A stretch of DNA of 64,000 nt, taken from Acinetobacter piscicola. GTDB taxonomy: Bacteria > Pseudomonadota > Gammaproteobacteria > Pseudomonadales > Moraxellaceae. Positions 1 through 64,000 of this stretch are shown here, one piece after another. The notes beneath the pieces were generated by a model. The model ran no database searches. It was not told the DNA's origin and worked only from the letters and a program-made list of their open reading frames with translations. The stretch covers positions 3,720,001-3,784,000 of the forward strand of contig NZ_CP048659.1 in assembly GCF_015218165.1 (NCBI RefSeq), written 5' to 3'. The translations under genes and the position numbers were made by a program. Within the stretch, counting starts at the first letter, position 1. Each line of letters starts with the position of its first letter.

Positions 1-147
1 ACTCATTCATTTGTGCATTGTCATCACACAGACTGTTGAGCGGTGAATGTGTATATGCGTGCGGGCGTGAGGTACGCCAATGATGGATTGGACGAGTGAA
101 ATTTTATTTATATTTTAAATCAAAAACTTATTAAAAAATTTTAATTT

Positions 148-170
148 TTAGGCGTAAAATAGGCGCAAAT
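148..170. repeat. Left-end integrase arm-type repeats (putative att end)
   Basis: TTAGGCGTAAA at 148–158 is followed by GGCGCAAAT at 162–170. The same TTAGGCGTAAA occurs at 33869–33879, just outside the integrase gene at the other end of the island, also followed closely by GCAAATAA. This is what one would expect of recombinase-binding sites at the two ends of an integrated element. The exact crossover point cannot be fixed without an empty site. Confidence 0.4.
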
Positions 171-252
171 AACGTCCACATTTTATCCAATTTTGCTGTT
201 CTATTATTTTAATTTTGTTTGATTATTATTTAACCTAAAAAGCTTCAATTCA

Positions 253-639
253 CTATATTTCTGAGAGCTCATACAAGAAATCTGAAACTTTTTGTGCAAG
301 AATTTCATGATCATCCTGACTTTCAACAATATCCACCATTAAATCATCAAGCCCTGTATTATCTTGAATACTAACGCCTTGAATTTCAAGAAAAGTAAGC
401 ATTACAGCAAGGCCTGTGCGTTTATTCCCATCAACAAATGCATGTCCTTTTGATATTGCAATACCGTACCAAGCTGCTATTTCATAAAGATCATCAACCT
501 GATTGTAATACATTTGTTGATCAATTCTGCTTAACACGCTTTCTAATTTATCAAGATGACACCCCTCTCGACCAACTCCTGTTTGCCTCAAAATTTCATC
601 ATGAACAGCGATTACAAATGTCGAATTGATGGTACTCAT
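253..639 (-). CDS. doc: Doc-type death-on-curing toxin (Fic fold)
   Basis: This 128-residue protein carries HAFVDGNKRT at residues 66–75, the Doc version of the Fic motif in which NKR replaces the usual NGR. Doc enzymes of this type phosphorylate EF-Tu and stop translation; the cellular role here is inferred from the family. Length and the all-helical composition fit Doc. The ATG overlaps the stop of the upstream gene (ATGA), so the two are translationally coupled, as usual for a toxin–antitoxin pair. It sits at the extreme left end of the island and probably helps to keep it in the population. Confidence 0.88.
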   Translation of the reverse strand: MSTINSTFVIAVHDEILRQTGVGREGCHLDKLESVLSRIDQQMYYNQVDDLYEIAAWYGIAISKGHAFVDGNKRTGLAVMLTFLEIQGVSIQDNTGLDDLMVDIVESQDDHEILAQKVSDFLYELSEI

Positions 640-815
640 TTATAAGCTAACTCTTGAATTTCTTTCTTATGTTGTTGAATGACACGTTTTGCACTATGCA
701 TTACAACACGCTTTGTTGCCTCGTTGTCATCAAACGGAATTGATAATAGTTGACCAGCCATTGCTGAACGTGGCTTTCTATTTTCAATTTTAAAATCACT
801 TAAACGTTTAGTCAT
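636..815 (-). CDS. Antitoxin of the Doc pair
   Basis: A 59-residue, strongly basic and helical protein lies immediately upstream of the Doc gene and overlaps it by 4 bases. By position it is the antitoxin. I start it at the ATG at 815, which has a strong AGGAAGAGG ribosome site just upstream; an in-frame start 11 codons earlier lacks one. The sequence does not obviously show the Phd/YefM DNA-binding fold, so the assignment rests mainly on gene order and size. Confidence 0.7.
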   Translation of the reverse strand: MTKRLSDFKIENRKPRSAMAGQLLSIPFDDNEATKRVVMHSAKRVIQQHKKEIQELAYK

Positions 816-879
816 AGTCCTCTTCCTATCAGGTGTTTCTATATACATTCATTTTAACATTGAATAGACTAACCGACAC

Positions 880-2892
880 TCATTTCACAAAGTCTTGGTA
901 ATCTAACTCAAACAAAGCAAGCATAGCTTGCTCGTGCTTTTCGATCTGTGTTGTGCTCCAGTCACCTTTTTTTTCAAGCAATTGAATCATCAAATACAAT
1001 TTAAGGGTATCAATTTTACCCTTCCTTATCTCAGGCATAAAATAATCACGTTTAGCACTTGGCAAGCGATTCCCTATGCTTGAATTTTTACTTGAACTAA
1101 TGAGACATAAGTTCCCAAAGCGATGTAAATTTTCATCATCTAATTTATCACGCTCTCCCTCTATCTGTTGTGCATAAAAATGCTCAACCGAACTCCGTTG
1201 CGTAAATTTAAAGTTTTTGATTACCTTATCATTGCTATTTTCTGCATCACAATAAATCAAAAAATCCAAATAGTTAAAGACAAAATTATTTTCAATATTG
1301 CCAAAGCTTAGTTTGGATTGATCAATTTTAAAATCATCAATTGTCTGATTGCCATAAATCAAATCAAAATAATCGATCTGTTTTTCATTTAGATACCGCT
1401 GAAAAATAAACTTTCTCGCTAAATGTTGTAATGCATTAAAATAGTCAGACACAGATTTATCTTTATTTTGATAAAGCCAATACAGTGCACCATTTAACCA
1501 ATATTTATAAGACAAGGTGGGCGTGGATACATGAAATGCTGTCATCAATAAGAGAACTCTTTGAGCAATATCAGTATTATTTACCTCAAAAGTATTCACA
1601 TAAGAACCTGTATTTTCATATCGTTTAAGTTTTTTTATGCTCCAATCATCATGATCCGTAGAATAATCCCGTTTAACAATGTATTGATCAAATATAAATT
1701 TGCACTTAAGCAAGCTAAACATAAAACCTTTTACATTCTCAATAACCCTTTCATGCTCTTGGTTTTCCTGCCCTTTTAACAAGATATATTTTTCAAATTG
1801 ATCAATCAGTTGCTTATCATCCAATGCCACTTTTTCATTACGATCAGTTTGATTTAGCCAAATTTGTAAAACCTGTAATAAAAAATTTGGAAAATTAATA
1901 ATGCTATTGAATCGTTCAGGCTTTTCTTCGCTTTGATCTAGATTTTTAATGTTGTTAGGAGGAATAGTTAGCATATCCAAAATTCTTAATTTAGATTCGT
2001 TTTGTTGATGAGGCTGAACTAAATTATCTGCATAGTTTTTCTGTAATTCTGAAAAATCATTAGGAACAAAATCACCCCAATCCTTTCCAAAAATCACATC
2101 ACGCTGTGTTGTTGAAAAACCATATTGAACGTAACGCTCCATATTGGCAGTCGCGTCCCAAATACTCGTAAATAGTGTCAGGCTTGATGTTTTATCTGCT
2201 TCATCTTTGATTTGATTCAATACGCTCATCAATTGCGCTTTTAAAATTTCATGCTTTTCTAATTGTTCACCACGGTTATTCATAACCTCAAAATAATGAT
2301 TGAGATCAGTATCTTTCGGAACTAAAACTTGTGTGATGACTACATTTTCAAATAAATATTTGCAAAAAACACTCAAGTCACCCTGTTTGATGATTTTTTG
2401 AATTGCACGTTGTAGCAACTCAAACCCCTGAACTAAATCCGCGTTATATTCGGATGATTTTAAATGTTGTAGATGATCGCCTCTAAGTAAAGCCTGAAAG
2501 GTTAAAGAAGACTTTGGACGACTTTCAAAATCAAGATTGAATTGATTAAACCAAGACATATCAAGAACAATTTTTTCTTCTTTGGATAATCGTTTCAGGC
2601 AAATCGCTAACAAGGTTAAAGTGGTAAATCGTTGCTGACCATCGATAATTTCATAAGTACCTTTGCTACGCTCAAAAACAACCAACGTTCCAATATAATA
2701 TTTTTTACTTCCTTGAGTCTGCCCTTGATTTAACTGTTCAGGTTGCTTTTGATAATCTTGAATATCCAAAATTAACTGATCAATTTCTTTCTCACCCCAA
2801 GCATAATTACGCTGATACATGGGGATAATATAAGTCTGTTTATTCTCAAACAGGGCTTGAACCTTAAGCGCTTGGATTGACTCATTTTTCAT
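880..2892 (-). CDS. DUF262/DUF1524 (GmrSD-type) nuclease, 670 aa
   Basis: The N-terminus shows the DUF262 hallmarks: YQRNYAW at residues 26–32 and IIDGQQR at 82–88, a ParB-like NTPase fold. Near the C-terminus (about 566–618) SVEHFYAQQ, then HRFGNLCLIS and an SIGNR stretch, match the order of a DUF1524 His-Me finger (HNH) nuclease. GmrSD proteins of this architecture are type IV enzymes that cut modified phage DNA. It is the last of four same-strand genes (PP2C, FtsK-gamma-like, two DUF262), with only 13 bases separating it from the previous one. The pairing with a shorter DUF262 protein suggests they act together; which DNA is the target is unknown. Confidence 0.85.
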   Translation of the reverse strand: MKNESIQALKVQALFENKQTYIIPMYQRNYAWGEKEIDQLILDIQDYQKQPEQLNQGQTQGSKKYYIGTLVVFERSKGTYEIIDGQQRFTTLTLLAICLKRLSKEEKIVLDMSWFNQFNLDFESRPKSSLTFQALLRGDHLQHLKSSEYNADLVQGFELLQRAIQKIIKQGDLSVFCKYLFENVVITQVLVPKDTDLNHYFEVMNNRGEQLEKHEILKAQLMSVLNQIKDEADKTSSLTLFTSIWDATANMERYVQYGFSTTQRDVIFGKDWGDFVPNDFSELQKNYADNLVQPHQQNESKLRILDMLTIPPNNIKNLDQSEEKPERFNSIINFPNFLLQVLQIWLNQTDRNEKVALDDKQLIDQFEKYILLKGQENQEHERVIENVKGFMFSLLKCKFIFDQYIVKRDYSTDHDDWSIKKLKRYENTGSYVNTFEVNNTDIAQRVLLLMTAFHVSTPTLSYKYWLNGALYWLYQNKDKSVSDYFNALQHLARKFIFQRYLNEKQIDYFDLIYGNQTIDDFKIDQSKLSFGNIENNFVFNYLDFLIYCDAENSNDKVIKNFKFTQRSSVEHFYAQQIEGERDKLDDENLHRFGNLCLISSSKNSSIGNRLPSAKRDYFMPEIRKGKIDTLKLYLMIQLLEKKGDWSTTQIEKHEQAMLALFELDYQDFVK

Positions 2893-2905
2893 TCTGATCT
2901 TCCTG

Positions 2906-4315
2906 TTAGAGATAATTTAGTTCTTTAAATAATTCAACTAAAGGCACAACATTAGTGCCTTGCTGTTTATCGACTATGGGGAGCGACCATCCGATGAGTT
3001 CACTTGGTGATTGAGCATATTTCAGTAAACTGAATATGTTCTTTTCTAAGACATAATTATCTATCGTTGCCAATTGCACCGAATATTGACTAATGCGACA
3101 GCGATATGCCCAAATAAAAATCTTTTCAATCGCTTCAGATAACCGATCTGTAGCAAATTTATCGATATAAAAAATCAATGCAGAATCAAACAAGGTTCGC
3201 ACATAACGATCCCCATCCCTATTTCTTGCATCATATGAATTCAATATTTTGATAATTCTATTCGCTCGATCCTGTAGTGTCGCACCAAATATAGAAATCT
3301 TCTCAGACTGATCTTGATGATCCACTACTTTACTGATCTGTTTTTCATAGAGCTCAACCATTTCAAAAAATCGACGACCGTTAATGATCATTTGATCAAG
3401 CTGAAATGGGAAACTCATTTCTTGTCGATCTATTTGCCGTTGATATTGTGCGTTATAGTCATCAATAAAATAATGCGCTATGCGTAATGGTTCTAAATAT
3501 GGATGATGGTCTGATTGCCCAAGATGAATACCTTTAAAAAGATGCACATGATCTTTATTGAAAAATCTTGCGGACTTTCCTCTTGACCAAAGACGAATAC
3601 GGAATAGATAGTTCGAAAATAACTTTGCCAAATGAGCCGAGTCTAAACTTTCCCAATAAGCAACAGTTTCAGCTTTTAAGTGTTGTTCCTGCGCAGAAAA
3701 TTCTCGTAGATGATAAGCTTTTAAAAGATCATGCGGTTCTAAATCACGGCCACGTGCATTTTGTGAATCAAAAAACTGAAATGCCTCTGAAACATCATCT
3801 AAAATAAAAACCGCAACCTGACAATTATTGAGTAAAAAATCAATATCTTGTTCCGAAAAGTTTACTGAAACGATCCTTTTAGCGACATTAAAGTTCTGAT
3901 AAATATTGTAATGGCTAATATCACTATTAAATTTTTGCTTGCTCATGAAAGCATCAATTTTCTCCGATATTTCATTTAAATCTTCGTTTAGATGCTCTTG
4001 TTTTAAATCTAATTCTGGCTTCTGAATAATCGCCCAAACAAGCAGCATTAAAGTTAAAGTTCGTTGCTGTCCATCCACAATATCTATATTTTCATCACTA
4101 TCACTATTTGGGTTACGATGTAATACGATCGTACCTAGTCGATAAGCAGATTTATCATGATGCTCTTGTATGTCGTTAACGAGAGCATTTAAATTCTTTT
4201 CCGTCCACTTATACGGACGTTGGTAATGAGGAATAACCAAATGATCTAAACTTAATAGCAATTTTTTTAATGACCAAATCCCTGTTTTCAGTTGATCAAC
4301 TTGATGCTGAGCCAT
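2906..4315 (-). CDS. DUF262 protein without nuclease domain, 469 aa
   Basis: YQRPYKW at residues 31–37 and IVDGQQR at 79–85 place this in DUF262. Unlike its neighbour, the C-terminal third shows no recognisable HNH/DUF1524 motif, and the protein is about 200 residues shorter. It may be an NTPase or specificity partner of the downstream DUF262/DUF1524 protein, like the split GmrS/GmrD arrangement (inference). The 41-base gap to the FtsK-gamma-like gene and the 13-base gap to the nuclease indicate one operon. Confidence 0.82.
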   Translation of the reverse strand: MAQHQVDQLKTGIWSLKKLLLSLDHLVIPHYQRPYKWTEKNLNALVNDIQEHHDKSAYRLGTIVLHRNPNSDSDENIDIVDGQQRTLTLMLLVWAIIQKPELDLKQEHLNEDLNEISEKIDAFMSKQKFNSDISHYNIYQNFNVAKRIVSVNFSEQDIDFLLNNCQVAVFILDDVSEAFQFFDSQNARGRDLEPHDLLKAYHLREFSAQEQHLKAETVAYWESLDSAHLAKLFSNYLFRIRLWSRGKSARFFNKDHVHLFKGIHLGQSDHHPYLEPLRIAHYFIDDYNAQYQRQIDRQEMSFPFQLDQMIINGRRFFEMVELYEKQISKVVDHQDQSEKISIFGATLQDRANRIIKILNSYDARNRDGDRYVRTLFDSALIFYIDKFATDRLSEAIEKIFIWAYRCRISQYSVQLATIDNYVLEKNIFSLLKYAQSPSELIGWSLPIVDKQQGTNVVPLVELFKELNYL

Positions 4316-4356
4316 AAAAGATTATCCTAAAAATAAATTTTTTATTGTTAAAGTTG

Positions 4357-4569
4357 TTATTTCATACCTTGATGCAATTTATAGCCATACCCATAATCTA
4401 GAACAAAAGTTTTTGTAGATTCACAAATATTTGCTTCAATTAACTGGCTAAGTAGCTGTTCTGAATGAGAATACCCAATTAAAAAATGGCGTTGTAAACT
4501 CGATACAGAAACGACACCCACTTCCTCTGTGAATAATTTGGCACGTTCAAAAAGATCATCTGATTGCAT
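4357..4569 (-). CDS. Stand-alone FtsK gamma-like winged-helix protein
   Basis: The whole 70-residue protein resembles the gamma domain of FtsK/SpoIIIE. It has a DDLFERAKLFTEEVG opening, then SSLQRHFLIGYSHSEQLLSQ, close in pattern to the FtsK LQRRFRIGYNRAARL recognition helix, and a final LIEANI. In FtsK this domain reads KOPS sequences and touches XerD. Here there is no motor domain attached, so the protein may serve as a DNA-reading subunit for the flanking DUF262 enzymes (inference). It lies between the PP2C gene and the DUF262 gene in a tight same-strand cluster. Confidence 0.75.
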   Translation of the reverse strand: MQSDDLFERAKLFTEEVGVVSVSSLQRHFLIGYSHSEQLLSQLIEANICESTKTFVLDYGYGYKLHQGMK

Positions 4570-4590
4570 AATTTCCCCATTCTCAATGAA

Positions 4591-5352
4591 TTAAATTTTT
4601 GCTCGTACTAAGACCATACTGACATTGTCATACGCCTGTTTTGAATCTAATGACGCTTTCATATTGAGTAACCATGTTCGAAGCTCCATATCTGCTTTTA
4701 AAGGAAGCCATTCCCCACACTCCATCACATCATGCACACCATCGGTACAAACCAATAAGGCATCATTCTCAGTCAAATATTCTTCTGTTTTTGTAAAATC
4801 CATCACTTCATGCAAGGGATCAGCACAAAAGTATTGTAATAATGCACCATAAATACTGGCGTAGTTTTCTCCTGCTCTTAGCTCGCCACTTTCTCTTAAC
4901 TGTTCAAGATAATTGTGATCTCTAGTCAGGCAATGCCACTTTTGATCATGTTGGCTAAACAAATAAACTCGACTATCGCCAAGATGTTGAATGGTCACAA
5001 AACTTTGATCGCCATCATTTTGAATGAATGCGAGTGTTGAACTTGCGCCAAAACTATTTTTCTGATGTGCTAATTGATCAACAAGATACTGCTGAATGGT
5101 AAATGCTTGACAAGGTTCTATCTTTTTATTTTGCATTAAAGCTTTTAAGACCGTATAGGATGCTTGCTCAGCTGCTGGACTATTGCTAATCCCATCCGCT
5201 ACAGCAACACACCACTGTTCTTTGTCAGAATGGCTATATAGTTTAGTGATGAGTCCATCATGTTGAATAACTTTATTTTCAATCAAAATGGCATCTTGTT
5301 GGCACTTTGACCTTGCCTTCCATGTCAGACCTTGCATTTCAAAAGTACTCAT
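4591..5352 (-). CDS. PP2C-family protein serine/threonine phosphatase
   Basis: Motifs appear in PP2C order: VAVADGISNSPAAEQ, HLGDSRVYLF, LLVCTDGVHDVM and a final YDNVSMVLVRA. The Asp residues in ADG, GDSR, TDG and YDN are the metal ligands of the PPM/PP2C fold. The protein is about 253 residues from the ATG at 5352; the frame stays open upstream to a TTG at 5412 with no clear ribosome site. It is the first gene of the cluster with the FtsK-gamma-like and DUF262 genes. No protein kinase is visible nearby, so its substrate may be a host protein or one of its neighbours. It could set the on/off state of the system (inference). Confidence 0.87.
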   Translation of the reverse strand: MSTFEMQGLTWKARSKCQQDAILIENKVIQHDGLITKLYSHSDKEQWCVAVADGISNSPAAEQASYTVLKALMQNKKIEPCQAFTIQQYLVDQLAHQKNSFGASSTLAFIQNDGDQSFVTIQHLGDSRVYLFSQHDQKWHCLTRDHNYLEQLRESGELRAGENYASIYGALLQYFCADPLHEVMDFTKTEEYLTENDALLVCTDGVHDVMECGEWLPLKADMELRTWLLNMKASLDSKQAYDNVSMVLVRAKI

Positions 5353-5539
5353 CACACCGATCTCATACTTGATAGTGATTTTCTTTTTATCAAAATCAGA
5401 TAACACAATCAAGAGAAATTTTATTTAAATTATTGATTAATAATAAATTATTTATTAAAAAACTTACTTTACGCTTTTTAATTCTCATTCATGTCTAACT
5501 ATTTAAGTAAAAATGTAACAAAATATTTTTCAAGCTAAA

Positions 5540-6547
5540 TCATGATTTAAGACGATACCTTTGCTTCGGACTCTTCGGCTTATCAGGAATGGTACGTTTA
5601 ATCAAACCAGCTTCTATGGCAGGGTTCAAGTAATTCTTCTGAAAAGTAGCTCGATGGTTTAAACCCACCAATTGCATCAACTCAGCCAAAGTGTATTCTT
5701 CTTGTTTCATTGCCGAAATTAAACGCTGAACTTGGTCGCTCACTTGAGCGGTAGCATGATCGCTATCTTGAGCGGTATCAGTAGAACTCAGAATGGCATC
5801 TAAAATCATCTGTAAGATGAATTCTATAAATGGGGCTGAGTCTGTTCGGTCAGTGCTAGCTTGCAAAGCCTCATAGTAGGCTTTTTGGTTTTGATAGATC
5901 AGGCTCTCAACAGGGATATTAACAAAGATTGGATTCCATCGACTCAAGATCAATGTTTGCCATAGTCTCCCCATCCGACCATTGCCATCTGCAAATGGAT
6001 GAATAAATTCAAACTCATAATGGAATACTGAGCTTTGAATCAGTGGATGCACATCACTGTCATTCAACCAATCGAGCAAATCAACCATCAAGCGGTTGAT
6101 CTGATTCGCAGCTGGAGCCATATGCACCACTCGATCACCTGACATTACGCCGACACCACCATGACGATACTGACCGATTTCATCGATCAAACCTGTCATT
6201 AAAATTTGATGCGCTTGTAATAAGTCGGCTTCTTGACTTGGTTGCCACTGCTGAAAGGCTTCATAGGCTTTGATAGCGTTACGTACTTCCTGAACTTCTT
6301 TCGGAGGTGCAATTACGGTTTTACCATTAAGTATCGCCGTGATTTGTTCTGTACTAAGGGTATTGCCTTCAATCGCAAGCGACCCTTGAATGGTACGGAT
6401 ACGATTGGCTTTGCGTAATTTCAGACTATCTTGAATTTCCTCTAAAACAGTCAAACGCCCTACATTCTCACTGATCTGTGCAATCAGATGAATGATTTTA
6501 GAGGTGATGGTATAAGGCGGTTGGTATTTCATTATTAGCTTACTCAA
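5540..6547 (-). CDS. Fic-domain AMP transferase with self-inhibitory helix
   Basis: HPFADGNGR at residues 183–191 is the full catalytic motif HPFx[D/E]GNGR of Fic enzymes, which attach AMP to target proteins. SLAIEGN at 56–62 matches the N-terminal inhibitory motif [S/T]xxxE[G/N], making it a class II Fic with built-in autoinhibition. The last 60–70 residues look like a winged helix that reads DNA, a common ending of these 330–380-residue proteins. It is a single gene with AT-rich gaps on both sides. It is not clearly part of the neighbouring operons. Confidence 0.88.
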   Translation of the reverse strand: MSKLIMKYQPPYTITSKIIHLIAQISENVGRLTVLEEIQDSLKLRKANRIRTIQGSLAIEGNTLSTEQITAILNGKTVIAPPKEVQEVRNAIKAYEAFQQWQPSQEADLLQAHQILMTGLIDEIGQYRHGGVGVMSGDRVVHMAPAANQINRLMVDLLDWLNDSDVHPLIQSSVFHYEFEFIHPFADGNGRMGRLWQTLILSRWNPIFVNIPVESLIYQNQKAYYEALQASTDRTDSAPFIEFILQMILDAILSSTDTAQDSDHATAQVSDQVQRLISAMKQEEYTLAELMQLVGLNHRATFQKNYLNPAIEAGLIKRTIPDKPKSPKQRYRLKS

Positions 6548-7073
6548 CTAACCTTATGACTTAATCTAAAAACTATTTTTAAAACTAGCACATTCAATTA
6601 GCTTATAAATAAATTAAAAATATTGGTTCTAAATTTTTAAACCAATCTCTTGAAAAAAAGTATTCATATCGATACAACGAACCCCAAAATCATAAGCAAT
6701 ATCAGGAACTTTAGGGTGTTGCGTAGGTTGATTTTTATTTAAACTAATATTTTTAACTTCACTTGTTACAATCACTAAATTATCTTTTTTTGCAATTGCG
6801 ATCAGCCATCCATCTGCTATTTTTTCATGTGTCCAACTTTTGTCATTTGTTAAGGCTTTCTCACTATAACAATCATGTGTTGCAATATGTTGAATAACTT
6901 CACCCCATAAATCAGCATAGTCTTTGTATCTACAAGAAGCTCCTGTAAAGTGTTCTTCAAGCCATTTTTTAAAACGTTCATCTTGATAATGTTCATTAAC
7001 AACAATATCTGGAAGTACTACTTGTGAATTGATGATCACTTTAATTTTCTCCCAAAAACTTGGAAAAAAATCA

Positions 7074-7076
7074 AAT
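7074..7076. repeat. Target-site duplication AAT, left
   Basis: AAT is present once at the rejoined PIN-gene target and twice around the IS (7074–7076 and 8385–8387), as expected for a simple insertion of an IS3-family element with a 3-base duplication. Confidence 0.8.
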
Positions 7077-7114
7077 TGAACCGTACCGGGTTTGTCGGAG
7101 ACTTTTTATTTAAG

Positions 7115-8017
7115 TTAGGCCACGTGACCTAACGGGTTAATCTTATCATAGTACATTGCTTCAAACTCAAAAGGCGATACATAACCCAATGCGCTGTGTA
7201 CACGCTTTTTGTTGAACCAATCTACCCAATTTAATGTCGCAAGTTGTACATCCGCTAAACCTTGCCAGTCTGCTTTTAAATATTCAATCACCTCTGTTTT
7301 GTATAAGCCATTCACTGTTTCAGCCAAAGCGTTATCGTATGAATCACCGGTCGTACCGACTGATGCTCGTAAATTTGCTGCTTCTAAACGATTGGTATAG
7401 CGAATGGAAAGATATTGAACCCCTCTGTCACTATGGTGAATCACATTCTTTGGCATGTCTCGAGCATGTAACGCTTGCTCAAGTGCATCGAGCACCATAT
7501 CTGTATTCATCCGTGTCGATACTTTCCATCCAACAATTGCTCGTGAGAAGACATCAATAATAAATGCAGTATAAACCCAACCTGAATTTGTTTGAATATA
7601 CGTGAAGTCAGCGACCCATAGCTGGTCAGGATGATCAGCACTAAAATTGCGTTTCACCAAGTCATCTGCTCGTTTTTGATCCTCTCGGCTACGGGTAGTT
7701 TGTTTATTCTTACCACGCCAAACACCTTGTATACCTAGTTTTTGCATCAATCGAGCAACTGTACAGCGAGCAATAACATAGCCTTCACGTTTCAATTTTT
7801 GCCAAACTTTACGCACACCATATCGACCTGAACTTTCCTTCCAAATTCGTTTAATTTGTTCAGCATGATGCAAGTCATGTAGATCTCGCTTTGCTCGATG
7901 TTCTGGGTTTTCAACGAAATCTAGTGTTCGATAATAGGTAGAAGCCGCGATCGGTAAAATCCTGCAAATCGCCTCAACACCATATAACGCCTTATTGTTA
8001 TGGATGAAATCTACCAT
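7115..8017 (-). CDS. IS3-family transposase OrfB (DDE catalytic part), copy 1
   Basis: This 300-residue protein has the rve/IS3 OrfB layout: an HTH_21-like region (GRYGVRKVWQKL), then WVADFTYI with the first catalytic Asp, HHSDRGVQY with the second, and DNALAETVNGLYKTE with the Glu. Its ATG overlaps the OrfA stop. The frame is open upstream of that ATG for 11 codons (RPGGARPPTQI), so a −1 shift at GCTTTTTTC in orfA would produce a fused OrfAB, the active transposase of this family. Confidence 0.94.
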   Translation of the reverse strand: MVDFIHNNKALYGVEAICRILPIAASTYYRTLDFVENPEHRAKRDLHDLHHAEQIKRIWKESSGRYGVRKVWQKLKREGYVIARCTVARLMQKLGIQGVWRGKNKQTTRSREDQKRADDLVKRNFSADHPDQLWVADFTYIQTNSGWVYTAFIIDVFSRAIVGWKVSTRMNTDMVLDALEQALHARDMPKNVIHHSDRGVQYLSIRYTNRLEAANLRASVGTTGDSYDNALAETVNGLYKTEVIEYLKADWQGLADVQLATLNWVDWFNKKRVHSALGYVSPFEFEAMYYDKINPLGHVA

Positions 8018-8334
8018 TATTTGTGTGGGCGGTCGAGCTCCGCCTGGGCGAAAAAAGCGGCTGCTTTACGTAGAATTTCGTTAGCACGTTGCAGTTCTTT
8101 ATTTTCACGTTCGAGTTGTTTAATACGTTCTTGATCTGAAAGTTGCTGTACTTTAATTGGGTTTTGTTTATCTAAATATTTTTGATACCAAACACGTAGA
8201 GTTTCAGGAGTACAACCTATCTTGGGAGCAATAGCGGTGATCGCAGCCCAATTCGATGGATAATCTTTCTCGGATTCAATCAATAATTCAACCGCTCTTT
8301 CTCTGATTTCAGGGGTATATTTTACTTTTTTCAT
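8017..8334 (-). CDS. IS3-family transposase OrfA, copy 1
   Basis: This 105-residue HTH_Tnp_1 protein starts MKKVKYTPEIRERAVELL, has a helix-turn-helix around AIAPKIGCTPETLRVWYQ, and a leucine-zipper-like LERENKELQRANEIL segment before the end. It binds the element's ends and multimerises. The slippery run GCTTTTTTC lies near its 3' end. The protein is identical to copy 2. Confidence 0.94.
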   Translation of the reverse strand: MKKVKYTPEIRERAVELLIESEKDYPSNWAAITAIAPKIGCTPETLRVWYQKYLDKQNPIKVQQLSDQERIKQLERENKELQRANEILRKAAAFFAQAELDRPHK

Positions 8335-8438
8335 CGGGACATTCTCTCAGAAAGCTTGGTCTCCGACAAACCCGGTACGGTTCAAATTGATAATATCTTT
8401 CATAAAAGTTGATATAAATATTAGTGTCCAATAAATAC

Positions 8439-9545
8439 TTAGTCATTGCCACCTCTATTCATCAAAATTTTATATCCTTTAAAACCAACACCTACAATAT
8501 TAAATGCATCTGTATATGAGATACGATCATGATTTACTGCATTCATTACATATTTAAAAAATCTATTATCGACCCTAAATCTAATGTTATTTGTATAACT
8601 TCCACCATTAGATTCACTTGGTAAAAAACGTTCAAGACTTTCCTTTAGGTCTCTAGTTCTACTCTGGTATTCTTCGCGTGTTATTTTATTTAAGTCCAAT
8701 AGTCTTCTAATAATTACAAATTCACTGACTTTAAATTTTCTAGCTAAAAAATTACTATCTGTTGAATTAGACTGTAAGAAAATCTCTTGGGGAACTAAAA
8801 TTTCTGCTGTTACTTTATTTATAAATGCTTCAGTTCGATCAAATTGATAATCACCAGCATCTACAATATTAAATATTTCTTCAGTACCTACAAAAATATG
8901 CACTAACTCATGTACTAATGTAAAAAGTTGCCCAGTCTTAGTATCCTTTTGATTAATAAAAATTATAGGGGCTTTATGGTCAAGTAATACAAAACCTCGG
9001 AATTCCTTCACACTAAGAGGACGATGTGTATTGTCTTTCACTTTACCATTAAAAAAAACAAATACACCAATATCATTAATCTTATCACGTAGATAGTTTA
9101 ATGGATTATCAGCCTGATTCTGAAAAAACAAAGGAATTTCTAGCTTATTACGTATTTTTTGAGCCACCTCTAGAAAATTGGAATCAATAGAAAATTGACC
9201 TACAAAATCTAAATTGTCAGTAATTTCATTCTTCAAAAATTCCTGTTTGATTTCCATTTCTGCAATGGTGTCTCTTAACTCTTCACTTGCTTCATCGATT
9301 GAATCTGACTCAAGTGTCCTGAAGTCCAATCGCTTGATGTCAATATCAATAGTTTTATTCAGTAATAAAAGACCCGTTGGAACATTAATCTTTTTTGCTA
9401 TTTCAGATAACTGATTAAAAGTTGGCTGTTTTTCTCCACTTAAAAATTGATCTAAATTATTAATTTTCGTTCTTAAAACACTCAAAGAAATTTGGGCATT
9501 TTGAACATAATAATTCAATGTGTTGGTGTCGATATGCATTGACAT
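8439..9545 (-). CDS. ImmA/IrrE-type metallopeptidase with N-terminal helix-turn-helix
   Basis: A zinc-peptidase motif HELVH occurs in TLVHELVHIFVGTEE, preceded by an XRE-like region (LDQFLSGEKQPTFNQLSEI) near the N-terminus. Proteins of this build next to DUF4411 PIN genes act as their regulator or antitoxin. I chose the ATG at 9545, which has GAGGAGGG just upstream; the frame extends 12 codons further. The gene ends 8 bases inside the start of the PIN gene. Since the toxin is broken, this partner is now an orphan. Confidence 0.85.
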   Translation of the reverse strand: MSMHIDTNTLNYYVQNAQISLSVLRTKINNLDQFLSGEKQPTFNQLSEIAKKINVPTGLLLLNKTIDIDIKRLDFRTLESDSIDEASEELRDTIAEMEIKQEFLKNEITDNLDFVGQFSIDSNFLEVAQKIRNKLEIPLFFQNQADNPLNYLRDKINDIGVFVFFNGKVKDNTHRPLSVKEFRGFVLLDHKAPIIFINQKDTKTGQLFTLVHELVHIFVGTEEIFNIVDAGDYQFDRTEAFINKVTAEILVPQEIFLQSNSTDSNFLARKFKVSEFVIIRRLLDLNKITREEYQSRTRDLKESLERFLPSESNGGSYTNNIRFRVDNRFFKYVMNAVNHDRISYTDAFNIVGVGFKGYKILMNRGGND

Positions 9546-9665
9546 TACATTCCCTCCTCTATGCCCATTTGACCTTGTCATATGCTAACATAAATTAACT
9601 GTGCAATACTGTCTATAAACATTAACAACAGCACGGCACAATTTGACGTGAAATTTTAAATAGAA

Positions 9666-12600
9666 CTATTTTGAAACCTTCTTTTTCGTCCGTGTATAAA
9701 TATGCTTAGCCAATCGCTTAGCAACCTTTTTACGCAATTCATCCGTACTCATTACCTTATTACAGACTTCCTCATTTCCTGCAAGTCGAACAAGAAACAG
9801 ATCAATTAACTTTCCAGATAAATACTCTGTAAAACTATCTAGAGAGTTTGCATTCACCGCTTGTACGATCTCTTCATTTTCAATAGCTGCTTGCTCAACC
9901 TGATCAAAGAACAATTGATCAGCTACTGTAAAATCAGTGCCAAAAGCTTCATTCAATTCATCAATCAGATGCGATACATTATCTGTAGACTCTGCCTGCC
10001 CTGTTCCCACATCCGTTGAACCTTTCAAGGCATTCGCTTCACCATGCCCTAAATCGATACTATTTTCACTTAACTTCTGTAGTCGATAAAATTGAAGTTC
10101 AACAATTTTTGATAAATCAACTTCATTTTCTTTAGAGCCTTTAGGTAACTTTTGTAGTAATGCTTTTAAATACGCATAGCGTTGCTCATGCTCAGAATCT
10201 GTAAAATCCATGATTTGCGAGACAAACAGATATAAATTCAAATAGCTTTGTAATTGGCTTTTAAATAGTTTTTGTTGCTCTTGTTGATGCACAAGATCAT
10301 CAGGATGAATTTTCTTATATTTATCAACAGCACGATCAATAATACTATTCAACTGCTTATGTTCATGCCCCGTTAGCTTGCTTCGATCCTTAAACCAAAT
10401 GTTGGCAAACTCATTTAAATCAGCATCAAAGTAAAACTTCCATTGATCCAACGTATGACCAAGCTCATTCAACTTTTGCTCATTTGGAATATCACCAAGT
10501 TTTGTCAGCTCGTAAAATGGCTTAAATGCTTTATAAATATCTTCATGGGTATTCACAAAATCCAATACAAAAGTATCTTCTTTACCATAAGCACAACGGT
10601 TTAGACGAGATAAGGTTTGTACTGCTTGGATTCCTGATAACTTCTTATCTACAAACATGGTGTGTAGTAAGGGCTGGTCAAATCCTGTTTGATATTTTTC
10701 AGCAACCAAGAGTACTTGATAATCATCAGTATCAAATTGATCTGGAAGCTCAGTTTCTTTAAAACCATTCATTTTAGGTTCTGTATATTCAGTACCATCA
10801 ACCTCTAGTTTTCCAGAAAATGCGACTAAGGATTTAATTCCTGTATACTTTTTTTCTTTAATATATTCATCAAATGCGAGTTTATAGCGTACTGCTTGCT
10901 CACGAGAATTCGTAACAACCATAGCTTTGGCACGACCACCAATTCGATGCATCGTCACAGTTCTAAAATGCTCGACAATGATTTCTACTTTCTGAGCAAT
11001 CACGCTTGGATGCATGGAAACAAAACGAGCCATTAAGGCTTTAGTTTTATTTTTTGCAAGTTCTGGATCATTGTCAGCAATTTTGATTAATTTATAGTAT
11101 TGCCCATAAGTCGTGTAGTTTGCCAGCACATCTAAAATAAAGCCTTCTTGAACCGCCTGCTTCATACTGTAATGATGAAATGGAGCTTCTCCGTTATCAC
11201 CTGCTTCATCAAAGCAAGCGAGTGTTTTCCATTTGGGTGTAGCAGTAAAGGCAAAGAAACTTAAGTTAGGTTGGCGACTACGCTTTGACGCTTCTGCAAA
11301 TAAATGCTTTTTCACGTCATCGGTCAGTTCGCTTTCATCCTCATCGCCATCATCTAAAAACTCTTGAGCAATTGCAGATTCAATCCCATCCTTATTTAGA
11401 ATTTTACGCAATTCCATTGCAGTTTCACCACTTTGTGAACTGTGGGCTTCATCGACAATAACAGCAAAATTCTTACCTTCTGTACTTAAATCAACCTTAA
11501 TGCCTTTTTTCGCTTGAGTACGAATAGACTGCATGATGTATGGGAATTTTTGGATTGTGGTAATAATGATTGGTACATTTGAAGCTAAGGCATTGGTGAG
11601 CTGTAAGGTATTTTCATCAATCTTTTGAACCACACCATCTTTATGCTCAAACTGTGCAATGGTTTCTTGTAACTGTCGATCAAGTACAATACGGTCAGTA
11701 ATCACAATAATGGAATTAAAAATTTTCTGATCATCTGCATTATGCATCGATGCCAATTGGTGTGCGAGCCAAGCAATAGTATTTGATTTGCCTGAGCCTG
11801 CTGAGTGTTGAATTAAGTAATTATGACCTGAACCATTGGCTTTACTGTGTTTCGTTAATTTACGCACAGCATCTAATTGATGGTAACGTGGGAAAATCAT
11901 GGTTTCTTTTTCGATGTATCGAAAACCAGTTTCAGTTCTAATTTTTTTGGTTTCTACACTCAAATGCATGTATCGCGCAAAGATTTCCATAAAGCTATGA
12001 CGAGCTAAAGTTTCTGTCCACAGGTAATGCGTGCGTACATCACCTTCTACAGGTGGATTACCCTTACCATTTAAATAACCTTTGTTGAAAGGTAGAAAAA
12101 ATGTATTTTCCCCATCCAACTTGGTGGTCATATAGACGTCACAGGTATCTACAGCAAAATGAACTAAGGTACGTTTTTTAAAATCGAATAAACGTCCTTT
12201 TGCATTGCGATCTTTTTTAAATTGAATTTTGGCATCTTCAACATTCCAACCCGATGCTGAAAACTCATTTTTAAGCTCAAGCGTAATCAGTGGAATCCCA
12301 TTGAGTGAAAGCACCATATCTGGAATTTCATTAAATTCTGTATGAAGCTGACGTGTACATTTGAGTACGTTAGCATCGTATTGTTCTTGGGTGGTTTTAT
12401 TGATACTGGTATTGGGTGCAAAGTATGCCATTTTGATTTTTTTACCAAAGCATTTAAAGCCTTGGCGTAAAACCGATAATGCGCCTTCAGTATCTAAGGC
12501 ATGTGCCAAATCATTGACAATACGAGTTTCTGTTTCATCTTTACATGAGTTATGGATTTTTTCCCAAGTTTTTGGTTGCGTTTCCTGAATAAAGGCAACG

Positions 12601-12719
12601 ACATCCTTAGGAAATAAAGCAATTCTTGGGTCATAGTCTTTCGGGTTGCCTTTTACATAACCACCAGCCGTTGTTAAGCTTTGCTCGATGGCTTGTTCAA
12701 AATAATATTCGCTATGCAT
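9666..12719 (-). CDS. hsdR: Type I restriction endonuclease subunit R
   Basis: This 1017-residue protein has the HsdR layout. A PD-(D/E)xK nuclease is seen as IPDMVLSLNGIPLITLELK (residues 132–150). Helicase motifs follow: Walker A SAGSGKSN (306–313), DEAH at 423–426, FFAFTATP, and LSRLNRCAYGKEDTFVLDF in the second helicase domain. It translocates DNA by ATP hydrolysis and cuts unmodified DNA far from the recognition site. It is the last gene of the hsd operon, 36 bases after hsdS. Confidence 0.95.
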   Translation of the reverse strand: MHSEYYFEQAIEQSLTTAGGYVKGNPKDYDPRIALFPKDVVAFIQETQPKTWEKIHNSCKDETETRIVNDLAHALDTEGALSVLRQGFKCFGKKIKMAYFAPNTSINKTTQEQYDANVLKCTRQLHTEFNEIPDMVLSLNGIPLITLELKNEFSASGWNVEDAKIQFKKDRNAKGRLFDFKKRTLVHFAVDTCDVYMTTKLDGENTFFLPFNKGYLNGKGNPPVEGDVRTHYLWTETLARHSFMEIFARYMHLSVETKKIRTETGFRYIEKETMIFPRYHQLDAVRKLTKHSKANGSGHNYLIQHSAGSGKSNTIAWLAHQLASMHNADDQKIFNSIIVITDRIVLDRQLQETIAQFEHKDGVVQKIDENTLQLTNALASNVPIIITTIQKFPYIMQSIRTQAKKGIKVDLSTEGKNFAVIVDEAHSSQSGETAMELRKILNKDGIESAIAQEFLDDGDEDESELTDDVKKHLFAEASKRSRQPNLSFFAFTATPKWKTLACFDEAGDNGEAPFHHYSMKQAVQEGFILDVLANYTTYGQYYKLIKIADNDPELAKNKTKALMARFVSMHPSVIAQKVEIIVEHFRTVTMHRIGGRAKAMVVTNSREQAVRYKLAFDEYIKEKKYTGIKSLVAFSGKLEVDGTEYTEPKMNGFKETELPDQFDTDDYQVLLVAEKYQTGFDQPLLHTMFVDKKLSGIQAVQTLSRLNRCAYGKEDTFVLDFVNTHEDIYKAFKPFYELTKLGDIPNEQKLNELGHTLDQWKFYFDADLNEFANIWFKDRSKLTGHEHKQLNSIIDRAVDKYKKIHPDDLVHQQEQQKLFKSQLQSYLNLYLFVSQIMDFTDSEHEQRYAYLKALLQKLPKGSKENEVDLSKIVELQFYRLQKLSENSIDLGHGEANALKGSTDVGTGQAESTDNVSHLIDELNEAFGTDFTVADQLFFDQVEQAAIENEEIVQAVNANSLDSFTEYLSGKLIDLFLVRLAGNEEVCNKVMSTDELRKKVAKRLAKHIYTRTKKKVSK

Positions 12720-12755
12720 GGCATTTCCCCCAAAAAAATATGACCCAATGATTTT

Positions 12756-14084
12756 TTAGTTTAGTTTAAGATTTCGAACATCGATTTTCCCTGTCACCAC
12801 TTGCGTGATTAAGGTTGAGCGATATTCCCTTAAGACCTGAATAGTTTGATGTACTTTATCAACCATACCATCAATGTCGTGAACTCCTTCGGCAATAAAG
12901 TTTGAGATAAACTCCTGCTCTTCTAGAGGAGGCACAGCAACTTTCAAATATGATAACCTTTCAGCTTTGATACCAATAGCAGTCGATCCACTTGAATAGG
13001 TGTACAAACTATCCTGAAAAGATCTAGAAAGCATAAAGTACTTTAAGAATGTATTATTAATAACGTCTTTTTTTCCTCTAAACTTGATAATTCGCTGAGC
13101 TAAAGCTATATCAGTTTTATCAATCTGAGCAATCTCACCTAAAGGTGCTTCGGTTGTTAATAATACATCTCCAATTTCTGGTAAACCTCTAGACATAATA
13201 TCTAAGTACAAATCTTCTTCGACATATTCTTTAGATAACGAATAGTCGATAAAACCATTTTTAATATTTCTCGCTGTTACTAAAAAAACACCCTGTTCGA
13301 CTTTTTCAGGAGTCTTACCACGATAATCAACAATAGAAGCTAATGACTTCTTAAGCCCCATTATTTTCCAATGTTTAGGAATATCACCTATCCATTTAAT
13401 TCCTGTTTTTTTCATCTCTACAGTAGGATTTAAGCCCTTTGTCACCGCATGAGAAATCAAAGCCACTCGTTGTTCAGCCAATTTTTCCAATAGAGTTTCT
13501 TGCTTGGCAATTAAAGCATCAACTTGGGCAAGGCGTTTATCTAAAAAATCTGCAATGAATTTTTGTTCTGATAATGGTAATTCAACAATCGGCAATCGGA
13601 CTAAATCAGTTGAATTAATAGCGGGATAACTTACGCCAACAGAATTCGCGACAATATTTCCCACCATACCTTCTGACTGAATCCAATAACCAATGAATTT
13701 TGAGTCGAACTTTTCTGAAGGTCGAAGCACTGCAAATCCTGTTGAGGCAATTAAATTTTCCTCAGCAGATTCAACATAAGTGATCGCCTTTAGATAAGTA
13801 CGAACAGTAGAAACTAGCACATCACCACTTTTAACCACTCGTCTAGCTCGTGATGGTGCATTTTCAAATAAGAGTTCTTCTTTATGCTTAATACCTTCAG
13901 TCAAAGAAACACTGGAAATGTCAACATATAGAATTTCATAATCTAGCTCAGTGTTCTCACCTAAAGCTTCATCATTGCAAGTGACAGCAAATTTTAATTG
14001 CTTAACATTCCAATGGTTAGGGATTTCCCCTAACCATTGCACGCCACTATCCTTATAACTTTCGTAACGTGGTAACTGGCTCAT
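12756..14084 (-). CDS. hsdS: Type I restriction-modification specificity subunit S
   Basis: The 442-residue protein has two target-recognition halves, each opening with a matching repeat: SGVQWLGEIPNHW near the N-terminus and TGIKWIGDIPKHW in the middle. Each half ends in a coiled region (FLDKRLAQVDALIAKQETLL and the VREYR-type helix near the C-terminus). It determines the bipartite DNA site for both methylation and restriction. Its start overlaps the end of hsdM (ATGA), confirming an operon. Confidence 0.95.
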   Translation of the reverse strand: MSQLPRYESYKDSGVQWLGEIPNHWNVKQLKFAVTCNDEALGENTELDYEILYVDISSVSLTEGIKHKEELLFENAPSRARRVVKSGDVLVSTVRTYLKAITYVESAEENLIASTGFAVLRPSEKFDSKFIGYWIQSEGMVGNIVANSVGVSYPAINSTDLVRLPIVELPLSEQKFIADFLDKRLAQVDALIAKQETLLEKLAEQRVALISHAVTKGLNPTVEMKKTGIKWIGDIPKHWKIMGLKKSLASIVDYRGKTPEKVEQGVFLVTARNIKNGFIDYSLSKEYVEEDLYLDIMSRGLPEIGDVLLTTEAPLGEIAQIDKTDIALAQRIIKFRGKKDVINNTFLKYFMLSRSFQDSLYTYSSGSTAIGIKAERLSYLKVAVPPLEEQEFISNFIAEGVHDIDGMVDKVHQTIQVLREYRSTLITQVVTGKIDVRNLKLN

Positions 14085-16324
14085 GCAGACAGACCTCCTA
14101 ACATCTGCATAATCTCCTGCTCAAGCTGAACAATCTCAGACTTAATTTCCTCTAAAGGACGTGGTGGCTCATAGACATAGAAATGACGGTTAATTGGAAT
14201 TTCATAACCCACTTTAGTTTTACTATAGTCAATCCACGCATCAGCCACATGCGGTAAAACTTCCGCCTTTAAATACGCTTCACAGTGCGTTGTAACCAAT
14301 GGCAATAACTTAGATAAGTCAGGCTCTTTGTCATAATTTACAGGTAAAGGTAAAGTCAAATTGTCAGGGAATGAAACAAGTTCCGTATCACGCAATTGCG
14401 TATCTGGCTCAATATTTCCTTTACTGTCTTTGCAGACATCCGCAGTTTGGTCACGTTCAGACAACGCTTCCAAAATCGCTTTCTTCACAGGTGCACCAAG
14501 TTTAAAACTTAGACCTTTTAGAATTGGCTCAAGCACTTTTAAGAACGCATCACGATTCTTCCAAACCTGATCAGAAATTTTTGCTGTAAGTGCCTTTTTA
14601 ATCGCGTCCTGTTGTAAACGACCTGCTTGCTCCTCTTTCGAAATTTCAGCAGTATCTTTGACTTTCTTACTCTTCGCTAAACTTGCAAAAGCAGATTGAT
14701 CATCCAACAAGGCAATACGTTCAGCAGAAATTGTAAAGTTCAAACGCAAAGGACGTTCTACAGTCAGCTTTAAATAACCGAAATCTTGATTATTGAAAAT
14801 CTTCGAACACACCTTCGCTTCACCAGCATTGGTTTGAATCATTGCACTGGTGTCTTGATCTTTAAATTTCGAATAGAACCTAGTCAGCTCAGCAATGTGG
14901 TCTTTAGATAACTCATGACGCTTGTTACCTAAACTTTTCGCCATTTTCTGATAATGCGCCGTACCATCAATAAGCTGTACCTTACCTTTACGCTGCTCAG
15001 ATTTTTTGTTCGAAATAATCCAAACATAAGTATAAATACCTGTGTTATAGAACATCTGATCAGGTAAAGCGATAATCGCTTCAAGCCAATCATTTTCGAT
15101 AATCCAACGACGAATATTACTTTCACCACTGCCTGCATCACCTGTAAATAATGGTGAACCATTAAATACTACGGCAATACGTGAACCTTCCCCACCATTT
15201 TCAGGCGAAGGCTTCATTTTAGAAATCATGTGTTGAGCGAACAACAATGATCCATCATTGATACGTGGCAAGCCTGCACCAAAGCGACCTGAAAAGCCCT
15301 GTTTCTCTTCTTCATCAATAAATTCTTTTTGGTTTTTCCATTCCACACCAAAAGGAGGATTTGAGAACATATAGTGGAAGTCTTTATCTGCATGACCATC
15401 ACGCGGAACATAACCATCTTTTTCCTTGGCATTTTTCACACCAAGCGTATCGCCATAGACAATGTTTTCAGCAGGTTCATCTTTAATCAACAAGTCAGAA
15501 CAACAGATGGCGTATGACTCAGGGTTATACTCTTGTCCATACATATCAAGGCTAATCTTGTCATTGTATTTCTTAAGAAATTTTTCAGACTCAGACAGCA
15601 TCCCGCCCGTACCAGCCGTAGGGTCGTAAATACTGCGGTGTACGCCAGCTTTAACAAGCTCTTTCTGATCCTCTTCAAAGATCAAATTCACCATCAATTC
15701 AATCACTTCACGAGGCGTAAAGTGATCCCCTGCTTCCTCATTTGCCTGTTCATTGAACTTACGTACTAACTCTTCAAATAAGTAACCCATTTGTAGATTA
15801 CTCACACTACTAGGCGCAAGACTTAAACCTGACTCTACCAAACCATTACGGAACTCTTGGAAAACTTTATACAGACGGTTTGCATCATCAAGTTTTTCAA
15901 TTTCTTTAGCAAACTCAAACTTCGCGAAAATATCCTTTGCTTTAGGTGAAAAACCATCAATATACTTTGTTAAATTTGCCGTAAATTGATCTGGGTCATC
16001 CAACAGTTTTTGTAGATTAAAACCACTGATGTTATAAAGATTTTGTTTACGATTTTTATCCGCAATTTGACTCAACTGCTTTTGTAAAAAGACATTCGGA
16101 TTTTTATCTTGCAAATTCGCCACAGCTTTTTCATAGCATGCTTTCATCTCATCTGCATACGGTGCAAGAATTGCATCAAAACGCCCTAATACAATTAATG
16201 GCAACATCACACGACGATACTGTGGTGGACGATAAGGGCCACGAATAATGTTGGCGATACTCCAGACTAATCCTACAATTTTGCCATGTTGTGAGTGTTG
16301 ATTTACTTCATTTGTCATTTTCAT
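14081..16324 (-). CDS. hsdM: Type I restriction-modification methyltransferase subunit M
   Basis: This N6-adenine methyltransferase has the SAM motif DPTAGTGGM at residues 234–242 and catalytic NPPF at 322–325, with an N-terminal HsdM_N helical domain and a long C-terminal extension (747 residues in total, longer than classical EcoKI HsdM of about 530). GGAGAA directly precedes the ATG. The order M–S–R on one strand and the 4-base overlap with hsdS mark one transcription unit, preceded by a half-size S-like gene. Confidence 0.95.
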   Translation of the reverse strand: MKMTNEVNQHSQHGKIVGLVWSIANIIRGPYRPPQYRRVMLPLIVLGRFDAILAPYADEMKACYEKAVANLQDKNPNVFLQKQLSQIADKNRKQNLYNISGFNLQKLLDDPDQFTANLTKYIDGFSPKAKDIFAKFEFAKEIEKLDDANRLYKVFQEFRNGLVESGLSLAPSSVSNLQMGYLFEELVRKFNEQANEEAGDHFTPREVIELMVNLIFEEDQKELVKAGVHRSIYDPTAGTGGMLSESEKFLKKYNDKISLDMYGQEYNPESYAICCSDLLIKDEPAENIVYGDTLGVKNAKEKDGYVPRDGHADKDFHYMFSNPPFGVEWKNQKEFIDEEEKQGFSGRFGAGLPRINDGSLLFAQHMISKMKPSPENGGEGSRIAVVFNGSPLFTGDAGSGESNIRRWIIENDWLEAIIALPDQMFYNTGIYTYVWIISNKKSEQRKGKVQLIDGTAHYQKMAKSLGNKRHELSKDHIAELTRFYSKFKDQDTSAMIQTNAGEAKVCSKIFNNQDFGYLKLTVERPLRLNFTISAERIALLDDQSAFASLAKSKKVKDTAEISKEEQAGRLQQDAIKKALTAKISDQVWKNRDAFLKVLEPILKGLSFKLGAPVKKAILEALSERDQTADVCKDSKGNIEPDTQLRDTELVSFPDNLTLPLPVNYDKEPDLSKLLPLVTTHCEAYLKAEVLPHVADAWIDYSKTKVGYEIPINRHFYVYEPPRPLEEIKSEIVQLEQEIMQMLGGLSA

Positions 16325-16346
16325 TTCTCCAATTCAAAAATTCGGT

Positions 16347-16940
16347 TTATTGCGCCACTTTGGCTTGCACTAAAATTTGTTCGCTCTTCGCTTGATTGTA
16401 TTCGGCTCTTAAAGCTGTCAATTGTTTGAATATTAAAGCTTCATTGTGTGCTTCTTCGGCAAGTCGAAGAATCTCTTCTTGTTGAAACATAGAAGGAATA
16501 ACTATTTCAGCTTCTTTTAAGGTCGAAATACTAAGCATCATGAGCAATGACCCTCGACTATTCATTTCAAAATAAGATCGCATTGCTTGTGAATGGTTAA
16601 AGTACCAAGCTAAAAATTCGGGTTTTATGTTATCAACATTCAAATTCACAACGATAAATTGATTACTCACAGCAACCTGATCCACTTGCTGACCTTTGAA
16701 CACATATGCTCTTGGTTCCCCACGAGCAACCACAATGAGTGAATTATGCTTTAAATATTGTGGCTTCGAATCATAAGACCACTCAAGATCAACCAGTTGA
16801 TCATCTAAAATAATGACTTGTTCCTTGGTTAAATCCTTAATTTGAATCGTTTTTAAATCAAAAGCATTTACTGATTTTTCAGGGGGGCGTTGCGTAAATC
16901 CTGTATAAATCTCAGCAATATTTTTTAATTTCGTCTCCAT
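16347..16940 (-). CDS. Single-domain HsdS-like specificity protein
   Basis: The 197-residue protein has one target-recognition domain (opening KNIAEIYTGFTQRPPE; STLKEAEIVIPSMFQQEEI near its end) followed by one helical spacer, i.e. half an HsdS. It is 22 bases upstream of hsdM with AAAGGAAAG before its ATG. Half-S proteins can dimerise to form a symmetric specificity subunit, or exchange with a full-length S. Its presence alongside a complete hsdS in the same operon is unusual. Confidence 0.82.
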   Translation of the reverse strand: METKLKNIAEIYTGFTQRPPEKSVNAFDLKTIQIKDLTKEQVIILDDQLVDLEWSYDSKPQYLKHNSLIVVARGEPRAYVFKGQQVDQVAVSNQFIVVNLNVDNIKPEFLAWYFNHSQAMRSYFEMNSRGSLLMMLSISTLKEAEIVIPSMFQQEEILRLAEEAHNEALIFKQLTALRAEYNQAKSEQILVQAKVAQ

Positions 16941-17029
16941 AGTCTTTCCTTTTAATAAACTTGGAGTACTTTGTTATTTTTCAGATATAATCCTATTTAA
17001 CAAAGTCTCCTGTGATTAGTGAGTTTTGT

Positions 17030-17070
17030 TTTGAAAAATTACTGGTTTGGCGATTAGCTAATTTTTCAAA
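17030..17070. repeat. Inverted repeat upstream of hsd operon (12-bp arms)
   Basis: TTTGAAAAATTA at 17030–17041 and TAATTTTTCAAA at 17059–17070 are perfect inverted arms around a 17-base loop, in the 245-base gap between the DUF262 nuclease gene and the half-hsdS gene. No T-run follows, so an operator or RNA structure is as likely as a terminator. Confidence 0.6.
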
Positions 17071-17072
17071 TT

Positions 17073-17110
17073 CACGCAGTAGAACCTCTACTGAAGTTTT
17101 TTACTGCGTG
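17073..17110. repeat. Second inverted repeat upstream of hsd operon
   Basis: CACGCAGTA at 17073–17081 pairs with TACTGCGTG at 17102–17110. A smaller AGTAG/CTACT inverted repeat sits at the left arm and the inner loop, so two alternative folds are possible. It directly follows the 12-bp repeat. Confidence 0.6.
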
Positions 17111-17185
17111 AAATCACTATACGATGTTACTTCCATTAATGCAAATATATTTTGCACTTTTTATCGTACTGCAAAAAATAAAACC

Positions 17186-19126
17186 TCATTCTTCCACTGC
17201 TTCTATGTGCTTTTTATATCCTATATAGCCTTTTAACGACCATCTTTGCATTGCAAACTTAATGTAACGCTCTTCCTGATCATCGATAATTTCACTATAA
17301 AAATCAGAATAATAATTAATAGTTTTCTTAACATCACTCATAGCTTTAACGTTTTTCCGAACACTTTTTCCTGCTAGTCGTACATGATATAAATCTGTTG
17401 GGGCCTCCTGTTCAAACCCATCAAGATATCGATCTGCTTTGATCCACACATCATCATCACTACCTTGAATATTTAAACGAAGTTCCAGTAACACAAAATT
17501 GCCAAGTCTTCTTTTTTGATAACGATCAACTTCTCTACAATTTTGGCCCTCAAGATTTCTATTCTCTTTCGCCCACAAATGCTCTACTGACAAATAATCA
17601 TTGGTTTTACCAGATGATCTACTCTTTAAAATTTTATCTATATTGATGGTCTTATTAGGTTGCAAAGAAGACTCATAGTTCATTAAGAAGTAGCGAATCC
17701 CTCTCCACCCGTAAAAATCAAATGGGTTTTTAGGATCTAAGCGGAAAGACTCCTTAAACCAACTATCTCTAGCATGGCGCTGTGTAAAATCTACCAATAA
17801 ATATTCAAGTGCTTGATCATCATTAATTAAATTTATATTACCAATTTGTCGATTTTCTTCTGCTATGTAATGATTTAATAAATTGTCATGATAGTATTTA
17901 CTTGCATATTGGTATAAATCACCTTGCCCAGTATCCTTTCTAAATGTCATGTTGTTAGCAATATAAATTCGAAAATTTAACTTCTCCAATAGTTCAAGAT
18001 GTCGTTCAAGAACAGCTCCCTCTCCTTTATTTTTTAAGACTAAAGCAAGAAACAACGGCATAATTGAAGCATGTACATTCTGAGCTCGAATATTTTCAAT
18101 CAATGGCTGAATTGCTTTATCTAGACCAATATAATTTGGGGCATAAAGATGTTCATACCATTTTGCTGAAAGCTTTAAAAATGAGATGAAGTCTTGAAGC
18201 TTTTTAATCACCGCATGTTTTTTATCTAGGGATTTTAAACATTCATCAATTTTTATTCGAGACTTAAGCACATCATAGCCGTACTGACTATCCGTCTTAT
18301 TCATTTTAAAAAAGACGACTAGGCAATATCTTAAAAATGAGCTCTCTTCACCAGGTGATGTTTTTTTTGCATTATTCAGTGCAAGTAATATGTCAGACCA
18401 ATGGTCGGTAATCTCATCTCTAAGTGATAGCGCTGACAACTTAATCGAACAGTAAATTAAATAGTTTTTAACTTTCTCTAATTCACTCAATTGTTTCCCT
18501 CTATTATTGATAACCTCAAACATAATTCCTGTTTCAGCATCTTCAATAGGTGAATAAACTAAAAAGCCTAATCTATCTTCTAAAACATCTAAAATTTTTT
18601 CAATATCAATGCCTGATGTAATTTTGTCAGATAACCATTTATGTATCTTATTTCGCGCATTGAATAAACGTTCATGTGATTCTAATGTAATAGGAGCATT
18701 TTCTAAATTTCCATCAGCTAGAATTACTTTTTCAAAGAATTTACACGTATCAACGTTCAATTTAAAAACATAAGATTCATTACCTATATCTCCACGCTTT
18801 ATGTATTTTAAATTGAGTATTTCTTTTACGCTTTTATTAGAAAATGATGTGATGCATTTCAAAAAAGTGACTAAAGTCGTTAAACGTTGTTGTCCATCTA
18901 CAATATTGTAATGATTTGGTTTATTCAAAACTTGCGAAAGCACAAGCGTTCCAGTGAAATGCCTGACCGCAGTAGCATCTAAAAGAAGATGTTCTACATC
19001 TTTTAGTAATTCTTCTATCTGTTTATCATCCCATGCATACCCTCTCTGATAGTCTGGAATATAAAAAAATTTTCCTTCAAAAATTTCTGGTAATGTATAT
19101 AACTGCTGGACAAAAGAATTATCCAT
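17186..19126 (-). CDS. DUF262/DUF1524 nuclease next to the type I system, 646 aa
   Basis: From the ATG at 19126, which has GGGGGA just upstream, the protein shows YQRGYAW at residues 26–32 and IVDGQQR at 75–81 (DUF262), and near the C-terminus SVEHLWAKENR followed by RRLGNFVLLE, the DUF1524 His-Me finger pattern. The frame stays open 29 codons upstream but without a ribosome site. It follows another DUF262 gene by about 90 bases on the same strand. Together they resemble a second GmrSD-type module that would attack modified phage DNA able to escape the type I enzyme (inference). Confidence 0.85.
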   Translation of the reverse strand: MDNSFVQQLYTLPEIFEGKFFYIPDYQRGYAWDDKQIEELLKDVEHLLLDATAVRHFTGTLVLSQVLNKPNHYNIVDGQQRLTTLVTFLKCITSFSNKSVKEILNLKYIKRGDIGNESYVFKLNVDTCKFFEKVILADGNLENAPITLESHERLFNARNKIHKWLSDKITSGIDIEKILDVLEDRLGFLVYSPIEDAETGIMFEVINNRGKQLSELEKVKNYLIYCSIKLSALSLRDEITDHWSDILLALNNAKKTSPGEESSFLRYCLVVFFKMNKTDSQYGYDVLKSRIKIDECLKSLDKKHAVIKKLQDFISFLKLSAKWYEHLYAPNYIGLDKAIQPLIENIRAQNVHASIMPLFLALVLKNKGEGAVLERHLELLEKLNFRIYIANNMTFRKDTGQGDLYQYASKYYHDNLLNHYIAEENRQIGNINLINDDQALEYLLVDFTQRHARDSWFKESFRLDPKNPFDFYGWRGIRYFLMNYESSLQPNKTINIDKILKSRSSGKTNDYLSVEHLWAKENRNLEGQNCREVDRYQKRRLGNFVLLELRLNIQGSDDDVWIKADRYLDGFEQEAPTDLYHVRLAGKSVRKNVKAMSDVKKTINYYSDFYSEIIDDQEERYIKFAMQRWSLKGYIGYKKHIEAVEE

Positions 19127-19216
19127 AAATCCCCCAATAAATAATTTAAATCCAAGATATTCCACTTGATTTATTAGTTTTTCAAATAAATATAAAATAT
19201 TCTTGACATGCAAAAG

Positions 19217-21295
19217 TCATTTATCTATATCTAATTTTTCATGTTTCTTGATCAAAAGACTCAGTTCTGATTGATCGACTGCACACTGTTCAAAGACCCT
19301 TTTCAAAATATTGATTTTGGATTTGGTCGAACAATCGGTATAGAGAAAAACTGAGTTAGTAATCTCAGTAAAACTATTGGTTGTCGCTTGGAGGGCAAGA
19401 TCATAAAATTTTATGTCAGAACATAAGTTCATAATCTTTGCTGTATGTTGCTCTAAAAAGTATTTCACAACATCCATTTGCATTTCTTTCCATGATTGAA
19501 CTTTAGACTCTACACCATACAAGCTATACGACACCAACGTACAACCAGTAAAGTCAAAATCATCTTCTAGTAAATACTCATTAATGTCTTGTACAGGTGG
19601 TGCATAAACTGTTATTGGGTAATACCACAATTTAAATGCTTTAGCAGACAATCTCTTTCGTCTTTCTTTTATTTCTGTTTCAGTCCACTGACTGCAATCT
19701 CTAACATATTGATTTAAACGTAAATTACTGTCTTTAAATCCATGTTCAATCTCTAACTTATCTTTAAAAGGACGATTGCTATATTTACTGTTATATCCTG
19801 TTAAAGTCAGATTCGGTAAAGTATGCAACCATCGTTCATGAACTTGTTGTGCTTGTTCACCAAGTTCATGTTGCCATACCTTTGAAAGAGTTTGGGGCAT
19901 AATATGCTCAATCGTATAAGTACCATCTTTAATACGCTCAATGACGTTAATTTGCTCTTTACTTTCTTCATTTTCCAAGAAGCTGAATAAATAAGCCTTG
20001 TTCTTTGGACTCATGGCATAGATATTACGACTAAATAATGCCTGTTCAAATTCTTCATCATTTGGGAAACGACTAGATTCGTCTTTATTCAATAAGACAT
20101 ATTTATAAACTTCAACATATGTAGCTGATGAATCTGATTGCATTCTCTTTATTATATCTTTATCTAAAGTCGCAAAAATTTTAGATAATGCATTAGTTGC
20201 CAAACCAACAATCAAACGTCTGAATAAAAAGATTTCAGTAATTCGTAAAAGCTCATTCACTTCATCGTCATTGATATTTTGTCTATCCCAACGTTTTAAA
20301 ATTGCTAAAAGCGTAGGAAAAATAACCGTAAACTCTAACTGATTTAGCCTCACCAAAACCGAAGAAAAACTTTTTCTATATTGCACAGGATCTAAAATAA
20401 TCGCATATAACTTTGAATATTCTAGTAAGTCTTTCAGAAGATTTTCTACATCCTCATTCTTCTTTTTGACATACTCTTTAAAAGTAAAATAGATATCTTT
20501 AATCACTACAGTACGGTTAAGCTGTAAGGTCAGATAATCTTTAAAAAACTCGCTAACTTTAAACTGAGTATTTTTTTCAATTTTATTCCAATAGCTTTCG
20601 TAATATTTTTCCTGTAAATCACTGGAAAGCCCCATCAAAATAAAATTACGAATTTTGTCACCTTCTTCCAGCTCTAGTCCTGTAGAATTTAAACTCTCAA
20701 AAATAAGCTGTGGATCATCTTCTTTTTCTAAAAATATATCAATGGTTTGCAATCTTGAAATAGCATCATACAAGTCATCGATATCAATCTTGTCATTAAT
20801 AATACGCTCTCTAAAATATCTAAAATTTGAGGTTACATTAGAGCCTTCAATCCATTCCGATTCATCCTCAAACAAGGCATCAAATGCTTTACAGTCATCT
20901 TTAATAGGTTTAAGTCTAATCTTACGCTGATCTTCCTGATACTCATCAACCAAATGCTTTTTAGTAATTTTATCAATTAAGCGTTCATCTCTAGGTATTA
21001 CCTTTTTATGTCTTAATAGATCAACTATCGCAATCAATAGAATAGAGATTGTTGTCAGCCTCTGTTGACCATCGATAATCAAATAATCTTCACGTTTACC
21101 ACCTTGCATATGACTAGAAACGATACTGCCAAAAAAATGCGGTGTGTCAGGTTTAGCAATTAAATTTTTCAGATCATTCAGTAACTGAGCACAATGCTTA
21201 TTCTGCCAACTATAATTACGTTGGTATACAGGAATGATGAACCTCTTGTCTGAACCATCAATAAATTTCAAAAATTGCTTTGCCTCGCCCTTCAT
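19217..21295 (-). CDS. DUF262/DUF1524 nuclease, 692 aa
   Basis: This has canonical GmrSD architecture: YQRNYSW at residues 24–30, IIDGQQR at 73–79, then a clear DUF1524 nuclease, TIEHIMPQ at about 460 followed by LPNLTLTGYNSKYSNRPF. The His and Asn residues form the HNH core. A C-terminal extension of roughly 120 residues beyond the nuclease has no motif I recognise. It is the first gene of the same-strand run that continues through the other DUF262 gene and on to hsd. Confidence 0.9.
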   Translation of the reverse strand: MKGEAKQFLKFIDGSDKRFIIPVYQRNYSWQNKHCAQLLNDLKNLIAKPDTPHFFGSIVSSHMQGGKREDYLIIDGQQRLTTISILLIAIVDLLRHKKVIPRDERLIDKITKKHLVDEYQEDQRKIRLKPIKDDCKAFDALFEDESEWIEGSNVTSNFRYFRERIINDKIDIDDLYDAISRLQTIDIFLEKEDDPQLIFESLNSTGLELEEGDKIRNFILMGLSSDLQEKYYESYWNKIEKNTQFKVSEFFKDYLTLQLNRTVVIKDIYFTFKEYVKKKNEDVENLLKDLLEYSKLYAIILDPVQYRKSFSSVLVRLNQLEFTVIFPTLLAILKRWDRQNINDDEVNELLRITEIFLFRRLIVGLATNALSKIFATLDKDIIKRMQSDSSATYVEVYKYVLLNKDESSRFPNDEEFEQALFSRNIYAMSPKNKAYLFSFLENEESKEQINVIERIKDGTYTIEHIMPQTLSKVWQHELGEQAQQVHERWLHTLPNLTLTGYNSKYSNRPFKDKLEIEHGFKDSNLRLNQYVRDCSQWTETEIKERRKRLSAKAFKLWYYPITVYAPPVQDINEYLLEDDFDFTGCTLVSYSLYGVESKVQSWKEMQMDVVKYFLEQHTAKIMNLCSDIKFYDLALQATTNSFTEITNSVFLYTDCSTKSKINILKRVFEQCAVDQSELSLLIKKHEKLDIDK

Positions 21296-21570
21296 TTTTC
21301 CCCCTTATAAAATTGAATCCATTGTTCTTAGGTATGCTCAAAAGTATTACTATTTTCTACAAGTAAAGCACCTATGTACTTTAATTTATTCAAGTCATCT
21401 AAAGATAGCCAAGATTGATTTTATTTATTTTTAGTTTGAATTGATTGACTAAAAATTATGGTAATTCTATCATTCAGATACTGACCTACATTGTCAGTCG
21501 GTTTTGACAGACCGTTTCATACAGCGTATCAGACTTATACTTTCTGAGTGTGAGTTATGTGCGAAACCTT

Positions 21571-21692
21571 CTCGTCCCCCTTTGCGGTAGAACGGGAGGG
21601 GGACGCGTTCGCGCGTGCTGGTTCTGTATGTCCAGTCTGTCAACCCCCTTTCGTTCTGCCACCATAATCAATTGACAGTGATTTGGTAGAAC
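21571..21692. repeat. GC-rich hairpin cluster with repeated GGTAGAAC
   Basis: CGTCCCCCT (21573–21581) pairs perfectly with AGGGGGACG (21597–21605). Overlapping its right arm, ACGCG-TTCG-CGCGT (21603–21616) forms a second hairpin with a TTCG loop. GGTAGAAC occurs at 21586–21593, in the loop of the first hairpin, and again at 21685–21692; its near-inverse GTTCTGCC is at 21653–21660. The block is much richer in GC than its surroundings. It could be a structured RNA, a regulatory region or a replication/transfer origin; the sequence alone does not decide. Confidence 0.55.
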
Positions 21693-21716
21693 TTCTTATT
21701 ACATACAGGAGTCACC

Positions 21717-21830
21717 ATGCAAATCTTTATCTCATCTTTAACATCAAGGTTAGTAAATCAACTGATCGATATCCTTCTATTATCAAAAGCATTGCCTCAT
21801 CAAACTCACCAAAAATTAAAAAATGCTTAG
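21717..21830 (+). CDS. Possible 37-aa small protein
   Basis: An ATG with CAGGAG six bases upstream opens a 37-codon frame (MQIFISSLTSRLVNQ…). It directly follows the structured GC-rich element. No family is recognisable, and a longer overlapping frame from a TTG at 21683 also exists, so this is only a candidate. Confidence 0.25.
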   Translation: MQIFISSLTSRLVNQLIDILLLSKALPHQTHQKLKNA

Positions 21831-21989
21831 AAGCTTTAACTAAAATTATATTCTTTGACTATGACTTTATAGAGTGATGGATTGAGTCTGCACGTCAGTA
21901 CTTTGGTTTATTGCAACATGCTGATTAAAAATAAGATCTCTTACCATAACCCTACTCATATTCAAAAAATAAAAATGGATGAAATAACA

Positions 21990-22247
21990 ATGAAAATTTA
22001 TTTATATGTCCCAAGTCTACTTGCCGTGATCTTACTACTGACAGGTTGCGCCAGTAAATCTGAACGTGAGTTCGTTAATGGCTGTAAATCAAGTGGTGCT
22101 GATGGTTCTACCTGTGAATGCGTCTATGAAAAAATTGAAGATCAATATGGTGCAGATCGACTAGAAGAAAAATTTTATATCATTAGCCAAACCCAAGAAT
22201 TTCAAGACGAAATTGTACGATACGGCATGCAATGCATGAAGGAGTAG
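21990..22247 (+). CDS. Small lipoprotein
   Basis: MKIYLYVPSLLAVILLLTGC is a classic lipobox signal peptide with cleavage before Cys20, leaving about 65 residues with three or four further cysteines (GCKSSGADGSTCECVYE), so disulfides are likely in the periplasm. I start at the ATG at 21990; the frame is open further upstream but the extra residues would spoil the signal peptide. It heads a run with two tiny membrane proteins. Function is unknown. Confidence 0.7.
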   Translation: MKIYLYVPSLLAVILLLTGCASKSEREFVNGCKSSGADGSTCECVYEKIEDQYGADRLEEKFYIISQTQEFQDEIVRYGMQCMKE

Positions 22248-22251
22248 TGTC

Positions 22252-22386
22252 ATGCGCTTTCTTGCAGGAATTATTGTTGTCATTGTAATTGTTGCATTTT
22301 TAGGTCTGCCTTTTATTGGCTTCATGCTTATGGTGGGTCTATTTATGCTTTTAGTTAATTTTGCTGTGGGTGGGGATAAAAAATGA
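22252..22386 (+). CDS. 44-aa membrane protein
   Basis: An ATG preceded by AAGGAG five bases after the lipoprotein gene opens MRFLAGIIVVIVIVAFLGLP…, almost entirely hydrophobic, with one or two membrane helices and a charged GGDKK end. Its stop overlaps the next start (ATGA). No family is recognised; the tight coupling supports that it is a real gene. Confidence 0.6.
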   Translation: MRFLAGIIVVIVIVAFLGLPFIGFMLMVGLFMLLVNFAVGGDKK

Positions 22387-22607
22387 AAGACAATATTAAA
22401 GCTTGGGTGATTGGTGGTTATTTCTTGATTGGCTTCTTTTTTACAGTTTATCAGAACTTCTGGGGGCAATATAGCTATAAGTCATTCGCCTATCACATTG
22501 GTCGTGGAATCGTCTGGCCTGCGGTGATGTTCCCTTCTGTGGGCAAATTTATTGGGGGCGTTTTAATACTGATCATTATTGCTGTCTTAGTTTTGCGCTC
22601 TAAATAA
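22383..22607 (+). CDS. 74-aa two-helix membrane protein
   Basis: Two hydrophobic segments (WVIGGYFLIGFFFTVY and FIGGVLILIIIAVLVL) flank a short aromatic-rich loop. It overlaps the preceding small membrane gene by 4 bases and completes the three-gene operon with the lipoprotein. Function is unknown. Confidence 0.6.
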   Translation: MKDNIKAWVIGGYFLIGFFFTVYQNFWGQYSYKSFAYHIGRGIVWPAVMFPSVGKFIGGVLILIIIAVLVLRSK

Positions 22608-22843
22608 CTCTAAAATCAACTGTTTGCATATAGCCGTCTGCTCGAGAGCTTCATTGATATCGACAGTACGGTTATGGTGGCTTGAAGTGGTTTTGGCATT
22701 TGAGACATTATACGGGCAAAAGAGTTATGAGTTGATTGACTGACCAATGTGCTTGGTTCGTAAATAATTTCATTTTTTAATACCTTAATAGCACTTAGAG
22801 AATTTGATAAAAAAATTAAATAAGTAGGCTCATTCTCAATGAA

Positions 22844-22877
22844 AAGCAATCTTAAAAATTAATTTTTAAGATTGCTT
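22844..22877. terminator. Bidirectional terminator, perfect 34-bp palindrome
   Basis: AAGCAATCTTAAAAATT at 22844–22860 is followed immediately by its exact reverse complement. It lies between genes that converge (plus-strand membrane genes ending at 22607 and the minus-strand gene ending at 22923), as a two-way terminator would. The 236 bases before it hold no supported gene. Confidence 0.65.
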
Positions 22878-22922
22878 GACCAGAAAAAGTTTAAATTCTC
22901 AACTTGTTAACTGCTGTATCAA

Positions 22923-23357
22923 TTACATTTCAGGTTGAAGTTTGATCCCCTCAAGTTTACTAATGACCTTTTTATTGGCAGCACATTCAACTGTGGCAAG
23001 TAATTTATCACCATTACTCACTTCAACACCTGCGGTATATTGTTGTGCTATTTTGTCTGAACTCTCACTTACACGATAAATCGTTTTTCCATTTGGGATA
23101 TTGATTGCATAATTCTCATAACGCCCAATCCCTGCCCATTGATACGTTGTCACTTTATTTCGAGGAACTGTGATTGCCAACTCTGGCTTGGTTTTGACCT
23201 TGCCAAATGAATAGTGAATAGTTTTACCTGCATCACATACCTCAATCACTTTATTATTCGTTGTGGTACAACTAAATACGGTTTGACTCTGACTAGGGCA
23301 TGCTGCAAATGCTGAATGGCTACACATCACAGTCAGTGCTATTAGAAATTTTTTCAT
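22923..23357 (-). CDS. Secreted protein of unknown function, 144 aa
   Basis: MKKFLIALTVMCSHSAFAAC is a signal peptide, with cleavage after AFA. The mature part has about five cysteines and a beta-rich composition. The ATG at 23357 has CAGGA upstream; the frame is open 21 codons further but that would bury the signal. It starts 14 bases after the end of another secreted-protein gene on the same strand, so the two are probably co-transcribed and both periplasmic. No family is recognised. Confidence 0.65.
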   Translation of the reverse strand: MKKFLIALTVMCSHSAFAACPSQSQTVFSCTTTNNKVIEVCDAGKTIHYSFGKVKTKPELAITVPRNKVTTYQWAGIGRYENYAINIPNGKTIYRVSESSDKIAQQYTAGVEVSNGDKLLATVECAANKKVISKLEGIKLQPEM

Positions 23358-23370
23358 TTTTAAATCCTGA

Positions 23371-23910
23371 TTAATTTGGATAACGACAATACTTTTCTTC
23401 ACCAAATGGCTCATCACCACCTAAACTAAGCGCTGTCACTTTTTGATTTTTTAATTGCTGGGTTGTGATATCCCCACCCCAAGTATTAAATATCAAATTG
23501 ATAGAGCCTTCAGGTCCACTTCTAACCACATAATCTGCGATTGCACCCTCACCCCAACCTTCGTGATAGCACCCATATTTGAGCTTTTTCTCAATGGTGT
23601 TAATGCTTTCTTTATTCAAAAAAACTTTAACGCCATCCGTCGATAAATAGTCTGTTGCATTCTTGCCACTCAGTGTGACATTGCTTAAACCATATTCACC
23701 AAAATGAGCTGCTATCCGATTGCCATTTTTCAGTTTCCAAATGGTTAAGTCTTCTGCTTGCTCTATAGGTTTACCGAGTTTAGTAGTGACACTTTTGAGT
23801 GAGTCTCCTACAGTCAGCTTCGCCCCATTTGCAGAAATAAAATCATCTGCAAATACACTCGTCGTCATTGCAAGTACACTTGTGAAAAGAATAACTTTTG
23901 AAATTTTCAT
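23371..23910 (-). CDS. Periplasmic protein of unknown function, 179 aa
   Basis: A signal peptide (MKISKVILFTSVLAMTTSVFA, cut before DDF) leads a mature domain of about 158 residues with TVGDSLKSVTTKLGKP, which resembles the N-terminal half of SmpA/BamE-type small beta proteins. A later GCYHEGWGEG and final EEKYCRYPN contain two cysteines. The assignment to any family is uncertain. It is the first gene of a two-gene minus-strand unit. Confidence 0.65.
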   Translation of the reverse strand: MKISKVILFTSVLAMTTSVFADDFISANGAKLTVGDSLKSVTTKLGKPIEQAEDLTIWKLKNGNRIAAHFGEYGLSNVTLSGKNATDYLSTDGVKVFLNKESINTIEKKLKYGCYHEGWGEGAIADYVVRSGPEGSINLIFNTWGGDITTQQLKNQKVTALSLGGDEPFGEEKYCRYPN

Positions 23911-24042
23911 AAAATAAACTCTTGATTGATCCTGTTATTATTCATTGATGAATTTGTCGTATTAAATTGTTATAGCCTCTCTATTTTTTACTTATTTTCA
24001 CCCATGCATAAATTAACAAAAAAATGTATATAAATCAAATTA

Positions 24043-24899
24043 GGGTCTGTTGACATTTGTTGATTAAAAAAATAGCGAGATAGTAAAATTAAATCGCCAA
24101 ACCCAATTTTACACTCGCTATGCCTCGAACAATGCTAAATGATCAACACTGGTCCAAGTTACTTGCTATTTTCCGTCACTTTAATATTTATCTCAAATTA
24201 AATTTACGGAATTTTATTGAAGCGATTTTATTTCGAATTAGAACAGGCTGTCCTTGGCGTGATTTACCTCAAGAGTTTGGTAAATCAAATTCTATTTTTA
24301 AGAAATATAATCGATGGTCTAAAAATAGTAAGTTTATGAATATTTTTAAATTATTCAGCCAGCATGCTGATAAAGAGTGGATTTTTATCGATGGGAGCCA
24401 TGTACGAGCGCATCAACATTCAGCTGGTATTAAGAATCAAAGTATTTCCAAAAGTATTGGTGGTAATAGTTCAAAAATACATTTAGCAATCGATTCAAAT
24501 GGTAATCCTATTGAATTTATTATTTCAGATGGAACTTCACATGATATTAAGGTTGCACCTGATCTTGTATCAAAATTAGATTTAACAGAGTCAGAAATGC
24601 TATGTGCAGATAAAGGCTATGATTCAGAAAGTTTCAGAAAGAAAATTAGAGAAAGTAATACGAAAGCAAACATTCCTCGAAGATCAAATGCCAAATCTAG
24701 CAATGATGATATGGACTGGTATATGTATAAAATCAGACATTTAGTTGAAAATGCATTTTGTAGATTAAAACAATTTAGAGGAATTGCCACAAGATACGAT
24801 AAGCTAAAACGTAACTATCAAAGCGCTGTTGCTTTAGCTTGTATATTTATATGGTTGCCTCTTTAGCTCAATTTATCGGCTGTAAATGTCAACACACCC
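24043..24899 (+). mobile_element. IS5-family insertion sequence (857 bp)
   Basis: The ends are near-perfect inverted repeats: GGGTCTGTTGACATTT at the left and the complement of GGGTGTGTTGACATTT at the right. They are flanked by TA on both sides (24041–24042, 24900–24901), the short target duplication of the IS427 group of IS5. It carries a single intact transposase gene and lies between genes without breaking one. Confidence 0.92.
24120..24866 (+). CDS. IS5-family transposase (IS427 group)
   Basis: This 248-residue DDE transposase has RTGCPWRDLP, the N-terminal DUF4096-type signature, then FIDGSHVRAHQHSAG with the first Asp, CADKGYDSESF with the second, and RHLVENAFCRLKQFRG with the Glu and the Y(2)R(3)E(6)K-like context. 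It is in one open frame, unlike IS427 relatives that need a frameshift, so the element may be active. Confidence 0.94.
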   Translation: MPRTMLNDQHWSKLLAIFRHFNIYLKLNLRNFIEAILFRIRTGCPWRDLPQEFGKSNSIFKKYNRWSKNSKFMNIFKLFSQHADKEWIFIDGSHVRAHQHSAGIKNQSISKSIGGNSSKIHLAIDSNGNPIEFIISDGTSHDIKVAPDLVSKLDLTESEMLCADKGYDSESFRKKIRESNTKANIPRRSNAKSSNDDMDWYMYKIRHLVENAFCRLKQFRGIATRYDKLKRNYQSAVALACIFIWLPL

Positions 24900-24936
24900 T
24901 AAAATCTGGGCATTACCCTGACTATTTTGACTGCAT

Positions 24937-25866
24937 TTAATTCACTACTTTTACACTCTGTTGTAAGCCCTGTTGTATCTCCTGTGCAAAGGCTTCGCCT
25001 TGTTTGAACTTTGACTTTGCTTGAGGTGTAGATTTAGGCTGTAGCGGTTCAAGCTCAGAAGTTTCTTCGGTATAAAACTCCTCTACCACATCCAAACCCT
25101 CCTCGGTATTCACTTCAAACTGTGCATTGGCAAAGCCTTGCCGTGCCATCTGATCTAAAGCTGTTTGATTAAATCCACTCTGCTTACTTTGCTGATCAAT
25201 CTCCTTGGCGATTTGAATCGCTTGTTGAAGTTGAATCCCCTCCCTTAAAGTTAAATCCACGTAATACACAGGCGTGCGATAGCTTTGTGTGGTGGACTTA
25301 CCTCGAAGGGTTAGTTGTAGTGGTAAACAGGACAACAAACCATTGGATACTGCATAGTAATAATTCAATCTCGCTGCCAGTGTCCGAATACTATTAAAAC
25401 CTGTGGTTCTAAAGATAAATGTGCCAAGTTCATCCGACTCATCTAAATTAACATGCAACCGTCCGAAGGGTTTACACTGCCCACCTTGTGCCAAGGGGCA
25501 TAAATCAGGGGATGGACAAGGATGCTGTTCTACCCCTTGATGGGTGAGTCTTTGACAGGTTTGCCCATTGCCAATACAAATGGGACGCCCTGTTTGCCGA
25601 TCAAACAAAGTGTATTCAGCCCGTAGATTCAGTTCAGGATCATTAAAAATCATTCGCACAGGAATAGAACGTAGCTTTCCATTTTGTGCATGTGCGCGAA
25701 GTTGCTCATCCAATGGATGTTTCACCCAACCTTCTTTATTCTGTATTTGACTGGTAATGGTAAATTGATCGTCCTTTTCAGGCAGTCGTTTCCCATTCTT
25801 TTCAATGACTTTACCAATGCTGATCCGTCCAAGTACAGGCGGTGTAATGGCTAAACCTTTAATCAT
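24937..25866 (-). CDS. Cys-rich phage-like protein (recombination directionality factor-like)
   Basis: The 309-residue protein opens MIKGLAITPPVLGRISIGK and carries a cysteine cluster around CIGNGQTCQRL and HPCPSPDLCPLAQGGQC that looks like a metal site. Proteins of this type are often labelled hydrolase or metal-binding and resemble the gp3-type recombination directionality factor fold (from memory of the family, not verified). It lies downstream of YqaJ and DUF932 genes on the same strand in a phage-style recombination module. It may help excise the island with the integrase (inference). Confidence 0.6.
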   Translation of the reverse strand: MIKGLAITPPVLGRISIGKVIEKNGKRLPEKDDQFTITSQIQNKEGWVKHPLDEQLRAHAQNGKLRSIPVRMIFNDPELNLRAEYTLFDRQTGRPICIGNGQTCQRLTHQGVEQHPCPSPDLCPLAQGGQCKPFGRLHVNLDESDELGTFIFRTTGFNSIRTLAARLNYYYAVSNGLLSCLPLQLTLRGKSTTQSYRTPVYYVDLTLREGIQLQQAIQIAKEIDQQSKQSGFNQTALDQMARQGFANAQFEVNTEEGLDVVEEFYTEETSELEPLQPKSTPQAKSKFKQGEAFAQEIQQGLQQSVKVVN

Positions 25867-26000
25867 GGCATTGTTCCTTAATTTTATTTATTTACTGATT
25901 CCCCAAATCCATTGAATGCACTGTCTCCTACACCATATTTTTAACCCTCCTAAAAAACTATTTTCAGTCACAGGTTATGGGAGAAATCAGGTGCGATCCT

Positions 26001-26069
26001 AAAAAATGCAAAGCTTCTCCAACGCCCTTTTCTTAGCACTAAGGAAAGGGCAAAAGGGGCGGCTTTGCA
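26001..26069 (-). terminator. Nested stem-loop with T-run (terminator after YqaJ gene)
   Basis: An outer stem TGCAAAGC/GCTTTGCA (26007–26014 with 26062–26069) encloses an inner 13-bp stem GCCCTTTTCTTAG/CTAAGGAAAGGGC (26024–26036 with 26039–26051, one mismatch). Read on the minus strand the outer stem is followed directly by TTTTTT (26006–26001). It sits between the YqaJ gene and the Cys-rich protein gene. The nested structure is more elaborate than a plain terminator needs to be. Confidence 0.65.
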
Positions 26070-26141
26070 CGTATTTAAAATTTGGGGGGAATGAATGGAT
26101 TTGATATGCTGTGTAATAATGCGAGTAGATAAAGAGCCTAT

Positions 26142-27221
26142 TTATACTGTTGCAGGATAAATATTAAATCGTCTACTGCCGTGGCGATTTTGAGGATATT
26201 GTTGCAAGAGTTCAGGCTGTACCTGTAGTAGTGCTTTTTGATCCAATACCACACTGTCCTTAGATTTCTTCCAAGTCACCGTCCCTTTAGAGAAAATGGC
26301 TTTTTCAGCCTCTTTCATTAGTGTTTGAATTCGATGCTTGAGATAGTCATATTTAGTCTGATGTTGTAGCAATTGCTCCTCCTCATGTAATAGATCACTA
26401 AACAATTGATCAACACCTTCTAGCGTAGAAAAATCAACGGTCTGCAACGGGATATGTTGTGGATACAGCAACTGCAAGGCTTTGGCAGCTGATGCACTAG
26501 CATCAACACTAGGTGGAAGATCGTGTTCTACACAATGCCAAAATATTTGTTCGGACGCCATGATTTGCTCAATGACGCTCTCATTGCGTTCCACTTTAAA
26601 TATCTTGGCTTCATGTCCGCAGATCAAGGCACAGATATGCGCTGCCTGCTTACCTGTAACTGCCAGTTGGTGTTGTACTTGAATAATCACATATAACGGT
26701 ACACCATCACGCCATAATTTTGTGCCCCATTCACCCACAGATTTACATTCTAAAATTTGCACTTCATCACAGCCAACAACACTGTAATCTAAATTAGCTA
26801 ACATAAAATATTTGTCAGGATCGGGGTGTTGTAATACAGCATTAACCTTCCGCACTTTATGACCTGTTTTATGTTGGTAATAATGAGCAATCAAGGGTTC
26901 AAGCTGATGCCCCCAATACAAAGGTGAATAATTGTTTTGAGTTAATGCATCAGATCCTGTTTGTATCCGACCTGTTTTAATCATCCATAGTTCCAACATG
27001 CTCATGTGGGGATTGAGTCCGCAAGCTGCTGCTGCATCACTACTACCAATTCCCTGTTTGCGAACATCTAACCATTGTTCATGGCTCATGCCTTTGGTTG
27101 TGGCAAGGCGTTTAGCATGGAAACGATGAGGTTTAACTGATTGTGGGGATGATGGTAAATATGCTGATGCTGTGGATTTATTGGTTTGTGGTTCAACGAT
27201 GTGATTCATGAGATGCTCCAT
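26142..27221 (-). CDS. YqaJ-type viral recombinase exonuclease
   Basis: WLDVRKQGIGSSDAAAACGL is the YqaJ/lambda-exonuclease opening, followed by a GHQLEP-type Glu, NLDYSVVGCDEVQILECKS with the catalytic Asp and E-x-K, and VQHQLAVTGKQAAH. The enzyme chews double-stranded DNA 5' to 3' for single-strand annealing recombination. It is 359 residues, normal for the family. It lies between the DUF932 gene and the Cys-rich protein gene; terminators follow both it and DUF932, so each gene may have its own promoter. Confidence 0.88.
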   Translation of the reverse strand: MEHLMNHIVEPQTNKSTASAYLPSSPQSVKPHRFHAKRLATTKGMSHEQWLDVRKQGIGSSDAAAACGLNPHMSMLELWMIKTGRIQTGSDALTQNNYSPLYWGHQLEPLIAHYYQHKTGHKVRKVNAVLQHPDPDKYFMLANLDYSVVGCDEVQILECKSVGEWGTKLWRDGVPLYVIIQVQHQLAVTGKQAAHICALICGHEAKIFKVERNESVIEQIMASEQIFWHCVEHDLPPSVDASASAAKALQLLYPQHIPLQTVDFSTLEGVDQLFSDLLHEEEQLLQHQTKYDYLKHRIQTLMKEAEKAIFSKGTVTWKKSKDSVVLDQKALLQVQPELLQQYPQNRHGSRRFNIYPATV

Positions 27222-27248
27222 CTCTGTAAAAAATTAAAATTTCGGCAT

Positions 27249-27274
27249 AAAAAACCGCATCGGGAAGATGCGGT
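27249..27274 (-). terminator. Terminator after DUF932 gene
   Basis: ACCGCATC (27254–27261) and GATGCGGT (27267–27274) form a hairpin with a 5-base loop; on the minus strand it is followed by a run of T (27253–27249). It lies between the DUF932 and YqaJ genes. Confidence 0.75.
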
Positions 27275-27340
27275 AAGGGAGTTGGGATAGGCGCTGTATA
27301 AGACTGAACAAAGCTTAGACTGATCAGACTCACTTGTGTT

Positions 27341-28375
27341 TTAAGCTACCATTCTGAGTGCTTGTTCTAGTCCTCGTTGTTTAATGGCTAAGCCTGTACC
27401 AAACCAAGCAGAATCCAGTCGGTGGTCGGTACTCATCGCCCGACGTTCGTGATCCACAAATTCAGTGATGCTACAGAGCAAGCCGTAGGCTGTGCCTTTG
27501 GCTGAACTGAGTTCTGCACCCCGTCCTTGACCATTAAACATATCCATGACTTTCGACATGGCTCGTCCATTCGGTTCAGTTTTATTGGTTGTATTGGCTT
27601 CATTCGCCACATTGCGATAGAACTGGATAATGTTCTCATCCTGTTCAGCAAGACTTAAACTGGTATTATTAAACACCGCATCAAAGTAGGCTGCCGCTTC
27701 CTGTTGACTCACTTTACGCTGACTGAGTTGCTTCATTTCATACATGTGCTCATCCCAAGCGCCTACCGAAATGCCCAATTGTTGTTTGACCTTTTCTGCA
27801 TCAAACTTAGTACTATGAGGAACTTTCACCACACCTGCACTGCTGTTTTGTCCTTTCAGCGCAATGGCTAAGGTGTTGTTACATACCACACGGATCGAAG
27901 TAAATTGTGCGGTTGTGGCTAGCGTTCCGTCACATGCTGTGGCTAACAGAATATAGCCATTACTGACATCCTTAGCTTTAAGTGCGCTACTTTGCCCTGT
28001 ACGTGCCAACGCCCAGAATTTCTTACCGCCTTTCAATACACCTGCTGTTTCCAGTTCAAAACCTGATTGCTCGGTTAGATCACGGTAGAATTCTAAAATC
28101 TCAATCGGTTGCACTTCTTGATAACGTTGACTGACCACCGATAAAGGGGCATGGGTATCAGAACGATATAAAACCCTTTGTTCTTCATAGGGTAAAATAA
28201 TGCTTTGTCCTCGTTCATTCTGCGCCATATAACTAACGTTTGAACTTTCAATCCGCCAGTCCATTCCTGCTTGTTGTGCCCAGACCTCAATTGACTGATC
28301 CCGCGTAAGCTGATGACCGAGACCATGCCAAGGCGTTTCACCCACATACGCCATGTGTTCAACTTGATGTGCCAT
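27341..28375 (-). CDS. DUF932 phage/plasmid-like protein
   Basis: The start at 28375 has a perfect AAAGGAGG site. The protein opens MAHQVEHMAYVGETPWHGLG, the hallmark of the DUF932 / phage-plasmid TIGR03299 family, and later shows GGKKFWALAR and the conserved ATTAQFTSIRVVCNNTL segment. The family is common on plasmids and phages beside recombination or single-strand annealing genes; its biochemical role is not established. It is the first of the three recombination-module genes. Confidence 0.85.
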   Translation of the reverse strand: MAHQVEHMAYVGETPWHGLGHQLTRDQSIEVWAQQAGMDWRIESSNVSYMAQNERGQSIILPYEEQRVLYRSDTHAPLSVVSQRYQEVQPIEILEFYRDLTEQSGFELETAGVLKGGKKFWALARTGQSSALKAKDVSNGYILLATACDGTLATTAQFTSIRVVCNNTLAIALKGQNSSAGVVKVPHSTKFDAEKVKQQLGISVGAWDEHMYEMKQLSQRKVSQQEAAAYFDAVFNNTSLSLAEQDENIIQFYRNVANEANTTNKTEPNGRAMSKVMDMFNGQGRGAELSSAKGTAYGLLCSITEFVDHERRAMSTDHRLDSAWFGTGLAIKQRGLEQALRMVA

Positions 28376-28392
28376 GATACTTCCTCCTTTCC

Positions 28393-28659
28393 TTAGTTGA
28401 AATTGCACTGACAATTGTTGCAATGAAAATAACCAGTTGGCTGTTGGGGTTGTGAAGGCTGTACCAAGCTCTCAATTAAACCACCAACCACGGCACCAGC
28501 AAGCCCACCGAGTAAGGGGGAAAATGGTGTAGGTAAACTTTTAGCAATACTTGCACCCAACCCTGCACCTGCCATCGATGAAAAGCTGTTATTGCCTGAT
28601 GGCTGTGCACTTGCACGACTAACATTGTCTGAACAACAATATGGACATGTAATATTCAT
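28393..28659 (-). CDS. Small zinc-ribbon protein with glycine-rich membrane-like centre
   Basis: From the ATG at 28659 (GAGG upstream) the 88-residue protein begins MNITCPYCCSDNVSRA and ends FHCNNCQCNFN, so two CxxC pairs at the ends can form one zinc ribbon. The centre (AGAGLGASIAKSL … LLGGLAGAVVGGLIE) is Gly/Ala-rich and hydrophobic. It lies between the Gp2-like gene and the DUF932 gene on the same strand. Function is unknown. Confidence 0.65.
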   Translation of the reverse strand: MNITCPYCCSDNVSRASAQPSGNNSFSSMAGAGLGASIAKSLPTPFSPLLGGLAGAVVGGLIESLVQPSQPQQPTGYFHCNNCQCNFN

Positions 28660-28678
28660 AAGATAAACCTCATTAAAT

Positions 28679-28705
28679 GAAAAAGGCTTACTGATGAGTA
28701 AGCCT
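28679..28705 (-). terminator. Terminator upstream of the zinc-ribbon gene
   Basis: AGGCTTACT (28684–28692) and AGTAAGCCT (28697–28705) form a perfect 9-bp stem with a GATG loop. On the minus strand a T-run follows, so it would end transcription from the Gp2-like gene. Confidence 0.7.
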
Positions 28706-28779
28706 GTAAATTTGAATGTAAAGGATAAAAGAAACATTCAATCTTCATGTTAATGATGTGTATTTATGATTTTTTGGGA

Positions 28780-29643
28780 TCAACCAAATGTCCTCATTCT
28801 CTTACATACCTTGACTCTTAAATGTTGTTGTTCTTTTTCAGGCCTTACTAGGTATTGAATTGTAGTGAGCATATTATCTACTTGACCAGCATCGTCTCTA
28901 TAAATCATGCCTATCCCCAATCTACCCATTTTCTCAAATTGATTTAAATAATCTAAGTCATGACAATTAAAATAATAACCTTGGCATTCCGTAATTTCAG
29001 CCCATACATCACCTACACGCTTTGCAATGCCATAGGCATTTTTATGTTCATGTCCTCGATAAACTAATAGTAGATGACAGTGATAACCTTTTTTTACTCC
29101 TTGTTCTAATGCCCATGCATATTCAATTAGTCCGCTAAAGATCCTATCCTGATTATTAATCCTCTGTCTCAATATTCTCATATCATTATCAAGATCTGCA
29201 ACATCAATTAAATGATGATATTGTTTCTTATAAGCAAGGTCTAACCTGACTACTAATATCCTTGAATAACGGTTTGATACTTTCCGCATACGTCTAACTA
29301 ATCTTTCAGTATTTTCATTTTCACTATAACGATGATCCCTTAACTTACGTTTATGCCTAGTTATATAAAACTCAAACCTGAATTTAATATCCACAAATGA
29401 TAAAATCTCTAATTGTTTTATTAACTCAGCTTGACAATCAATCCAATCATGAAGCTTATAAATTAATTCAATAAAAACTTCAATACAACCAAAGTAACTA
29501 TAATCTGGATTATAAATACTATTAAAATCAATTAAAAGTTTAGATAATTTATTATAGAAATTTCTAGGCTTTAATTTACAATCACAAATACTACTAATGT
29601 AATTTTCAATTTCTATTAAAAATTCTGATTCATTAATTCCCAT
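28780..29643 (-). CDS. Inovirus Gp2 / YagK-YfjJ C-terminal domain protein
   Basis: The C-terminal 150 residues contain ILVVRLDLAYKK, then EQGVKKGYHCHLLLVYRGHE and a final LTTIQYLVRPEKEQQHLRV. This resembles the YagK/YfjJ and inovirus Gp2 replication-associated domain, whose HxH pair is reminiscent of HUH rolling-circle initiators. It is 287 residues with a non-conserved N-terminal half. It is the closest thing to a replication protein in the island. A palindrome lies about 300 bases upstream at 29945–29993. Confidence 0.75.
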   Translation of the reverse strand: MGINESEFLIEIENYISSICDCKLKPRNFYNKLSKLLIDFNSIYNPDYSYFGCIEVFIELIYKLHDWIDCQAELIKQLEILSFVDIKFRFEFYITRHKRKLRDHRYSENENTERLVRRMRKVSNRYSRILVVRLDLAYKKQYHHLIDVADLDNDMRILRQRINNQDRIFSGLIEYAWALEQGVKKGYHCHLLLVYRGHEHKNAYGIAKRVGDVWAEITECQGYYFNCHDLDYLNQFEKMGRLGIGMIYRDDAGQVDNMLTTIQYLVRPEKEQQHLRVKVCKRMRTFG

Positions 29644-30121
29644 ATCACCCTCTCATACTGATTAACACCATATAAAGAGCAATCCTGTAAATTAATTATT
29701 TAAATTATTAATAATATTAAAACCCACAAAAAAAATAAAACAAAACTCATTAAATAAAATAATCTATACCACTCAAAATGCTTACCATATATAGATAAAG
29801 TAAACCTAAAAAACCATAATCCATAAGAATTACTTATTATTTTTAAGATTGAATTATCTGTCGTTTAGCACACTATAGTTACATAAATACAAGGTACCCT
29901 TAAAATATCAATACATCACAAGGTAATTCATAAAATATAACTTGGGTTGGTAGTGATACTCCCACCACAACTTTACGGTGCTCACTACCCACCTATGCAC
30001 TCTACAAAAAGCATTTGGAAAAATAAGGAGAAAATGCATGAAATAAGGCTAAAAAACTACTTGAAGCTCTAACGAATAAATCTAAAATTTAAGAGTAAGT
30101 TTTTCGTAAAGAGATAAAATT
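29644..30121. other. AT-rich intergenic region between divergent genes
   Basis: This 478-base gap separates the Gp2-like gene (minus) from the 305-residue protein gene (plus), so it should contain promoters for both. Most is very AT-rich. The exception is 29941–30000, which holds a nested inverted repeat. A 12-codon frame with AAGGAGA precedes the plus-strand gene (from 30036) and could be a leader, but I cannot support it further. Confidence 0.5.
29945..29993. repeat. Nested inverted repeat (possible origin or RNA)
   Basis: GGTTGGTAGTGA (29945–29956) and TCACTACCCACC (29982–29993) are inverted arms with one mismatch, enclosing CACC (29963–29966) and GGTG (29977–29980). The block is GC-rich inside very AT-rich DNA and lies upstream of a Gp2/HUH-like gene. 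A rolling-circle nick site or a structured RNA are both possible; it is not followed by a T-run. Confidence 0.55.
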
Positions 30122-31039
30122 ATGAGCAATATTGAAGAAATTAATCAGCTTAAAGAAGTACTCAAGCAACTAAATGATGTGGATCTTGTACCTGCATTAT
30201 GCTTAATGGAAATGGATATTGAATCTAATAGCTTTAGGGATTTTCAAAAATATTTGGATAGACAATTAATGCGTCCTTTTATCCAAAGATTAAATACCAT
30301 TAAAGGATTAAGTGAAATTCGTCAAATTATTTTAAATTACTATTCAACTCAAGAATGGGATTATATAGATGATTATCTAGAAGAGCTTAAGACATTTAAA
30401 TTAAATTTAAAAAATCGTGGGCGAGATATATCAAAATATCAATCTAATCCAAGACTATTGGCTTTTGCACTAAACTATTATGAAAAAAAATTCAGACGTG
30501 GAGATAGTTTTATTAATGATATAGATAATCATTTTTTTAAATTTTTATTTGTTATATTTTGTCATCCTGATTATAGCCAAAGCATTGTTGAATTGAACAT
30601 TATTGAGGAAAAATTCAGTCAACTTACAAACATTCATCTGATCCATTTTATAAAAAATGATACGATTGATTTTTACCGATGGGCGAAGAAATATATGGAT
30701 GACCATAATAATAAATACCATAGTACAGCATATAATCCTATAACAGAGGAAGAGTATAGAACCACTGTTAATATTATCTTTGATAAAATTTTTGATGAGA
30801 ATGAAGATATCTATGCAGCGTTAAAAGATAAGCTAGCAAATGCTTGGTATCAAAAAAAATACCGTCAAAAAAACAAAGGTAAAAAAGAAAATTATTATGC
30901 TTTAACAAAAAAAACTAGGGATGCTTTAGACGCGATAAAATATAAAAGGAATATGAGCGAAGAAAAGGTTATAGAAAGCCTAATCAATGAATGTTTTATT
31001 AAAGAATGTTCAGACCATAATGGAGTTTCTTTATTTTAA
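30122..31039 (+). CDS. Protein of unknown function, 305 aa
   Basis: A highly charged, AT-rich-coded protein. The first 200 residues are predicted helical with no motif I recognise. The last 60 (KYRQKNKGKKENYYALTKK, then TRDALDAIKYKRNMSEEKVI) resemble a basic tail followed by a ribbon-helix-helix-like dimerisation segment, suggesting DNA binding. It is transcribed away from the Gp2-like gene and overlaps the end of the converging 423-residue gene by a few bases. It may be a regulator or part of a two-gene system with its neighbour. Confidence 0.6.
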   Translation: MSNIEEINQLKEVLKQLNDVDLVPALCLMEMDIESNSFRDFQKYLDRQLMRPFIQRLNTIKGLSEIRQIILNYYSTQEWDYIDDYLEELKTFKLNLKNRGRDISKYQSNPRLLAFALNYYEKKFRRGDSFINDIDNHFFKFLFVIFCHPDYSQSIVELNIIEEKFSQLTNIHLIHFIKNDTIDFYRWAKKYMDDHNNKYHSTAYNPITEEEYRTTVNIIFDKIFDENEDIYAALKDKLANAWYQKKYRQKNKGKKENYYALTKKTRDALDAIKYKRNMSEEKVIESLINECFIKECSDHNGVSLF

Positions 31040-32302
31040 GATAAAATTAATAAAAAAAGGGGAAGAAAACCTCTCCTTTTTATAATGAAAATAAATTAAA
31101 TAATCAGGAAAAAATGAAATATATTTATTATACAAACCTTCTTCAAACCAATTACAAACCAACTTATTTTTAGGGTAATAACTATAAAGAGTTCTTGAAC
31201 TTTTAAATTCAAATCCAAACCTATCCATTATTAAAATCGCATTTTCCGCATAGGCGATATTAGTTTCTCTATATAAATCTATTATACTTTCATATTCAGG
31301 TACTTTATTAATTGCACCCTCCTCCATATATCTTGAAGAATATTTTACATATAAACCACCTATATATCCTGCACATCCATTCACGTCATCAAAAAATATT
31401 TTCTGATGATTTAACCTATTGCTTATATCGCAAATATAATTTAAAAAATCATTATCAAAATCAAAATCTTGAGAAGAAATACTCTTATATTTTATATTAA
31501 TTAATTTTTTCGACTTTGTTATTAAATTAGCAAATAGAATATCTTCATCTAACTCCGCCTCATCCTTTTTAAAATCAATAGTCATTAAATTTATTTTATC
31601 TTTAATAAAAATTTGATTTTTCATTATTTCAAATTCAACAAACAACATTGCTCTAAAAAAAACATCCAAAGATTTTTTTTCAATTTCCTTTTCACCCGTT
31701 TTATTTTTTCGTGTACTTATCTCATCACCCATTAATGATTCATATCCATTCCAAAACTTACTGCTGTACTTTTTTAAATCTAGAATCTCTCGGCTTAACA
31801 AACTAATTAAGCCTCCAATAGCCATAAAACCATACTCGTAGTAAAGACAAAACCCAACAAACTTAAAAATAAAATTTTTACTTATCTTCTTAAATTTAGT
31901 CATTAAACAGTCTAAGTCTTTTAAAAAATCATCTTCTAAAAAATTACAAGCTATAACTTCATTTAATAATTTTTCATAGAGCTGACCAAAATCTTTAAGC
32001 AATTGAAAATTACAATCTTCCCTAAGTATATTGCTCTGAATTTCAAAGCCACTTAACAGAAAATGCTTATATAATTCTGCTTTTTTTCCGTCATAACCTC
32101 GTTCTAAATTTAAATCATCAATCATTTCTAGAATAAGCGAATACTGAACTTCTCTAGCATCTGTATTGTTCTCTAAAAAAACATAATCGTGATAATACAA
32201 ATAATCTAAAACATTTAATGCATATTTTTTTAATTCTGTTTTTTTCACCATTGTCAATACCAAATCAACCTTAACTTTTAACATCATTGTCCACTTTTTC
32301 AT
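31031..32302 (-). CDS. Protein of unknown function, 423 aa, near the integrase
   Basis: No known domain is recognisable. The protein is helical, Lys- and Phe/Tyr-rich, with no signal peptide; one hydrophobic stretch (FVGFCLYYEYGFMAIGGLIS, about residues 147–166) could be a membrane segment or a buried helix. The start is unsure: the first ATG (32302) lacks a ribosome site, and a second candidate 17 codons in has AAGG upstream. The gene lies in the cargo position beside the integrase, faces the PrtN-type gene and converges on the 305-residue gene. Confidence 0.6.
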   Translation of the reverse strand: MKKWTMMLKVKVDLVLTMVKKTELKKYALNVLDYLYYHDYVFLENNTDAREVQYSLILEMIDDLNLERGYDGKKAELYKHFLLSGFEIQSNILREDCNFQLLKDFGQLYEKLLNEVIACNFLEDDFLKDLDCLMTKFKKISKNFIFKFVGFCLYYEYGFMAIGGLISLLSREILDLKKYSSKFWNGYESLMGDEISTRKNKTGEKEIEKKSLDVFFRAMLFVEFEIMKNQIFIKDKINLMTIDFKKDEAELDEDILFANLITKSKKLINIKYKSISSQDFDFDNDFLNYICDISNRLNHQKIFFDDVNGCAGYIGGLYVKYSSRYMEEGAINKVPEYESIIDLYRETNIAYAENAILIMDRFGFEFKSSRTLYSYYPKNKLVCNWFEEGLYNKYISFFPDYLIYFHYKKERFSSPFFINFILK

Positions 32303-32395
32303 TATTTATCACAATGATTGATATCAAGATTGTTGTAAGAAAATTCAAAAACTTACCTATCTGATAATTAAACCTCTATTTATAAGGATACCATC

Positions 32396-32695
32396 ATGCA
32401 AAATACACTAATTAAAACTTCTGATTACTTATTCATGCAATTCAGAACATTAACACCATCATTAGAGCAAGTCTGTAATGTATATTACCCACACCTTAGC
32501 AAAGCTAAAATATTAGAGAAAGCCCGTAATATGGAATTTCCATTCGTATGCTTTAAAATAGATGATAGCCAAAAATCACCATATTTTGTTGATATTATTG
32601 AATTAAGCTATCTACTTGAAGAAAAATACAGTGCCAGTCTTACTGACTTCAATAAATTCATGCAATCAGTGTTAAAGCATCATTCAGGCTCATAA
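32396..32695 (+). CDS. PrtN-family transcriptional activator
   Basis: The 99-residue protein follows the pyocin activator PrtN pattern: TSDYLFMQFRTLTPSLEQVC, then VYYPHLSKAKILEKA, then FKIDDSQKSPYFVDIIEL and a final helix. PrtN proteins switch on phage-type genes after DNA damage; in many Acinetobacter islands such a gene sits beside the integrase and may act as an excision or activation regulator (inference). Its 3' end overlaps the end of the converging integrase gene by 38 bases. Confidence 0.8.
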   Translation: MQNTLIKTSDYLFMQFRTLTPSLEQVCNVYYPHLSKAKILEKARNMEFPFVCFKIDDSQKSPYFVDIIELSYLLEEKYSASLTDFNKFMQSVLKHHSGS

Positions 32696-33794
32696 GATTT
32701 TTTCTTACTTTAAGTGAAACATATCGCTCTAGACTACTCCACGAATCATGCAGACTCACTTGTTGGATTTGTGGAATAGTCATTCCTTTCTCTGCTAACC
32801 GTGTACAGCCTTCATGACGTAAATCATGAAAATGTAAGTCATCTATCCCCAACAACTTGCAAGCCTTTCTAAATTCACTCCCCACTGTCTTTGGACTTAA
32901 TGGCACGAGTAGATTTTCATCGTAACCTCGTTTTAACATTCGATGCCGAACATTTCCATCAAGCAATAAATCAATCATTTGCTGACAATCACTATGAACA
33001 CTAAAATCTTTGTGGTTGCCTTTAGAGCCATTCGGATTTTTTAAATCCCGAATTTTCCATATTTTATTCGGTTCATCATAGTCATCCAATTGCATCCGTG
33101 TAATCTCCGCTTCCCGTCTGCAAGAGAAAATTGCAAACCACATGATTAAGTGCATAGGGTAACTGTAAGTTGAGTGATCCCACTTTCTAACAAAATATTT
33201 TGTCAGGCTTTCTAGCTCCTCAAAAGTAGGTAACCTATCTCTTTTTTGACTAGATGAAATTTGACGAGTCTTTCTTAATTGGGCAGTCGTTCTATCAAAT
33301 AACGATAAATCTACTTTTAAATTCCACATAATTGAAGCATGGCTTAATACTCCTCTGATGTGCAATAATTCATGCTGTAGTGTACTAGTGGCGATTGGCT
33401 GTAAATTCAGTTTATCAATTCCTTTTTTCCGTAAGGATACATGGTTAGAAATATGAGTTGAACCTATTTCAGTAACCATATTTTGGGCAATAGGTAACTT
33501 CTGAATCAACTTAAGCGAATAGGTTTTTGTACGTCCATATTGATCACCAACCTCTGCTAAATATTTAGTGATCGCATCATTTAAGGTCAAATCAATTAGA
33601 TTTTGCTGACCAAACAAAATTTCTGGATTTTCATCAATTTCTGCTTCACGTTTACCAACCCATAAGTTAGCTAATCGCTTTGTAGAAAATGTCTGGCTTT
33701 CTTTGAATACAGGAAATCCTTTTTTATTGATTCTAATCTCTGCACGGTAACGGATTGTGCCATCCTTAAGTTTTCGTTGTGTTATAGTACCCAC
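32658..33794 (-). CDS. Tyrosine-family site-specific integrase
   Basis: The catalytic residues are visible: Arg in AIFSCRREAEI (about 225), HDLRHEGC (about 319–326) with His and the second Arg, a late His in SLHDSWSS, and the Tyr nucleophile in LERYVSL (about 357). It is 378 residues with an N-terminal arm-binding region (ITQRKLKDGTIRYRAEI) and a SAM-like core-binding domain. It is the last gene at the right end of the island. Five GGCGTAAA-type repeats lie directly upstream of its start, as expected for arm sites and self-regulation. Confidence 0.93.
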   Translation of the reverse strand: MGTITQRKLKDGTIRYRAEIRINKKGFPVFKESQTFSTKRLANLWVGKREAEIDENPEILFGQQNLIDLTLNDAITKYLAEVGDQYGRTKTYSLKLIQKLPIAQNMVTEIGSTHISNHVSLRKKGIDKLNLQPIATSTLQHELLHIRGVLSHASIMWNLKVDLSLFDRTTAQLRKTRQISSSQKRDRLPTFEELESLTKYFVRKWDHSTYSYPMHLIMWFAIFSCRREAEITRMQLDDYDEPNKIWKIRDLKNPNGSKGNHKDFSVHSDCQQMIDLLLDGNVRHRMLKRGYDENLLVPLSPKTVGSEFRKACKLLGIDDLHFHDLRHEGCTRLAEKGMTIPQIQQVSLHDSWSSLERYVSLKVRKNLMSLNDALTLIA

Positions 33795-33797
33795 AAA

Positions 33798-33880
33798 ATT
33801 TACGCCTCAGACAAATTTACGCCATTATGGCGTAAAAATGGCGTAAATCCTAATCGAAATGGTGCAAATTAGGCGTAAAT
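33798..33880. repeat. Right-end cluster of GGCGTAAA arm-type repeats (putative attachment end)
   Basis: Five copies occur within 83 bases: inverted ones at 33798–33806 and 33815–33823 (ATTTACGCC) and direct ones at 33829–33837, 33840–33848 and 33872–33880. The last copy and the GCAAATAA that follows match 148–170 at the far left end. They probably bind the integrase; two of them also form an inverted pair over the integrase promoter. Confidence 0.6.
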
Positions 33881-33937
33881 TATTGCAAATAATTTAGTAT
33901 CAAAATCAACATAAATGGATGATTTTTAATGATTAAA

Positions 33938-35224
33938 TCAGACACTATTGAAAATACTAAAGATTTCAGAATCAGTGTTGCGCCGATGATAAAGTGGACG
34001 AACAAACTCATGTTCTAATGACAATGAAAGTACAGCATTACGCAGTAAACGGAAACCATCCGTAGGAGGTGCCATAAAACGCGTTGATTTGCCTGCTTCA
34101 GCAATAATCTCACGTGCAGCCCCAACACGATCAAAAGTGTAGCTTTGTAAGATTTTCTCAGGTGCCCAACCTTTTACTGCGGCTGCTAATTTCCAAGCTA
34201 AATCTTGTGCATCTTGAAAACCTGTATTTGCACCACGCACTCCAAAAATTGGTAATAAATGTGCAGCATCGCCCACGAAAATAATACGGTTATGTACATA
34301 ATTATCTAAGGTCAATGCACGTGCTGAATAAACTGTACTCCAGTCCATTTCCCACTCAAGATGATCTTGCCCAATCATTTTTAATTGATCGTTGACAGCT
34401 TTATGTAAATTTTCTGGTTTCAATGCTTCTTCGGGGCTAATCGATGGATCTAATTGATAATCAAAACGCCAGATATTGTCGGGTTCACGATGCATTAAAA
34501 TCGTATTCCCAGGATTCCAATCAGGTGAAAAGAAAGCTAAACGTTCAGTGGGATAATCCAACTGAATACGAATATCCGCAATGACAAAACGACCTTCATA
34601 ACTCGCTCCTTCCATCCACAATTTCATACTTTCACGAATCGGGGAGCGACCACCATCGGCTGCAACAACCCATTTGGAAGTATGCTGATATGTTCCTTCA
34701 GGCGTGTCTATCGTTAAAGTAACCTGATCCTGTGCTTGTACGTGATCGACGACTTTATTTCCCCAACGTACTTCAATATTGTCTTGTTCTTGAATCGTTT
34801 CTAATAAAAAATGCTCTAACCAATTTTGTTGTAAATTATTTAAGGGTGCAAACTGATCATGTTCATTGGTGGGTGATGCCATGCGAAAAGCAACTTGGCC
34901 TTTATAAATTGAATTACCATGTGTCCAAGCTAAAGCTTTTGACATGATCCGTTCTGCTGCACCTGCTGCTTGTAAAATTTCCATCGAACGTTTGGTATAA
35001 ACCAGTGCGCGACTACCTTCAGACAGTTGTAATTCAGCAGACAATAAAATGACTTTGATCCCCTGTTTTGCTAACAATAGTGCTGTCGTCATCCCGATTG
35101 GACCTGCTCCAACCACAGTAACCGTTTGTTCGTCTGTCACAACTTCTGTTTGACTATGAAAGTGTGGAAAAACTTCATACTGATAGTAAAGCGATTTTCT
35201 TGGCTCTTGTGCTAGAAAATGCAT
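33938..35224 (-). CDS. FAD-dependent aromatic-ring monooxygenase
   Basis: VTVVGAGPIGMTTALLLAKQG is the GxGxxG FAD fold, VVAADGGRSPIRE the DG motif, and IIFVGDAAHLLPIFGVRGAN the GD motif that contacts FAD: the three marks of class A flavoprotein hydroxylases (428 residues). Such enzymes put an OH on a phenolic ring with NAD(P)H and oxygen. Given the adjacent fumarylacetoacetase and maleylacetoacetate isomerase genes, a route to homogentisate, for instance from a hydroxyphenylacetate, is plausible but unproven. It is the first gene outside the island. Confidence 0.85.
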   Translation of the reverse strand: MHFLAQEPRKSLYYQYEVFPHFHSQTEVVTDEQTVTVVGAGPIGMTTALLLAKQGIKVILLSAELQLSEGSRALVYTKRSMEILQAAGAAERIMSKALAWTHGNSIYKGQVAFRMASPTNEHDQFAPLNNLQQNWLEHFLLETIQEQDNIEVRWGNKVVDHVQAQDQVTLTIDTPEGTYQHTSKWVVAADGGRSPIRESMKLWMEGASYEGRFVIADIRIQLDYPTERLAFFSPDWNPGNTILMHREPDNIWRFDYQLDPSISPEEALKPENLHKAVNDQLKMIGQDHLEWEMDWSTVYSARALTLDNYVHNRIIFVGDAAHLLPIFGVRGANTGFQDAQDLAWKLAAAVKGWAPEKILQSYTFDRVGAAREIIAEAGKSTRFMAPPTDGFRLLRNAVLSLSLEHEFVRPLYHRRNTDSEIFSIFNSV

Positions 35225-35254
35225 ATTGAACTCCTTGTCATATATATACTAAAT

Positions 35255-35448
35255 TTAAGACTTTGTTTCGGATGCCATCACAAGCGTTGTGGGCATTTTT
35301 ATTGCAGAATAATCAGATTCAGGACATACAACGCTGCGGTACTTTTGGCTACCACGTAGCCCATAGAAATAAAAAACATAAAGGAAAATAGTCAGTACGA
35401 TACAAATGATCCAAACCCACGTAAACGAACCTGAAGCAGTGACAATGA
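35255..35448 (-). pseudogene. C-terminal remnant of a membrane transporter
   Basis: On the minus strand an open frame without a start ends at 35255. It reads a last membrane helix (FTWVWIICIVLTIFLYVFYF) and a polar tail ending VMASETKS. Upstream it runs into the fumarylacetoacetase remnant of the opposite strand. It is the tail of a multi-helix permease that once preceded the monooxygenase; the family cannot be fixed from about 65 residues. Confidence 0.65.
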
Positions 35449-35449
35449 A

Positions 35450-36421
35450 CCATTACGTGAGCAGGTTTTCTTTAAACAAGTTGATGTAAGCCTACATCTT
35501 CCTGTGCATATACCGGGATATACTGACTTTTACTCATCCAAAGAACATGCAACGAATGTGGGGTGTATGTTCCGTGATCCTAAAAATGCACTTTTAGCCA
35601 ATTGGTCTGAGCTACCTGTAGGCTATAACGGTCGTGCAAGTTCAGTGATTGTGAGTGGCACAAACATTGTCCGTCCATCAGGTCAAATTAAATTACCAAC
35701 AGCGGATCGCCCACAATTTTCAGCCTGCCGTAAACTCGACTTTGAGTTAGAAACAGGTTTTATCGTCGGGAAAGCCAACACATTAGGTGAACCGATTGCA
35801 ATTGAAAATGCATGGGATCATATTTTTGGCATGGTGCTGTTTAATGACTGGTCTGCTCGTGATTTACAGCAATGGGAATATGTGCCACTCGGTCCATTCA
35901 ATGCAAAAACATTTGCTTCCTCAATCTCCCCATGGATCGTGACCTTAGAAGCGCTTGAACCTTTTAAAACACATTCTCCAATACAAGAGCCTCAGCCCCT
36001 TCCTTATTTACGTGAAGACCACAGTAACAACAGCTATGACATTCATCTGTCTGTAGAAATTCAAGCGGAAGGTGCAACGCAAGCAAATGTCATTTGTGAA
36101 ACCAATTTCAAATATATGTATTGGTCAATGGCACAGCAGTTAACTCACCACACGATTGCAGGATGTAATGTGCAAGTGGGTGATTTAATGGGTTCAGGAA
36201 CCATTTCAGGACCAACGCCAAACTCCTACGGTTCTCTGCTCGAAATCACATGGAATGCGACCAAACCATTAACACTTGCCAATGGTGAACAACGTACCTT
36301 TATTCAAGATGGCGATACAGTCACGATGAAAGGTTTCTGTGAAAAAGAAGGTGTACGTATTGGCTTTGGTGCTGTATCAGGCAAAATTCTGCCTGCCATT
36401 CAATTTAACTTTGCAGAATAA
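35450..36421 (+). pseudogene. fahA: Fumarylacetoacetase lacking its N-terminal domain
   Basis: YTDFYSSKEHATNVGCMFRD, LPVGYNGRASSVIVSG and GMVLFNDWSARDLQQWEYVP are unmistakable fumarylacetoacetate hydrolase core motifs. The homologous frame extends upstream of the only possible start (GTG at 35504) to about 35450, where it stops abruptly at the junction with the transporter remnant. About 110 residues of the N-terminal domain and the promoter are missing. It is probably non-functional, although the catalytic domain itself is open to the stop. It is followed by an intact maiA gene. Confidence 0.85.
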
Positions 36422-36435
36422 GACGGATAGCGTAA

Positions 36436-37074
36436 ATGAAACTGTACACCTATTTTCGCAGTTCAGCCGCCTATCGGGTACGTATAGCACTGAATTTAAA
36501 AGGCTTAGATGCAGAATTAATCCCTATACACTTGGTCAATCATGGCGGTGAACAGCATAGTGCTGCATATCGTCAAGTTAATCCGAGTGGACTTGTCCCC
36601 GCCCTCTGTGATGATGATTTTACCCTAACACAATCGCTCAGCATCATTGAATACTTAGATGAAAAATACACAGAAACTAGTCTACTCACACAGGATTTAC
36701 AACAACGCGCCCAAGTACGTGCATTTAGTTTAAGCATTGCCTGTGACATTCACCCACTCAACAATCTGCGCATTTTACAGTACCTCACACAGACCTTAGA
36801 GCTGAGCGATGCACAAAAATCTGCATGGTATGCGCATTGGATTGAGATAGGTTTTCAAGCACTTGAAGCTCAATTAATCCATTCAAATGGCAAATTCTGT
36901 TTTGGTGAACAGGCAACATTGGCAGATTGTTGTCTGATTCCACAGGTGTATAACGCGAAACGCTTCAATATTGATTTATCTGCATATCCGAAAATTGAAT
37001 CGATCTATGCACATTGCAACACATTACATGCATTTCAACGTGCAGCACCTGAAGCACAAGCTGAAGCAAATTAA
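36436..37074 (+). CDS. maiA: Maleylacetoacetate isomerase (GST zeta class)
   Basis: YTYFRSSAAYRVRIALNLKG carries the SSxxxR glutathione-binding motif of zeta-class GSTs, followed by NPSGLVPAL and QSLSIIEYLDE of the thioredoxin-like domain; the C-terminal helical domain contains QATLADCCLIPQVYNA. At 212 residues it is standard length. It converts maleylacetoacetate to fumarylacetoacetate in homogentisate breakdown. It follows the fahA remnant by 14 bases, so it has probably lost its promoter along with the 5' end of fahA. Confidence 0.93.
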   Translation: MKLYTYFRSSAAYRVRIALNLKGLDAELIPIHLVNHGGEQHSAAYRQVNPSGLVPALCDDDFTLTQSLSIIEYLDEKYTETSLLTQDLQQRAQVRAFSLSIACDIHPLNNLRILQYLTQTLELSDAQKSAWYAHWIEIGFQALEAQLIHSNGKFCFGEQATLADCCLIPQVYNAKRFNIDLSAYPKIESIYAHCNTLHAFQRAAPEAQAEAN

Positions 37075-37093
37075 AATTTTTATAAGGATATAA

Positions 37094-37672
37094 ATGATGA
37101 CGATTCAAATCGAAAAAATTCACCATGTGGCTTACCGCTGTAAAGATGCAAAAGAAACGGTCGAATGGTATAAAAAAAATCTCAATATGGATTTTATCTT
37201 AGCATTTGCAGAAGACTATGTGCCCTCAACCAAAGCATTTGACCCATATATGCACTTATTTTTAGATGCAGGTAATGGCAACGTTTTGGCATTTTTTGAG
37301 CTACCGACACAACCTGAAATGGGACGTGATGAAAATACACCGAAATGGGTACAACACATTGCATTAAAAGTGAAAGATCGTGCTGCGTTGGTAGAAGCAA
37401 AAGCGCATTTAGAAGGCAATGGTGTCAATGTTTTAGGCATCACTAATCATGGTATTTTCCATTCGATTTATTTCTTCGATCCGAATGGTCACCGTTTGGA
37501 ATTGGCATATGACGATGAAAAAGCACCGCAAAAAATTGCAATGATCACCGAAGAAATGAAGCACGAAATGTTAGAAGAATGGTCTAAAAATAAACGTGCA
37601 CCACACCATACCCACTTTCTCCATGCTGCTGAATTAGATGACAATGCAGCTGATGCCAAAGTGGATGCTTAA
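37094..37672 (+). CDS. VOC-family (glyoxalase/dioxygenase fold) protein
   Basis: Two betaalphabetabetabeta modules can be read: [18 protein letters not shown] and [18 protein letters not shown], with His at the start of each and Glu in [12 protein letters not shown], the usual metal ligands of vicinal oxygen chelate enzymes. The 192 residues include an acidic extension at the end. It is 19 bases after maiA in the same operon, so it probably handles an aromatic-ring cleavage step or a side product, though the exact substrate cannot be told. Confidence 0.82.
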
Positions 37673-37692
37673 TTTTAGGGATGATCTCGTTC

Positions 37693-37984
37693 ATGAATAA
37701 ATGGGTTGCAAGTGCTGAACTGGCAGGTGGCTTTGGTTTATGTGATATTCCTGAACTATTCATCGATGCTTTTAAAAATACAGCAGTCAAGGGTTTGACC
37801 TGTATTTCCAATCATTCTGGAGTAGATGACTTCGATTTAGGTAAATTATTACAAACCACAAAAATCAAAAAATGATTTCATCTTATGTGGGTGAATTAGA
37901 TGTTGAATTTGCTCAAGATGTCACGCTAGAACAAATCAAGGCAGCAATAGGTATTGAGCTGATTTTAGATGCTGTTGCGACATA
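37693..37984 (+). pseudogene. Remnant of a CoA-transferase (subunits A and B)
   Basis: [20 protein letters not shown] and [20 protein letters not shown] match the start of a 3-oxoacid CoA-transferase A subunit with an internal deletion. After KIKK the frame shifts in an A-run; in the next frame [13 protein letters not shown] continues the A subunit, then jumps to VTLEQIKAAIGIELILD, which matches the C-terminus of a B subunit. At least two deletions and a frameshift are present. It would have acted on acetoacetate, the end product of the pathway. Confidence 0.75.
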
Positions 37985-37997
37985 ATTGATTTTATTG

Positions 37998-38029
37998 AAC
38001 ATCCAAGCAACTGAAATTGCTTGGATGTT
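37998..38029. terminator. Strong hairpin terminator
   Basis: AACATCCAAGCAA (37998–38010) and TTGCTTGGATGTT (38017–38029) form a perfect 13-bp stem with a CTGAAA loop between two converging transcription units. Short A/T runs on both sides allow two-way action. Confidence 0.75.
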
Positions 38030-38061
38030 TGATGACGATGAGTTAATTTTTATATTTATAA

Positions 38062-39345
38062 CTAGTAAACATACTGTAGTAATAACTGAGCATATGTATT
38101 GCTCTGTGTACCATTTACTTGTGATCCGCCATTTAAAAGTGCTTTTTTCGGTTTAAAGATCCCCAATAAAGGAATGACATTGATATGCGGAGTCGGTGAC
38201 CAAACCGCAAAGATATCAAGCTCATGTGCATCTAGATTTTCTGTGTCTTTTTTAATCGTATCAAATTGATACGCCAACATGCCTAAATGTAAATTTTCCT
38301 TAACGGAAGCTTGCAATGAAACCTGATGAATACGTGCATTGCTGCTAAATGGCCCCGCATAATTTCCTGCAACTTCACCTTGAAACCATGTACCAAAGCC
38401 TGCGTCAGTATTACCATAAAACAATGCATCATAATTTTCTGAAAATGATGAAAAGCGATACCCCAAAGTCGGCTGAAATGGCATGTGCTCAAATTGATAA
38501 TTTAATGCCATATACCATGCATTTTCATTTTCATGTTGCTGATCTTGATAGACATATTCGCTACTAAAAGCAAGCTGATCATTGATTTGTGTCTTTGCTC
38601 TAACAGCAATATCTTTTAAATCATCACGTACAGATTCATGCTGTGGATCTTCAAGCTCTGCTATCTGTAAATACGTCAGTCCAAAATCATAATTTTTAAA
38701 TTGATACTGCCAATCGGTTGCCCATAAAGTCGGTTGATATTGAGCTTGATTATCCGATTTTAAATAGTACCAATGGCTTTTTAAACTGTCCGTCAATTGA
38801 GAATGTAAAACCGTTGTAAAATCAAAACTTTTACGCGCTGCAATATAATAACCACCACCCCGATTGAGTTCACCATCGGCTATGCCTTTGCCCATATTTA
38901 AGGCATCACCAGCAACTAAAAAACCATCTGCAATTTGCACACTTTGACGACCTATACTCAGATCAATTTTGGCTTTATCTGCTGCACCGTTTCGCCAGCC
39001 CAGTGACCATTCACCTACCGTTGTTTTGCGCTCACTGCCATCGCTAAAGCCTGCTGCATCGCCATCACCAAAGGTCGCTGAACTGAGCCCTTTCACTGTG
39101 GCGTACAGTTCATTTTTACCTAAGCGATATTGCCCTTCAACACCATAAGACGCATAGGCTTCTTGCCATGAAATATCATCTTGCGCTTCAGGATTGTTGT
39201 AACTTTTTTTGCTGTACATCGCACCATACATCATGTCTATACTCGGTTTGATGCTTAAGTTTTCATTGATCTGCGCATTGTCAGCCTGTACAGCAGCATT
39301 CCCCAACAATGTAAAAATGCTGAGTGCATATACTTTTTTGTTCAT
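38062..39345 (-). CDS. Outer-membrane porin-like beta-barrel protein
   Basis: The ATG at 39345 opens a signal peptide (MNKKVYALSIFTLLGNAAVQA). The mature protein is a series of amphipathic strands (KIDLSIGRQSVQIADGF, QTLWATDWQYQFKNYDFGLTY-type patterns) and ends in TYAQLLLQYVY with alternating hydrophobic residues, as in barrels assembled by BAM. About 427 residues suit a 16–18-strand substrate-specific porin. It follows tynA on the same strand, so it may bring amines or aromatic acids into the periplasm where TynA works (inference). Confidence 0.75.
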   Translation of the reverse strand: MNKKVYALSIFTLLGNAAVQADNAQINENLSIKPSIDMMYGAMYSKKSYNNPEAQDDISWQEAYASYGVEGQYRLGKNELYATVKGLSSATFGDGDAAGFSDGSERKTTVGEWSLGWRNGAADKAKIDLSIGRQSVQIADGFLVAGDALNMGKGIADGELNRGGGYYIAARKSFDFTTVLHSQLTDSLKSHWYYLKSDNQAQYQPTLWATDWQYQFKNYDFGLTYLQIAELEDPQHESVRDDLKDIAVRAKTQINDQLAFSSEYVYQDQQHENENAWYMALNYQFEHMPFQPTLGYRFSSFSENYDALFYGNTDAGFGTWFQGEVAGNYAGPFSSNARIHQVSLQASVKENLHLGMLAYQFDTIKKDTENLDAHELDIFAVWSPTPHINVIPLLGIFKPKKALLNGGSQVNGTQSNTYAQLLLQYVY

Positions 39346-39372
39346 GTCTTTTCTCATTGTGATCAATCTAAA

Positions 39373-39399
39373 AAAGGATCAGCACCAAGCTGATCCTTT
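39373..39399 (-). terminator. Terminator after tynA
   Basis: AAAGGATCAGC (39373–39383) and GCTGATCCTTT (39389–39399) form an 11-bp stem with an ACCAA loop; on the minus strand TTTTTT follows. The porin gene downstream would need its own promoter or read-through. Confidence 0.8.
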
Positions 39400-39416
39400 C
39401 AGAATGCACATTAGTT

Positions 39417-41729
39417 TTAATGCTGCATTTGTTGTTTTTGTTGCTCGTTGTCATTTTTTAAGGTGGGTGTACTGTCAAAGAAATTCCAAGGTTTCAACAT
39501 GGTATATACCCATTCCGTTGGCATAATTGGCCATTCTTCTGCACGTGCGACATGGGTAGTTCCTGTCGTCATCCAAACCACCAAATCTTGATCTTTAATA
39601 TTGTCATTGTTGGCAACAAACTCGCCAAGACCTGTGTCTTTGACAGAACGATTTGAATATTTACCTTCAGGGAATAGTTCATTGGCATCTCGCTTCGTGA
39701 CCCAAATTTGCTTGTCCATAAAGCTTAAACGTTTAAACAACCATTCATCTGGCGAGAAGTTCGCACCTTTGGCAATGGGGTGTGTGCCGCCTGCAAATGG
39801 AATCATTTGATAAGATACAGGATTGCCCATACGGTTTTCTTTGTTGAGATTGGAAATTAAACGAATCGTCGATGGATCAAATTTTTGGGCAGCTTCTTGT
39901 TCAGTATTGACAATGCGTTCGTTGACTTCCATCGCACTGCTACGCGGACCACCTCGGGTATTTTTAGCCACGACAGGGTCCATCTCAACGAAACTGTTAT
40001 TGCCTCCATCTACATCCATATCCAAACGGAAATTATAAATATGTTGATGGGTTGTCCCGACAATATTATGGTCAATCAGCGTACCAAAACGCGTATCTTC
40101 TTTGGCTGTTGCATCATGCATTGTACGTGCTTTAACGCCTTTGACTGCTTCAATCCCTGTTGCACCCGCATTAATGCCAATAATACCGTTGTTGTTAAAT
40201 ACCCAGTCAAAAATATAGTCATAATTACCTACCGTACTAATCCAACGCACCACCAATTCACGGCGCTCCGAACTAATATTCGGTTGATTCATTTCTTGAT
40301 GTTTAAACTCAGGGCCTGCATAACGTTCGAAAACTGCAATCGCATTGGGAATGACACGTGGCTGACCTGTGTAATCAGCAATCACAGCATCGAGCAGTAC
40401 TGCATTATCAGGTGCATCTACACCCTTTTCAATTGAGGACGTCAGTGTCCCCATACCATATTCGCCAGAGTCTAGATAAGACTTAAAGTACCAACCCATA
40501 TCAGGATCACCATAAGGCACAACCATGCCCCCAAGGTTGCCTTCATACATGACTTTACGTTTATCGCCTTTATCTTTATAAGTTACGGTTGAAACTTTTA
40601 GCCCCACCCGTGAATCTAAGCCCACATGGAAACACCAAGGTCCCCAATGAATGGTTTGTCCTGTAATGGAAAAATTTTTACCTTCAGGTTCAACGATATT
40701 TAAAGGTTTAAATTGGTTCTTATCATTTTTATTTGCAATAGAGTTTGCCGTCATCGGCACAGGAATAATTGCACCTTCTTCGAGTTTCACAATTTTCTTA
40801 TTGTCTAAATCGACCACTGCAACAAGATTTTCAATCGGATGTGCCCAATAATTACCATCACCCGTATCTAAATAAGACACCACTTTTAAAACATTGAGTT
40901 CACGGTCTAAACCATCTTTACCACCAAAATAACCGACTGTTAAAGGGGTCGTCACAACTTTAGAAATATCTTTAACCCCTCTTTTTTCGAGCGCTTTTTT
41001 ATAATTTTTATCTTGCGTGACAATCTCTTGTACAGCAACCATATCGTCATATAACACCATACCATGCGTATTGTCTAAAACTTTCCATTGCGTGACTTTT
41101 TGTGTTTTTAGATCGACTAAACCTTCGATCACTTGCTTACCTTTTAACAAAGTAAACTCAGCGATTCGATCCTCTTGTAACGCTTTACCACCGATAAAAG
41201 CATCCCATACTTTTTCTTTTTCAGGGTCTTTCAACTTAATTTCTGAAAAACGCATATTTGGGTAAGCATATTCTGACTGTGTAATCGCTTTAAATGTTTG
41301 AGTAATCTCTTGTGATGTTAAGCTATTAAGTGGATGTGCAACTGATTCAATTTTAAATGTTTGATCTAAACCTGACTGAAAAATCTCTGAAGCAAATTCT
41401 TTACTCACCACGGGCTGACCATTTTTTTCAACCAATGGCACACTGACTTTGAAAGCTTTACCATTGACCAAAACGGTATCTGAATTTGCTTTTGCCCGTA
41501 CAATTAAAGACCCCTTTGCAATGGTATAGGTATTGGTAAAATCATCTTTTTTAACGTCTGCGCCAAAATCGCTCATGTTTTGATATAAGGACACCATTTC
41601 GGCTGTTTGACCATGTGCCCATGCATGATGTTGAACCCCTAAAGCAAGTGCAGCAATTGCAACATTGAACGTTGCGAAGTTTTTTAATGATTGTGTAATT
41701 TGATTCAATTGCATTGTGTCAAAATCCAT
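39417..41729 (-). CDS. tynA: Periplasmic copper amine oxidase
   Basis: This is a full-length (about 770 residues) copper amine oxidase. STVGNYDYIFDW near residue 500 contains the Tyr that becomes the topaquinone cofactor, GTTHQHIYNFRLD gives the two adjacent copper His residues, and a signal peptide ends around HHAWAHGQ. The enzyme turns phenylethylamine or tyramine into the aldehyde, ammonia and peroxide in the periplasm. The gene next upstream on the same strand codes for a LuxR-type regulator, followed by a now-truncated aldehyde dehydrogenase, so the second step of the pathway is lost locally. Confidence 0.95.
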   Translation of the reverse strand: MDFDTMQLNQITQSLKNFATFNVAIAALALGVQHHAWAHGQTAEMVSLYQNMSDFGADVKKDDFTNTYTIAKGSLIVRAKANSDTVLVNGKAFKVSVPLVEKNGQPVVSKEFASEIFQSGLDQTFKIESVAHPLNSLTSQEITQTFKAITQSEYAYPNMRFSEIKLKDPEKEKVWDAFIGGKALQEDRIAEFTLLKGKQVIEGLVDLKTQKVTQWKVLDNTHGMVLYDDMVAVQEIVTQDKNYKKALEKRGVKDISKVVTTPLTVGYFGGKDGLDRELNVLKVVSYLDTGDGNYWAHPIENLVAVVDLDNKKIVKLEEGAIIPVPMTANSIANKNDKNQFKPLNIVEPEGKNFSITGQTIHWGPWCFHVGLDSRVGLKVSTVTYKDKGDKRKVMYEGNLGGMVVPYGDPDMGWYFKSYLDSGEYGMGTLTSSIEKGVDAPDNAVLLDAVIADYTGQPRVIPNAIAVFERYAGPEFKHQEMNQPNISSERRELVVRWISTVGNYDYIFDWVFNNNGIIGINAGATGIEAVKGVKARTMHDATAKEDTRFGTLIDHNIVGTTHQHIYNFRLDMDVDGGNNSFVEMDPVVAKNTRGGPRSSAMEVNERIVNTEQEAAQKFDPSTIRLISNLNKENRMGNPVSYQMIPFAGGTHPIAKGANFSPDEWLFKRLSFMDKQIWVTKRDANELFPEGKYSNRSVKDTGLGEFVANNDNIKDQDLVVWMTTGTTHVARAEEWPIMPTEWVYTMLKPWNFFDSTPTLKNDNEQQKQQMQH

Positions 41730-41797
41730 AATAAACACGACGATAGATTTAAAGTAATGCAATTCAATCGATAAAAAATCCTCCTAAAGGATGATTT

Positions 41798-42472
41798 TTA
41801 TTTTAAAAACTTCAGCATAATCTCTTGACGATTATTTATTCCTGTTTTCTGATAAATATGCTGTACATGGGTTTTCACTGTTGCCAAACTACAGTTTAAA
41901 TACTGCGCAACTGACTGATTATTTAAACCTCTTAATATTAATTCAAGCACTACGATTTCTTTTTTAGTAAAATGATAAGCATCATATATTGCGCTATTTT
42001 CTAACTGATCTGTTTGATTAAAAAAATATTTTTTGGATAGCTCACAAAAAGCATCCAACATATTTTTTTCTTGTACAGTAAAGATTTGGCTATTCTTTTC
42101 TCGAATAATACTTAAACCTAAAATAGGTTCACCATTACGTTTTCTAAAAAAAATTTCAGCAGTATCTTTTAATTTCCAACGTTGCATAAAATCCGCATAG
42201 TGATCATCACAGGTATATTCACTCAGTAGTTCAACATTATGATCTTTATGTTGATAATGCTTCATAAATGATACAGGATCATTTTCGACTTCACGATTTA
42301 AATATTCTGTTAATGATTGTGCAGGAATATTAAAATTTTGATAGTTATAAGCATGGTGAATGTTGTCAATCGAATACAACAAGTAGCCATCAAAATCAAA
42401 GACTCGACTCACTTGCTGAATAAAATTTTGAGTAAAATCTGTTATAAACTGATGATTAAGCATAATTTCCAC
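41798..42472 (-). CDS. LuxR-type transcriptional regulator
   Basis: The last 60 residues are a GerE/LuxR helix-turn-helix: FTKKEIVVLELILRGLNNQS, VAQYLNCSLATVKTHVQHIY, QKTGINNR. The first 150 residues resemble the sensory half of this class but without clear autoinducer-binding residues. At 224 residues it is normal length. It sits between the amine oxidase and aldehyde dehydrogenase genes on the same strand and is likely to control them (inference). Confidence 0.85.
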   Translation of the reverse strand: MEIMLNHQFITDFTQNFIQQVSRVFDFDGYLLYSIDNIHHAYNYQNFNIPAQSLTEYLNREVENDPVSFMKHYQHKDHNVELLSEYTCDDHYADFMQRWKLKDTAEIFFRKRNGEPILGLSIIREKNSQIFTVQEKNMLDAFCELSKKYFFNQTDQLENSAIYDAYHFTKKEIVVLELILRGLNNQSVAQYLNCSLATVKTHVQHIYQKTGINNRQEIMLKFLK

Positions 42473-42548
42473 CGATCCTGTTCGGAAATATGATTAGCAA
42501 GATATACGCCAAAAAGTCCTTTGCTTCCTGCAAAGGACTGATCAAACT

Positions 42549-43665
42549 TTATGACGTAATATGAACCGCTTGTTTATGGGTAAATAACAATAAACCGTCT
42601 AAACCAAATGAATAACCTAAACCAGACAGTTTCCAGCCCCCAAAAACGGCTGCAGGAGATAAATCAGAATGGCTATTAATCCAGACTGTCCCTGTTTCCA
42701 TTTGACTGGCAATATTTTCAGCAAGTTCTAAATTTTGACTCCATACTGAACCACCTAAACCAAATTCTGTGGCATTGCTACGCTGTAATACTTCATCAAT
42801 AGTCCTAAATTTTAGTACAGGTAGAACTGGACCAAATTGCTCCTGATCCACTAAAGCCATGCCTTCATGGACATTGGTCACGATGGTTGGCGCAATAAAA
42901 TAACCGGTCTCTGGTAAAGCTTGCGCTGTGCTCACAACTGTTCCACCTTGTGCAACAGCATCCTGAAGGAGGGCTTTGACTTTGTCATATTGCATTTTAT
43001 TTTGCACAGGGCCAAAGCTGACAGCAGCATCTGTACCATCGCCAATGACTTGCTGATTTGCGATCTCGACTAATTTTTTAACTAGAGCATCATAAATATT
43101 TTCATGCACATATAAGCGTTTAAGTGCCGCACAGGTTTGACCTGCATTTAAAAATGCTGAACCAAAAATCTTTTCTGCCACCCTCTCTATATCGGCATCT
43201 TCAAGCACAATACCTGCATCATTACCCCCCAATTCAAGCACAACACTTTTTAATGAACGTACAGAATGACTCAAAATACTTTGTCCTGTGCGTGTAGAAC
43301 CTGTAAATGTCACTTTATCTACAGCAGCATGTTCACTTAATGCTTGTCCAACCTCGCCTTGACCTAAAACAATATTACATACGCCTTGCGGTAAATGACG
43401 ATTAATAATTTCAACCAATTTAATCGTGCTCAGCGGGGTATATTCAGAAGGTTTATTGACTACACAGTTTTTGGTTTTGAGGGCAGGAAAAATATGCCAA
43501 ACGGCAATCATAAATGGCCAATTCCACGGCGTAATCGATGCCACTACACCAAACGGACGATTATACACCTTAATGGTTTTACCATTTGGCTCTGTCATGG
43601 TCTCCACAGGAATGTCTAGACTGGTTAAATATTCAATCCAGCCAGCACCTGCTTCGACTTCAAAC
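42549..43665 (-). pseudogene. Aldehyde dehydrogenase truncated by IS3-family copy 2
   Basis: The catalytic half is intact: ASITPWNWPFMIAVW, FTGSTRTGQSIL, LELGGNDAGIVLEDADIE (general-base Glu), NAGQTCAALKRLYV (nucleophile Cys) and the C-terminal ATEFGLGGSVWS. Homology stops at 43665, where the IS begins, leaving about 370 of roughly 470 residues; the N-terminal NAD-binding segment is absent. Translation could only start inside the IS end (a TTG). By position it would have oxidised the aldehyde made by TynA. Confidence 0.88.
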
Positions 43666-43715
43666 TGAACCGTACCGGGTTTGTCGGAGACCAAGCTTTC
43701 TGAGAGAATGTCCCG

Positions 43716-44033
43716 ATGAAAAAAGTAAAATATACCCCTGAAATCAGAGAAAGAGCGGTTGAATTATTGATTGAATCCGAGAAAGATTATCCATCGAATT
43801 GGGCTGCGATCACCGCTATTGCTCCCAAGATAGGTTGTACTCCTGAAACTCTACGTGTTTGGTATCAAAAATATTTAGATAAACAAAACCCAATTAAAGT
43901 ACAGCAACTTTCAGATCAAGAACGTATTAAACAACTCGAACGTGAAAATAAAGAACTGCAACGTGCTAACGAAATTCTACGTAAAGCAGCCGCTTTTTTC
44001 GCCCAGGCGGAGCTCGACCGCCCACACAAATAA
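43716..44033 (+). CDS. IS3-family transposase OrfA, copy 2
   Basis: Identical in protein sequence to the OrfA of copy 1 (105 residues), with the same helix-turn-helix and leucine-rich helix. GCTTTTTTC near its end is a T TTT TTC slippery heptamer for −1 frameshifting. Confidence 0.94.
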   Translation: MKKVKYTPEIRERAVELLIESEKDYPSNWAAITAIAPKIGCTPETLRVWYQKYLDKQNPIKVQQLSDQERIKQLERENKELQRANEILRKAAAFFAQAELDRPHK

Positions 44034-44935
44034 TGGTAGATTTCATCCATAACAATAAGGCGTTATATGGTGTTGAGGCGATTTGCAGGATTTTACCGAT
44101 CGCGGCTTCTACCTATTATCGAACACTAGATTTCGTTGAAAACCCAGAACATCGAGCAAAGCGAGATCTACATGACTTGCATCATGCTGAACAAATTAAA
44201 CGAATTTGGAAGGAAAGTTCAGGTCGATATGGTGTGCGTAAAGTTTGGCAAAAATTGAAACGTGAAGGCTATGTTATTGCTCGCTGTACAGTTGCTCGAT
44301 TGATGCAAAAACTAGGTATACAAGGTGTTTGGCGTGGTAAGAATAAACAAACTACCCGTAGCCGAGAGGATCAAAAACGAGCAGATGACTTGGTGAAACG
44401 CAATTTTAGTGCTGATCATCCTGACCAGCTATGGGTCGCTGACTTCACGTATATTCAAACAAATTCAGGTTGGGTTTATACTGCATTTATTATTGATGTC
44501 TTCTCACGAGCAATTGTTGGATGGAAAGTATCGACACGGATGAATACAGATATGGTGCTCGATGCACTTGAGCAAGCGTTACATGCTCGAGACATGCCAA
44601 AGAATGTGATTCACCATAGTGACAGAGGGGTTCAATATCTTTCCATTCGCTATACCAATCGTTTAGAAGCAGCAAATTTACGAGCATCAGTCGGTACGAC
44701 CGGTGATTCATACGATAACGCTTTGGCTGAAACAGTGAATGGCTTATACAAAACAGAGGTGATTGAATATTTAAAAGCAGACTGGCAAGGTTTAGCGGAT
44801 GTACAACTTGCGACATTAAATTGGGTAGATTGGTTCAACAAAAAGCGTGTACACAGCGCATTGGGTTATGTATCGCCTTTTGAGTTTGAAGCAATGTACT
44901 ATGATAAGATTAACCCGTTAGGTCACGTGGCCTAA
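44033..44935 (+). CDS. IS3-family transposase OrfB, copy 2
   Basis: Identical to OrfB of copy 1, with all three DDE residues. Its ATG overlaps the OrfA stop (TAATG). The frame is open back to the slippery site, so OrfAB fusion is possible. The intact genes suggest recent arrival and possible activity. Confidence 0.94.
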   Translation: MVDFIHNNKALYGVEAICRILPIAASTYYRTLDFVENPEHRAKRDLHDLHHAEQIKRIWKESSGRYGVRKVWQKLKREGYVIARCTVARLMQKLGIQGVWRGKNKQTTRSREDQKRADDLVKRNFSADHPDQLWVADFTYIQTNSGWVYTAFIIDVFSRAIVGWKVSTRMNTDMVLDALEQALHARDMPKNVIHHSDRGVQYLSIRYTNRLEAANLRASVGTTGDSYDNALAETVNGLYKTEVIEYLKADWQGLADVQLATLNWVDWFNKKRVHSALGYVSPFEFEAMYYDKINPLGHVA

Positions 44936-44973
44936 CTTAAATAAAAAGTCTCCGACAAACCCGGTACGGTTCA

Positions 44974-45425
44974 CTTGGTGCATTTGGTGCTGTTATATCT
45001 TTACCAGAATTATGACTGATATCTGTATTCGCGATATAAGCAACCGTTCCTATTGCACCCGCAATACCTGCGATAAATGGCAATGTCCCTTCTACAGAAT
45101 CATATAATAAGGGTTCAACATTATCTAAGCCTGCATAATTAATCGTTTCTAACGAAACATTATTTAAGTCATTAAATTGAACCCAAAGTAACTCATTATT
45201 ATTTTCTAAAACTAAACTATTATCTAAGGTAAAGAAGTTTTCGATTTGAATCACTTCTCCAGTATCAAGTGTGATAATTAAATGATCACCCTCTCTCATC
45301 ATATTTTTAATTTGCTCTTTGCTATATTTTAGTACTACAACAGAAGGAGCTTGAACTGAAAAACTTGAGCTGGTTACTAGCGATAAATTTCCAGTATCCT
45401 TAGATACTATTGATATATTTTCCAT
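44974..45425 (-). pseudogene. N-terminal stub of a Bap-type giant adhesin
   Basis: About 150 residues remain (MENISIVSKDTGNLSLVT … VKYSKEQIKNMMREGDHLII-type pattern … ITAPNAPSE). This is the BapA prefix-like start of large biofilm adhesins exported by type I secretion; the residues after DITAPNAPSE would have been the first Ig-like repeat, a sequence that usually recurs dozens of times. The IS cuts it there. The terminal export signal and all repeats are gone. It is transcribed in the same direction as the type I secretion operon upstream of it. Confidence 0.82.
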
Positions 45426-45930
45426 TCTTCCACCGTTATCAGAAAATACTGATTTTAAAAATTATTGAAATCCTACCATGCAACTATGATTTTAAAATCA
45501 CATAATAATTTTATGATTTAAAATTAATAAATATTATGTGAAATTTAATTAAATATTTAAAACTTCTACATCAAATTAATAAAAAACTAAAATATATATT
45601 AAATATATTTTTATTTTTATTTTTTAAAATCAATTAATTGGAAAAAATATTCATATAAAAATGATTTTATTTAATTTATCTAAAATTATTATTAAATATT
45701 TATTTATATTATTTTTTAAAAATTTTATGTTAAATTTTATTAAAACAATAATGTGAAAAATATCACAATAAAAAATATTATAATACCATAGAACACATTA
45801 ATCAAAATAAATGTAAATTTTATTTGTAATGCAAAAATTGCATTTAAAGTAAAAGTTGGAGAAATATTTTTATATAATTTTAATCAAAAAAAGCCAGTAT
45901 TTAATACTGGCTTTCTCATCCATTAAGTAC
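45426..45930. other. AT-rich gap between adhesin stub and secretion operon
   Basis: About 500 bases of extreme AT content with long A/T runs and no supported gene. It would have contained the promoter of the giant adhesin and contains the terminator of the secretion operon at 45890–45914. High AT DNA before adhesin genes is typical of H-NS silencing (inference). Confidence 0.5.
45890..45914 (-). terminator. Terminator of the type I secretion operon
   Basis: AAAGCCAGTATT and AATACTGGCTTT flank a single T (45890–45914), followed on the minus strand by T-rich sequence. It lies 17 bases after the stop of the HlyD-type gene. Confidence 0.8.
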
Positions 45931-47166
45931 TTATCTTTCTCTTAATGCTTCTTGTGCTTTATTAAATGGTTTAAGTAAATATTCCATAATTGTTTTTTGT
46001 CCTGTACGGATATCGACTGTTGCCACCATACCCGGTGTAATCGCAAATGATTGCCCCGCTTTGTTCACTAATTTATCAACATCTGTACGAATATAAACAC
46101 GATAATAAAATTGATCTTGCTTTACTTCATCTCGAATGGTATCAGGAGAAATCACCACAACTTTACCCGCTAAACCGCCATAAATTGAGTAATCATAGGC
46201 TGTAATTTTCACGAGGGCTGCTTGTCCAGGATGAATAAATGCAATATCTCTTGGTGAAATACGGGCTTCGATCAGTAACTTTTCATCCAAAGGAACCAAA
46301 GTCATGAGTTTGCCATTTTGTGGAATCACCCCACCAATCGTCGTAATTGCTAACTCTTTGACTACAGCACGCACAGGCGCATAGAAAACAGAACGTTTAA
46401 CTGAGTCATTTCGTCCTGTCACCACTTGCTGTAAAGACTTAATATCCGCATTGGCTTTGGCAAGTTCTTCACGCGCTTTTACGTAATAATCATTACGCTT
46501 GTCATTGATTTGGTTTTCAAAATTATTAATATCACGCTTTAAGCGTAATACTTCAACTTCAGATGCAGCACCTTTTGCAACCAAAGGTTCAGTCATTTGT
46601 AATTCATTTTGAACTAAAGACAAAGCATGTCTTAAACCTGCAATCGACTCCTCTAAATTTGAGCGTCTAGAGCTGTAGAGCGCTGTTTCTTCATTGACTA
46701 AGTTTGGAATATCACGCACCTCTTTTGGAAAGCTCAGACGTGTTCCATTTACTTCAGCTTCTAAACGTGCCGCTGTTGCTTGCATCGCACGTAATTTACT
46801 CAAACTTTCACCGACTTGTGATTCAAAGCGCGTCGGGTCAATTTGTGCAAGAATCTGCCCTTTTTCAACAATATCACCTTCTTTCACTTCAAGTTTGGTC
46901 ACCACACCACCATCTAAAGATTGAATAGTTTGCTCTTTCGATGATGGAATCACCTTGCCAGTACCAGTCGAGACCTCTTCTAGCTTGAACATACATGCCC
47001 AAACAATAAAAGCAGCCAAACCAAGCGCCACAATCCAAATGACTAAACTAGCTTTGGGTAGAGGAGGCTCAGAAAATTTAAGTGCAGAAGGATTACTTGG
47101 ACGCTTTAATGTATCGAAGCCATTGTCTTGTTTTGTATTATTTTCAGGTAATTGTGCTGAACTCAT
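45931..47166 (-). CDS. Type I secretion periplasmic adaptor (HlyD family)
   Basis: One membrane helix near the N-terminus (LVIWIVALGLAAFIVWACMF) is followed by a biotinyl-lipoyl-like segment (LDGGVVTKLEVKEGDIVEKG), a long coiled coil and the C-terminal half-barrel with VVISPDTIRDEVKQDQFYY. The 411 residues fit HlyD/LapC adaptors, which join the inner-membrane ABC exporter to TolC. Its start overlaps the end of the ABC gene (ATGA). Confidence 0.93.
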   Translation of the reverse strand: MSSAQLPENNTKQDNGFDTLKRPSNPSALKFSEPPLPKASLVIWIVALGLAAFIVWACMFKLEEVSTGTGKVIPSSKEQTIQSLDGGVVTKLEVKEGDIVEKGQILAQIDPTRFESQVGESLSKLRAMQATAARLEAEVNGTRLSFPKEVRDIPNLVNEETALYSSRRSNLEESIAGLRHALSLVQNELQMTEPLVAKGAASEVEVLRLKRDINNFENQINDKRNDYYVKAREELAKANADIKSLQQVVTGRNDSVKRSVFYAPVRAVVKELAITTIGGVIPQNGKLMTLVPLDEKLLIEARISPRDIAFIHPGQAALVKITAYDYSIYGGLAGKVVVISPDTIRDEVKQDQFYYRVYIRTDVDKLVNKAGQSFAITPGMVATVDIRTGQKTIMEYLLKPFNKAQEALRER

Positions 47167-49292
47167 ACTGAAGTGCCTCCTGCATTATTTTGATGCGGAT
47201 TCAAAATTTCATCACGAGGACCATCTTTCACAATTTTTCCATCATGAATCACAATAATACGATCGACCAACTGTAATACAGCAGGACGATGGGTTGCCAC
47301 GATCAAGGTACGATGTCCTGACCATTGTTTTAAATGTTCAATCAAACTACGTTCAGATACATCATCCAATGCTGCTGTAGGCTCATCGAGTAATAAAATA
47401 TTTGGATTACGTAAAATAGAGCGGGTTAATAACAAAGACTGTCGTTGACCACCTGAAAAACCAGCGCCACCTTCTAATATAATATGATCTAAACCTTCCT
47501 TTTTCTGTTCTACAATATCGAGTGCATTAGTAATTTTTAAGGCATTGAGAATATCTTGATCGGTAGCTAATGGAGCACCCAAGGTTAAATTCTCGCGAAT
47601 CGTCCCGTAAAAAAGTTGTGCATTTTGATTCAATAAAGTCATATCACGACGAATATCATCAGGGTCAATCAAAGATTGATCTACCCCATCAAGGCTAATT
47701 TTACCTTGCTCTGGACTTTGCATACCTGACAATAATTGCAATAGGGTTGATTTGCCTGCCCCATTTCGACCTAAAATTGCGATTTTCTCACCAGCATTAA
47801 TTTTGAGCTGAGGGATTAACAAAGATGGACGAGAATCATCTTCAGTATACTTAAACATCACCCCTTTAAACTCATAATCACCTAAAATCACTTTACGATG
47901 AATCAGTTGTGCACGATCAGGGCGATCCACAGGTTTTTTCATTAATTCATCCAAACCCTGTTTTGCCACTTTGGCTTGCTGCCAACGCCCTAATACCCCT
48001 GTAATTTGCGCAATCGGTGCAAGCATACGTGAGGATAAAATTGAACATGCCACCAATGCACCAGTGGTCATATCCCCTTTCATCACCGCAAAACAGCCAA
48101 CCAATACTACAATCGCATAGGCTAAACCTTGAATTTTCTGCGTCCACGCATTGAGCCAACCTGTGATTTTACGTTGACGCATACTAATGTCAGCAGACAC
48201 TTCATTCATGTGATTCCACTGATTTTGAAATCTTGCTTCGGCACGTAATAATTTAATATCTTCAATCCCTTGTACCGCTTCAACTAAAATTGCATTTCGA
48301 ATAGCACCTTCACGCATACCTTCTTGTGCAAGTTGTGCAAGCTTTTTCTGCGCCATAAAACCTGGAATAATCATGAGAGGAACGACAAATAACATAACCC
48401 AAAATAGGTTACCGCCGATAATCCAAAAAATTGCAAGGAACAATAAGAAGAAAGGTAAATCTGCCATTGCACTGATGGTGGTCGAAGTCACTAACTCACG
48501 CACACCTTCTAATTCACGAATCTGTGAAATAAAAGAACCCGTAGATTTAGAACGATCTTTATTCCGAATACGTAAGGCATGCCCAAAAACCCGATCTGAA
48601 ATTTTTAAATCAGCACGTTTACCAATAATGTCCGATAAATACACGCGTGCAACACGCAAGGTAAATTCGAAAATAGCCGCAATCAGTACACCACCTGCCA
48701 ATACCCATAAAGTTGGAATCGACTGCGAAGGCACTACACGGTCATATACTTGCATCGAAAAGACAATAGTCGCTAACGCCAAAATATTTGCGACCATGGA
48801 AGCCACCATAATATCGGTATAACGCTTCCAATCTTTTAATACGATGTTCCAAAACCAACTTTGCTCATAAGGTTTAATGTACTCATCTACACGAGCATCA
48901 GGAATGGAACTTTCAGGACGAAAAATAAAAATCTGTTTCGCATTTTCCTGTAGTGCTTTTAACGTAAATGTCTGAGATAAACCTTGATCACCACTGAGTT
49001 GTAAACTAGCATTACCTTGCTGATCGACCTTTTCAATCACAGCGACTTGACCATCTTTAAACTCAATGACCACAGGTAAACGCCAAGGATTCAGTACATC
49101 TTTTGAAAAATCAGCACGGCGATAATTTAAACCCAATTGTTTGGTGACGATTTGCAATAAATCATCAATATTCTGATACTTATTCCAATCCAATTGTAGG
49201 CGTATCTGCTCTTCTGAGGGCTGAATACGATAATGTTGGGCAACCGTTAATAGGGCTTGTAGCCAAGGTTGATAATTGAGTGTCTGGTTCAT
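47163..49292 (-). CDS. Type I secretion ABC exporter (LapB/RTX type)
   Basis: This 709-residue protein has an N-terminal domain of about 130 residues resembling an inactive C39 peptidase (no catalytic Cys seen), six membrane helices, and an ATPase domain: Walker A GRNGAGKSTLL near residue 506, signature GFSGGQRQSLLL, Walker B ILLLDEPTAALDD. It exports large unfolded adhesins. It is translationally coupled to both neighbours. Confidence 0.94.
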   Translation of the reverse strand: MNQTLNYQPWLQALLTVAQHYRIQPSEEQIRLQLDWNKYQNIDDLLQIVTKQLGLNYRRADFSKDVLNPWRLPVVIEFKDGQVAVIEKVDQQGNASLQLSGDQGLSQTFTLKALQENAKQIFIFRPESSIPDARVDEYIKPYEQSWFWNIVLKDWKRYTDIMVASMVANILALATIVFSMQVYDRVVPSQSIPTLWVLAGGVLIAAIFEFTLRVARVYLSDIIGKRADLKISDRVFGHALRIRNKDRSKSTGSFISQIRELEGVRELVTSTTISAMADLPFFLLFLAIFWIIGGNLFWVMLFVVPLMIIPGFMAQKKLAQLAQEGMREGAIRNAILVEAVQGIEDIKLLRAEARFQNQWNHMNEVSADISMRQRKITGWLNAWTQKIQGLAYAIVVLVGCFAVMKGDMTTGALVACSILSSRMLAPIAQITGVLGRWQQAKVAKQGLDELMKKPVDRPDRAQLIHRKVILGDYEFKGVMFKYTEDDSRPSLLIPQLKINAGEKIAILGRNGAGKSTLLQLLSGMQSPEQGKISLDGVDQSLIDPDDIRRDMTLLNQNAQLFYGTIRENLTLGAPLATDQDILNALKITNALDIVEQKKEGLDHIILEGGAGFSGGQRQSLLLTRSILRNPNILLLDEPTAALDDVSERSLIEHLKQWSGHRTLIVATHRPAVLQLVDRIIVIHDGKIVKDGPRDEILNPHQNNAGGTSV

Positions 49293-50815
49293 TGCTGTAC
49301 TTCAAACCCTTGAATTTTCGTATTATTAAGTTGGTAAATATCTCGACTCTTACCCATCACATTGATATACATTGCAAGTGTGTCATAAATGTCGTAGCGA
49401 GCAGATTCACGTTCAGCCCGAGAACTATGGAAAGACTGTTCAGAACTCAACAAATCTAAAATCGAACGTTTGCCCAATTTGTATTGTTCTTCGTATAGCT
49501 CACGAGTTTTTGCTGTTGAACGTTCACGGTCAATTAACACCCAAATTTGCTTGTCCATATTTTCAATATTTTCACGCGCAATTTGGCTTGAATCCATAAT
49601 ATTTAAATAAGTTGCATTCAGCTTAGAACGAGCAGCTTGCTCTGCATAAGCAGCAGAACGAATCTGAGAGCTGACAGCCCCTCCTTGATAAAAATTACTC
49701 GTCATCGAGATACCAATCGAACTATCAGTATCGTCTTGTTTTCCTGTGCTTGGATTTTTACCATTCAATGCCTGATTTAAAGAGGCAGTTAATGAAACCG
49801 TTGGATAACGACTGAGTTCTGTTTGTTTTTTCTGACTTTTGGCAATTTCAATTTCAGCTTGTGCTGCAATCATACTAGGAATAGTATTTAACTGTGGAGC
49901 ATTATAAAGATCTGATTTCTTTAAAAATTCATCATGAATAATAAAATCTGTACGACTGACATCAAAACCTAATAAAGTTTTTAATTTTTGTTCTTCTTGG
50001 CGCAATTTATTTTGCTGTGTTAATAAATAGGTTTTTGCATATTCGACATAACTTTGTGCTTGCACAGGATCGGCATAGCTACTAATTCCTGCTTCTGAAC
50101 GCAAACGGGCAATTTCATGCAAACGGCTCACGCCCTTCACTTGATCTTGTGCGATATTCAACAATACCCGATAACGTAATACTGCGATGATCGAACGGGC
50201 TGTTTCCGTAGCAATCTCATCAATATTTAACAAAACATTGGCTTGTTCAGCTTCCAATTTATTTTTTTGCGTATCGACACTCGATTTCACTTTACCAAAG
50301 TCATAAAGCAATTGGTTGGCTTCAATCGTATATAACTGACGTCCCCGATCACTTGAGGTAAAATCACCTGTATTCAAACCTGCCTTTAACTGTGGATAAT
50401 ATTGCGCTTTGGCTACATCAATATTGGCATTTTGTGCCGCTAAATTGGCTAATGCTTGAGAAATTACAGGATTACGTTTCACCGCAATCTGTACTGCTTC
50501 TTGTAAATTTAAATGGCTCTGTACTTCAGCCGTATGCTCAAATGCCGTAGTATCCATGTCAGAACTGACTCCCACTACAGGTAATTGCTGATAGATTGGA
50601 TCAGGCTGAACTTGAAAATTAGACAACTGACTCAATTGTACCGTACTAAAAGAATCATCTGTTTTAGGACGAATAAAATTGGCAATATTTTTTTGCATAT
50701 CTTGCAAATAACCAGATTGAGTTTCCGCATAAACAACACTGTTTAAACACAAACTCAGCCCAATACAAGCATTCATTTTTTTAAGAGAAAATGTGAAATA
50801 TTTCGCTTTACACAT
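49289..50815 (-). CDS. TolC-family outer-membrane channel of the type I system
   Basis: This 508-residue outer-membrane efflux protein has two OEP repeats: LQEAVQIAVKRNPVISQALA and the later RYPTVSLTASLNQALNG/SSIGISMTSNFYQGGAVSSQ, with RSILDLLSSEQSFHSSRAE. The signal peptide is near MNACIGLSLCLNSVVYA, so the true start may be a few codons into the frame. It is the first gene of the operon TolC–ABC–HlyD. Confidence 0.92.
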   Translation of the reverse strand: MCKAKYFTFSLKKMNACIGLSLCLNSVVYAETQSGYLQDMQKNIANFIRPKTDDSFSTVQLSQLSNFQVQPDPIYQQLPVVGVSSDMDTTAFEHTAEVQSHLNLQEAVQIAVKRNPVISQALANLAAQNANIDVAKAQYYPQLKAGLNTGDFTSSDRGRQLYTIEANQLLYDFGKVKSSVDTQKNKLEAEQANVLLNIDEIATETARSIIAVLRYRVLLNIAQDQVKGVSRLHEIARLRSEAGISSYADPVQAQSYVEYAKTYLLTQQNKLRQEEQKLKTLLGFDVSRTDFIIHDEFLKKSDLYNAPQLNTIPSMIAAQAEIEIAKSQKKQTELSRYPTVSLTASLNQALNGKNPSTGKQDDTDSSIGISMTSNFYQGGAVSSQIRSAAYAEQAARSKLNATYLNIMDSSQIARENIENMDKQIWVLIDRERSTAKTRELYEEQYKLGKRSILDLLSSEQSFHSSRAERESARYDIYDTLAMYINVMGKSRDIYQLNNTKIQGFEVQQ

Positions 50816-51421
50816 GTGTAAACTGTACCTAGAGATAATATTGAATTCTCCGTAATGCTTAAATCTTCGATATTTTTTGATGTAATATTACGCACGCATC
50901 TAAAAACAATAAAAGACTTTTCTGATCACAGTTCAATTTTGCAAACAGTTTAGCCAAGAAGCACTAACATCGAAATCAATATCATGATTATCAATTTAAA
51001 AATCAATTCAGCAAAATCTCACCGATTAAATCATAAATAGCTTAAAATAAAACTCAAAGTTTGAATATTTATTAGACTTTAAAATATTTTCTCAAACTAA
51101 TATTCATTTTTATTAAAAATTGTGACAAAAATCATTATAAATAAATGTTTATTATTTTTATAATAAGATGTTTTAATGTTATTTAAAAGTTTAAATAGAT
51201 TAAAAATTGTACATCAATATTATTTATATCAAGGATTTGACATGCTGAAAAACTTATAATTTAACGACCTTTAAAAAGCATTAATAGGTTAATAATAATT
51301 ATTTATTCTAAATACATTTTTATTTAAATATATATAATACCTTGTCATAATAAAAACAAACATTATTATATATTTACCCATCATTCATTTTATATTAAAG
51401 GTTCAATAAAATAGATCATTT
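50816..51421. other. AT-rich intergenic region, no gene seen
   Basis: About 600 bases between divergent genes (TolC minus, DUF523 plus). It is strongly AT-rich with many stops in all frames; it should hold two promoters but no specific element can be supported. Confidence 0.5.
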
Positions 51422-51889
51422 ATGAAATATTTAATCAGTGCATGTCTCATAGGTGAAAATGTCCGTTACGATGCAAAAAATTGCCTCCAACAACAACTCA
51501 AACAACTGATTGAACAACAAAAAGCTGTGTATATTTGTCCTGAAGTGACAGGAGGTTTATCCATCCCTCGTTTAGCAGCAGAAATTCAAGGTGGCGATGG
51601 TGTGGACGTCTGGACAGGAAAAGCAAAAGTCATCACTTTAGCAGGACAAGATGTGAGCGCTGAATTTATACAAGGTGCAAAAGCAACTTTAGCCTTGGCA
51701 CAGCAACATCAAGTCACCCATGTGATTTTAAAATCTAACAGTCCATCATGCGGATCAACGCTGATTTATGATGGTTCATTTACAGGACAAAAAATTCAAG
51801 GCGTGGGTGTCACAACAGCCTTATTGCAACAGCATGGTTTTGTGGTCATGACTGAAAATGAATTTCTCAGTCAACTCCTGTCATCATAA
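51422..51889 (+). CDS. DUF523-family protein
   Basis: YLISACLIGENVRYDAKNC at the start, YICPEVTGGLSIPRLAAEIQ and ILKSNSPSCGS are the DUF523 signatures, with three conserved cysteines that probably bind a metal or cluster. At 155 residues it is the normal single-domain length. The biochemical role of the family is not established. It stands alone on the plus strand. Confidence 0.9.
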   Translation: MKYLISACLIGENVRYDAKNCLQQQLKQLIEQQKAVYICPEVTGGLSIPRLAAEIQGGDGVDVWTGKAKVITLAGQDVSAEFIQGAKATLALAQQHQVTHVILKSNSPSCGSTLIYDGSFTGQKIQGVGVTTALLQQHGFVVMTENEFLSQLLSS

Positions 51890-51907
51890 AAGCGTTTATT
51901 CTACTCA

Positions 51908-51931
51908 TAAAAAAGAGCGCACAATGCGCTC
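51908..51931 (-). terminator. Terminator after BASS-family gene
   Basis: GAGCGCA (51915–51921), loop CAA, TGCGCTC (51925–51931); on the minus strand TTTTTTA follows. It serves the symporter gene ending at 51955. Confidence 0.8.
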
Positions 51932-51954
51932 CATCAACCACGAATATCTAGCGA

Positions 51955-52914
51955 CTAAACTGATTCTTCACTCGCTACATCTGGCATTTTTTTACTCGCC
52001 CAATACGTTGCCAATGCAGGGCCTGAAATATTATGCCACAAGCTGAAAATAGCACTTGGCACAGCCGTCACAGGAGATGCTGCAAAGTGTACCGCAGCCA
52101 GTGCTACCCCTAAACCTGAATTTTGCATTCCGACTTCAACAGCAACGGCTTTACAGTCAGCATAAGACAATTGAAAGAAACGACCTGCCCAAAAACCCAA
52201 TAAATAGCCCAAACCATTATGTAAAACCACCACAGCTAAAATCAAAGCGCCAGACTGTAAAATCGCAGCTTTACTGCCTGCAATAATGGCTGCCACGATC
52301 GCCACAATTGCGAAGACCGAAATCAAAGGCATCACTTGAATATAGTGCTCGACTTTTTGTTTTAAAATTGAGCGAGCGACAAGCCCTAAAACAATTGGCA
52401 ATAACACCACTTGTAAAATAGAACTAAACATAGATGCAGCATCAATCTGTAACCATTGGCTCGCCAAAAGATAAAAAATCGCAGGTGTTAAAATAGGCGC
52501 AAGCAACGTAGAAACTGATGTACATGCCACAGACAATGCGGTATTGCCCTTTGCCATATAAGTAATCACATTCGATGCCGTTCCCCCAGGACAACAGCCC
52601 ACCAAAATGACCCCTACCGCAATCTCTGGCGGTAATTGGAATAACTTACACAGCAGATAAGCCAAACTTGGCATCACAATAAATTGAGCCAATACACCGA
52701 TACAGACTGCTTTCGGACTTTGCAAAACGCCTTTAAAATCATTTAAGGTCATGGTCATGCCCATACCAAACATGATGATGCCCAACATCCATGTGATATA
52801 AGCTTTTAGCCAGACAAAAGCATCTGGTGCAAGCATGGCAATGCCTGCAAAAAGAACCACCCATAGCGCAAAAGTTTTTTGAATAAATTGGGTAAAACGC
52901 AAAAATGCTGTCAT
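51955..52914 (-). CDS. Bile acid:sodium symporter (BASS) family transporter
   Basis: About 319 residues with nine or ten hydrophobic helices. [20 protein letters not shown] is the BASS signature with the Gly-Gly turn, and [20 protein letters not shown] the second conserved crossover. The start at 52914 has AGGGATG upstream; an in-frame TTG lies ten codons earlier. The substrate is probably an organic anion; this cannot be told from sequence. Confidence 0.9.
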
Positions 52915-53042
52915 CAAAATCATCCCTAATTTATCGTTTTTCAACCAAAATTAACCAACATATTCAGTATAAATATATTGAAAACTGCAACAAAATACAG
53001 CATTGCACTTTCTGATTAAAATGAAATGTAGAATTTTTCAGT

Positions 53043-53678
53043 TCAATGATCTTCAGACTGTAAAATATGCTTAGAGACCGTACGCTTTACACCCTTCGCA
53101 AGCATTTCTTGCCATGCATGTTGCAATGAACCCTGTAAATCAATCGCTTTGGTTGCATCTGAAATCACATAGGTTTCAAAACCAAGTTGAGCAGCATCCA
53201 TTGCTGACCACGCCACGCAAAAATCTGTTGCAATGCCCACGAGATACACTGTTTCTATTTTTCTTTCTTTTAAATAACCGGCCAAACCTGTGGTGGTTTT
53301 TCGATCTGCTTCCATAAAAGCTGAATAACTATCAATCTGAACATTCATCCCTTTACGTACAATCAATTGCGCCGTATTGGTATTTAAATCAGGATGAAAA
53401 TCAGCATCTTGTGTACCTTGCACACAATGACTTGGCCATAAAACTTGTGTGCCATAATCAACCTGAATGGTATCATAAGCTTGTTGATCAGGATGATTTT
53501 CAGCAAAAGAAATATGATTTTCGGGATGCCAATCCTGTGTCAAAATAACATGGTCAAATTTCTCAATCAGTTGATTCACCAGTGGAATAATTTGCTCTGC
53601 ATGAGCAACGGCTAAATTTCCACCTGACGTAAATCCATTTTGTACATCAACGACGATCAGTGCTGAATTCTTTGGCAT
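53043..53678 (-). CDS. pncA: Nicotinamidase
   Basis: This 211-residue cysteine hydrolase has the full PncA set: VVDVQNGF with the catalytic Asp, TQDWHPENHISFA with metal ligands, WPSHCVQGTQDADFH, and VGIATDFCVAWSAMDAAQLG with the nucleophile Cys. It deamidates nicotinamide to nicotinate for NAD salvage. It stands as a single gene. Confidence 0.95.
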   Translation of the reverse strand: MPKNSALIVVDVQNGFTSGGNLAVAHAEQIIPLVNQLIEKFDHVILTQDWHPENHISFAENHPDQQAYDTIQVDYGTQVLWPSHCVQGTQDADFHPDLNTNTAQLIVRKGMNVQIDSYSAFMEADRKTTTGLAGYLKERKIETVYLVGIATDFCVAWSAMDAAQLGFETYVISDATKAIDLQGSLQHAWQEMLAKGVKRTVSKHILQSEDH

Positions 53679-53774
53679 AGTATCTATCTTAAAATCCTGT
53701 TTCAGCTCACTTTAACATATCGTAAAAATCAGCGTGAATTGCAACATCGCCACATTTTCAACAAATTTAGACAA

Positions 53775-53801
53775 TAAAAAAACTCGCATTACTGCGAGTT
53801 T
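53775..53801 (-). terminator. Terminator after the MFS gene
   Basis: AAACTCGCA (53780–53788), loop TTAC, TGCGAGTTT (53793–53801). T-runs follow on both strands; it serves the MFS gene that ends at 53834. Confidence 0.8.
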
Positions 53802-53833
53802 TATTTTAAACAAACACAGCTTAAATCATCTGT

Positions 53834-55045
53834 TTAAGCATTTAAACGACGGGTCAAAATCAACATAAAAATTGCAGAAATCACAATACATGGAATTGCA
53901 GCGGAAATCACACCTGCTGCCCCAAAACCTGCGGCAAGTAACTGACCTGCAATCGTCGGACCCAGCATTGCCCCAATACGCCCTACGGCAGAAGCCATAC
54001 CGACACCTGTGCCACGTACTTCTGTTGGATAAACAATACTGCCAAAAGCATACAAGACACCCTGACAACCAATCACAAATGCACCGACTAATGCGGAAGC
54101 TAGATACATTTGTGTGAGTGAACCTGCTGCATTTAAAGCGAACAATCCTGCCAAAATACCGCCATACATCAAAGTAATCACATAGGCTTTTTTCCAACGG
54201 TCAGTTAACATGCCTAAAATCACGGTGCCAATCGTTGCACTCACCATGAAATAGAACTGTGCTGTTGCGCCTTCTTTACGGGTAAAACCAAGTTCAGTAA
54301 ACAATGATGGTAACCAACTCAACATGATGTAAACCACCATTAAGGTAAAGAAGTAACTCACCCAAATCAGCACTGTACGCGCCAAATTCTGTGCATTAAA
54401 TAAATCTTTAAATGATGCTTGTGGTTCAGCCACTGCTGTCCCTACTTTTTCTTGTGCTTTTAAATATTCCTTAGACTCAGGCAAAAATAAAATCATGATT
54501 GGAATAACAATGATCGGCAACAAACCACCCAAATAGAAAATATTTTTCCACTCAGCACCAAAATTCGTACTCGCCACCAAAGATAAAATTGCAGCGCCCA
54601 CAGGCATACCACAATACATCAAGCCCACCGCACGACCACGATTTTCAGGTGTGACCGCTTCTGATGCCAAAGTAATCAAAATCGGCATTGCAGCACCAAG
54701 ACCCGCTCCTGCAAGAAAACGCACGGCTAATAAACTATTAAAACTATTGACCCATACGGTACATAAAGTAAAGATTGCAAAAATTGCAGTCGACCAAATC
54801 AGAACTTTTTTACGCCCAATACGATCAGCGAAACGCCCACCAATCAAAGCACCAGGGAGTAATCCCAAAATACCAGCACTAAAAAACACCCCCAGTTGTG
54901 AACTATCTAAGGCGAAATGTTCACGAATCCCTGCTGCGGCAATACCTGCGGCTTGAATATCCAAACCTTCAATTACCGCAATCAAAAAACAGATCAGTAC
55001 GGTAATCGTGGCATGCTTTTTATCTAAAATATGGGATTGCGCCAT
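53834..55045 (-). CDS. MFS aromatic-acid:proton symporter (MhpT/PcaK type)
   Basis: Twelve helices in 403 residues; the first is VLICFLIAVIEGLDIQAAGI, with the Asp typical of AAHS transporters; GGRFADRIGRKKVLIWS is the MFS loop 2–3 motif, and RGRAVGLMYCGMPVG follows in the fifth helix region. The family imports hydroxylated aromatic acids. It is separate from the aromatic genes of the decayed region but may serve the same metabolism. Confidence 0.88.
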   Translation of the reverse strand: MAQSHILDKKHATITVLICFLIAVIEGLDIQAAGIAAAGIREHFALDSSQLGVFFSAGILGLLPGALIGGRFADRIGRKKVLIWSTAIFAIFTLCTVWVNSFNSLLAVRFLAGAGLGAAMPILITLASEAVTPENRGRAVGLMYCGMPVGAAILSLVASTNFGAEWKNIFYLGGLLPIIVIPIMILFLPESKEYLKAQEKVGTAVAEPQASFKDLFNAQNLARTVLIWVSYFFTLMVVYIMLSWLPSLFTELGFTRKEGATAQFYFMVSATIGTVILGMLTDRWKKAYVITLMYGGILAGLFALNAAGSLTQMYLASALVGAFVIGCQGVLYAFGSIVYPTEVRGTGVGMASAVGRIGAMLGPTIAGQLLAAGFGAAGVISAAIPCIVISAIFMLILTRRLNA

Positions 55046-55738
55046 GATTGAAAATCCTTGTTGATGTTACTAGGGAATACCTGTGGCATCATCCGGTACA
55101 AACGTCGATGAAATAACTATCAATAAGTGTTATAAAAATAATCAGTTTCTACGTCTAAACAAAAATTGTCTGATTTGAATCTGTCATGTATATAGTCATA
55201 AAAACAATAAGCGCTGAATAAAGTTGATTAAAAAGCTCAACAATCTAAATATTTTTTCGCTTCATTCTCATCCAGCAATAACTCAATGCTAAATCCCATA
55301 TATAAAAAAACGATAGCTTAAATGCTTTAAATGTATTTTTTAGCCTGAAAGAACAGTAGGCTTTAATTTGAAAATCATCTTGTATAATCACTATTTCATC
55401 TTAAAGATGAAAAATTTCATACTTAAAACTTCAAAAATAGAGTAAAACTTAGCATTTGGGCTTAAATTTATGCGCTCATACCACGTTATAAAAATTTGCT
55501 TTTAAAACCTGAAAGTCATTTTAAAGCATTAAAAATGTGTTGTATTTGTTGCTTTTTATAAAGTTTTTCATTGCTTTGACTAAAGCATATTGTTCTCACT
55601 CACTGAATCAGTCATAATTTGCATAAGCATTATGCAATTTTTTAACAATTGATTGTTTTTTGCTCAAATCAAAATACGCAACCATTCTTATCGTATATGT
55701 CATACCCTGCGAATGGATAAATAGGATATTTTTTCAAA
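55046..55738. other. Intergenic region upstream of dapA
   Basis: About 690 bases between the MFS gene (minus) and dapA (plus) without a supported gene. It is AT-rich and must hold the dapA promoter, but I see no RNA gene or clear operator in it. Confidence 0.5.
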
Positions 55739-56635
55739 ATGACTCAGCAAGCACAGATTCAAGGCTCAATTGTCGCAATCGTCACCCCCATGTTAGAAGA
55801 TGGCAGCGTAGATTGGAAGGGTCTCGAGAAGCTCGTTGAGTGGCACATAGAACAAGGCACTAATAGTATTGTTGCAGTCGGTACAACTGGCGAAGCTTCT
55901 ACTCTTAGCATGGCAGAACACACGGAAGTAATTAAAGAAATTATTCGTGTAGCCAATAAACGTATCCCCATTATTGCCGGTACTGGTGCAAACTCAACAC
56001 ATGAAGCGATTGAGCTCACCAAAGAAGCGAAAGAACTCGGTGCTGATGCAGCACTTCTAGTGACTCCTTACTATAATAAACCAACACAAGAAGGCTTATT
56101 TCAACATTATAAAGCTGTAGCAGAAGCAGTCGATTTACCCATTATTCTGTATAACGTACCAGGACGTACTGGTGTCGATATGCACAATGAAACCGTCATT
56201 CGTTTAGCAGATATTCCACACATTGTTGCCATCAAAGATGCAACGGGTGATGTACCTCGTGGTAAAGCACTCATCGAAGGTCTACAAGGTAAAGACATGG
56301 TGGTGTATTCAGGTGATGATGCAACTGCATGTGATCTCATCGCTGTTGGTGCAAAAGGGAATATCTCAGTAACTGCCAATATCGCACCAAAAATCATGAG
56401 CGAACTTTGTGCAGCTGCATTAGCAGGTCAAACTGTTGAAGCGAAAGCCAAAGATGCACAAGTTGCAAAATTAAACAATATTTTATTTTGTGAATCTAAC
56501 CCAATTCCAGTGAAATGGGCACTCCATGAAATGGAATTAATTGGTACAGGTATTCGCCTGCCATTAACTCCACTTGCAGAACAATACCGTACCCCTCTGC
56601 GTGAAGAACTCAAAGCAGCGGGTATCATTAAATAA
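55739..56635 (+). CDS. dapA: 4-hydroxy-tetrahydrodipicolinate synthase
   Basis: A 298-residue TIM-barrel aldolase. GTTGEASTLS binds pyruvate, YNVPGRTG has the catalytic Tyr, and VAIKDATGD the Schiff-base Lys near residue 166. It condenses pyruvate with aspartate semialdehyde, the first step of lysine and diaminopimelate synthesis. It is followed within 13 bases by the bamC-like gene, an arrangement also seen in E. coli. Confidence 0.97.
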   Translation: MTQQAQIQGSIVAIVTPMLEDGSVDWKGLEKLVEWHIEQGTNSIVAVGTTGEASTLSMAEHTEVIKEIIRVANKRIPIIAGTGANSTHEAIELTKEAKELGADAALLVTPYYNKPTQEGLFQHYKAVAEAVDLPIILYNVPGRTGVDMHNETVIRLADIPHIVAIKDATGDVPRGKALIEGLQGKDMVVYSGDDATACDLIAVGAKGNISVTANIAPKIMSELCAAALAGQTVEAKAKDAQVAKLNNILFCESNPIPVKWALHEMELIGTGIRLPLTPLAEQYRTPLREELKAAGIIK

Positions 56636-56647
56636 GAGCTTAGTATT

Positions 56648-57256
56648 ATGCAATTACGTTTTGGTTTAACCCTTGCCCTATCAGCTTTAAGCTTAGCGGG
56701 TTGTAGTTCACTTGGAATCAAAAATGGTTCTTTGGATTATAAAGATACAACCAGTGTTGAAACGCTTAAATACCCTGAAGGTACAACTGTTAGACCAGCA
56801 ACGCCATTGTACCCAGCGCCAGTGATTGACCCGCTTGCTCTTCAACACGCACCAAAGTTTGAGAACAAGCGTGGTAATCGCTACGATGTACCTCGCCCTG
56901 AAGTGACACAAACTACTACATTACAACAAAGCCAAACTGATGCATCTGTAACTACAGGTCATCCACAACTTTTAACCGATGGAAATGCTAATCCACTGCT
57001 TAAAGTTGACGGAGATTCTGCTATAATTTGGCAGTATGCATTAGCCACCCTCAGTAGCTTAAATTATAAGGTTGTTGGTGAAAGTAAAAATGCGACTGAG
57101 GTCACATTTAAACTAAATGACAAAACTTATATTTTAAAATTAAGCTCTGTAGGTTCAAGCAATACCATTGCTTTGTTCAATGCAGACAATACTTTTGCAG
57201 ATAAAGAGATCGCTGCAGAAGTATTGACCCAGATATACCAAAACTGGCCAGCCTAG
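56648..57256 (+). CDS. bamC: BamC/NlpB-like outer-membrane lipoprotein
   Basis: A signal peptide ends in SLAGC, giving a lipoprotein, followed by an unstructured segment ([18 protein letters not shown]) like the long BamC N-terminal tail that wraps around BamD. A single helix-grip-type domain ends the protein, so at 202 residues it is much shorter than the 344 of E. coli BamC, which has two. The position between dapA and purC supports the name. Function as a BAM accessory is inferred. Confidence 0.75.
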
Positions 57257-57275
57257 TCGTTCTAGGCAATTTTTT
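57250..57275 (+). terminator. Terminator or attenuator between bamC and purC
   Basis: GCCTAG (57250–57255), loop TCGTT, CTAGGC (57261–57266), then a run of T; the bamC stop codon lies in the stem. It lies only 28 bases before purC, so purC has its own promoter or depends on read-through. Confidence 0.75.
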
Positions 57276-57293
57276 TTTGCAAAAGGTTCCCCC

Positions 57294-58013
57294 ATGTTAA
57301 AACAAACCTTGCTCTATACTGGTAAAGCGAAATCCGTTTATGAAACAGATAGCGCAGATCATCTAATTCTAGTTTTCCGTGATGATGCTTCAGCATTTAA
57401 TGGTGAAAAAATAGAGCAACTAGATCGTAAAGGTAAGGTGAATAACCGTTTTAACGCCTTTATCATGGAAAAATTGGCTGCGGCTGGTATCGAAACTCAC
57501 TTTGAAAAACTGCTTTCTCCAACTGAAGTTTTAGTGAAAAAATTAAAAATGATCCCTGTAGAATGCGTAATGCGTAACTACGCTGCAGGTTCATTATGCC
57601 GTCGTTTAGGTGTTGAAGAAGGTATCGAACTTACACCACCTACTTTCGAATTGTTCTTCAAAGATGATGCTTTAGGCGACCCAATGGTGAACGAATCTCA
57701 AGCAATCGCTTTAGGTTGGGCAACTGCTGAACAATTGGCTCAAATGAAAGAACTCACTCAAAAAGTGAATGTTGTACTTAAAGACTTGTTCGCTCAAGGC
57801 AACATGCTTCTTGTTGACTTCAAACTTGAATTTGGTGTGTTCCACGACCGTATTGTTCTTGGTGATGAATTCTCTCCAGATGGTTGCCGTTTATGGGACA
57901 AAGACACCAAGAAAAAACTCGACAAAGACCGTTTCCGTCAAGGTTTAGGCGGTGTTGTCGAAGCTTATGAAGAAGTTGCTGCACGTATTGGTGTAGATTT
58001 ATCTGATATCTAA
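57294..58013 (+). CDS. purC: SAICAR synthetase
   Basis: This 239-residue enzyme opens with [13 protein letters not shown] (ATP-binding GKAKxxY), then [16 protein letters not shown] and [13 protein letters not shown], all purC signatures. It joins aspartate to CAIR in purine synthesis. It is followed by a strong terminator. Confidence 0.97.
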
Positions 58014-58030
58014 TATTGGATCATACTTCA

Positions 58031-58060
58031 AAAAACCGAGCTTTTTAGCTCGGTTTTTTA
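58031..58060 (+). terminator. Terminator after purC
   Basis: AAAAACCGAGCT (58031–58042) and AGCTCGGTTTTT (58047–58058) form a 12-bp stem with a TTTT loop and a T-run. Confidence 0.9.
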
Positions 58061-58431
58061 TTGGATCAGAACTTATTGTTTATTTTAAATGTCTATATTT
58101 GATTTCATTTTTATGATTTGAAAATAAAAAGTGAAGAGCAGTCTAAACACAAATATTTCTGTTAAAACAGCAGAAAATTCTCAAAAAATGACCAACATAT
58201 TTCTTTTGATATTCCTTGTTACACTTCGTTTTTGAGTCTATGAAATATAAAATCTACAGATTCATGCCTAGGTGAACGCTGTCATTTTATTATATGATGC
58301 AAAGGTATGACACGATGTATTCTTATTATCTCTGTATTTTTAAAGGAATAGTCAATTTTTCTTCACAGTTTCTCTGCAATTTTCTTGTAGAGTGATCAGT
58401 GTAAGAATAACGATACTTAAGAGGGCTTATC
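58061..58431. other. Intergenic region before first RcnB-type gene
   Basis: About 370 bases of AT-rich sequence with no supported gene. The promoter of the RcnB-type gene should lie in the last 60 bases, but no clear −35/−10 pair can be singled out. Confidence 0.4.
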
Positions 58432-58824
58432 ATGAAAAAGATGTTGACTGCATTAGCAATTTCTTTCAGTGTTTTGGCTACAGTCAGCACAATGACGCAT
58501 GCAGGTCCCCATTACGATCGTGATGGCTATGAACAGCGTGGTCATGGGAATAAAAAAGGATTTCGTGATTTTCAACAGGATGATGACCAAATCAAAGAAC
58601 AACGCCGTGAACGTGAAGAGCGTGGTTTCCGCCGTTTGCAACAACATAAATGGCAAACAGGCTATGTGATGCCACAGCATTATCGTGGTAATCGTTATAA
58701 AGTAGACTATAAAGACAGTAATTTACCAAAGCCGTCTCGTAATCAACAATGGTACAAAATTAATAATGATTACATTTTAGTCGATTCAGACAATAATAAT
58801 ATTGTCAGTATTCGTGGTATGTAA
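58432..58824 (+). CDS. RcnB-family secreted protein, paralogue 1
   Basis: A signal peptide (MKKMLTALAISFSVLATVST, cut near THAGP) precedes a very charged Arg/His/Gln region and the RcnB end: LPKPSRNQQWYKINNDYILV and a final NIVSIRG. RcnB in E. coli is a periplasmic protein affecting nickel and cobalt efflux; members here may act in envelope homeostasis rather than metal export, as no rcnA is nearby. A second copy lies 300 bases downstream. Confidence 0.82.
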   Translation: MKKMLTALAISFSVLATVSTMTHAGPHYDRDGYEQRGHGNKKGFRDFQQDDDQIKEQRREREERGFRRLQQHKWQTGYVMPQHYRGNRYKVDYKDSNLPKPSRNQQWYKINNDYILVDSDNNNIVSIRGM

Positions 58825-58842
58825 CCCGCTATGTCATCATTT

Positions 58843-58867
58843 ACCCAAGCATCTGCTTGGGTTTTTT
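58843..58867 (+). terminator. Terminator after RcnB paralogue 1
   Basis: ACCCAAGCA and TGCTTGGGT (58843–58862) form the stem, followed by TTTTTATT. Confidence 0.85.
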
Positions 58868-59136
58868 ATTTTTTATGTAATGCCATATACCATTTACGTG
58901 CAATGAGCTGCAAGGGTCTCGACAATAAAGAATAATAAGTCCCATTACAACTCATCTAAGTTGATCATTCTTTTAACATATCCTATTTTGAGGAAGACAA
59001 GCTAAATAGGTTTATTTTTGTCTTCATCAAATCTTCATATATTTCACAATTCAACTAAATCTCCCTCACCGTTTATCTCCAATTGTTGCGTAAATTGACT
59101 TTATCGAAAGAAATTTAAAACATAATGGAGTATCTT

Positions 59137-59499
59137 ATGAACAAGGTCATCACCGGCATTGCTTTATCTCTCAGCGCATTCATAGCAACTTCTGCAATGG
59201 CTGCTCCACAAGATCATCAAAATAATTACCGTTATGCACAACAAGCAAAATGGGATCAAAGACATGATCACCGTTGGGACAATAATCGTTATGAACGTAA
59301 TCATCGTGTGAATCCAAGCCGTGAATGGCGTTCTGGACAATATTTACCGAGCCAATTTAGTGCTTCACGTTATCAAGTCAATTATAAAAACCATCGTCAT
59401 TTACCTAAGCCAGGTAAATATCAACAATGGTATCAAGTAAATGGTGATTATATTTTAGTCAATGAACGTAATAATCGTATTATTCGTATCATTGGTTAA
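59137..59499 (+). CDS. RcnB-family secreted protein, paralogue 2
   Basis: The ATG at 59137 has AATGGAG just upstream and opens a signal peptide (MNKVITGIALSLSAFIATSA, cut near AMAAP). The mature part repeats the layout of paralogue 1: a His/Arg/Asn-rich stretch, SGQYLPSQFSASRYQVNYK, then LPKPGKYQQWYQVNGDYILV and IIRIIG at the end. It arose by tandem duplication; a third, broken copy follows. Confidence 0.82.
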   Translation: MNKVITGIALSLSAFIATSAMAAPQDHQNNYRYAQQAKWDQRHDHRWDNNRYERNHRVNPSREWRSGQYLPSQFSASRYQVNYKNHRHLPKPGKYQQWYQVNGDYILVNERNNRIIRIIG

Positions 59500-59526
59500 T
59501 GCAATATTTTTCTTGAAACTTCAATT

Positions 59527-59549
59527 AGCCCAACTTTGTTGGGCTTTTT
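59527..59549 (+). terminator. Terminator after RcnB paralogue 2
   Basis: AGCCCAAC (59527–59534), loop TTT, GTTGGGCT (59538–59545), then TTTT. Confidence 0.85.
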
Positions 59550-59562
59550 ACATGTATAAAAG

Positions 59563-59663
59563 CTTAAGTAAACCAAGCAAAACTCAACAATGGTACAAAG
59601 TTGTACGGTAACTATGTCTTGATCAATAAGACAAATCATAAAATTGTCAAAGTGATCGGTTAA
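59563..59663 (+). pseudogene. 3' remnant of a third RcnB-type gene
   Basis: In one frame SKPSKTQQWYKV and, after a one-base shift, LYGNYVLINKTNHKIVKVIG and a stop reproduce the C-terminal 32 residues of the two intact paralogues. There is no start or signal peptide. It shows that the family was a tandem array of at least three. Confidence 0.72.
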
Positions 59664-59721
59664 TGTAAGATTCTCTCCCAACGCTTTATATCTTCTCAAC
59701 AAGGTATAAAGCTTTTTCCTA

Positions 59722-59760
59722 ACACCTGGGGTCTATGTAAAAGACCTCAGGTGTTTTTTT
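59722..59760 (+). terminator. Terminator before argA
   Basis: ACACCTGGGGTCT (59722–59734) and AGACCTCAGGTGT (59742–59754) form a 13-bp stem with one G·T pair, then a T-run. It would have ended transcription of the broken RcnB-type gene. Confidence 0.82.
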
Positions 59761-59823
59761 CTCTGCACTATGCCGAAGCAGTATTTTTTGTTTAGAATTA
59801 CCTATTGAATACCACACATTGAG

Positions 59824-61185
59824 ATGGGCAATATGCAATCTGAACATACTGAAATCACCCACAGCACAACACAGCAATATGTGCATTGGTTTCGCCATTC
59901 AGCACCCTATATCAATGCCCATCGTGCTAAAACATTTGTGCTGATGTTTGGTGGTGAAGCGGTTGAACATGAAAATTTTCAACATATTATTCATGATATT
60001 GCCCTCCTACACTCCTTAGGTATTCGTCTGATTTTAGTGCATGGTGCACGCCCACAAATCAATGAAAACTTAAAAGAAAAAGGCATTCAAAGCCCAATTC
60101 ATATCAACCGTCGTGTCACCACACGCGAAGCTTTAAGCTGTGTGATGAATGCTGTAGGTTCAATTCGTCTACAAATCGAAGCATTATTGTCTATGGGACT
60201 TGCCAACTCTCCTATGTTTGGCGCGCGCATCGATGTCGTTTCAGGTAATTTTGTCACCGCTAAACCCTATGGCATCCGCGATGGCGTAGATTTTCAACTG
60301 ACAGGTGAAGTACGTACCATTGATACGGAAGCCATACAACGTCATTTGGACAATCACAATATCGTCGTTCTCGGTCCAACAGGTTACTCCACTACGGGGG
60401 AAGTCTTTAACTTATTGGCAGAAGAAGTTGCCACTAAAACGGCGATTCATCTCAAAGCAGATAAGTTGATTTTTTTGGGTAATCAGCAAGGTTTGATGGA
60501 TGAATTTGGGCAACTATTACGTGAAATTACGCCGCATCAGCTCGATCAACATATTTTAAAATACCAAGATTCAAATTTTGAAATTGCATTACATTTGCAC
60601 AATGCAAAAGAAGCTTCACTCAAAGGTGTGCATCGTGTGCATTTATTGTCATATGCTTATGATGGCGCATTGATTGAAGAACTCTTTACTCGTGATGGAC
60701 ATGGCACCATGATCACCGATGCCCATTATGAAGAAGTCCGTATGGCAAATATTGGGGATGTCGGCGGTTTAATTAATTTATTAAGACCACTCGAAGAAGA
60801 AGGTATTTTGGTTTACCGTTCTCGCGAACGTTTAGAAAATGAAATTGAGCAATTTGCAGTGATTGAACGTGATGGTACGATTCTCGCTTGTGCCGCACTC
60901 TACCCTATTCCTGCCGCAGCCAATGAAATTCGATCTGCTGAAATTGCCTGTGTTGCCGTTCATCCAAGTTATAGAAAATCTAATCGTGGCAGTCAAATTT
61001 TGCATTTCTTAGAGGAAAAAGCCAAACACATGCAAATTCAACAACTCTTTGTGCTGACGACACGCACCGCACATTGGTTCTTAGAACATGGTTTTGCAGC
61101 TGCGAGTGTTGATGATTTACCTGAAGCACGACAAGCGTTATATAATTATCAACGCAATTCCATGGTATTTAATAAACGTATTTAA
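59824..61185 (+). CDS. argA: N-acetylglutamate synthase (kinase-like plus GNAT domain)
   Basis: The N-terminal 290 residues are an amino-acid-kinase fold (FVLMFGGEAVEHENF, LILVHGARPQINENL) that serves as the arginine-sensing part. The C-terminal GNAT domain has EIACVAVHPSYRKSNRGSQI and LTTRTAHWFLEHGF. At 453 residues it is the classical ArgA length. It makes N-acetylglutamate, the first step of arginine synthesis. An alternative ATG lies three codons in. Confidence 0.96.
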   Translation: MGNMQSEHTEITHSTTQQYVHWFRHSAPYINAHRAKTFVLMFGGEAVEHENFQHIIHDIALLHSLGIRLILVHGARPQINENLKEKGIQSPIHINRRVTTREALSCVMNAVGSIRLQIEALLSMGLANSPMFGARIDVVSGNFVTAKPYGIRDGVDFQLTGEVRTIDTEAIQRHLDNHNIVVLGPTGYSTTGEVFNLLAEEVATKTAIHLKADKLIFLGNQQGLMDEFGQLLREITPHQLDQHILKYQDSNFEIALHLHNAKEASLKGVHRVHLLSYAYDGALIEELFTRDGHGTMITDAHYEEVRMANIGDVGGLINLLRPLEEEGILVYRSRERLENEIEQFAVIERDGTILACAALYPIPAAANEIRSAEIACVAVHPSYRKSNRGSQILHFLEEKAKHMQIQQLFVLTTRTAHWFLEHGFAAASVDDLPEARQALYNYQRNSMVFNKRI

Positions 61186-61517
61186 CCCCATACAAAAGCG
61201 CTTTTATCTTCATTTTTGCTAAGGATATTCTTTCAGATACTGAAACATACTGAATTTATCCTTAGTCAATCTTCTGCTTTATATAGGTATTTATTTTATA
61301 AAAAGATTTATTTCATAATTCTCAATCAATTAGAAAAACAATGTGCATTTTAGCACTGTATTTTATTTGCACAATTTTAGATAAGTTTGCCACTTTTATT
61401 TTTATCTTTTTTTTTTATGTCTAATCATCAAAATCTTATTTTTTGGAAAATAGAATTATCTCTAAGCTGATGCTCATTCACTTTGTTCAACATTGAAAGT
61501 TTAGGAGCATCCTGTTC
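61186..61517. other. Intergenic region upstream of sulfonate-uptake genes
   Basis: About 330 bases of AT-rich DNA with no gene. It should hold the promoter for the SsuA-type operon. Expression controlled by CysB- or Cbl-type regulators would be expected for the family, but no site is recognisable by eye. Confidence 0.4.
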
Positions 61518-62477
61518 ATGGCACATCTTTTTCAACCTTCTTGGAAAAAAATCACACTACTGAGTGCCAGTCTTGCTGCGATCATGATGCTTACTGCATG
61601 TTCTAAACCAACAGAAACGACCACTTTAAATATTGGTTATCAAAAATATGGTCTATTGCCCATTATCAAAGCCCGTGGCGACTTAGACAAAGCTTTAAAA
61701 GAAAAAGGCGTCAATGTGAAATGGGTCGAATTTCCTGCTGGCCCACAACTGCTTGAAGGTCTAAATGTCGGCAGTGTGTCTTTTGGAGAAGCGGGTGAAG
61801 CACCGCCCATCTTTGCTCAAGCAGCGAACTCAAATTTAGTTTATGTAGCAAACCAACCTGCTGCACCCAAAGCAGAAGCTTTGATCGTACCCAAAGATTC
61901 ATCGCTTAAAACTATACAAGACTTGAAAGGCAAACGAGTTGTTTTAAATAAAGGCTCTAACGTGCATTACTTACTGTTAAAAGTCTTAGAAGCCAACAAC
62001 TTAAAGCTTGAGGACATTGATGTGGTGTATTTACCACCTGCTGATGCACGTGCCGCATTTGAAAAAGGTGCTGTCGATGCTTGGGTAATTTGGGATCCAT
62101 TCTTTGCGTCTGCTGAACAACAACTGGGTGCAAAAGTTTTAGCAACAGGTGAAAACCTCGTAAGTAATCATCAATTTTATTTGGCAGATCGTAAATTTGC
62201 TGAACAGCATCCTGAAATTTTAAAAGCAGTGGTGAATGAGCTCAATACCACCACACAATGGGTATCTCAGCATCAAACTGATGCGGCAAAACTGTTAGAA
62301 AAACAAACTGGATTATCTGCTGATATTCTCTCTACCTCAATTTCTCGTATGGGCTTTGGTGTAAAACCAATTTCCAATGAAGTGGCAAAAGAACAGCAAT
62401 ATGTTGCCGATGCCTTTTATCAACAAAAACTTATTCCAAACAAAATCAATATCCAAGCAGCTATTTTGGCAAATTAA
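61518..62477 (+). CDS. SsuA-type ABC substrate-binding lipoprotein
   Basis: The signal peptide ends LLSASLAAIMMLTAC, a lipobox. The NMT1/SsuA fold follows: LNIGYQKYGLLPIIKARGDL, EFPAGPQLLEGLNVGSVSFG, LPPADARAAFEKGAVDAWVI. It binds aliphatic sulfonates or taurine-like compounds in the periplasm. It is 319 residues. A second, related binding protein and ssuD follow on the same strand with short gaps. Confidence 0.88.
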   Translation: MAHLFQPSWKKITLLSASLAAIMMLTACSKPTETTTLNIGYQKYGLLPIIKARGDLDKALKEKGVNVKWVEFPAGPQLLEGLNVGSVSFGEAGEAPPIFAQAANSNLVYVANQPAAPKAEALIVPKDSSLKTIQDLKGKRVVLNKGSNVHYLLLKVLEANNLKLEDIDVVYLPPADARAAFEKGAVDAWVIWDPFFASAEQQLGAKVLATGENLVSNHQFYLADRKFAEQHPEILKAVVNELNTTTQWVSQHQTDAAKLLEKQTGLSADILSTSISRMGFGVKPISNEVAKEQQYVADAFYQQKLIPNKINIQAAILAN

Positions 62478-62512
62478 AACCCAATAACATCACACTGACT
62501 GAGGACATATAC

Positions 62513-63505
62513 ATGACCCAACATCAAAATGATACACACGCAACATCATGGTTACACGTTTCAGGTCATGGCATGACCGCCATGTTACTTGCTTGTGCGA
62601 TGTTGGGCACAACTGCAGTTTGGGCAGTAGATCCGAGCGTCAAAGAGTTACGCATCGGCTTTCAAAAAAGTTCGATTAACTTCGCCATTGCCAAGCAACA
62701 AAAGTTATATGAAAAAGAGTTTCCAAATGCCAGAATTTCTTGGAATGAATTTCCTGCAGGACCACAAATTTTAGAAGCATTGGCGGTGGGTTCTATCGAT
62801 GTAGGTGTGACAGGCGATACACCACCTGTCTACGCACAAGCTGCCAATAAACCCTTGTATTACATTGCTTATGAAGCTGCAAAGCCTTTGGCATCGGCCA
62901 TTTTAGTCCCCAAAACCTCGAAGTTGACTCAACTCAGTCAATTAAAAGGCAAACGTATTGCTGTTCAAAAAGGCTCTAGTGCGCATTATCTCTTGGTACA
63001 AGCTGTACGTAAAGCAGGCTTACAGTGGACAGATATTCAACCGATTTGGCTCAGCCCTGCTGATGCACGAGCAGCATTTCAAAAAGGGGCGGTCGACGCA
63101 TGGGCAATTTGGGATCCTTATTTTGCCTCTGCACAACTCGAAGACAAAGCTAAAGTATTGGCTTCAGGTCAAGGCTTAAGTCCAAATTATACGTTCTATT
63201 TGGCTTCGCCTGAGTTTGTAAAGAAAAATCCCCAAGCAGTGAATAGCATTATTCAACAAATCAATGTTGCAGATAAATGGGTGCAAGGCAACCGCGCAGC
63301 AACAGCACAAAGCATTGGACAAAGTACAGGTTTAAAACCTCAAGTCAGCCAAGTTTTTATTGAACGACGTCCAAAACCCTCTCGTGCTGCGCCATTAACT
63401 GCCCAAGTCATCGCAGATCAGCAACAACTCGCAAATCGTTTTGCTGAACTCAAAATTATTCCAAAACCGATCAACATTAAGCTAGCCGTTTGGACTGGTA
63501 AATAA
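62513..63505 (+). CDS. ssuA: SsuA-type aliphatic sulfonate-binding protein
   Basis: It is related along its whole length to the preceding protein (WNEFPAGPQILEALAVGSID and SPADARAAFQKGAVDAWAIW) but has an ordinary signal peptide, cut near VWAVDP, instead of a lipobox. It is 330 residues. The gene is 35 bases after its paralogue and 18 bases before ssuD, so it belongs to the sulfonate operon; the transporter subunits would be beyond the window. Confidence 0.88.
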   Translation: MTQHQNDTHATSWLHVSGHGMTAMLLACAMLGTTAVWAVDPSVKELRIGFQKSSINFAIAKQQKLYEKEFPNARISWNEFPAGPQILEALAVGSIDVGVTGDTPPVYAQAANKPLYYIAYEAAKPLASAILVPKTSKLTQLSQLKGKRIAVQKGSSAHYLLVQAVRKAGLQWTDIQPIWLSPADARAAFQKGAVDAWAIWDPYFASAQLEDKAKVLASGQGLSPNYTFYLASPEFVKKNPQAVNSIIQQINVADKWVQGNRAATAQSIGQSTGLKPQVSQVFIERRPKPSRAAPLTAQVIADQQQLANRFAELKIIPKPINIKLAVWTGK

Positions 63506-63523
63506 TCAACAAGGACCTGAGCA

Positions 63524-64000
63524 ATGAAAATTTTTTGGTTTATTCCAACACATGGTGATAGTCGCTATTTAGGTACAAGCAAAGGCGCTCGCCAAGTAGA
63601 TCATGCTTATATGAAACAGATTGCGGTTGCCGTAGACAACTTAGGCTATGAAGGGGTCTTGATTCCAACAGGACGTTCTTGTGAAGACCCATGGATCACA
63701 GCCGCAAGCCTGATTGATGCAACAAAAAATTTAAAATTCTTAGTTGCATTACGTCCAGGGGTCACAACGCCTGCATTGGCTGCACGTATGGCAGCAACTT
63801 TTGACCGCTTATCGAATGGTCGTGTCTTGCTTAACCTTGTTACAGGTGGTGATGAAGAAGAACTCAAAGGTGATGGTTTATATGAAGACCATGCCACACG
63901 CTATAAAACTGCAGCAGAATACACCACCATTTGGCGTGAAATTTTAAAACGTTCACATACCGGAGAATCTTTTAGTTTTCACGGCGAACGCCTCCATGTC
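63524..64000 (+). CDS. ssuD: Alkanesulfonate monooxygenase, partial (runs off window)
   Basis: The first 159 residues are present: [56 protein letters not shown] and [14 protein letters not shown], the pattern of the FMNH2-dependent luciferase-like SsuD. It releases sulfite from alkanesulfonates. The remaining 220 or so residues lie past the window end. A clear ribosome site (AAGGA) precedes the ATG. Confidence 0.94.

Follow-up and report, generated by a model that had tools for sequence, protein, structure and literature searches.

Among the described controllers of bacterial immune operons, CapW (a WYL protein) and CapK/CapS are characterized as such in the available part of one report (PMC13373217), and two further systems are known that include PP2C phosphatases. 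The TerY-P triad, as presented in the accessible text on it, joins the VWA protein TerY to a Ser/Thr kinase and a PP2C, and is found with McrBC-type CoCoNuTs (PMC11090510). KKP (PfkA-PfkB-PfpC) is defined, in the portion of its report at hand, by two kinases (CSD- and FHA-bearing) that adjoin a PP2C, and the same source reports inhibition of this phosphatase by a replication protein of a phage (PMC11341870). On the side of the effectors, a type IV restriction family that combines DUF262 and DUF1524 (GmrSD, BrxU and SspE) is described in the available part of a further report (PMC10952713).

The locus considered here lies in a 64,000-nucleotide stretch of the Acinetobacter piscicola genome (NZ_CP048659.1, positions 3,720,001 to 3,784,000; hereafter 'the window'), in which a PP2C gene, a gene for a free FtsK-gamma protein and a pair of DUF262 genes follow one another on the minus strand. 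These four genes are two modules: a DUF262 pair, and a portable cassette of PP2C and FtsK-gamma. The cassette stands in front of quite different DNA-attacking enzymes, which suggests a control switch that can be reused from one anti-virus weapon to another; the immune role of those effectors (the DUF262 pair, McrBC, PDDEXK_4 and the glycosylase) is one that we assume from knowledge of their families.

Like CapK/CapS, CapH/CapP and CapW, the cassette is a small regulatory unit that precedes diverse immune operons, standing directly before the DUF262 pair, McrBC and PDDEXK_4 and, in the case of the glycosylase, occurring as a fusion. CapK/CapS likewise pairs a winged-helix repressor with a phosphorylation enzyme, whereas the cassette has a phosphatase rather than a kinase, FtsK-gamma rather than STAS-wHTH, and a non-palindromic bipartite element; the PP2C and FtsK-gamma Pfam domains are not those described for the Cap proteins, from which the cassette is set apart by description. 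With TerY-P the locus shares a PP2C that, in the available account of that triad, goes with DNA-restriction systems of various kinds, McrBC relatives among them, whereas its partner here is a winged-helix protein, and neither a kinase adjoining the cassette nor the VWA domain of a TerY-like protein was found by Pfam among the nine genes checked at 253-9581 (the genome's three PF00069 kinase matches all lie outside the window). Nor does the window contain two kinases next to PP2C as in KKP, with which it has in common a PP2C in a defence setting and, so far as a figure legend in that report goes, DUF262, named there among neighbour domains (PMC11341870). KKP is given in the same partial source as more than 90% prophage-borne, whereas a search of 50,697 phage records at E 1e-10 found nothing that matches the window PP2C; a peptide-pattern search of viral_contigs did not find it either. 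Because a linked kinase and VWA protein were not found, membership in TerY-P or KKP was rejected, and the cassette appears best read as analogous to CapK/CapS and TerY-P while falling within the definition of neither.

Organization of the locus

The preliminary description had placed four packed open reading frames on the minus strand, among defence-type neighbours and in a combination for which it knew of no described system. The frames are indeed present at 4591-5412, 4357-4569, 2906-4315 and 880-2892, separated, in order from PP2C, by 21, 41 and 13 bases (from coordinates); defence-type genes beside them include those for type I restriction and another DUF262 pair, and literature searches found no described system of that four-gene composition. 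The first cassette gene (4591..5352, minus strand) encodes a PP2C-family Ser/Thr phosphatase that matches Pfam PP2C_2 (E 2.2e-6) and PP2C (E 3.9e-5), as well as NF033484 (Stp1-like; E 5.3e-18, yet below the family cut-off). The start codon is not certain: alignments with most relatives set in at the ATG at 5352, and a TTG at 5412 is the alternative. Its metal and active-site residues are present, and none of 13 such positions shows the usual residue in fewer than 59 of the 64 aligned relatives, a set that includes the window copy.

The same-strand run extends downstream of position 880, after a 31-base gap, with a 70-residue protein (636..848, minus strand) for which a Pfam search gave no family, and which is labelled, by its position only, as the probable antitoxin partner of the toxin that closes the run on its 3' side, a Doc-type member of the Fic family (253..639, minus strand; Pfam Fic E 7.4e-13, TIGR01550 DOC_P1 above cut-off), the two genes overlapping by 4 bases. 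The 70-residue protein is kept after the DUF262 pair in genomes G066, G109 and G155, and is in pieces in G079. Upstream of PP2C lies a Fic-family gene (5540..6547, minus strand; Pfam Fic and Fic-like_C), which also precedes PP2C in G155, G074 and G025 and, in pieces, in G109. A phage-type integrase is encoded at 32658-33794, approximately 27 kb from the four-gene run. Window positions 200-6600 have no near DNA match in 72,556 plasmid records and, with the negative phage searches given above, a phage or plasmid home of the unit was rejected. PADLOC returned partial, general matches only at the locus (for example Orf5, HEC-06 and SspE). An Rfam scan of positions 1-22000 gave no RNA reaching the gathering score at the upstream element described below, the only matches in the scanned range being an ALIL pseudoknot (7943-8059) and a C4 antisense RNA (21580-21666).

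The DUF262 pair

Two DUF262 proteins, unequal as had been claimed, follow the cassette: a GmrS-like protein with DUF7834 and no HNH domain (2906..4315, minus strand; GmrSD_N E 2.8e-31, DUF7834 E 3.9e-76), and a GmrSD-like nuclease that combines DUF262 with a DUF1524 HNH domain (880..2892, minus strand; GmrSD_N E 1.4e-32, GmrSD_C E 2.9e-12). In likeness to GmrSD/BrxU/SspE, PF03235 (DUF262) and a DGQQR motif are present in both proteins and PF07510 (DUF1524 HNH) in the second, whereas the arrangement differs in that two DUF262 proteins are adjacent, one of them carries DUF7834 and no HNH, and PP2C and FtsK-gamma stand in front; NCBIfam names neither protein. Relatives of the GmrS-like protein are encoded in 415 stretches of genome_contigs, and among 80 relatives that were examined, the GmrS-like and HNH genes stand together in 79 (by best label), with PP2C nearby in six and FtsK-gamma in three. 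The pair is a widespread two-gene unit, found mostly without PP2C and FtsK-gamma.

Distribution of the cassette and its effectors

The cassette of PP2C and free FtsK-gamma is found in 13 of 175 Acinetobacter genomes. In all but one of 12 fetched cassettes, as well as in the window, the spacing between its two genes ranges from a 14-base overlap to a 21-base gap. It is followed by the DUF262 pair in G000, G066, G079, G109 and G155, by McrB and McrC in G074 and G025, and by PDDEXK_4 in G073 and, with a 137-residue protein in between, in G003 and G064; the FtsK-gamma of G096 is a fusion with a DNA-glycosylase fold. An in-frame fusion of this kind is seen at locus L134; clusters P0214-P0216 carry PF09397 as well. 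As for the suggestion that the four genes form a single four-part machine, their order does recur (in G066, G079 and G109, and in G155 with two additional frames between FtsK-gamma and GmrS), and the notion of one indivisible system was rejected because the DUF262 pair and the PP2C/FtsK-gamma cassette also occur separately.

In other Moraxellaceae the same PP2C family is paired with a WYL regulator (the Psychrobacter-type neighbour of PP2C being a WYL protein), again with varied nucleases. Among 55 PP2C loci outside Acinetobacter, a same-strand WYL-profile match lies within 6 kb in 45, and a recognised nuclease, on either strand, within the same distance in 35, the PP2C loci having mostly been collected by relatedness to the window PP2C. 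At 25 of 72 PP2C loci, some of them at contig ends, no recognised nuclease lies within 6 kb, and at L194, at least, a diverged PDDEXK_4 was missed in the nuclease count. PDDEXK_4 occurs at 41 places across 348 genomes, 25 of which are within 8 kb of PP2C, as compared to 0.2 expected under uniform placement. Co-residence in defence islands would likewise push up such counts of proximity. Three Acinetobacter plasmids encode a PP2C that is 40-44% identical to that of the window, distant PP2Cs on two small plasmids are without an annotated nuclease alongside, and plasmids gave no FtsK-gamma match at E 1e-4.

The free FtsK-gamma protein

The second cassette gene (4357..4569, minus strand) encodes a winged-helix protein of 70 residues that matches Pfam FtsK_gamma above cut-off (E 1.7e-9); its AlphaFold2 model (mean pLDDT 89.8) places the wing at residues 49-65, and the closest PDB structures are the FtsK gamma domains 2j5p and 2ve9 (E 0.011-0.012). 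Its fold and the sequence core VSVSSLQRKF are common to it and the gamma domain of FtsK, unlike which it is a stand-alone protein, has no motor domain, and has its wing and KOPS residues replaced. The recognition-helix residues with which FtsK reads KOPS are R1300, E1303 and E1306 (PMC2680272); in 97 free or fused gammas that were parsed (101 given), R1300 and E1306 are found in none and E1303 in three, and R1300 is kept in 17 of 17 full-length FtsK proteins of the genus. The gamma domain named in the preliminary description is confirmed by Pfam; its 'DNA-reading' character, in the FtsK/KOPS sense, was rejected because these recognition residues are replaced.

DNA identity of 88.8-89.1% between the window and McrBC-type copies spans 6532 to 4421, ending inside the FtsK-gamma gene at the point where, in the AlphaFold2 model, the wing starts. 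Since the identity between DUF262-type and McrBC-type DNA stops within this gene, the wing changes with the effector, and this behaviour, along with the glycosylase fusion, lends some support to the earlier proposal that FtsK-gamma directs the effector.

A shared upstream element

A bipartite element precedes the cassette, consisting of box B (RTGAAY-N8-AAAARYGTAAAG; 5467..5492, minus strand) and, 22 bases from it, box A (AAATATTTTGTTAC; 5515..5528, minus strand; 14 of 14 bases in the window). With a pattern drawn from the same sequences in which the matches were counted, 14 perfect matches are found in the 175 Acinetobacter genomes, 12 of them upstream of a PP2C/FtsK-gamma cassette, versus none for a backward-pattern control; at one mismatch or fewer, the 59 matches are no better than the approximately 69 of the control. 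The element is present in 12 of the 13 FtsK-gamma cassettes, and PP2C genes without FtsK-gamma have no adjoining match at up to one mismatch. Seven of the 12 element-bearing cassettes are close DNA relatives (88.7-93.4% identical), so that about four independent groups carry the element. In 11 of the 12 elements box A departs from its 14 bases at no more than two, and has a spacing to box B of 22 (n=8) or 32 (n=3) bases, two values that differ by one helical turn; the box A of G096 is unconvincing (10 of 14 bases).

A blind motif search with one cassette per diverged group found the element in all five, the form in G073 being decayed, with a score of 114.3, whereas the best of 20 shuffles given the same effort reached 92.6. 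It replaces an earlier search of 11 regions, three related sequences among them, which scored 199.8 versus 147-150 with more starts given to the real set than to the shuffles, and which chose a different site in G031. The two perfect matches outside cassettes lie in G062 and G027, the former within the 3-kb locus L257, among whose listed frames inspection by eye recognised no PP2C. The 12-mer AAAAGCGTAAAG has four copies in the window's genome, the other three inside open frames.

Proposed mechanism and alternatives

We give roughly even credence to the reading that PP2C and free FtsK-gamma constitute an exchangeable controller of DNA-attacking defences, an estimate that takes in the putative DNA binding, the putative substrate and the presumed part in phage defence. 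FtsK-gamma would be an FtsK-derived winged-helix protein that was retargeted, its KOPS-reading residues being lost; it would most likely bind the bipartite element, which lies approximately 140 bases ahead of the start of PP2C, and from this candidate operator would set the expression of the whole operon. Because its wing is matched to the downstream effector, it probably also touches that effector. The phosphatase, plausible as the switch that had been proposed, would maintain FtsK-gamma or the effector in the dephosphorylated state, opposing a kinase that comes from a phage or from another locus, and thereby would decide whether the nuclease is restrained or released. The glycosylase fusion fits an adaptor better, and counts against a purely transcriptional regulator. 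A more elaborate form, offered as a doubtful conjecture, pictures a new kind of immune switch in which FtsK-gamma, a DNA reader of chromosome segregation, freed from FtsK and given a private, direction-carrying bipartite site and an effector-fitted wing, would act as a universal socket; it would restrain the enzyme or operon there, the phosphatase would set the hold, and phage interference with phosphorylation would release the weapon.

The in-frame fusion and the wing that differs with the effector would also be explained if FtsK-gamma were a targeting or docking subunit that brings the nuclease or glycosylase to DNA, with PP2C licensing the complex. We consider this unlikely, although worth weighing: 77 of 80 DUF262-pair loci are without FtsK-gamma, a conserved cis element accompanies the protein, and WYL, a transcription-factor type, stands after PP2C in other Moraxellaceae. 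That PP2C is common to the cassettes, its partner being FtsK-gamma in a single genus and WYL in other genera, could instead indicate that PP2C is itself a phage sensor resembling KKP, such that a phage protein or kinase shifts the phosphatase balance and activates the effector, FtsK-gamma being accessory. The phage replication protein reported, in the available text on KKP, to inhibit its phosphatase (PMC11341870) provides a precedent, but KKP's two kinases are absent here, and the presence of PP2C in the loci is by construction, since they were mostly gathered by relatedness to the window PP2C; we regard a sensor of this type as quite improbable. Very improbable, in our estimation, is that the element serves a regulator of the host (a decayed UmuDAb/DdrR damage box would be one such case), with PP2C and FtsK-gamma as passengers of a defence island. 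The UmuDAb operator half-site is given, in the accessible part of its description, as TGAA(N4)GTAAC with the core GTnAC (PMC11332147), and box B of G096 and G031 resembles it; all 12 elements, however, read GTAAAG rather than that core, so that a canonical UmuDAb box was rejected, the perfect matches go with the cassette instead of being spread across the genus, and effector exchange and close adjacency are unexpected of passengers.

Implications

How cells stop nucleases that act against modified or foreign DNA from causing self-harm is a live question, and the reuse of a small cassette before unrelated enzymes that attack DNA points to a shared means of control, for which both a candidate operator and a phosphatase are now defined. 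The combination of PP2C with FtsK-gamma, or of PP2C with WYL, may serve as bait for further effectors, and already leads to the PDDEXK_4 nuclease family and a glycosylase-like effector and, outside Acinetobacter, to LRR and DUF1810 proteins.

Organization of the operon and its effectors

Reading frames and Pfam matches confirmed the four minus-strand genes and domains named in the preliminary description: a PP2C phosphatase (4591-5412, or 4591-5352 if translation begins at a possible ATG at 5352 instead of the TTG at 5412), a 70-aa FtsK-gamma protein (4357-4569), a GmrS-like DUF262 protein (2906-4315) and a DUF262 protein with a DUF1524 HNH domain (880-2892). The same-strand run continues beyond them with genes for another protein of 70 aa (636-848) and for a Doc toxin (253-639), so the operon may be longer than first proposed. 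Among relatives with a decayed run (loci L136, L137, L138 and L127), the HNH gene occupies two frames in genome G066, Fic and Doc lie in pieces in G109, and Doc has no match in G155 or G079.

FtsK-gamma matches at E <= 0.001 were found in 55 of 175 Acinetobacter genomes, mostly as a domain within a long FtsK frame; 13 are short or fused frames (in G000, the window genome, and G109, G066, G155, G079, G074, G025, G031, G003, G030, G064, G073 and G096). PP2C precedes FtsK-gamma at -14 to +21 bases in 12 of these 13, the exception being G064, whose broken PP2C is separated from FtsK-gamma by a frame of 289 aa (1,140 bases in all). PP2C itself matched in 16 of the 175 genomes at 19 places, 13 of them with FtsK-gamma; the six that lack it or are undecided are those of G112, G032 (truncated by a contig end) and G076, together with three in G096, namely another place there and two fragments on a contig of 10.9 kb. 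In G076 (locus L176), a gene for an Mrr-type restriction endonuclease adjoins the PP2C gene on the opposite strand.

PP2C and FtsK-gamma form a cassette followed by exchangeable effectors: the DUF262 pair in G000, G066, G079, G109 and G155 (with opposite-strand frames of 105 and 300 aa between FtsK-gamma and GmrS in G155); an McrB-like AAA_5 protein (E 2.5e-11) and McrC (McrBC, E 5.9e-30) in G074 and, by similarity, the same genes in G025; a 137-aa protein and then a PDDEXK_4 nuclease (E 7.3e-24) in G003 and, by similarity, in G064; and PDDEXK_4 (E 2.1e-30) in G073. Contig ends truncate the cassettes of G030 and G031. A recurrent cassette spot is seen in six Acinetobacter genomes (L131-L135 and L173), where PP2C directly follows Maf and DUF2237 genes (Pfam-tested in L131, assigned by similarity in the others), with a phosphoglycerate kinase gene beyond them (tested in L131).

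The DUF262 pair is a unit independent of PP2C and FtsK-gamma, so the four genes cannot be regarded as a single indivisible set, although PP2C and FtsK-gamma ahead of the pair do recur in G066, G079, G109 and G155. With the GmrS-like protein as query, genome_contigs, in which 84,980 species are represented by a single genome each, yielded 415 stretches encoding relatives, of which 80 were examined as loci by single-sequence phmmer. An HNH-bearing DUF262 gene, judged by best label and in a few cases in pieces, lies beside the GmrS-like gene in 79 of the 80, and L087 ends ahead of it. A PP2C relative is present in six (L017-L019, L077, L084 and L085) and FtsK-gamma in three, all Acinetobacter, counts that are lower bounds because several loci have short flanks. 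By record title, these loci derive from Proteobacteria, Verrucomicrobia, Bacteroidota, Planctomycetota and a cyanobacterium. The window holds a second tandem DUF262 pair at 17186-21295 (675 aa, and 692 aa with DUF1524), beside which no PP2C or FtsK-gamma was recognised among nine genes tested.

PP2C beyond Acinetobacter

Of 348 Moraxellaceae genomes, 67 have PP2C relatives, at 79 places; the 72 loci fetched around such places, which cover only part of the 79 and exclude the window, comprise 17 Acinetobacter loci and 55 loci of other genera. A nuclease was recognised by profile within 6 kb, on either strand, in 12 of the 17 (including L130, whose match is a 53-aa fragment only) and in 35 of the 55. 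FtsK-gamma lies within 6 kb of PP2C in 12 of the 17 and none of the 55, and a same-strand WYL-profile match within 6 kb in none of the 17 and 45 of the 55, some being fragments. In L189, where WYL was confirmed by Pfam, it is followed by proteins of 225 aa, DUF1810 and 208 aa, in that order, and then by the DUF262 pair; other loci have PDDEXK_4 or LRR proteins after PP2C and WYL. Across L182-L231, from other Moraxellaceae, PP2C and WYL stand with mixes of PDDEXK_4, the DUF262 pair, LRR and DUF1810, and also with two further families, unnamed, whose members are of roughly 225 and 208 aa. The order is reversed in L178-L180, from one other genus, with the DUF262 pair preceding PP2C, which is broken in two of the three loci.

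PDDEXK_4, searched with the G073 protein, was found at 41 places in 35 of the 348 genomes; 25 of the 41 lie within 8 kb of PP2C (16 do not), compared with 0.2 expected under random placement, an excess to which a common location in defence islands would also contribute. The phosphatase site is conserved: at each of 13 active-site positions, no fewer than 59 of 64 aligned proteins keep the residue. Of the 72 PP2C loci, 25 have no recognised nuclease within 6 kb; one of these (L194) does carry a diverged PDDEXK_4 (E 3.6e-8), several are cut by contig ends, and the remainder stand as counter-cases. On two small Acinetobacter plasmids (L267, NZ_CP068191.1; L268, NZ_CP118895.1) a distant PP2C lies behind a hypothetical gene of ~120 aa, with no annotated nuclease beside it, which counts against the nuclease link.

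A shared upstream element

A bipartite element lies 5' of PP2C, in intergenic DNA that is otherwise hardly alignable between cassettes: box A (AAATATTTTGTTAC; window 5515-5528, minus strand) and box B (RTGAAY-N8-AAAARYGTAAAG; window 5467-5492, minus strand). A blind motif search of one cassette per diverged group (G000, G031, G003, G073 and G096) found box B in each of the five, though in a decayed form in G073, with a score of 114.3 against 80.8-92.6 in 20 shuffled sets given equal effort. Box B is matched perfectly at 14 sites in the 175 genomes, and 12 of these sites precede, by 126-152 bases, a PP2C that has FtsK-gamma, the pattern having been drawn from the same sequences as were scored; read backwards, it has no perfect match. 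With one mismatch allowed there are 59 matches versus about 69 for the backward control, so only perfect matches carry weight. Perfect box B is present in 12 of the 13 FtsK-gamma cassettes (G073 excepted), which amount to about four independent groups, because seven of the 12 copies are close DNA relatives.

Box A agrees at 12 or more of 14 bases in 11 of the 12 elements, and at all 14 in the distant G031, G003 and G030; among 2000 shuffles of one region, nine reach 12 and none 13. The box A of G096 agrees at 10 of 14, a level reached by 15% of shuffles. Spacing between the boxes in the other 11 elements is 22 (eight) or 32 (three), a difference of one DNA turn, and the whole element is inverted in G003, G030 and G064. 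No match to it, up to one mismatch, adjoins the PP2C places that lack FtsK-gamma; the element therefore goes with FtsK-gamma, which may well bind it.

The FtsK-gamma protein

The two McrBC-type copies share 88.8% and 89.1% DNA identity with the window from 6532 (the start of Fic) to 4421, where similarity ends at about codon 50 of FtsK-gamma. An AlphaFold2 model of the FtsK-gamma protein of the window (mean pLDDT 89.8) places the two wing strands at residues 49-56 and 60-65; identity thus ends where the modelled wing starts, so the helix-turn-helix part belongs to the constant cassette and the wing goes with the effector. Distinct tail types are found among the protein clusters, tail being tied to effector in five DUF262-type and two McrBC-type genomes only, and a chance crossover at about codon 50 is a possible explanation.

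The protein had been described as the DNA-reading gamma domain of FtsK, and fold and sequence are indeed those of FtsK gamma (PDB entries 2j5p, E 0.011, and 2ve9, E 0.012, match best; none falls below E 0.001), but the residues that read KOPS, the DNA site of that domain, are changed. In E. coli FtsK, R1300, E1303 and E1306 take part in KOPS reading (PMC2680272). Among 97 free or fused gammas parsed of 101, many of them near-duplicates, residue 1300 is R in none and Q in 73, residue 1306 is E in none and I in 94, and residue 1303 is E in three; full-length FtsK of the genus has R1300 in 17 of 17, D at 1303, and E (11) or Q (6) at 1306. Judged by these residues, the free FtsK-gamma appears to be retargeted, its recognition helix having changed.

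In G096, FtsK-gamma forms the N-terminus of a 254-aa protein, modelled with high confidence (whole-protein mean pLDDT 92.4). For the remainder of this protein, the structural matches are to DNA glycosylases in the MUG/TDG/UDG superfamily (E 1.7e-4 and target TM-score 0.60 for the best); the Pfam UDG match is below cut-off (E 0.036). The fusion occurs in three protein clusters (P0214-P0216), P0214 being 95% identical to the G096 protein, and most other relatives carry a glycosylase-like part but no PF09397. A published study reportedly describes DNA glycosylases attacking modified phage bases as a defence. Brig3, a DNA glycosylase acting against such bases, is one known defence (PMC13160076). 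GmrSD, McrBC and such glycosylases have modified DNA as a common theme, which may be what unites the effector set.

Other features of the window

A DUF4411 gene appears split by an insertion element (6629-8452): 6629-7039 matches DUF4411 profile positions 33-158 only, and a 47-aa frame on the far side (8309-8452), which adjoins an M78 peptidase-type protein (8439-9581), looks like the DUF4411 start. The element (7115-8334) contains an ALIL pseudoknot at 7943-8059 (Rfam, 76 bits), which we take to indicate the IS3 family. A type I restriction-modification operon (9666-16940) encodes the R, S and M subunits together with an additional S-like protein of 197 aa. A C4 antisense RNA (21580-21666; Rfam, 66.8 bits) is accompanied by YqaJ, DUF932 and YagK/YfjJ-type genes and an integrase (32658-33794), in a stretch that is satellite- or prophage-like.

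Mechanism and relation to known systems

Modular exchange, the shared element, the changed recognition helix and the conserved phosphatase site are all observed. The likeliest reading, at roughly even odds, is that the phosphatase and the winged-helix protein together control the operon and perhaps the effector as well. FtsK-gamma would bind the element as an operator and its wing might contact the effector, with the phosphatase presumably acting on a substrate in response to a trigger, and phage defence as the putative outcome. FtsK-gamma might instead be a subunit that targets the effector, a role compatible with a wing that goes with the effector and with the glycosylase fusion; set beside the shared operator-like element, this seems unlikely. 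That PP2C is the sensor, as in KKP, is more doubtful still: KKP joins PP2C to two kinases (PMC11341870), whereas no kinase is linked to the cassette, the three kinase matches of the window genome (two above cut-off) lying elsewhere, the best at C1:1418768, against C1:3720001-3784000 for the window. Least credible is that the element belongs to a host regulator and PP2C and FtsK-gamma are passengers, given an element that lies 5' of PP2C and goes with FtsK-gamma.

The preliminary description put the set forward as a candidate new defence operon, and among the titles and abstract openings listed from the open-licence literature no PP2C/FtsK-gamma or PP2C/type IV system was found in print. TerY-P links a PP2C, a kinase and a VWA protein with restriction systems, McrBC relatives among them (PMC11090510, PMC4978471); CapK/CapS precedes diverse immune operons in a paper whose main text does not contain the term PP2C (PMC13373217); and 12 of 14 passages of a GmrSD family study mention no linked protein phosphatase (PMC4619093). 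The cassette is real and modular and, within the reach of these searches, which is not proof of absence, undescribed. It could be a switch of an altogether new category, though this is unproven; controllers that precede exchangeable immune effectors are already known, and it is the PP2C and FtsK-gamma form of controller that would be new.
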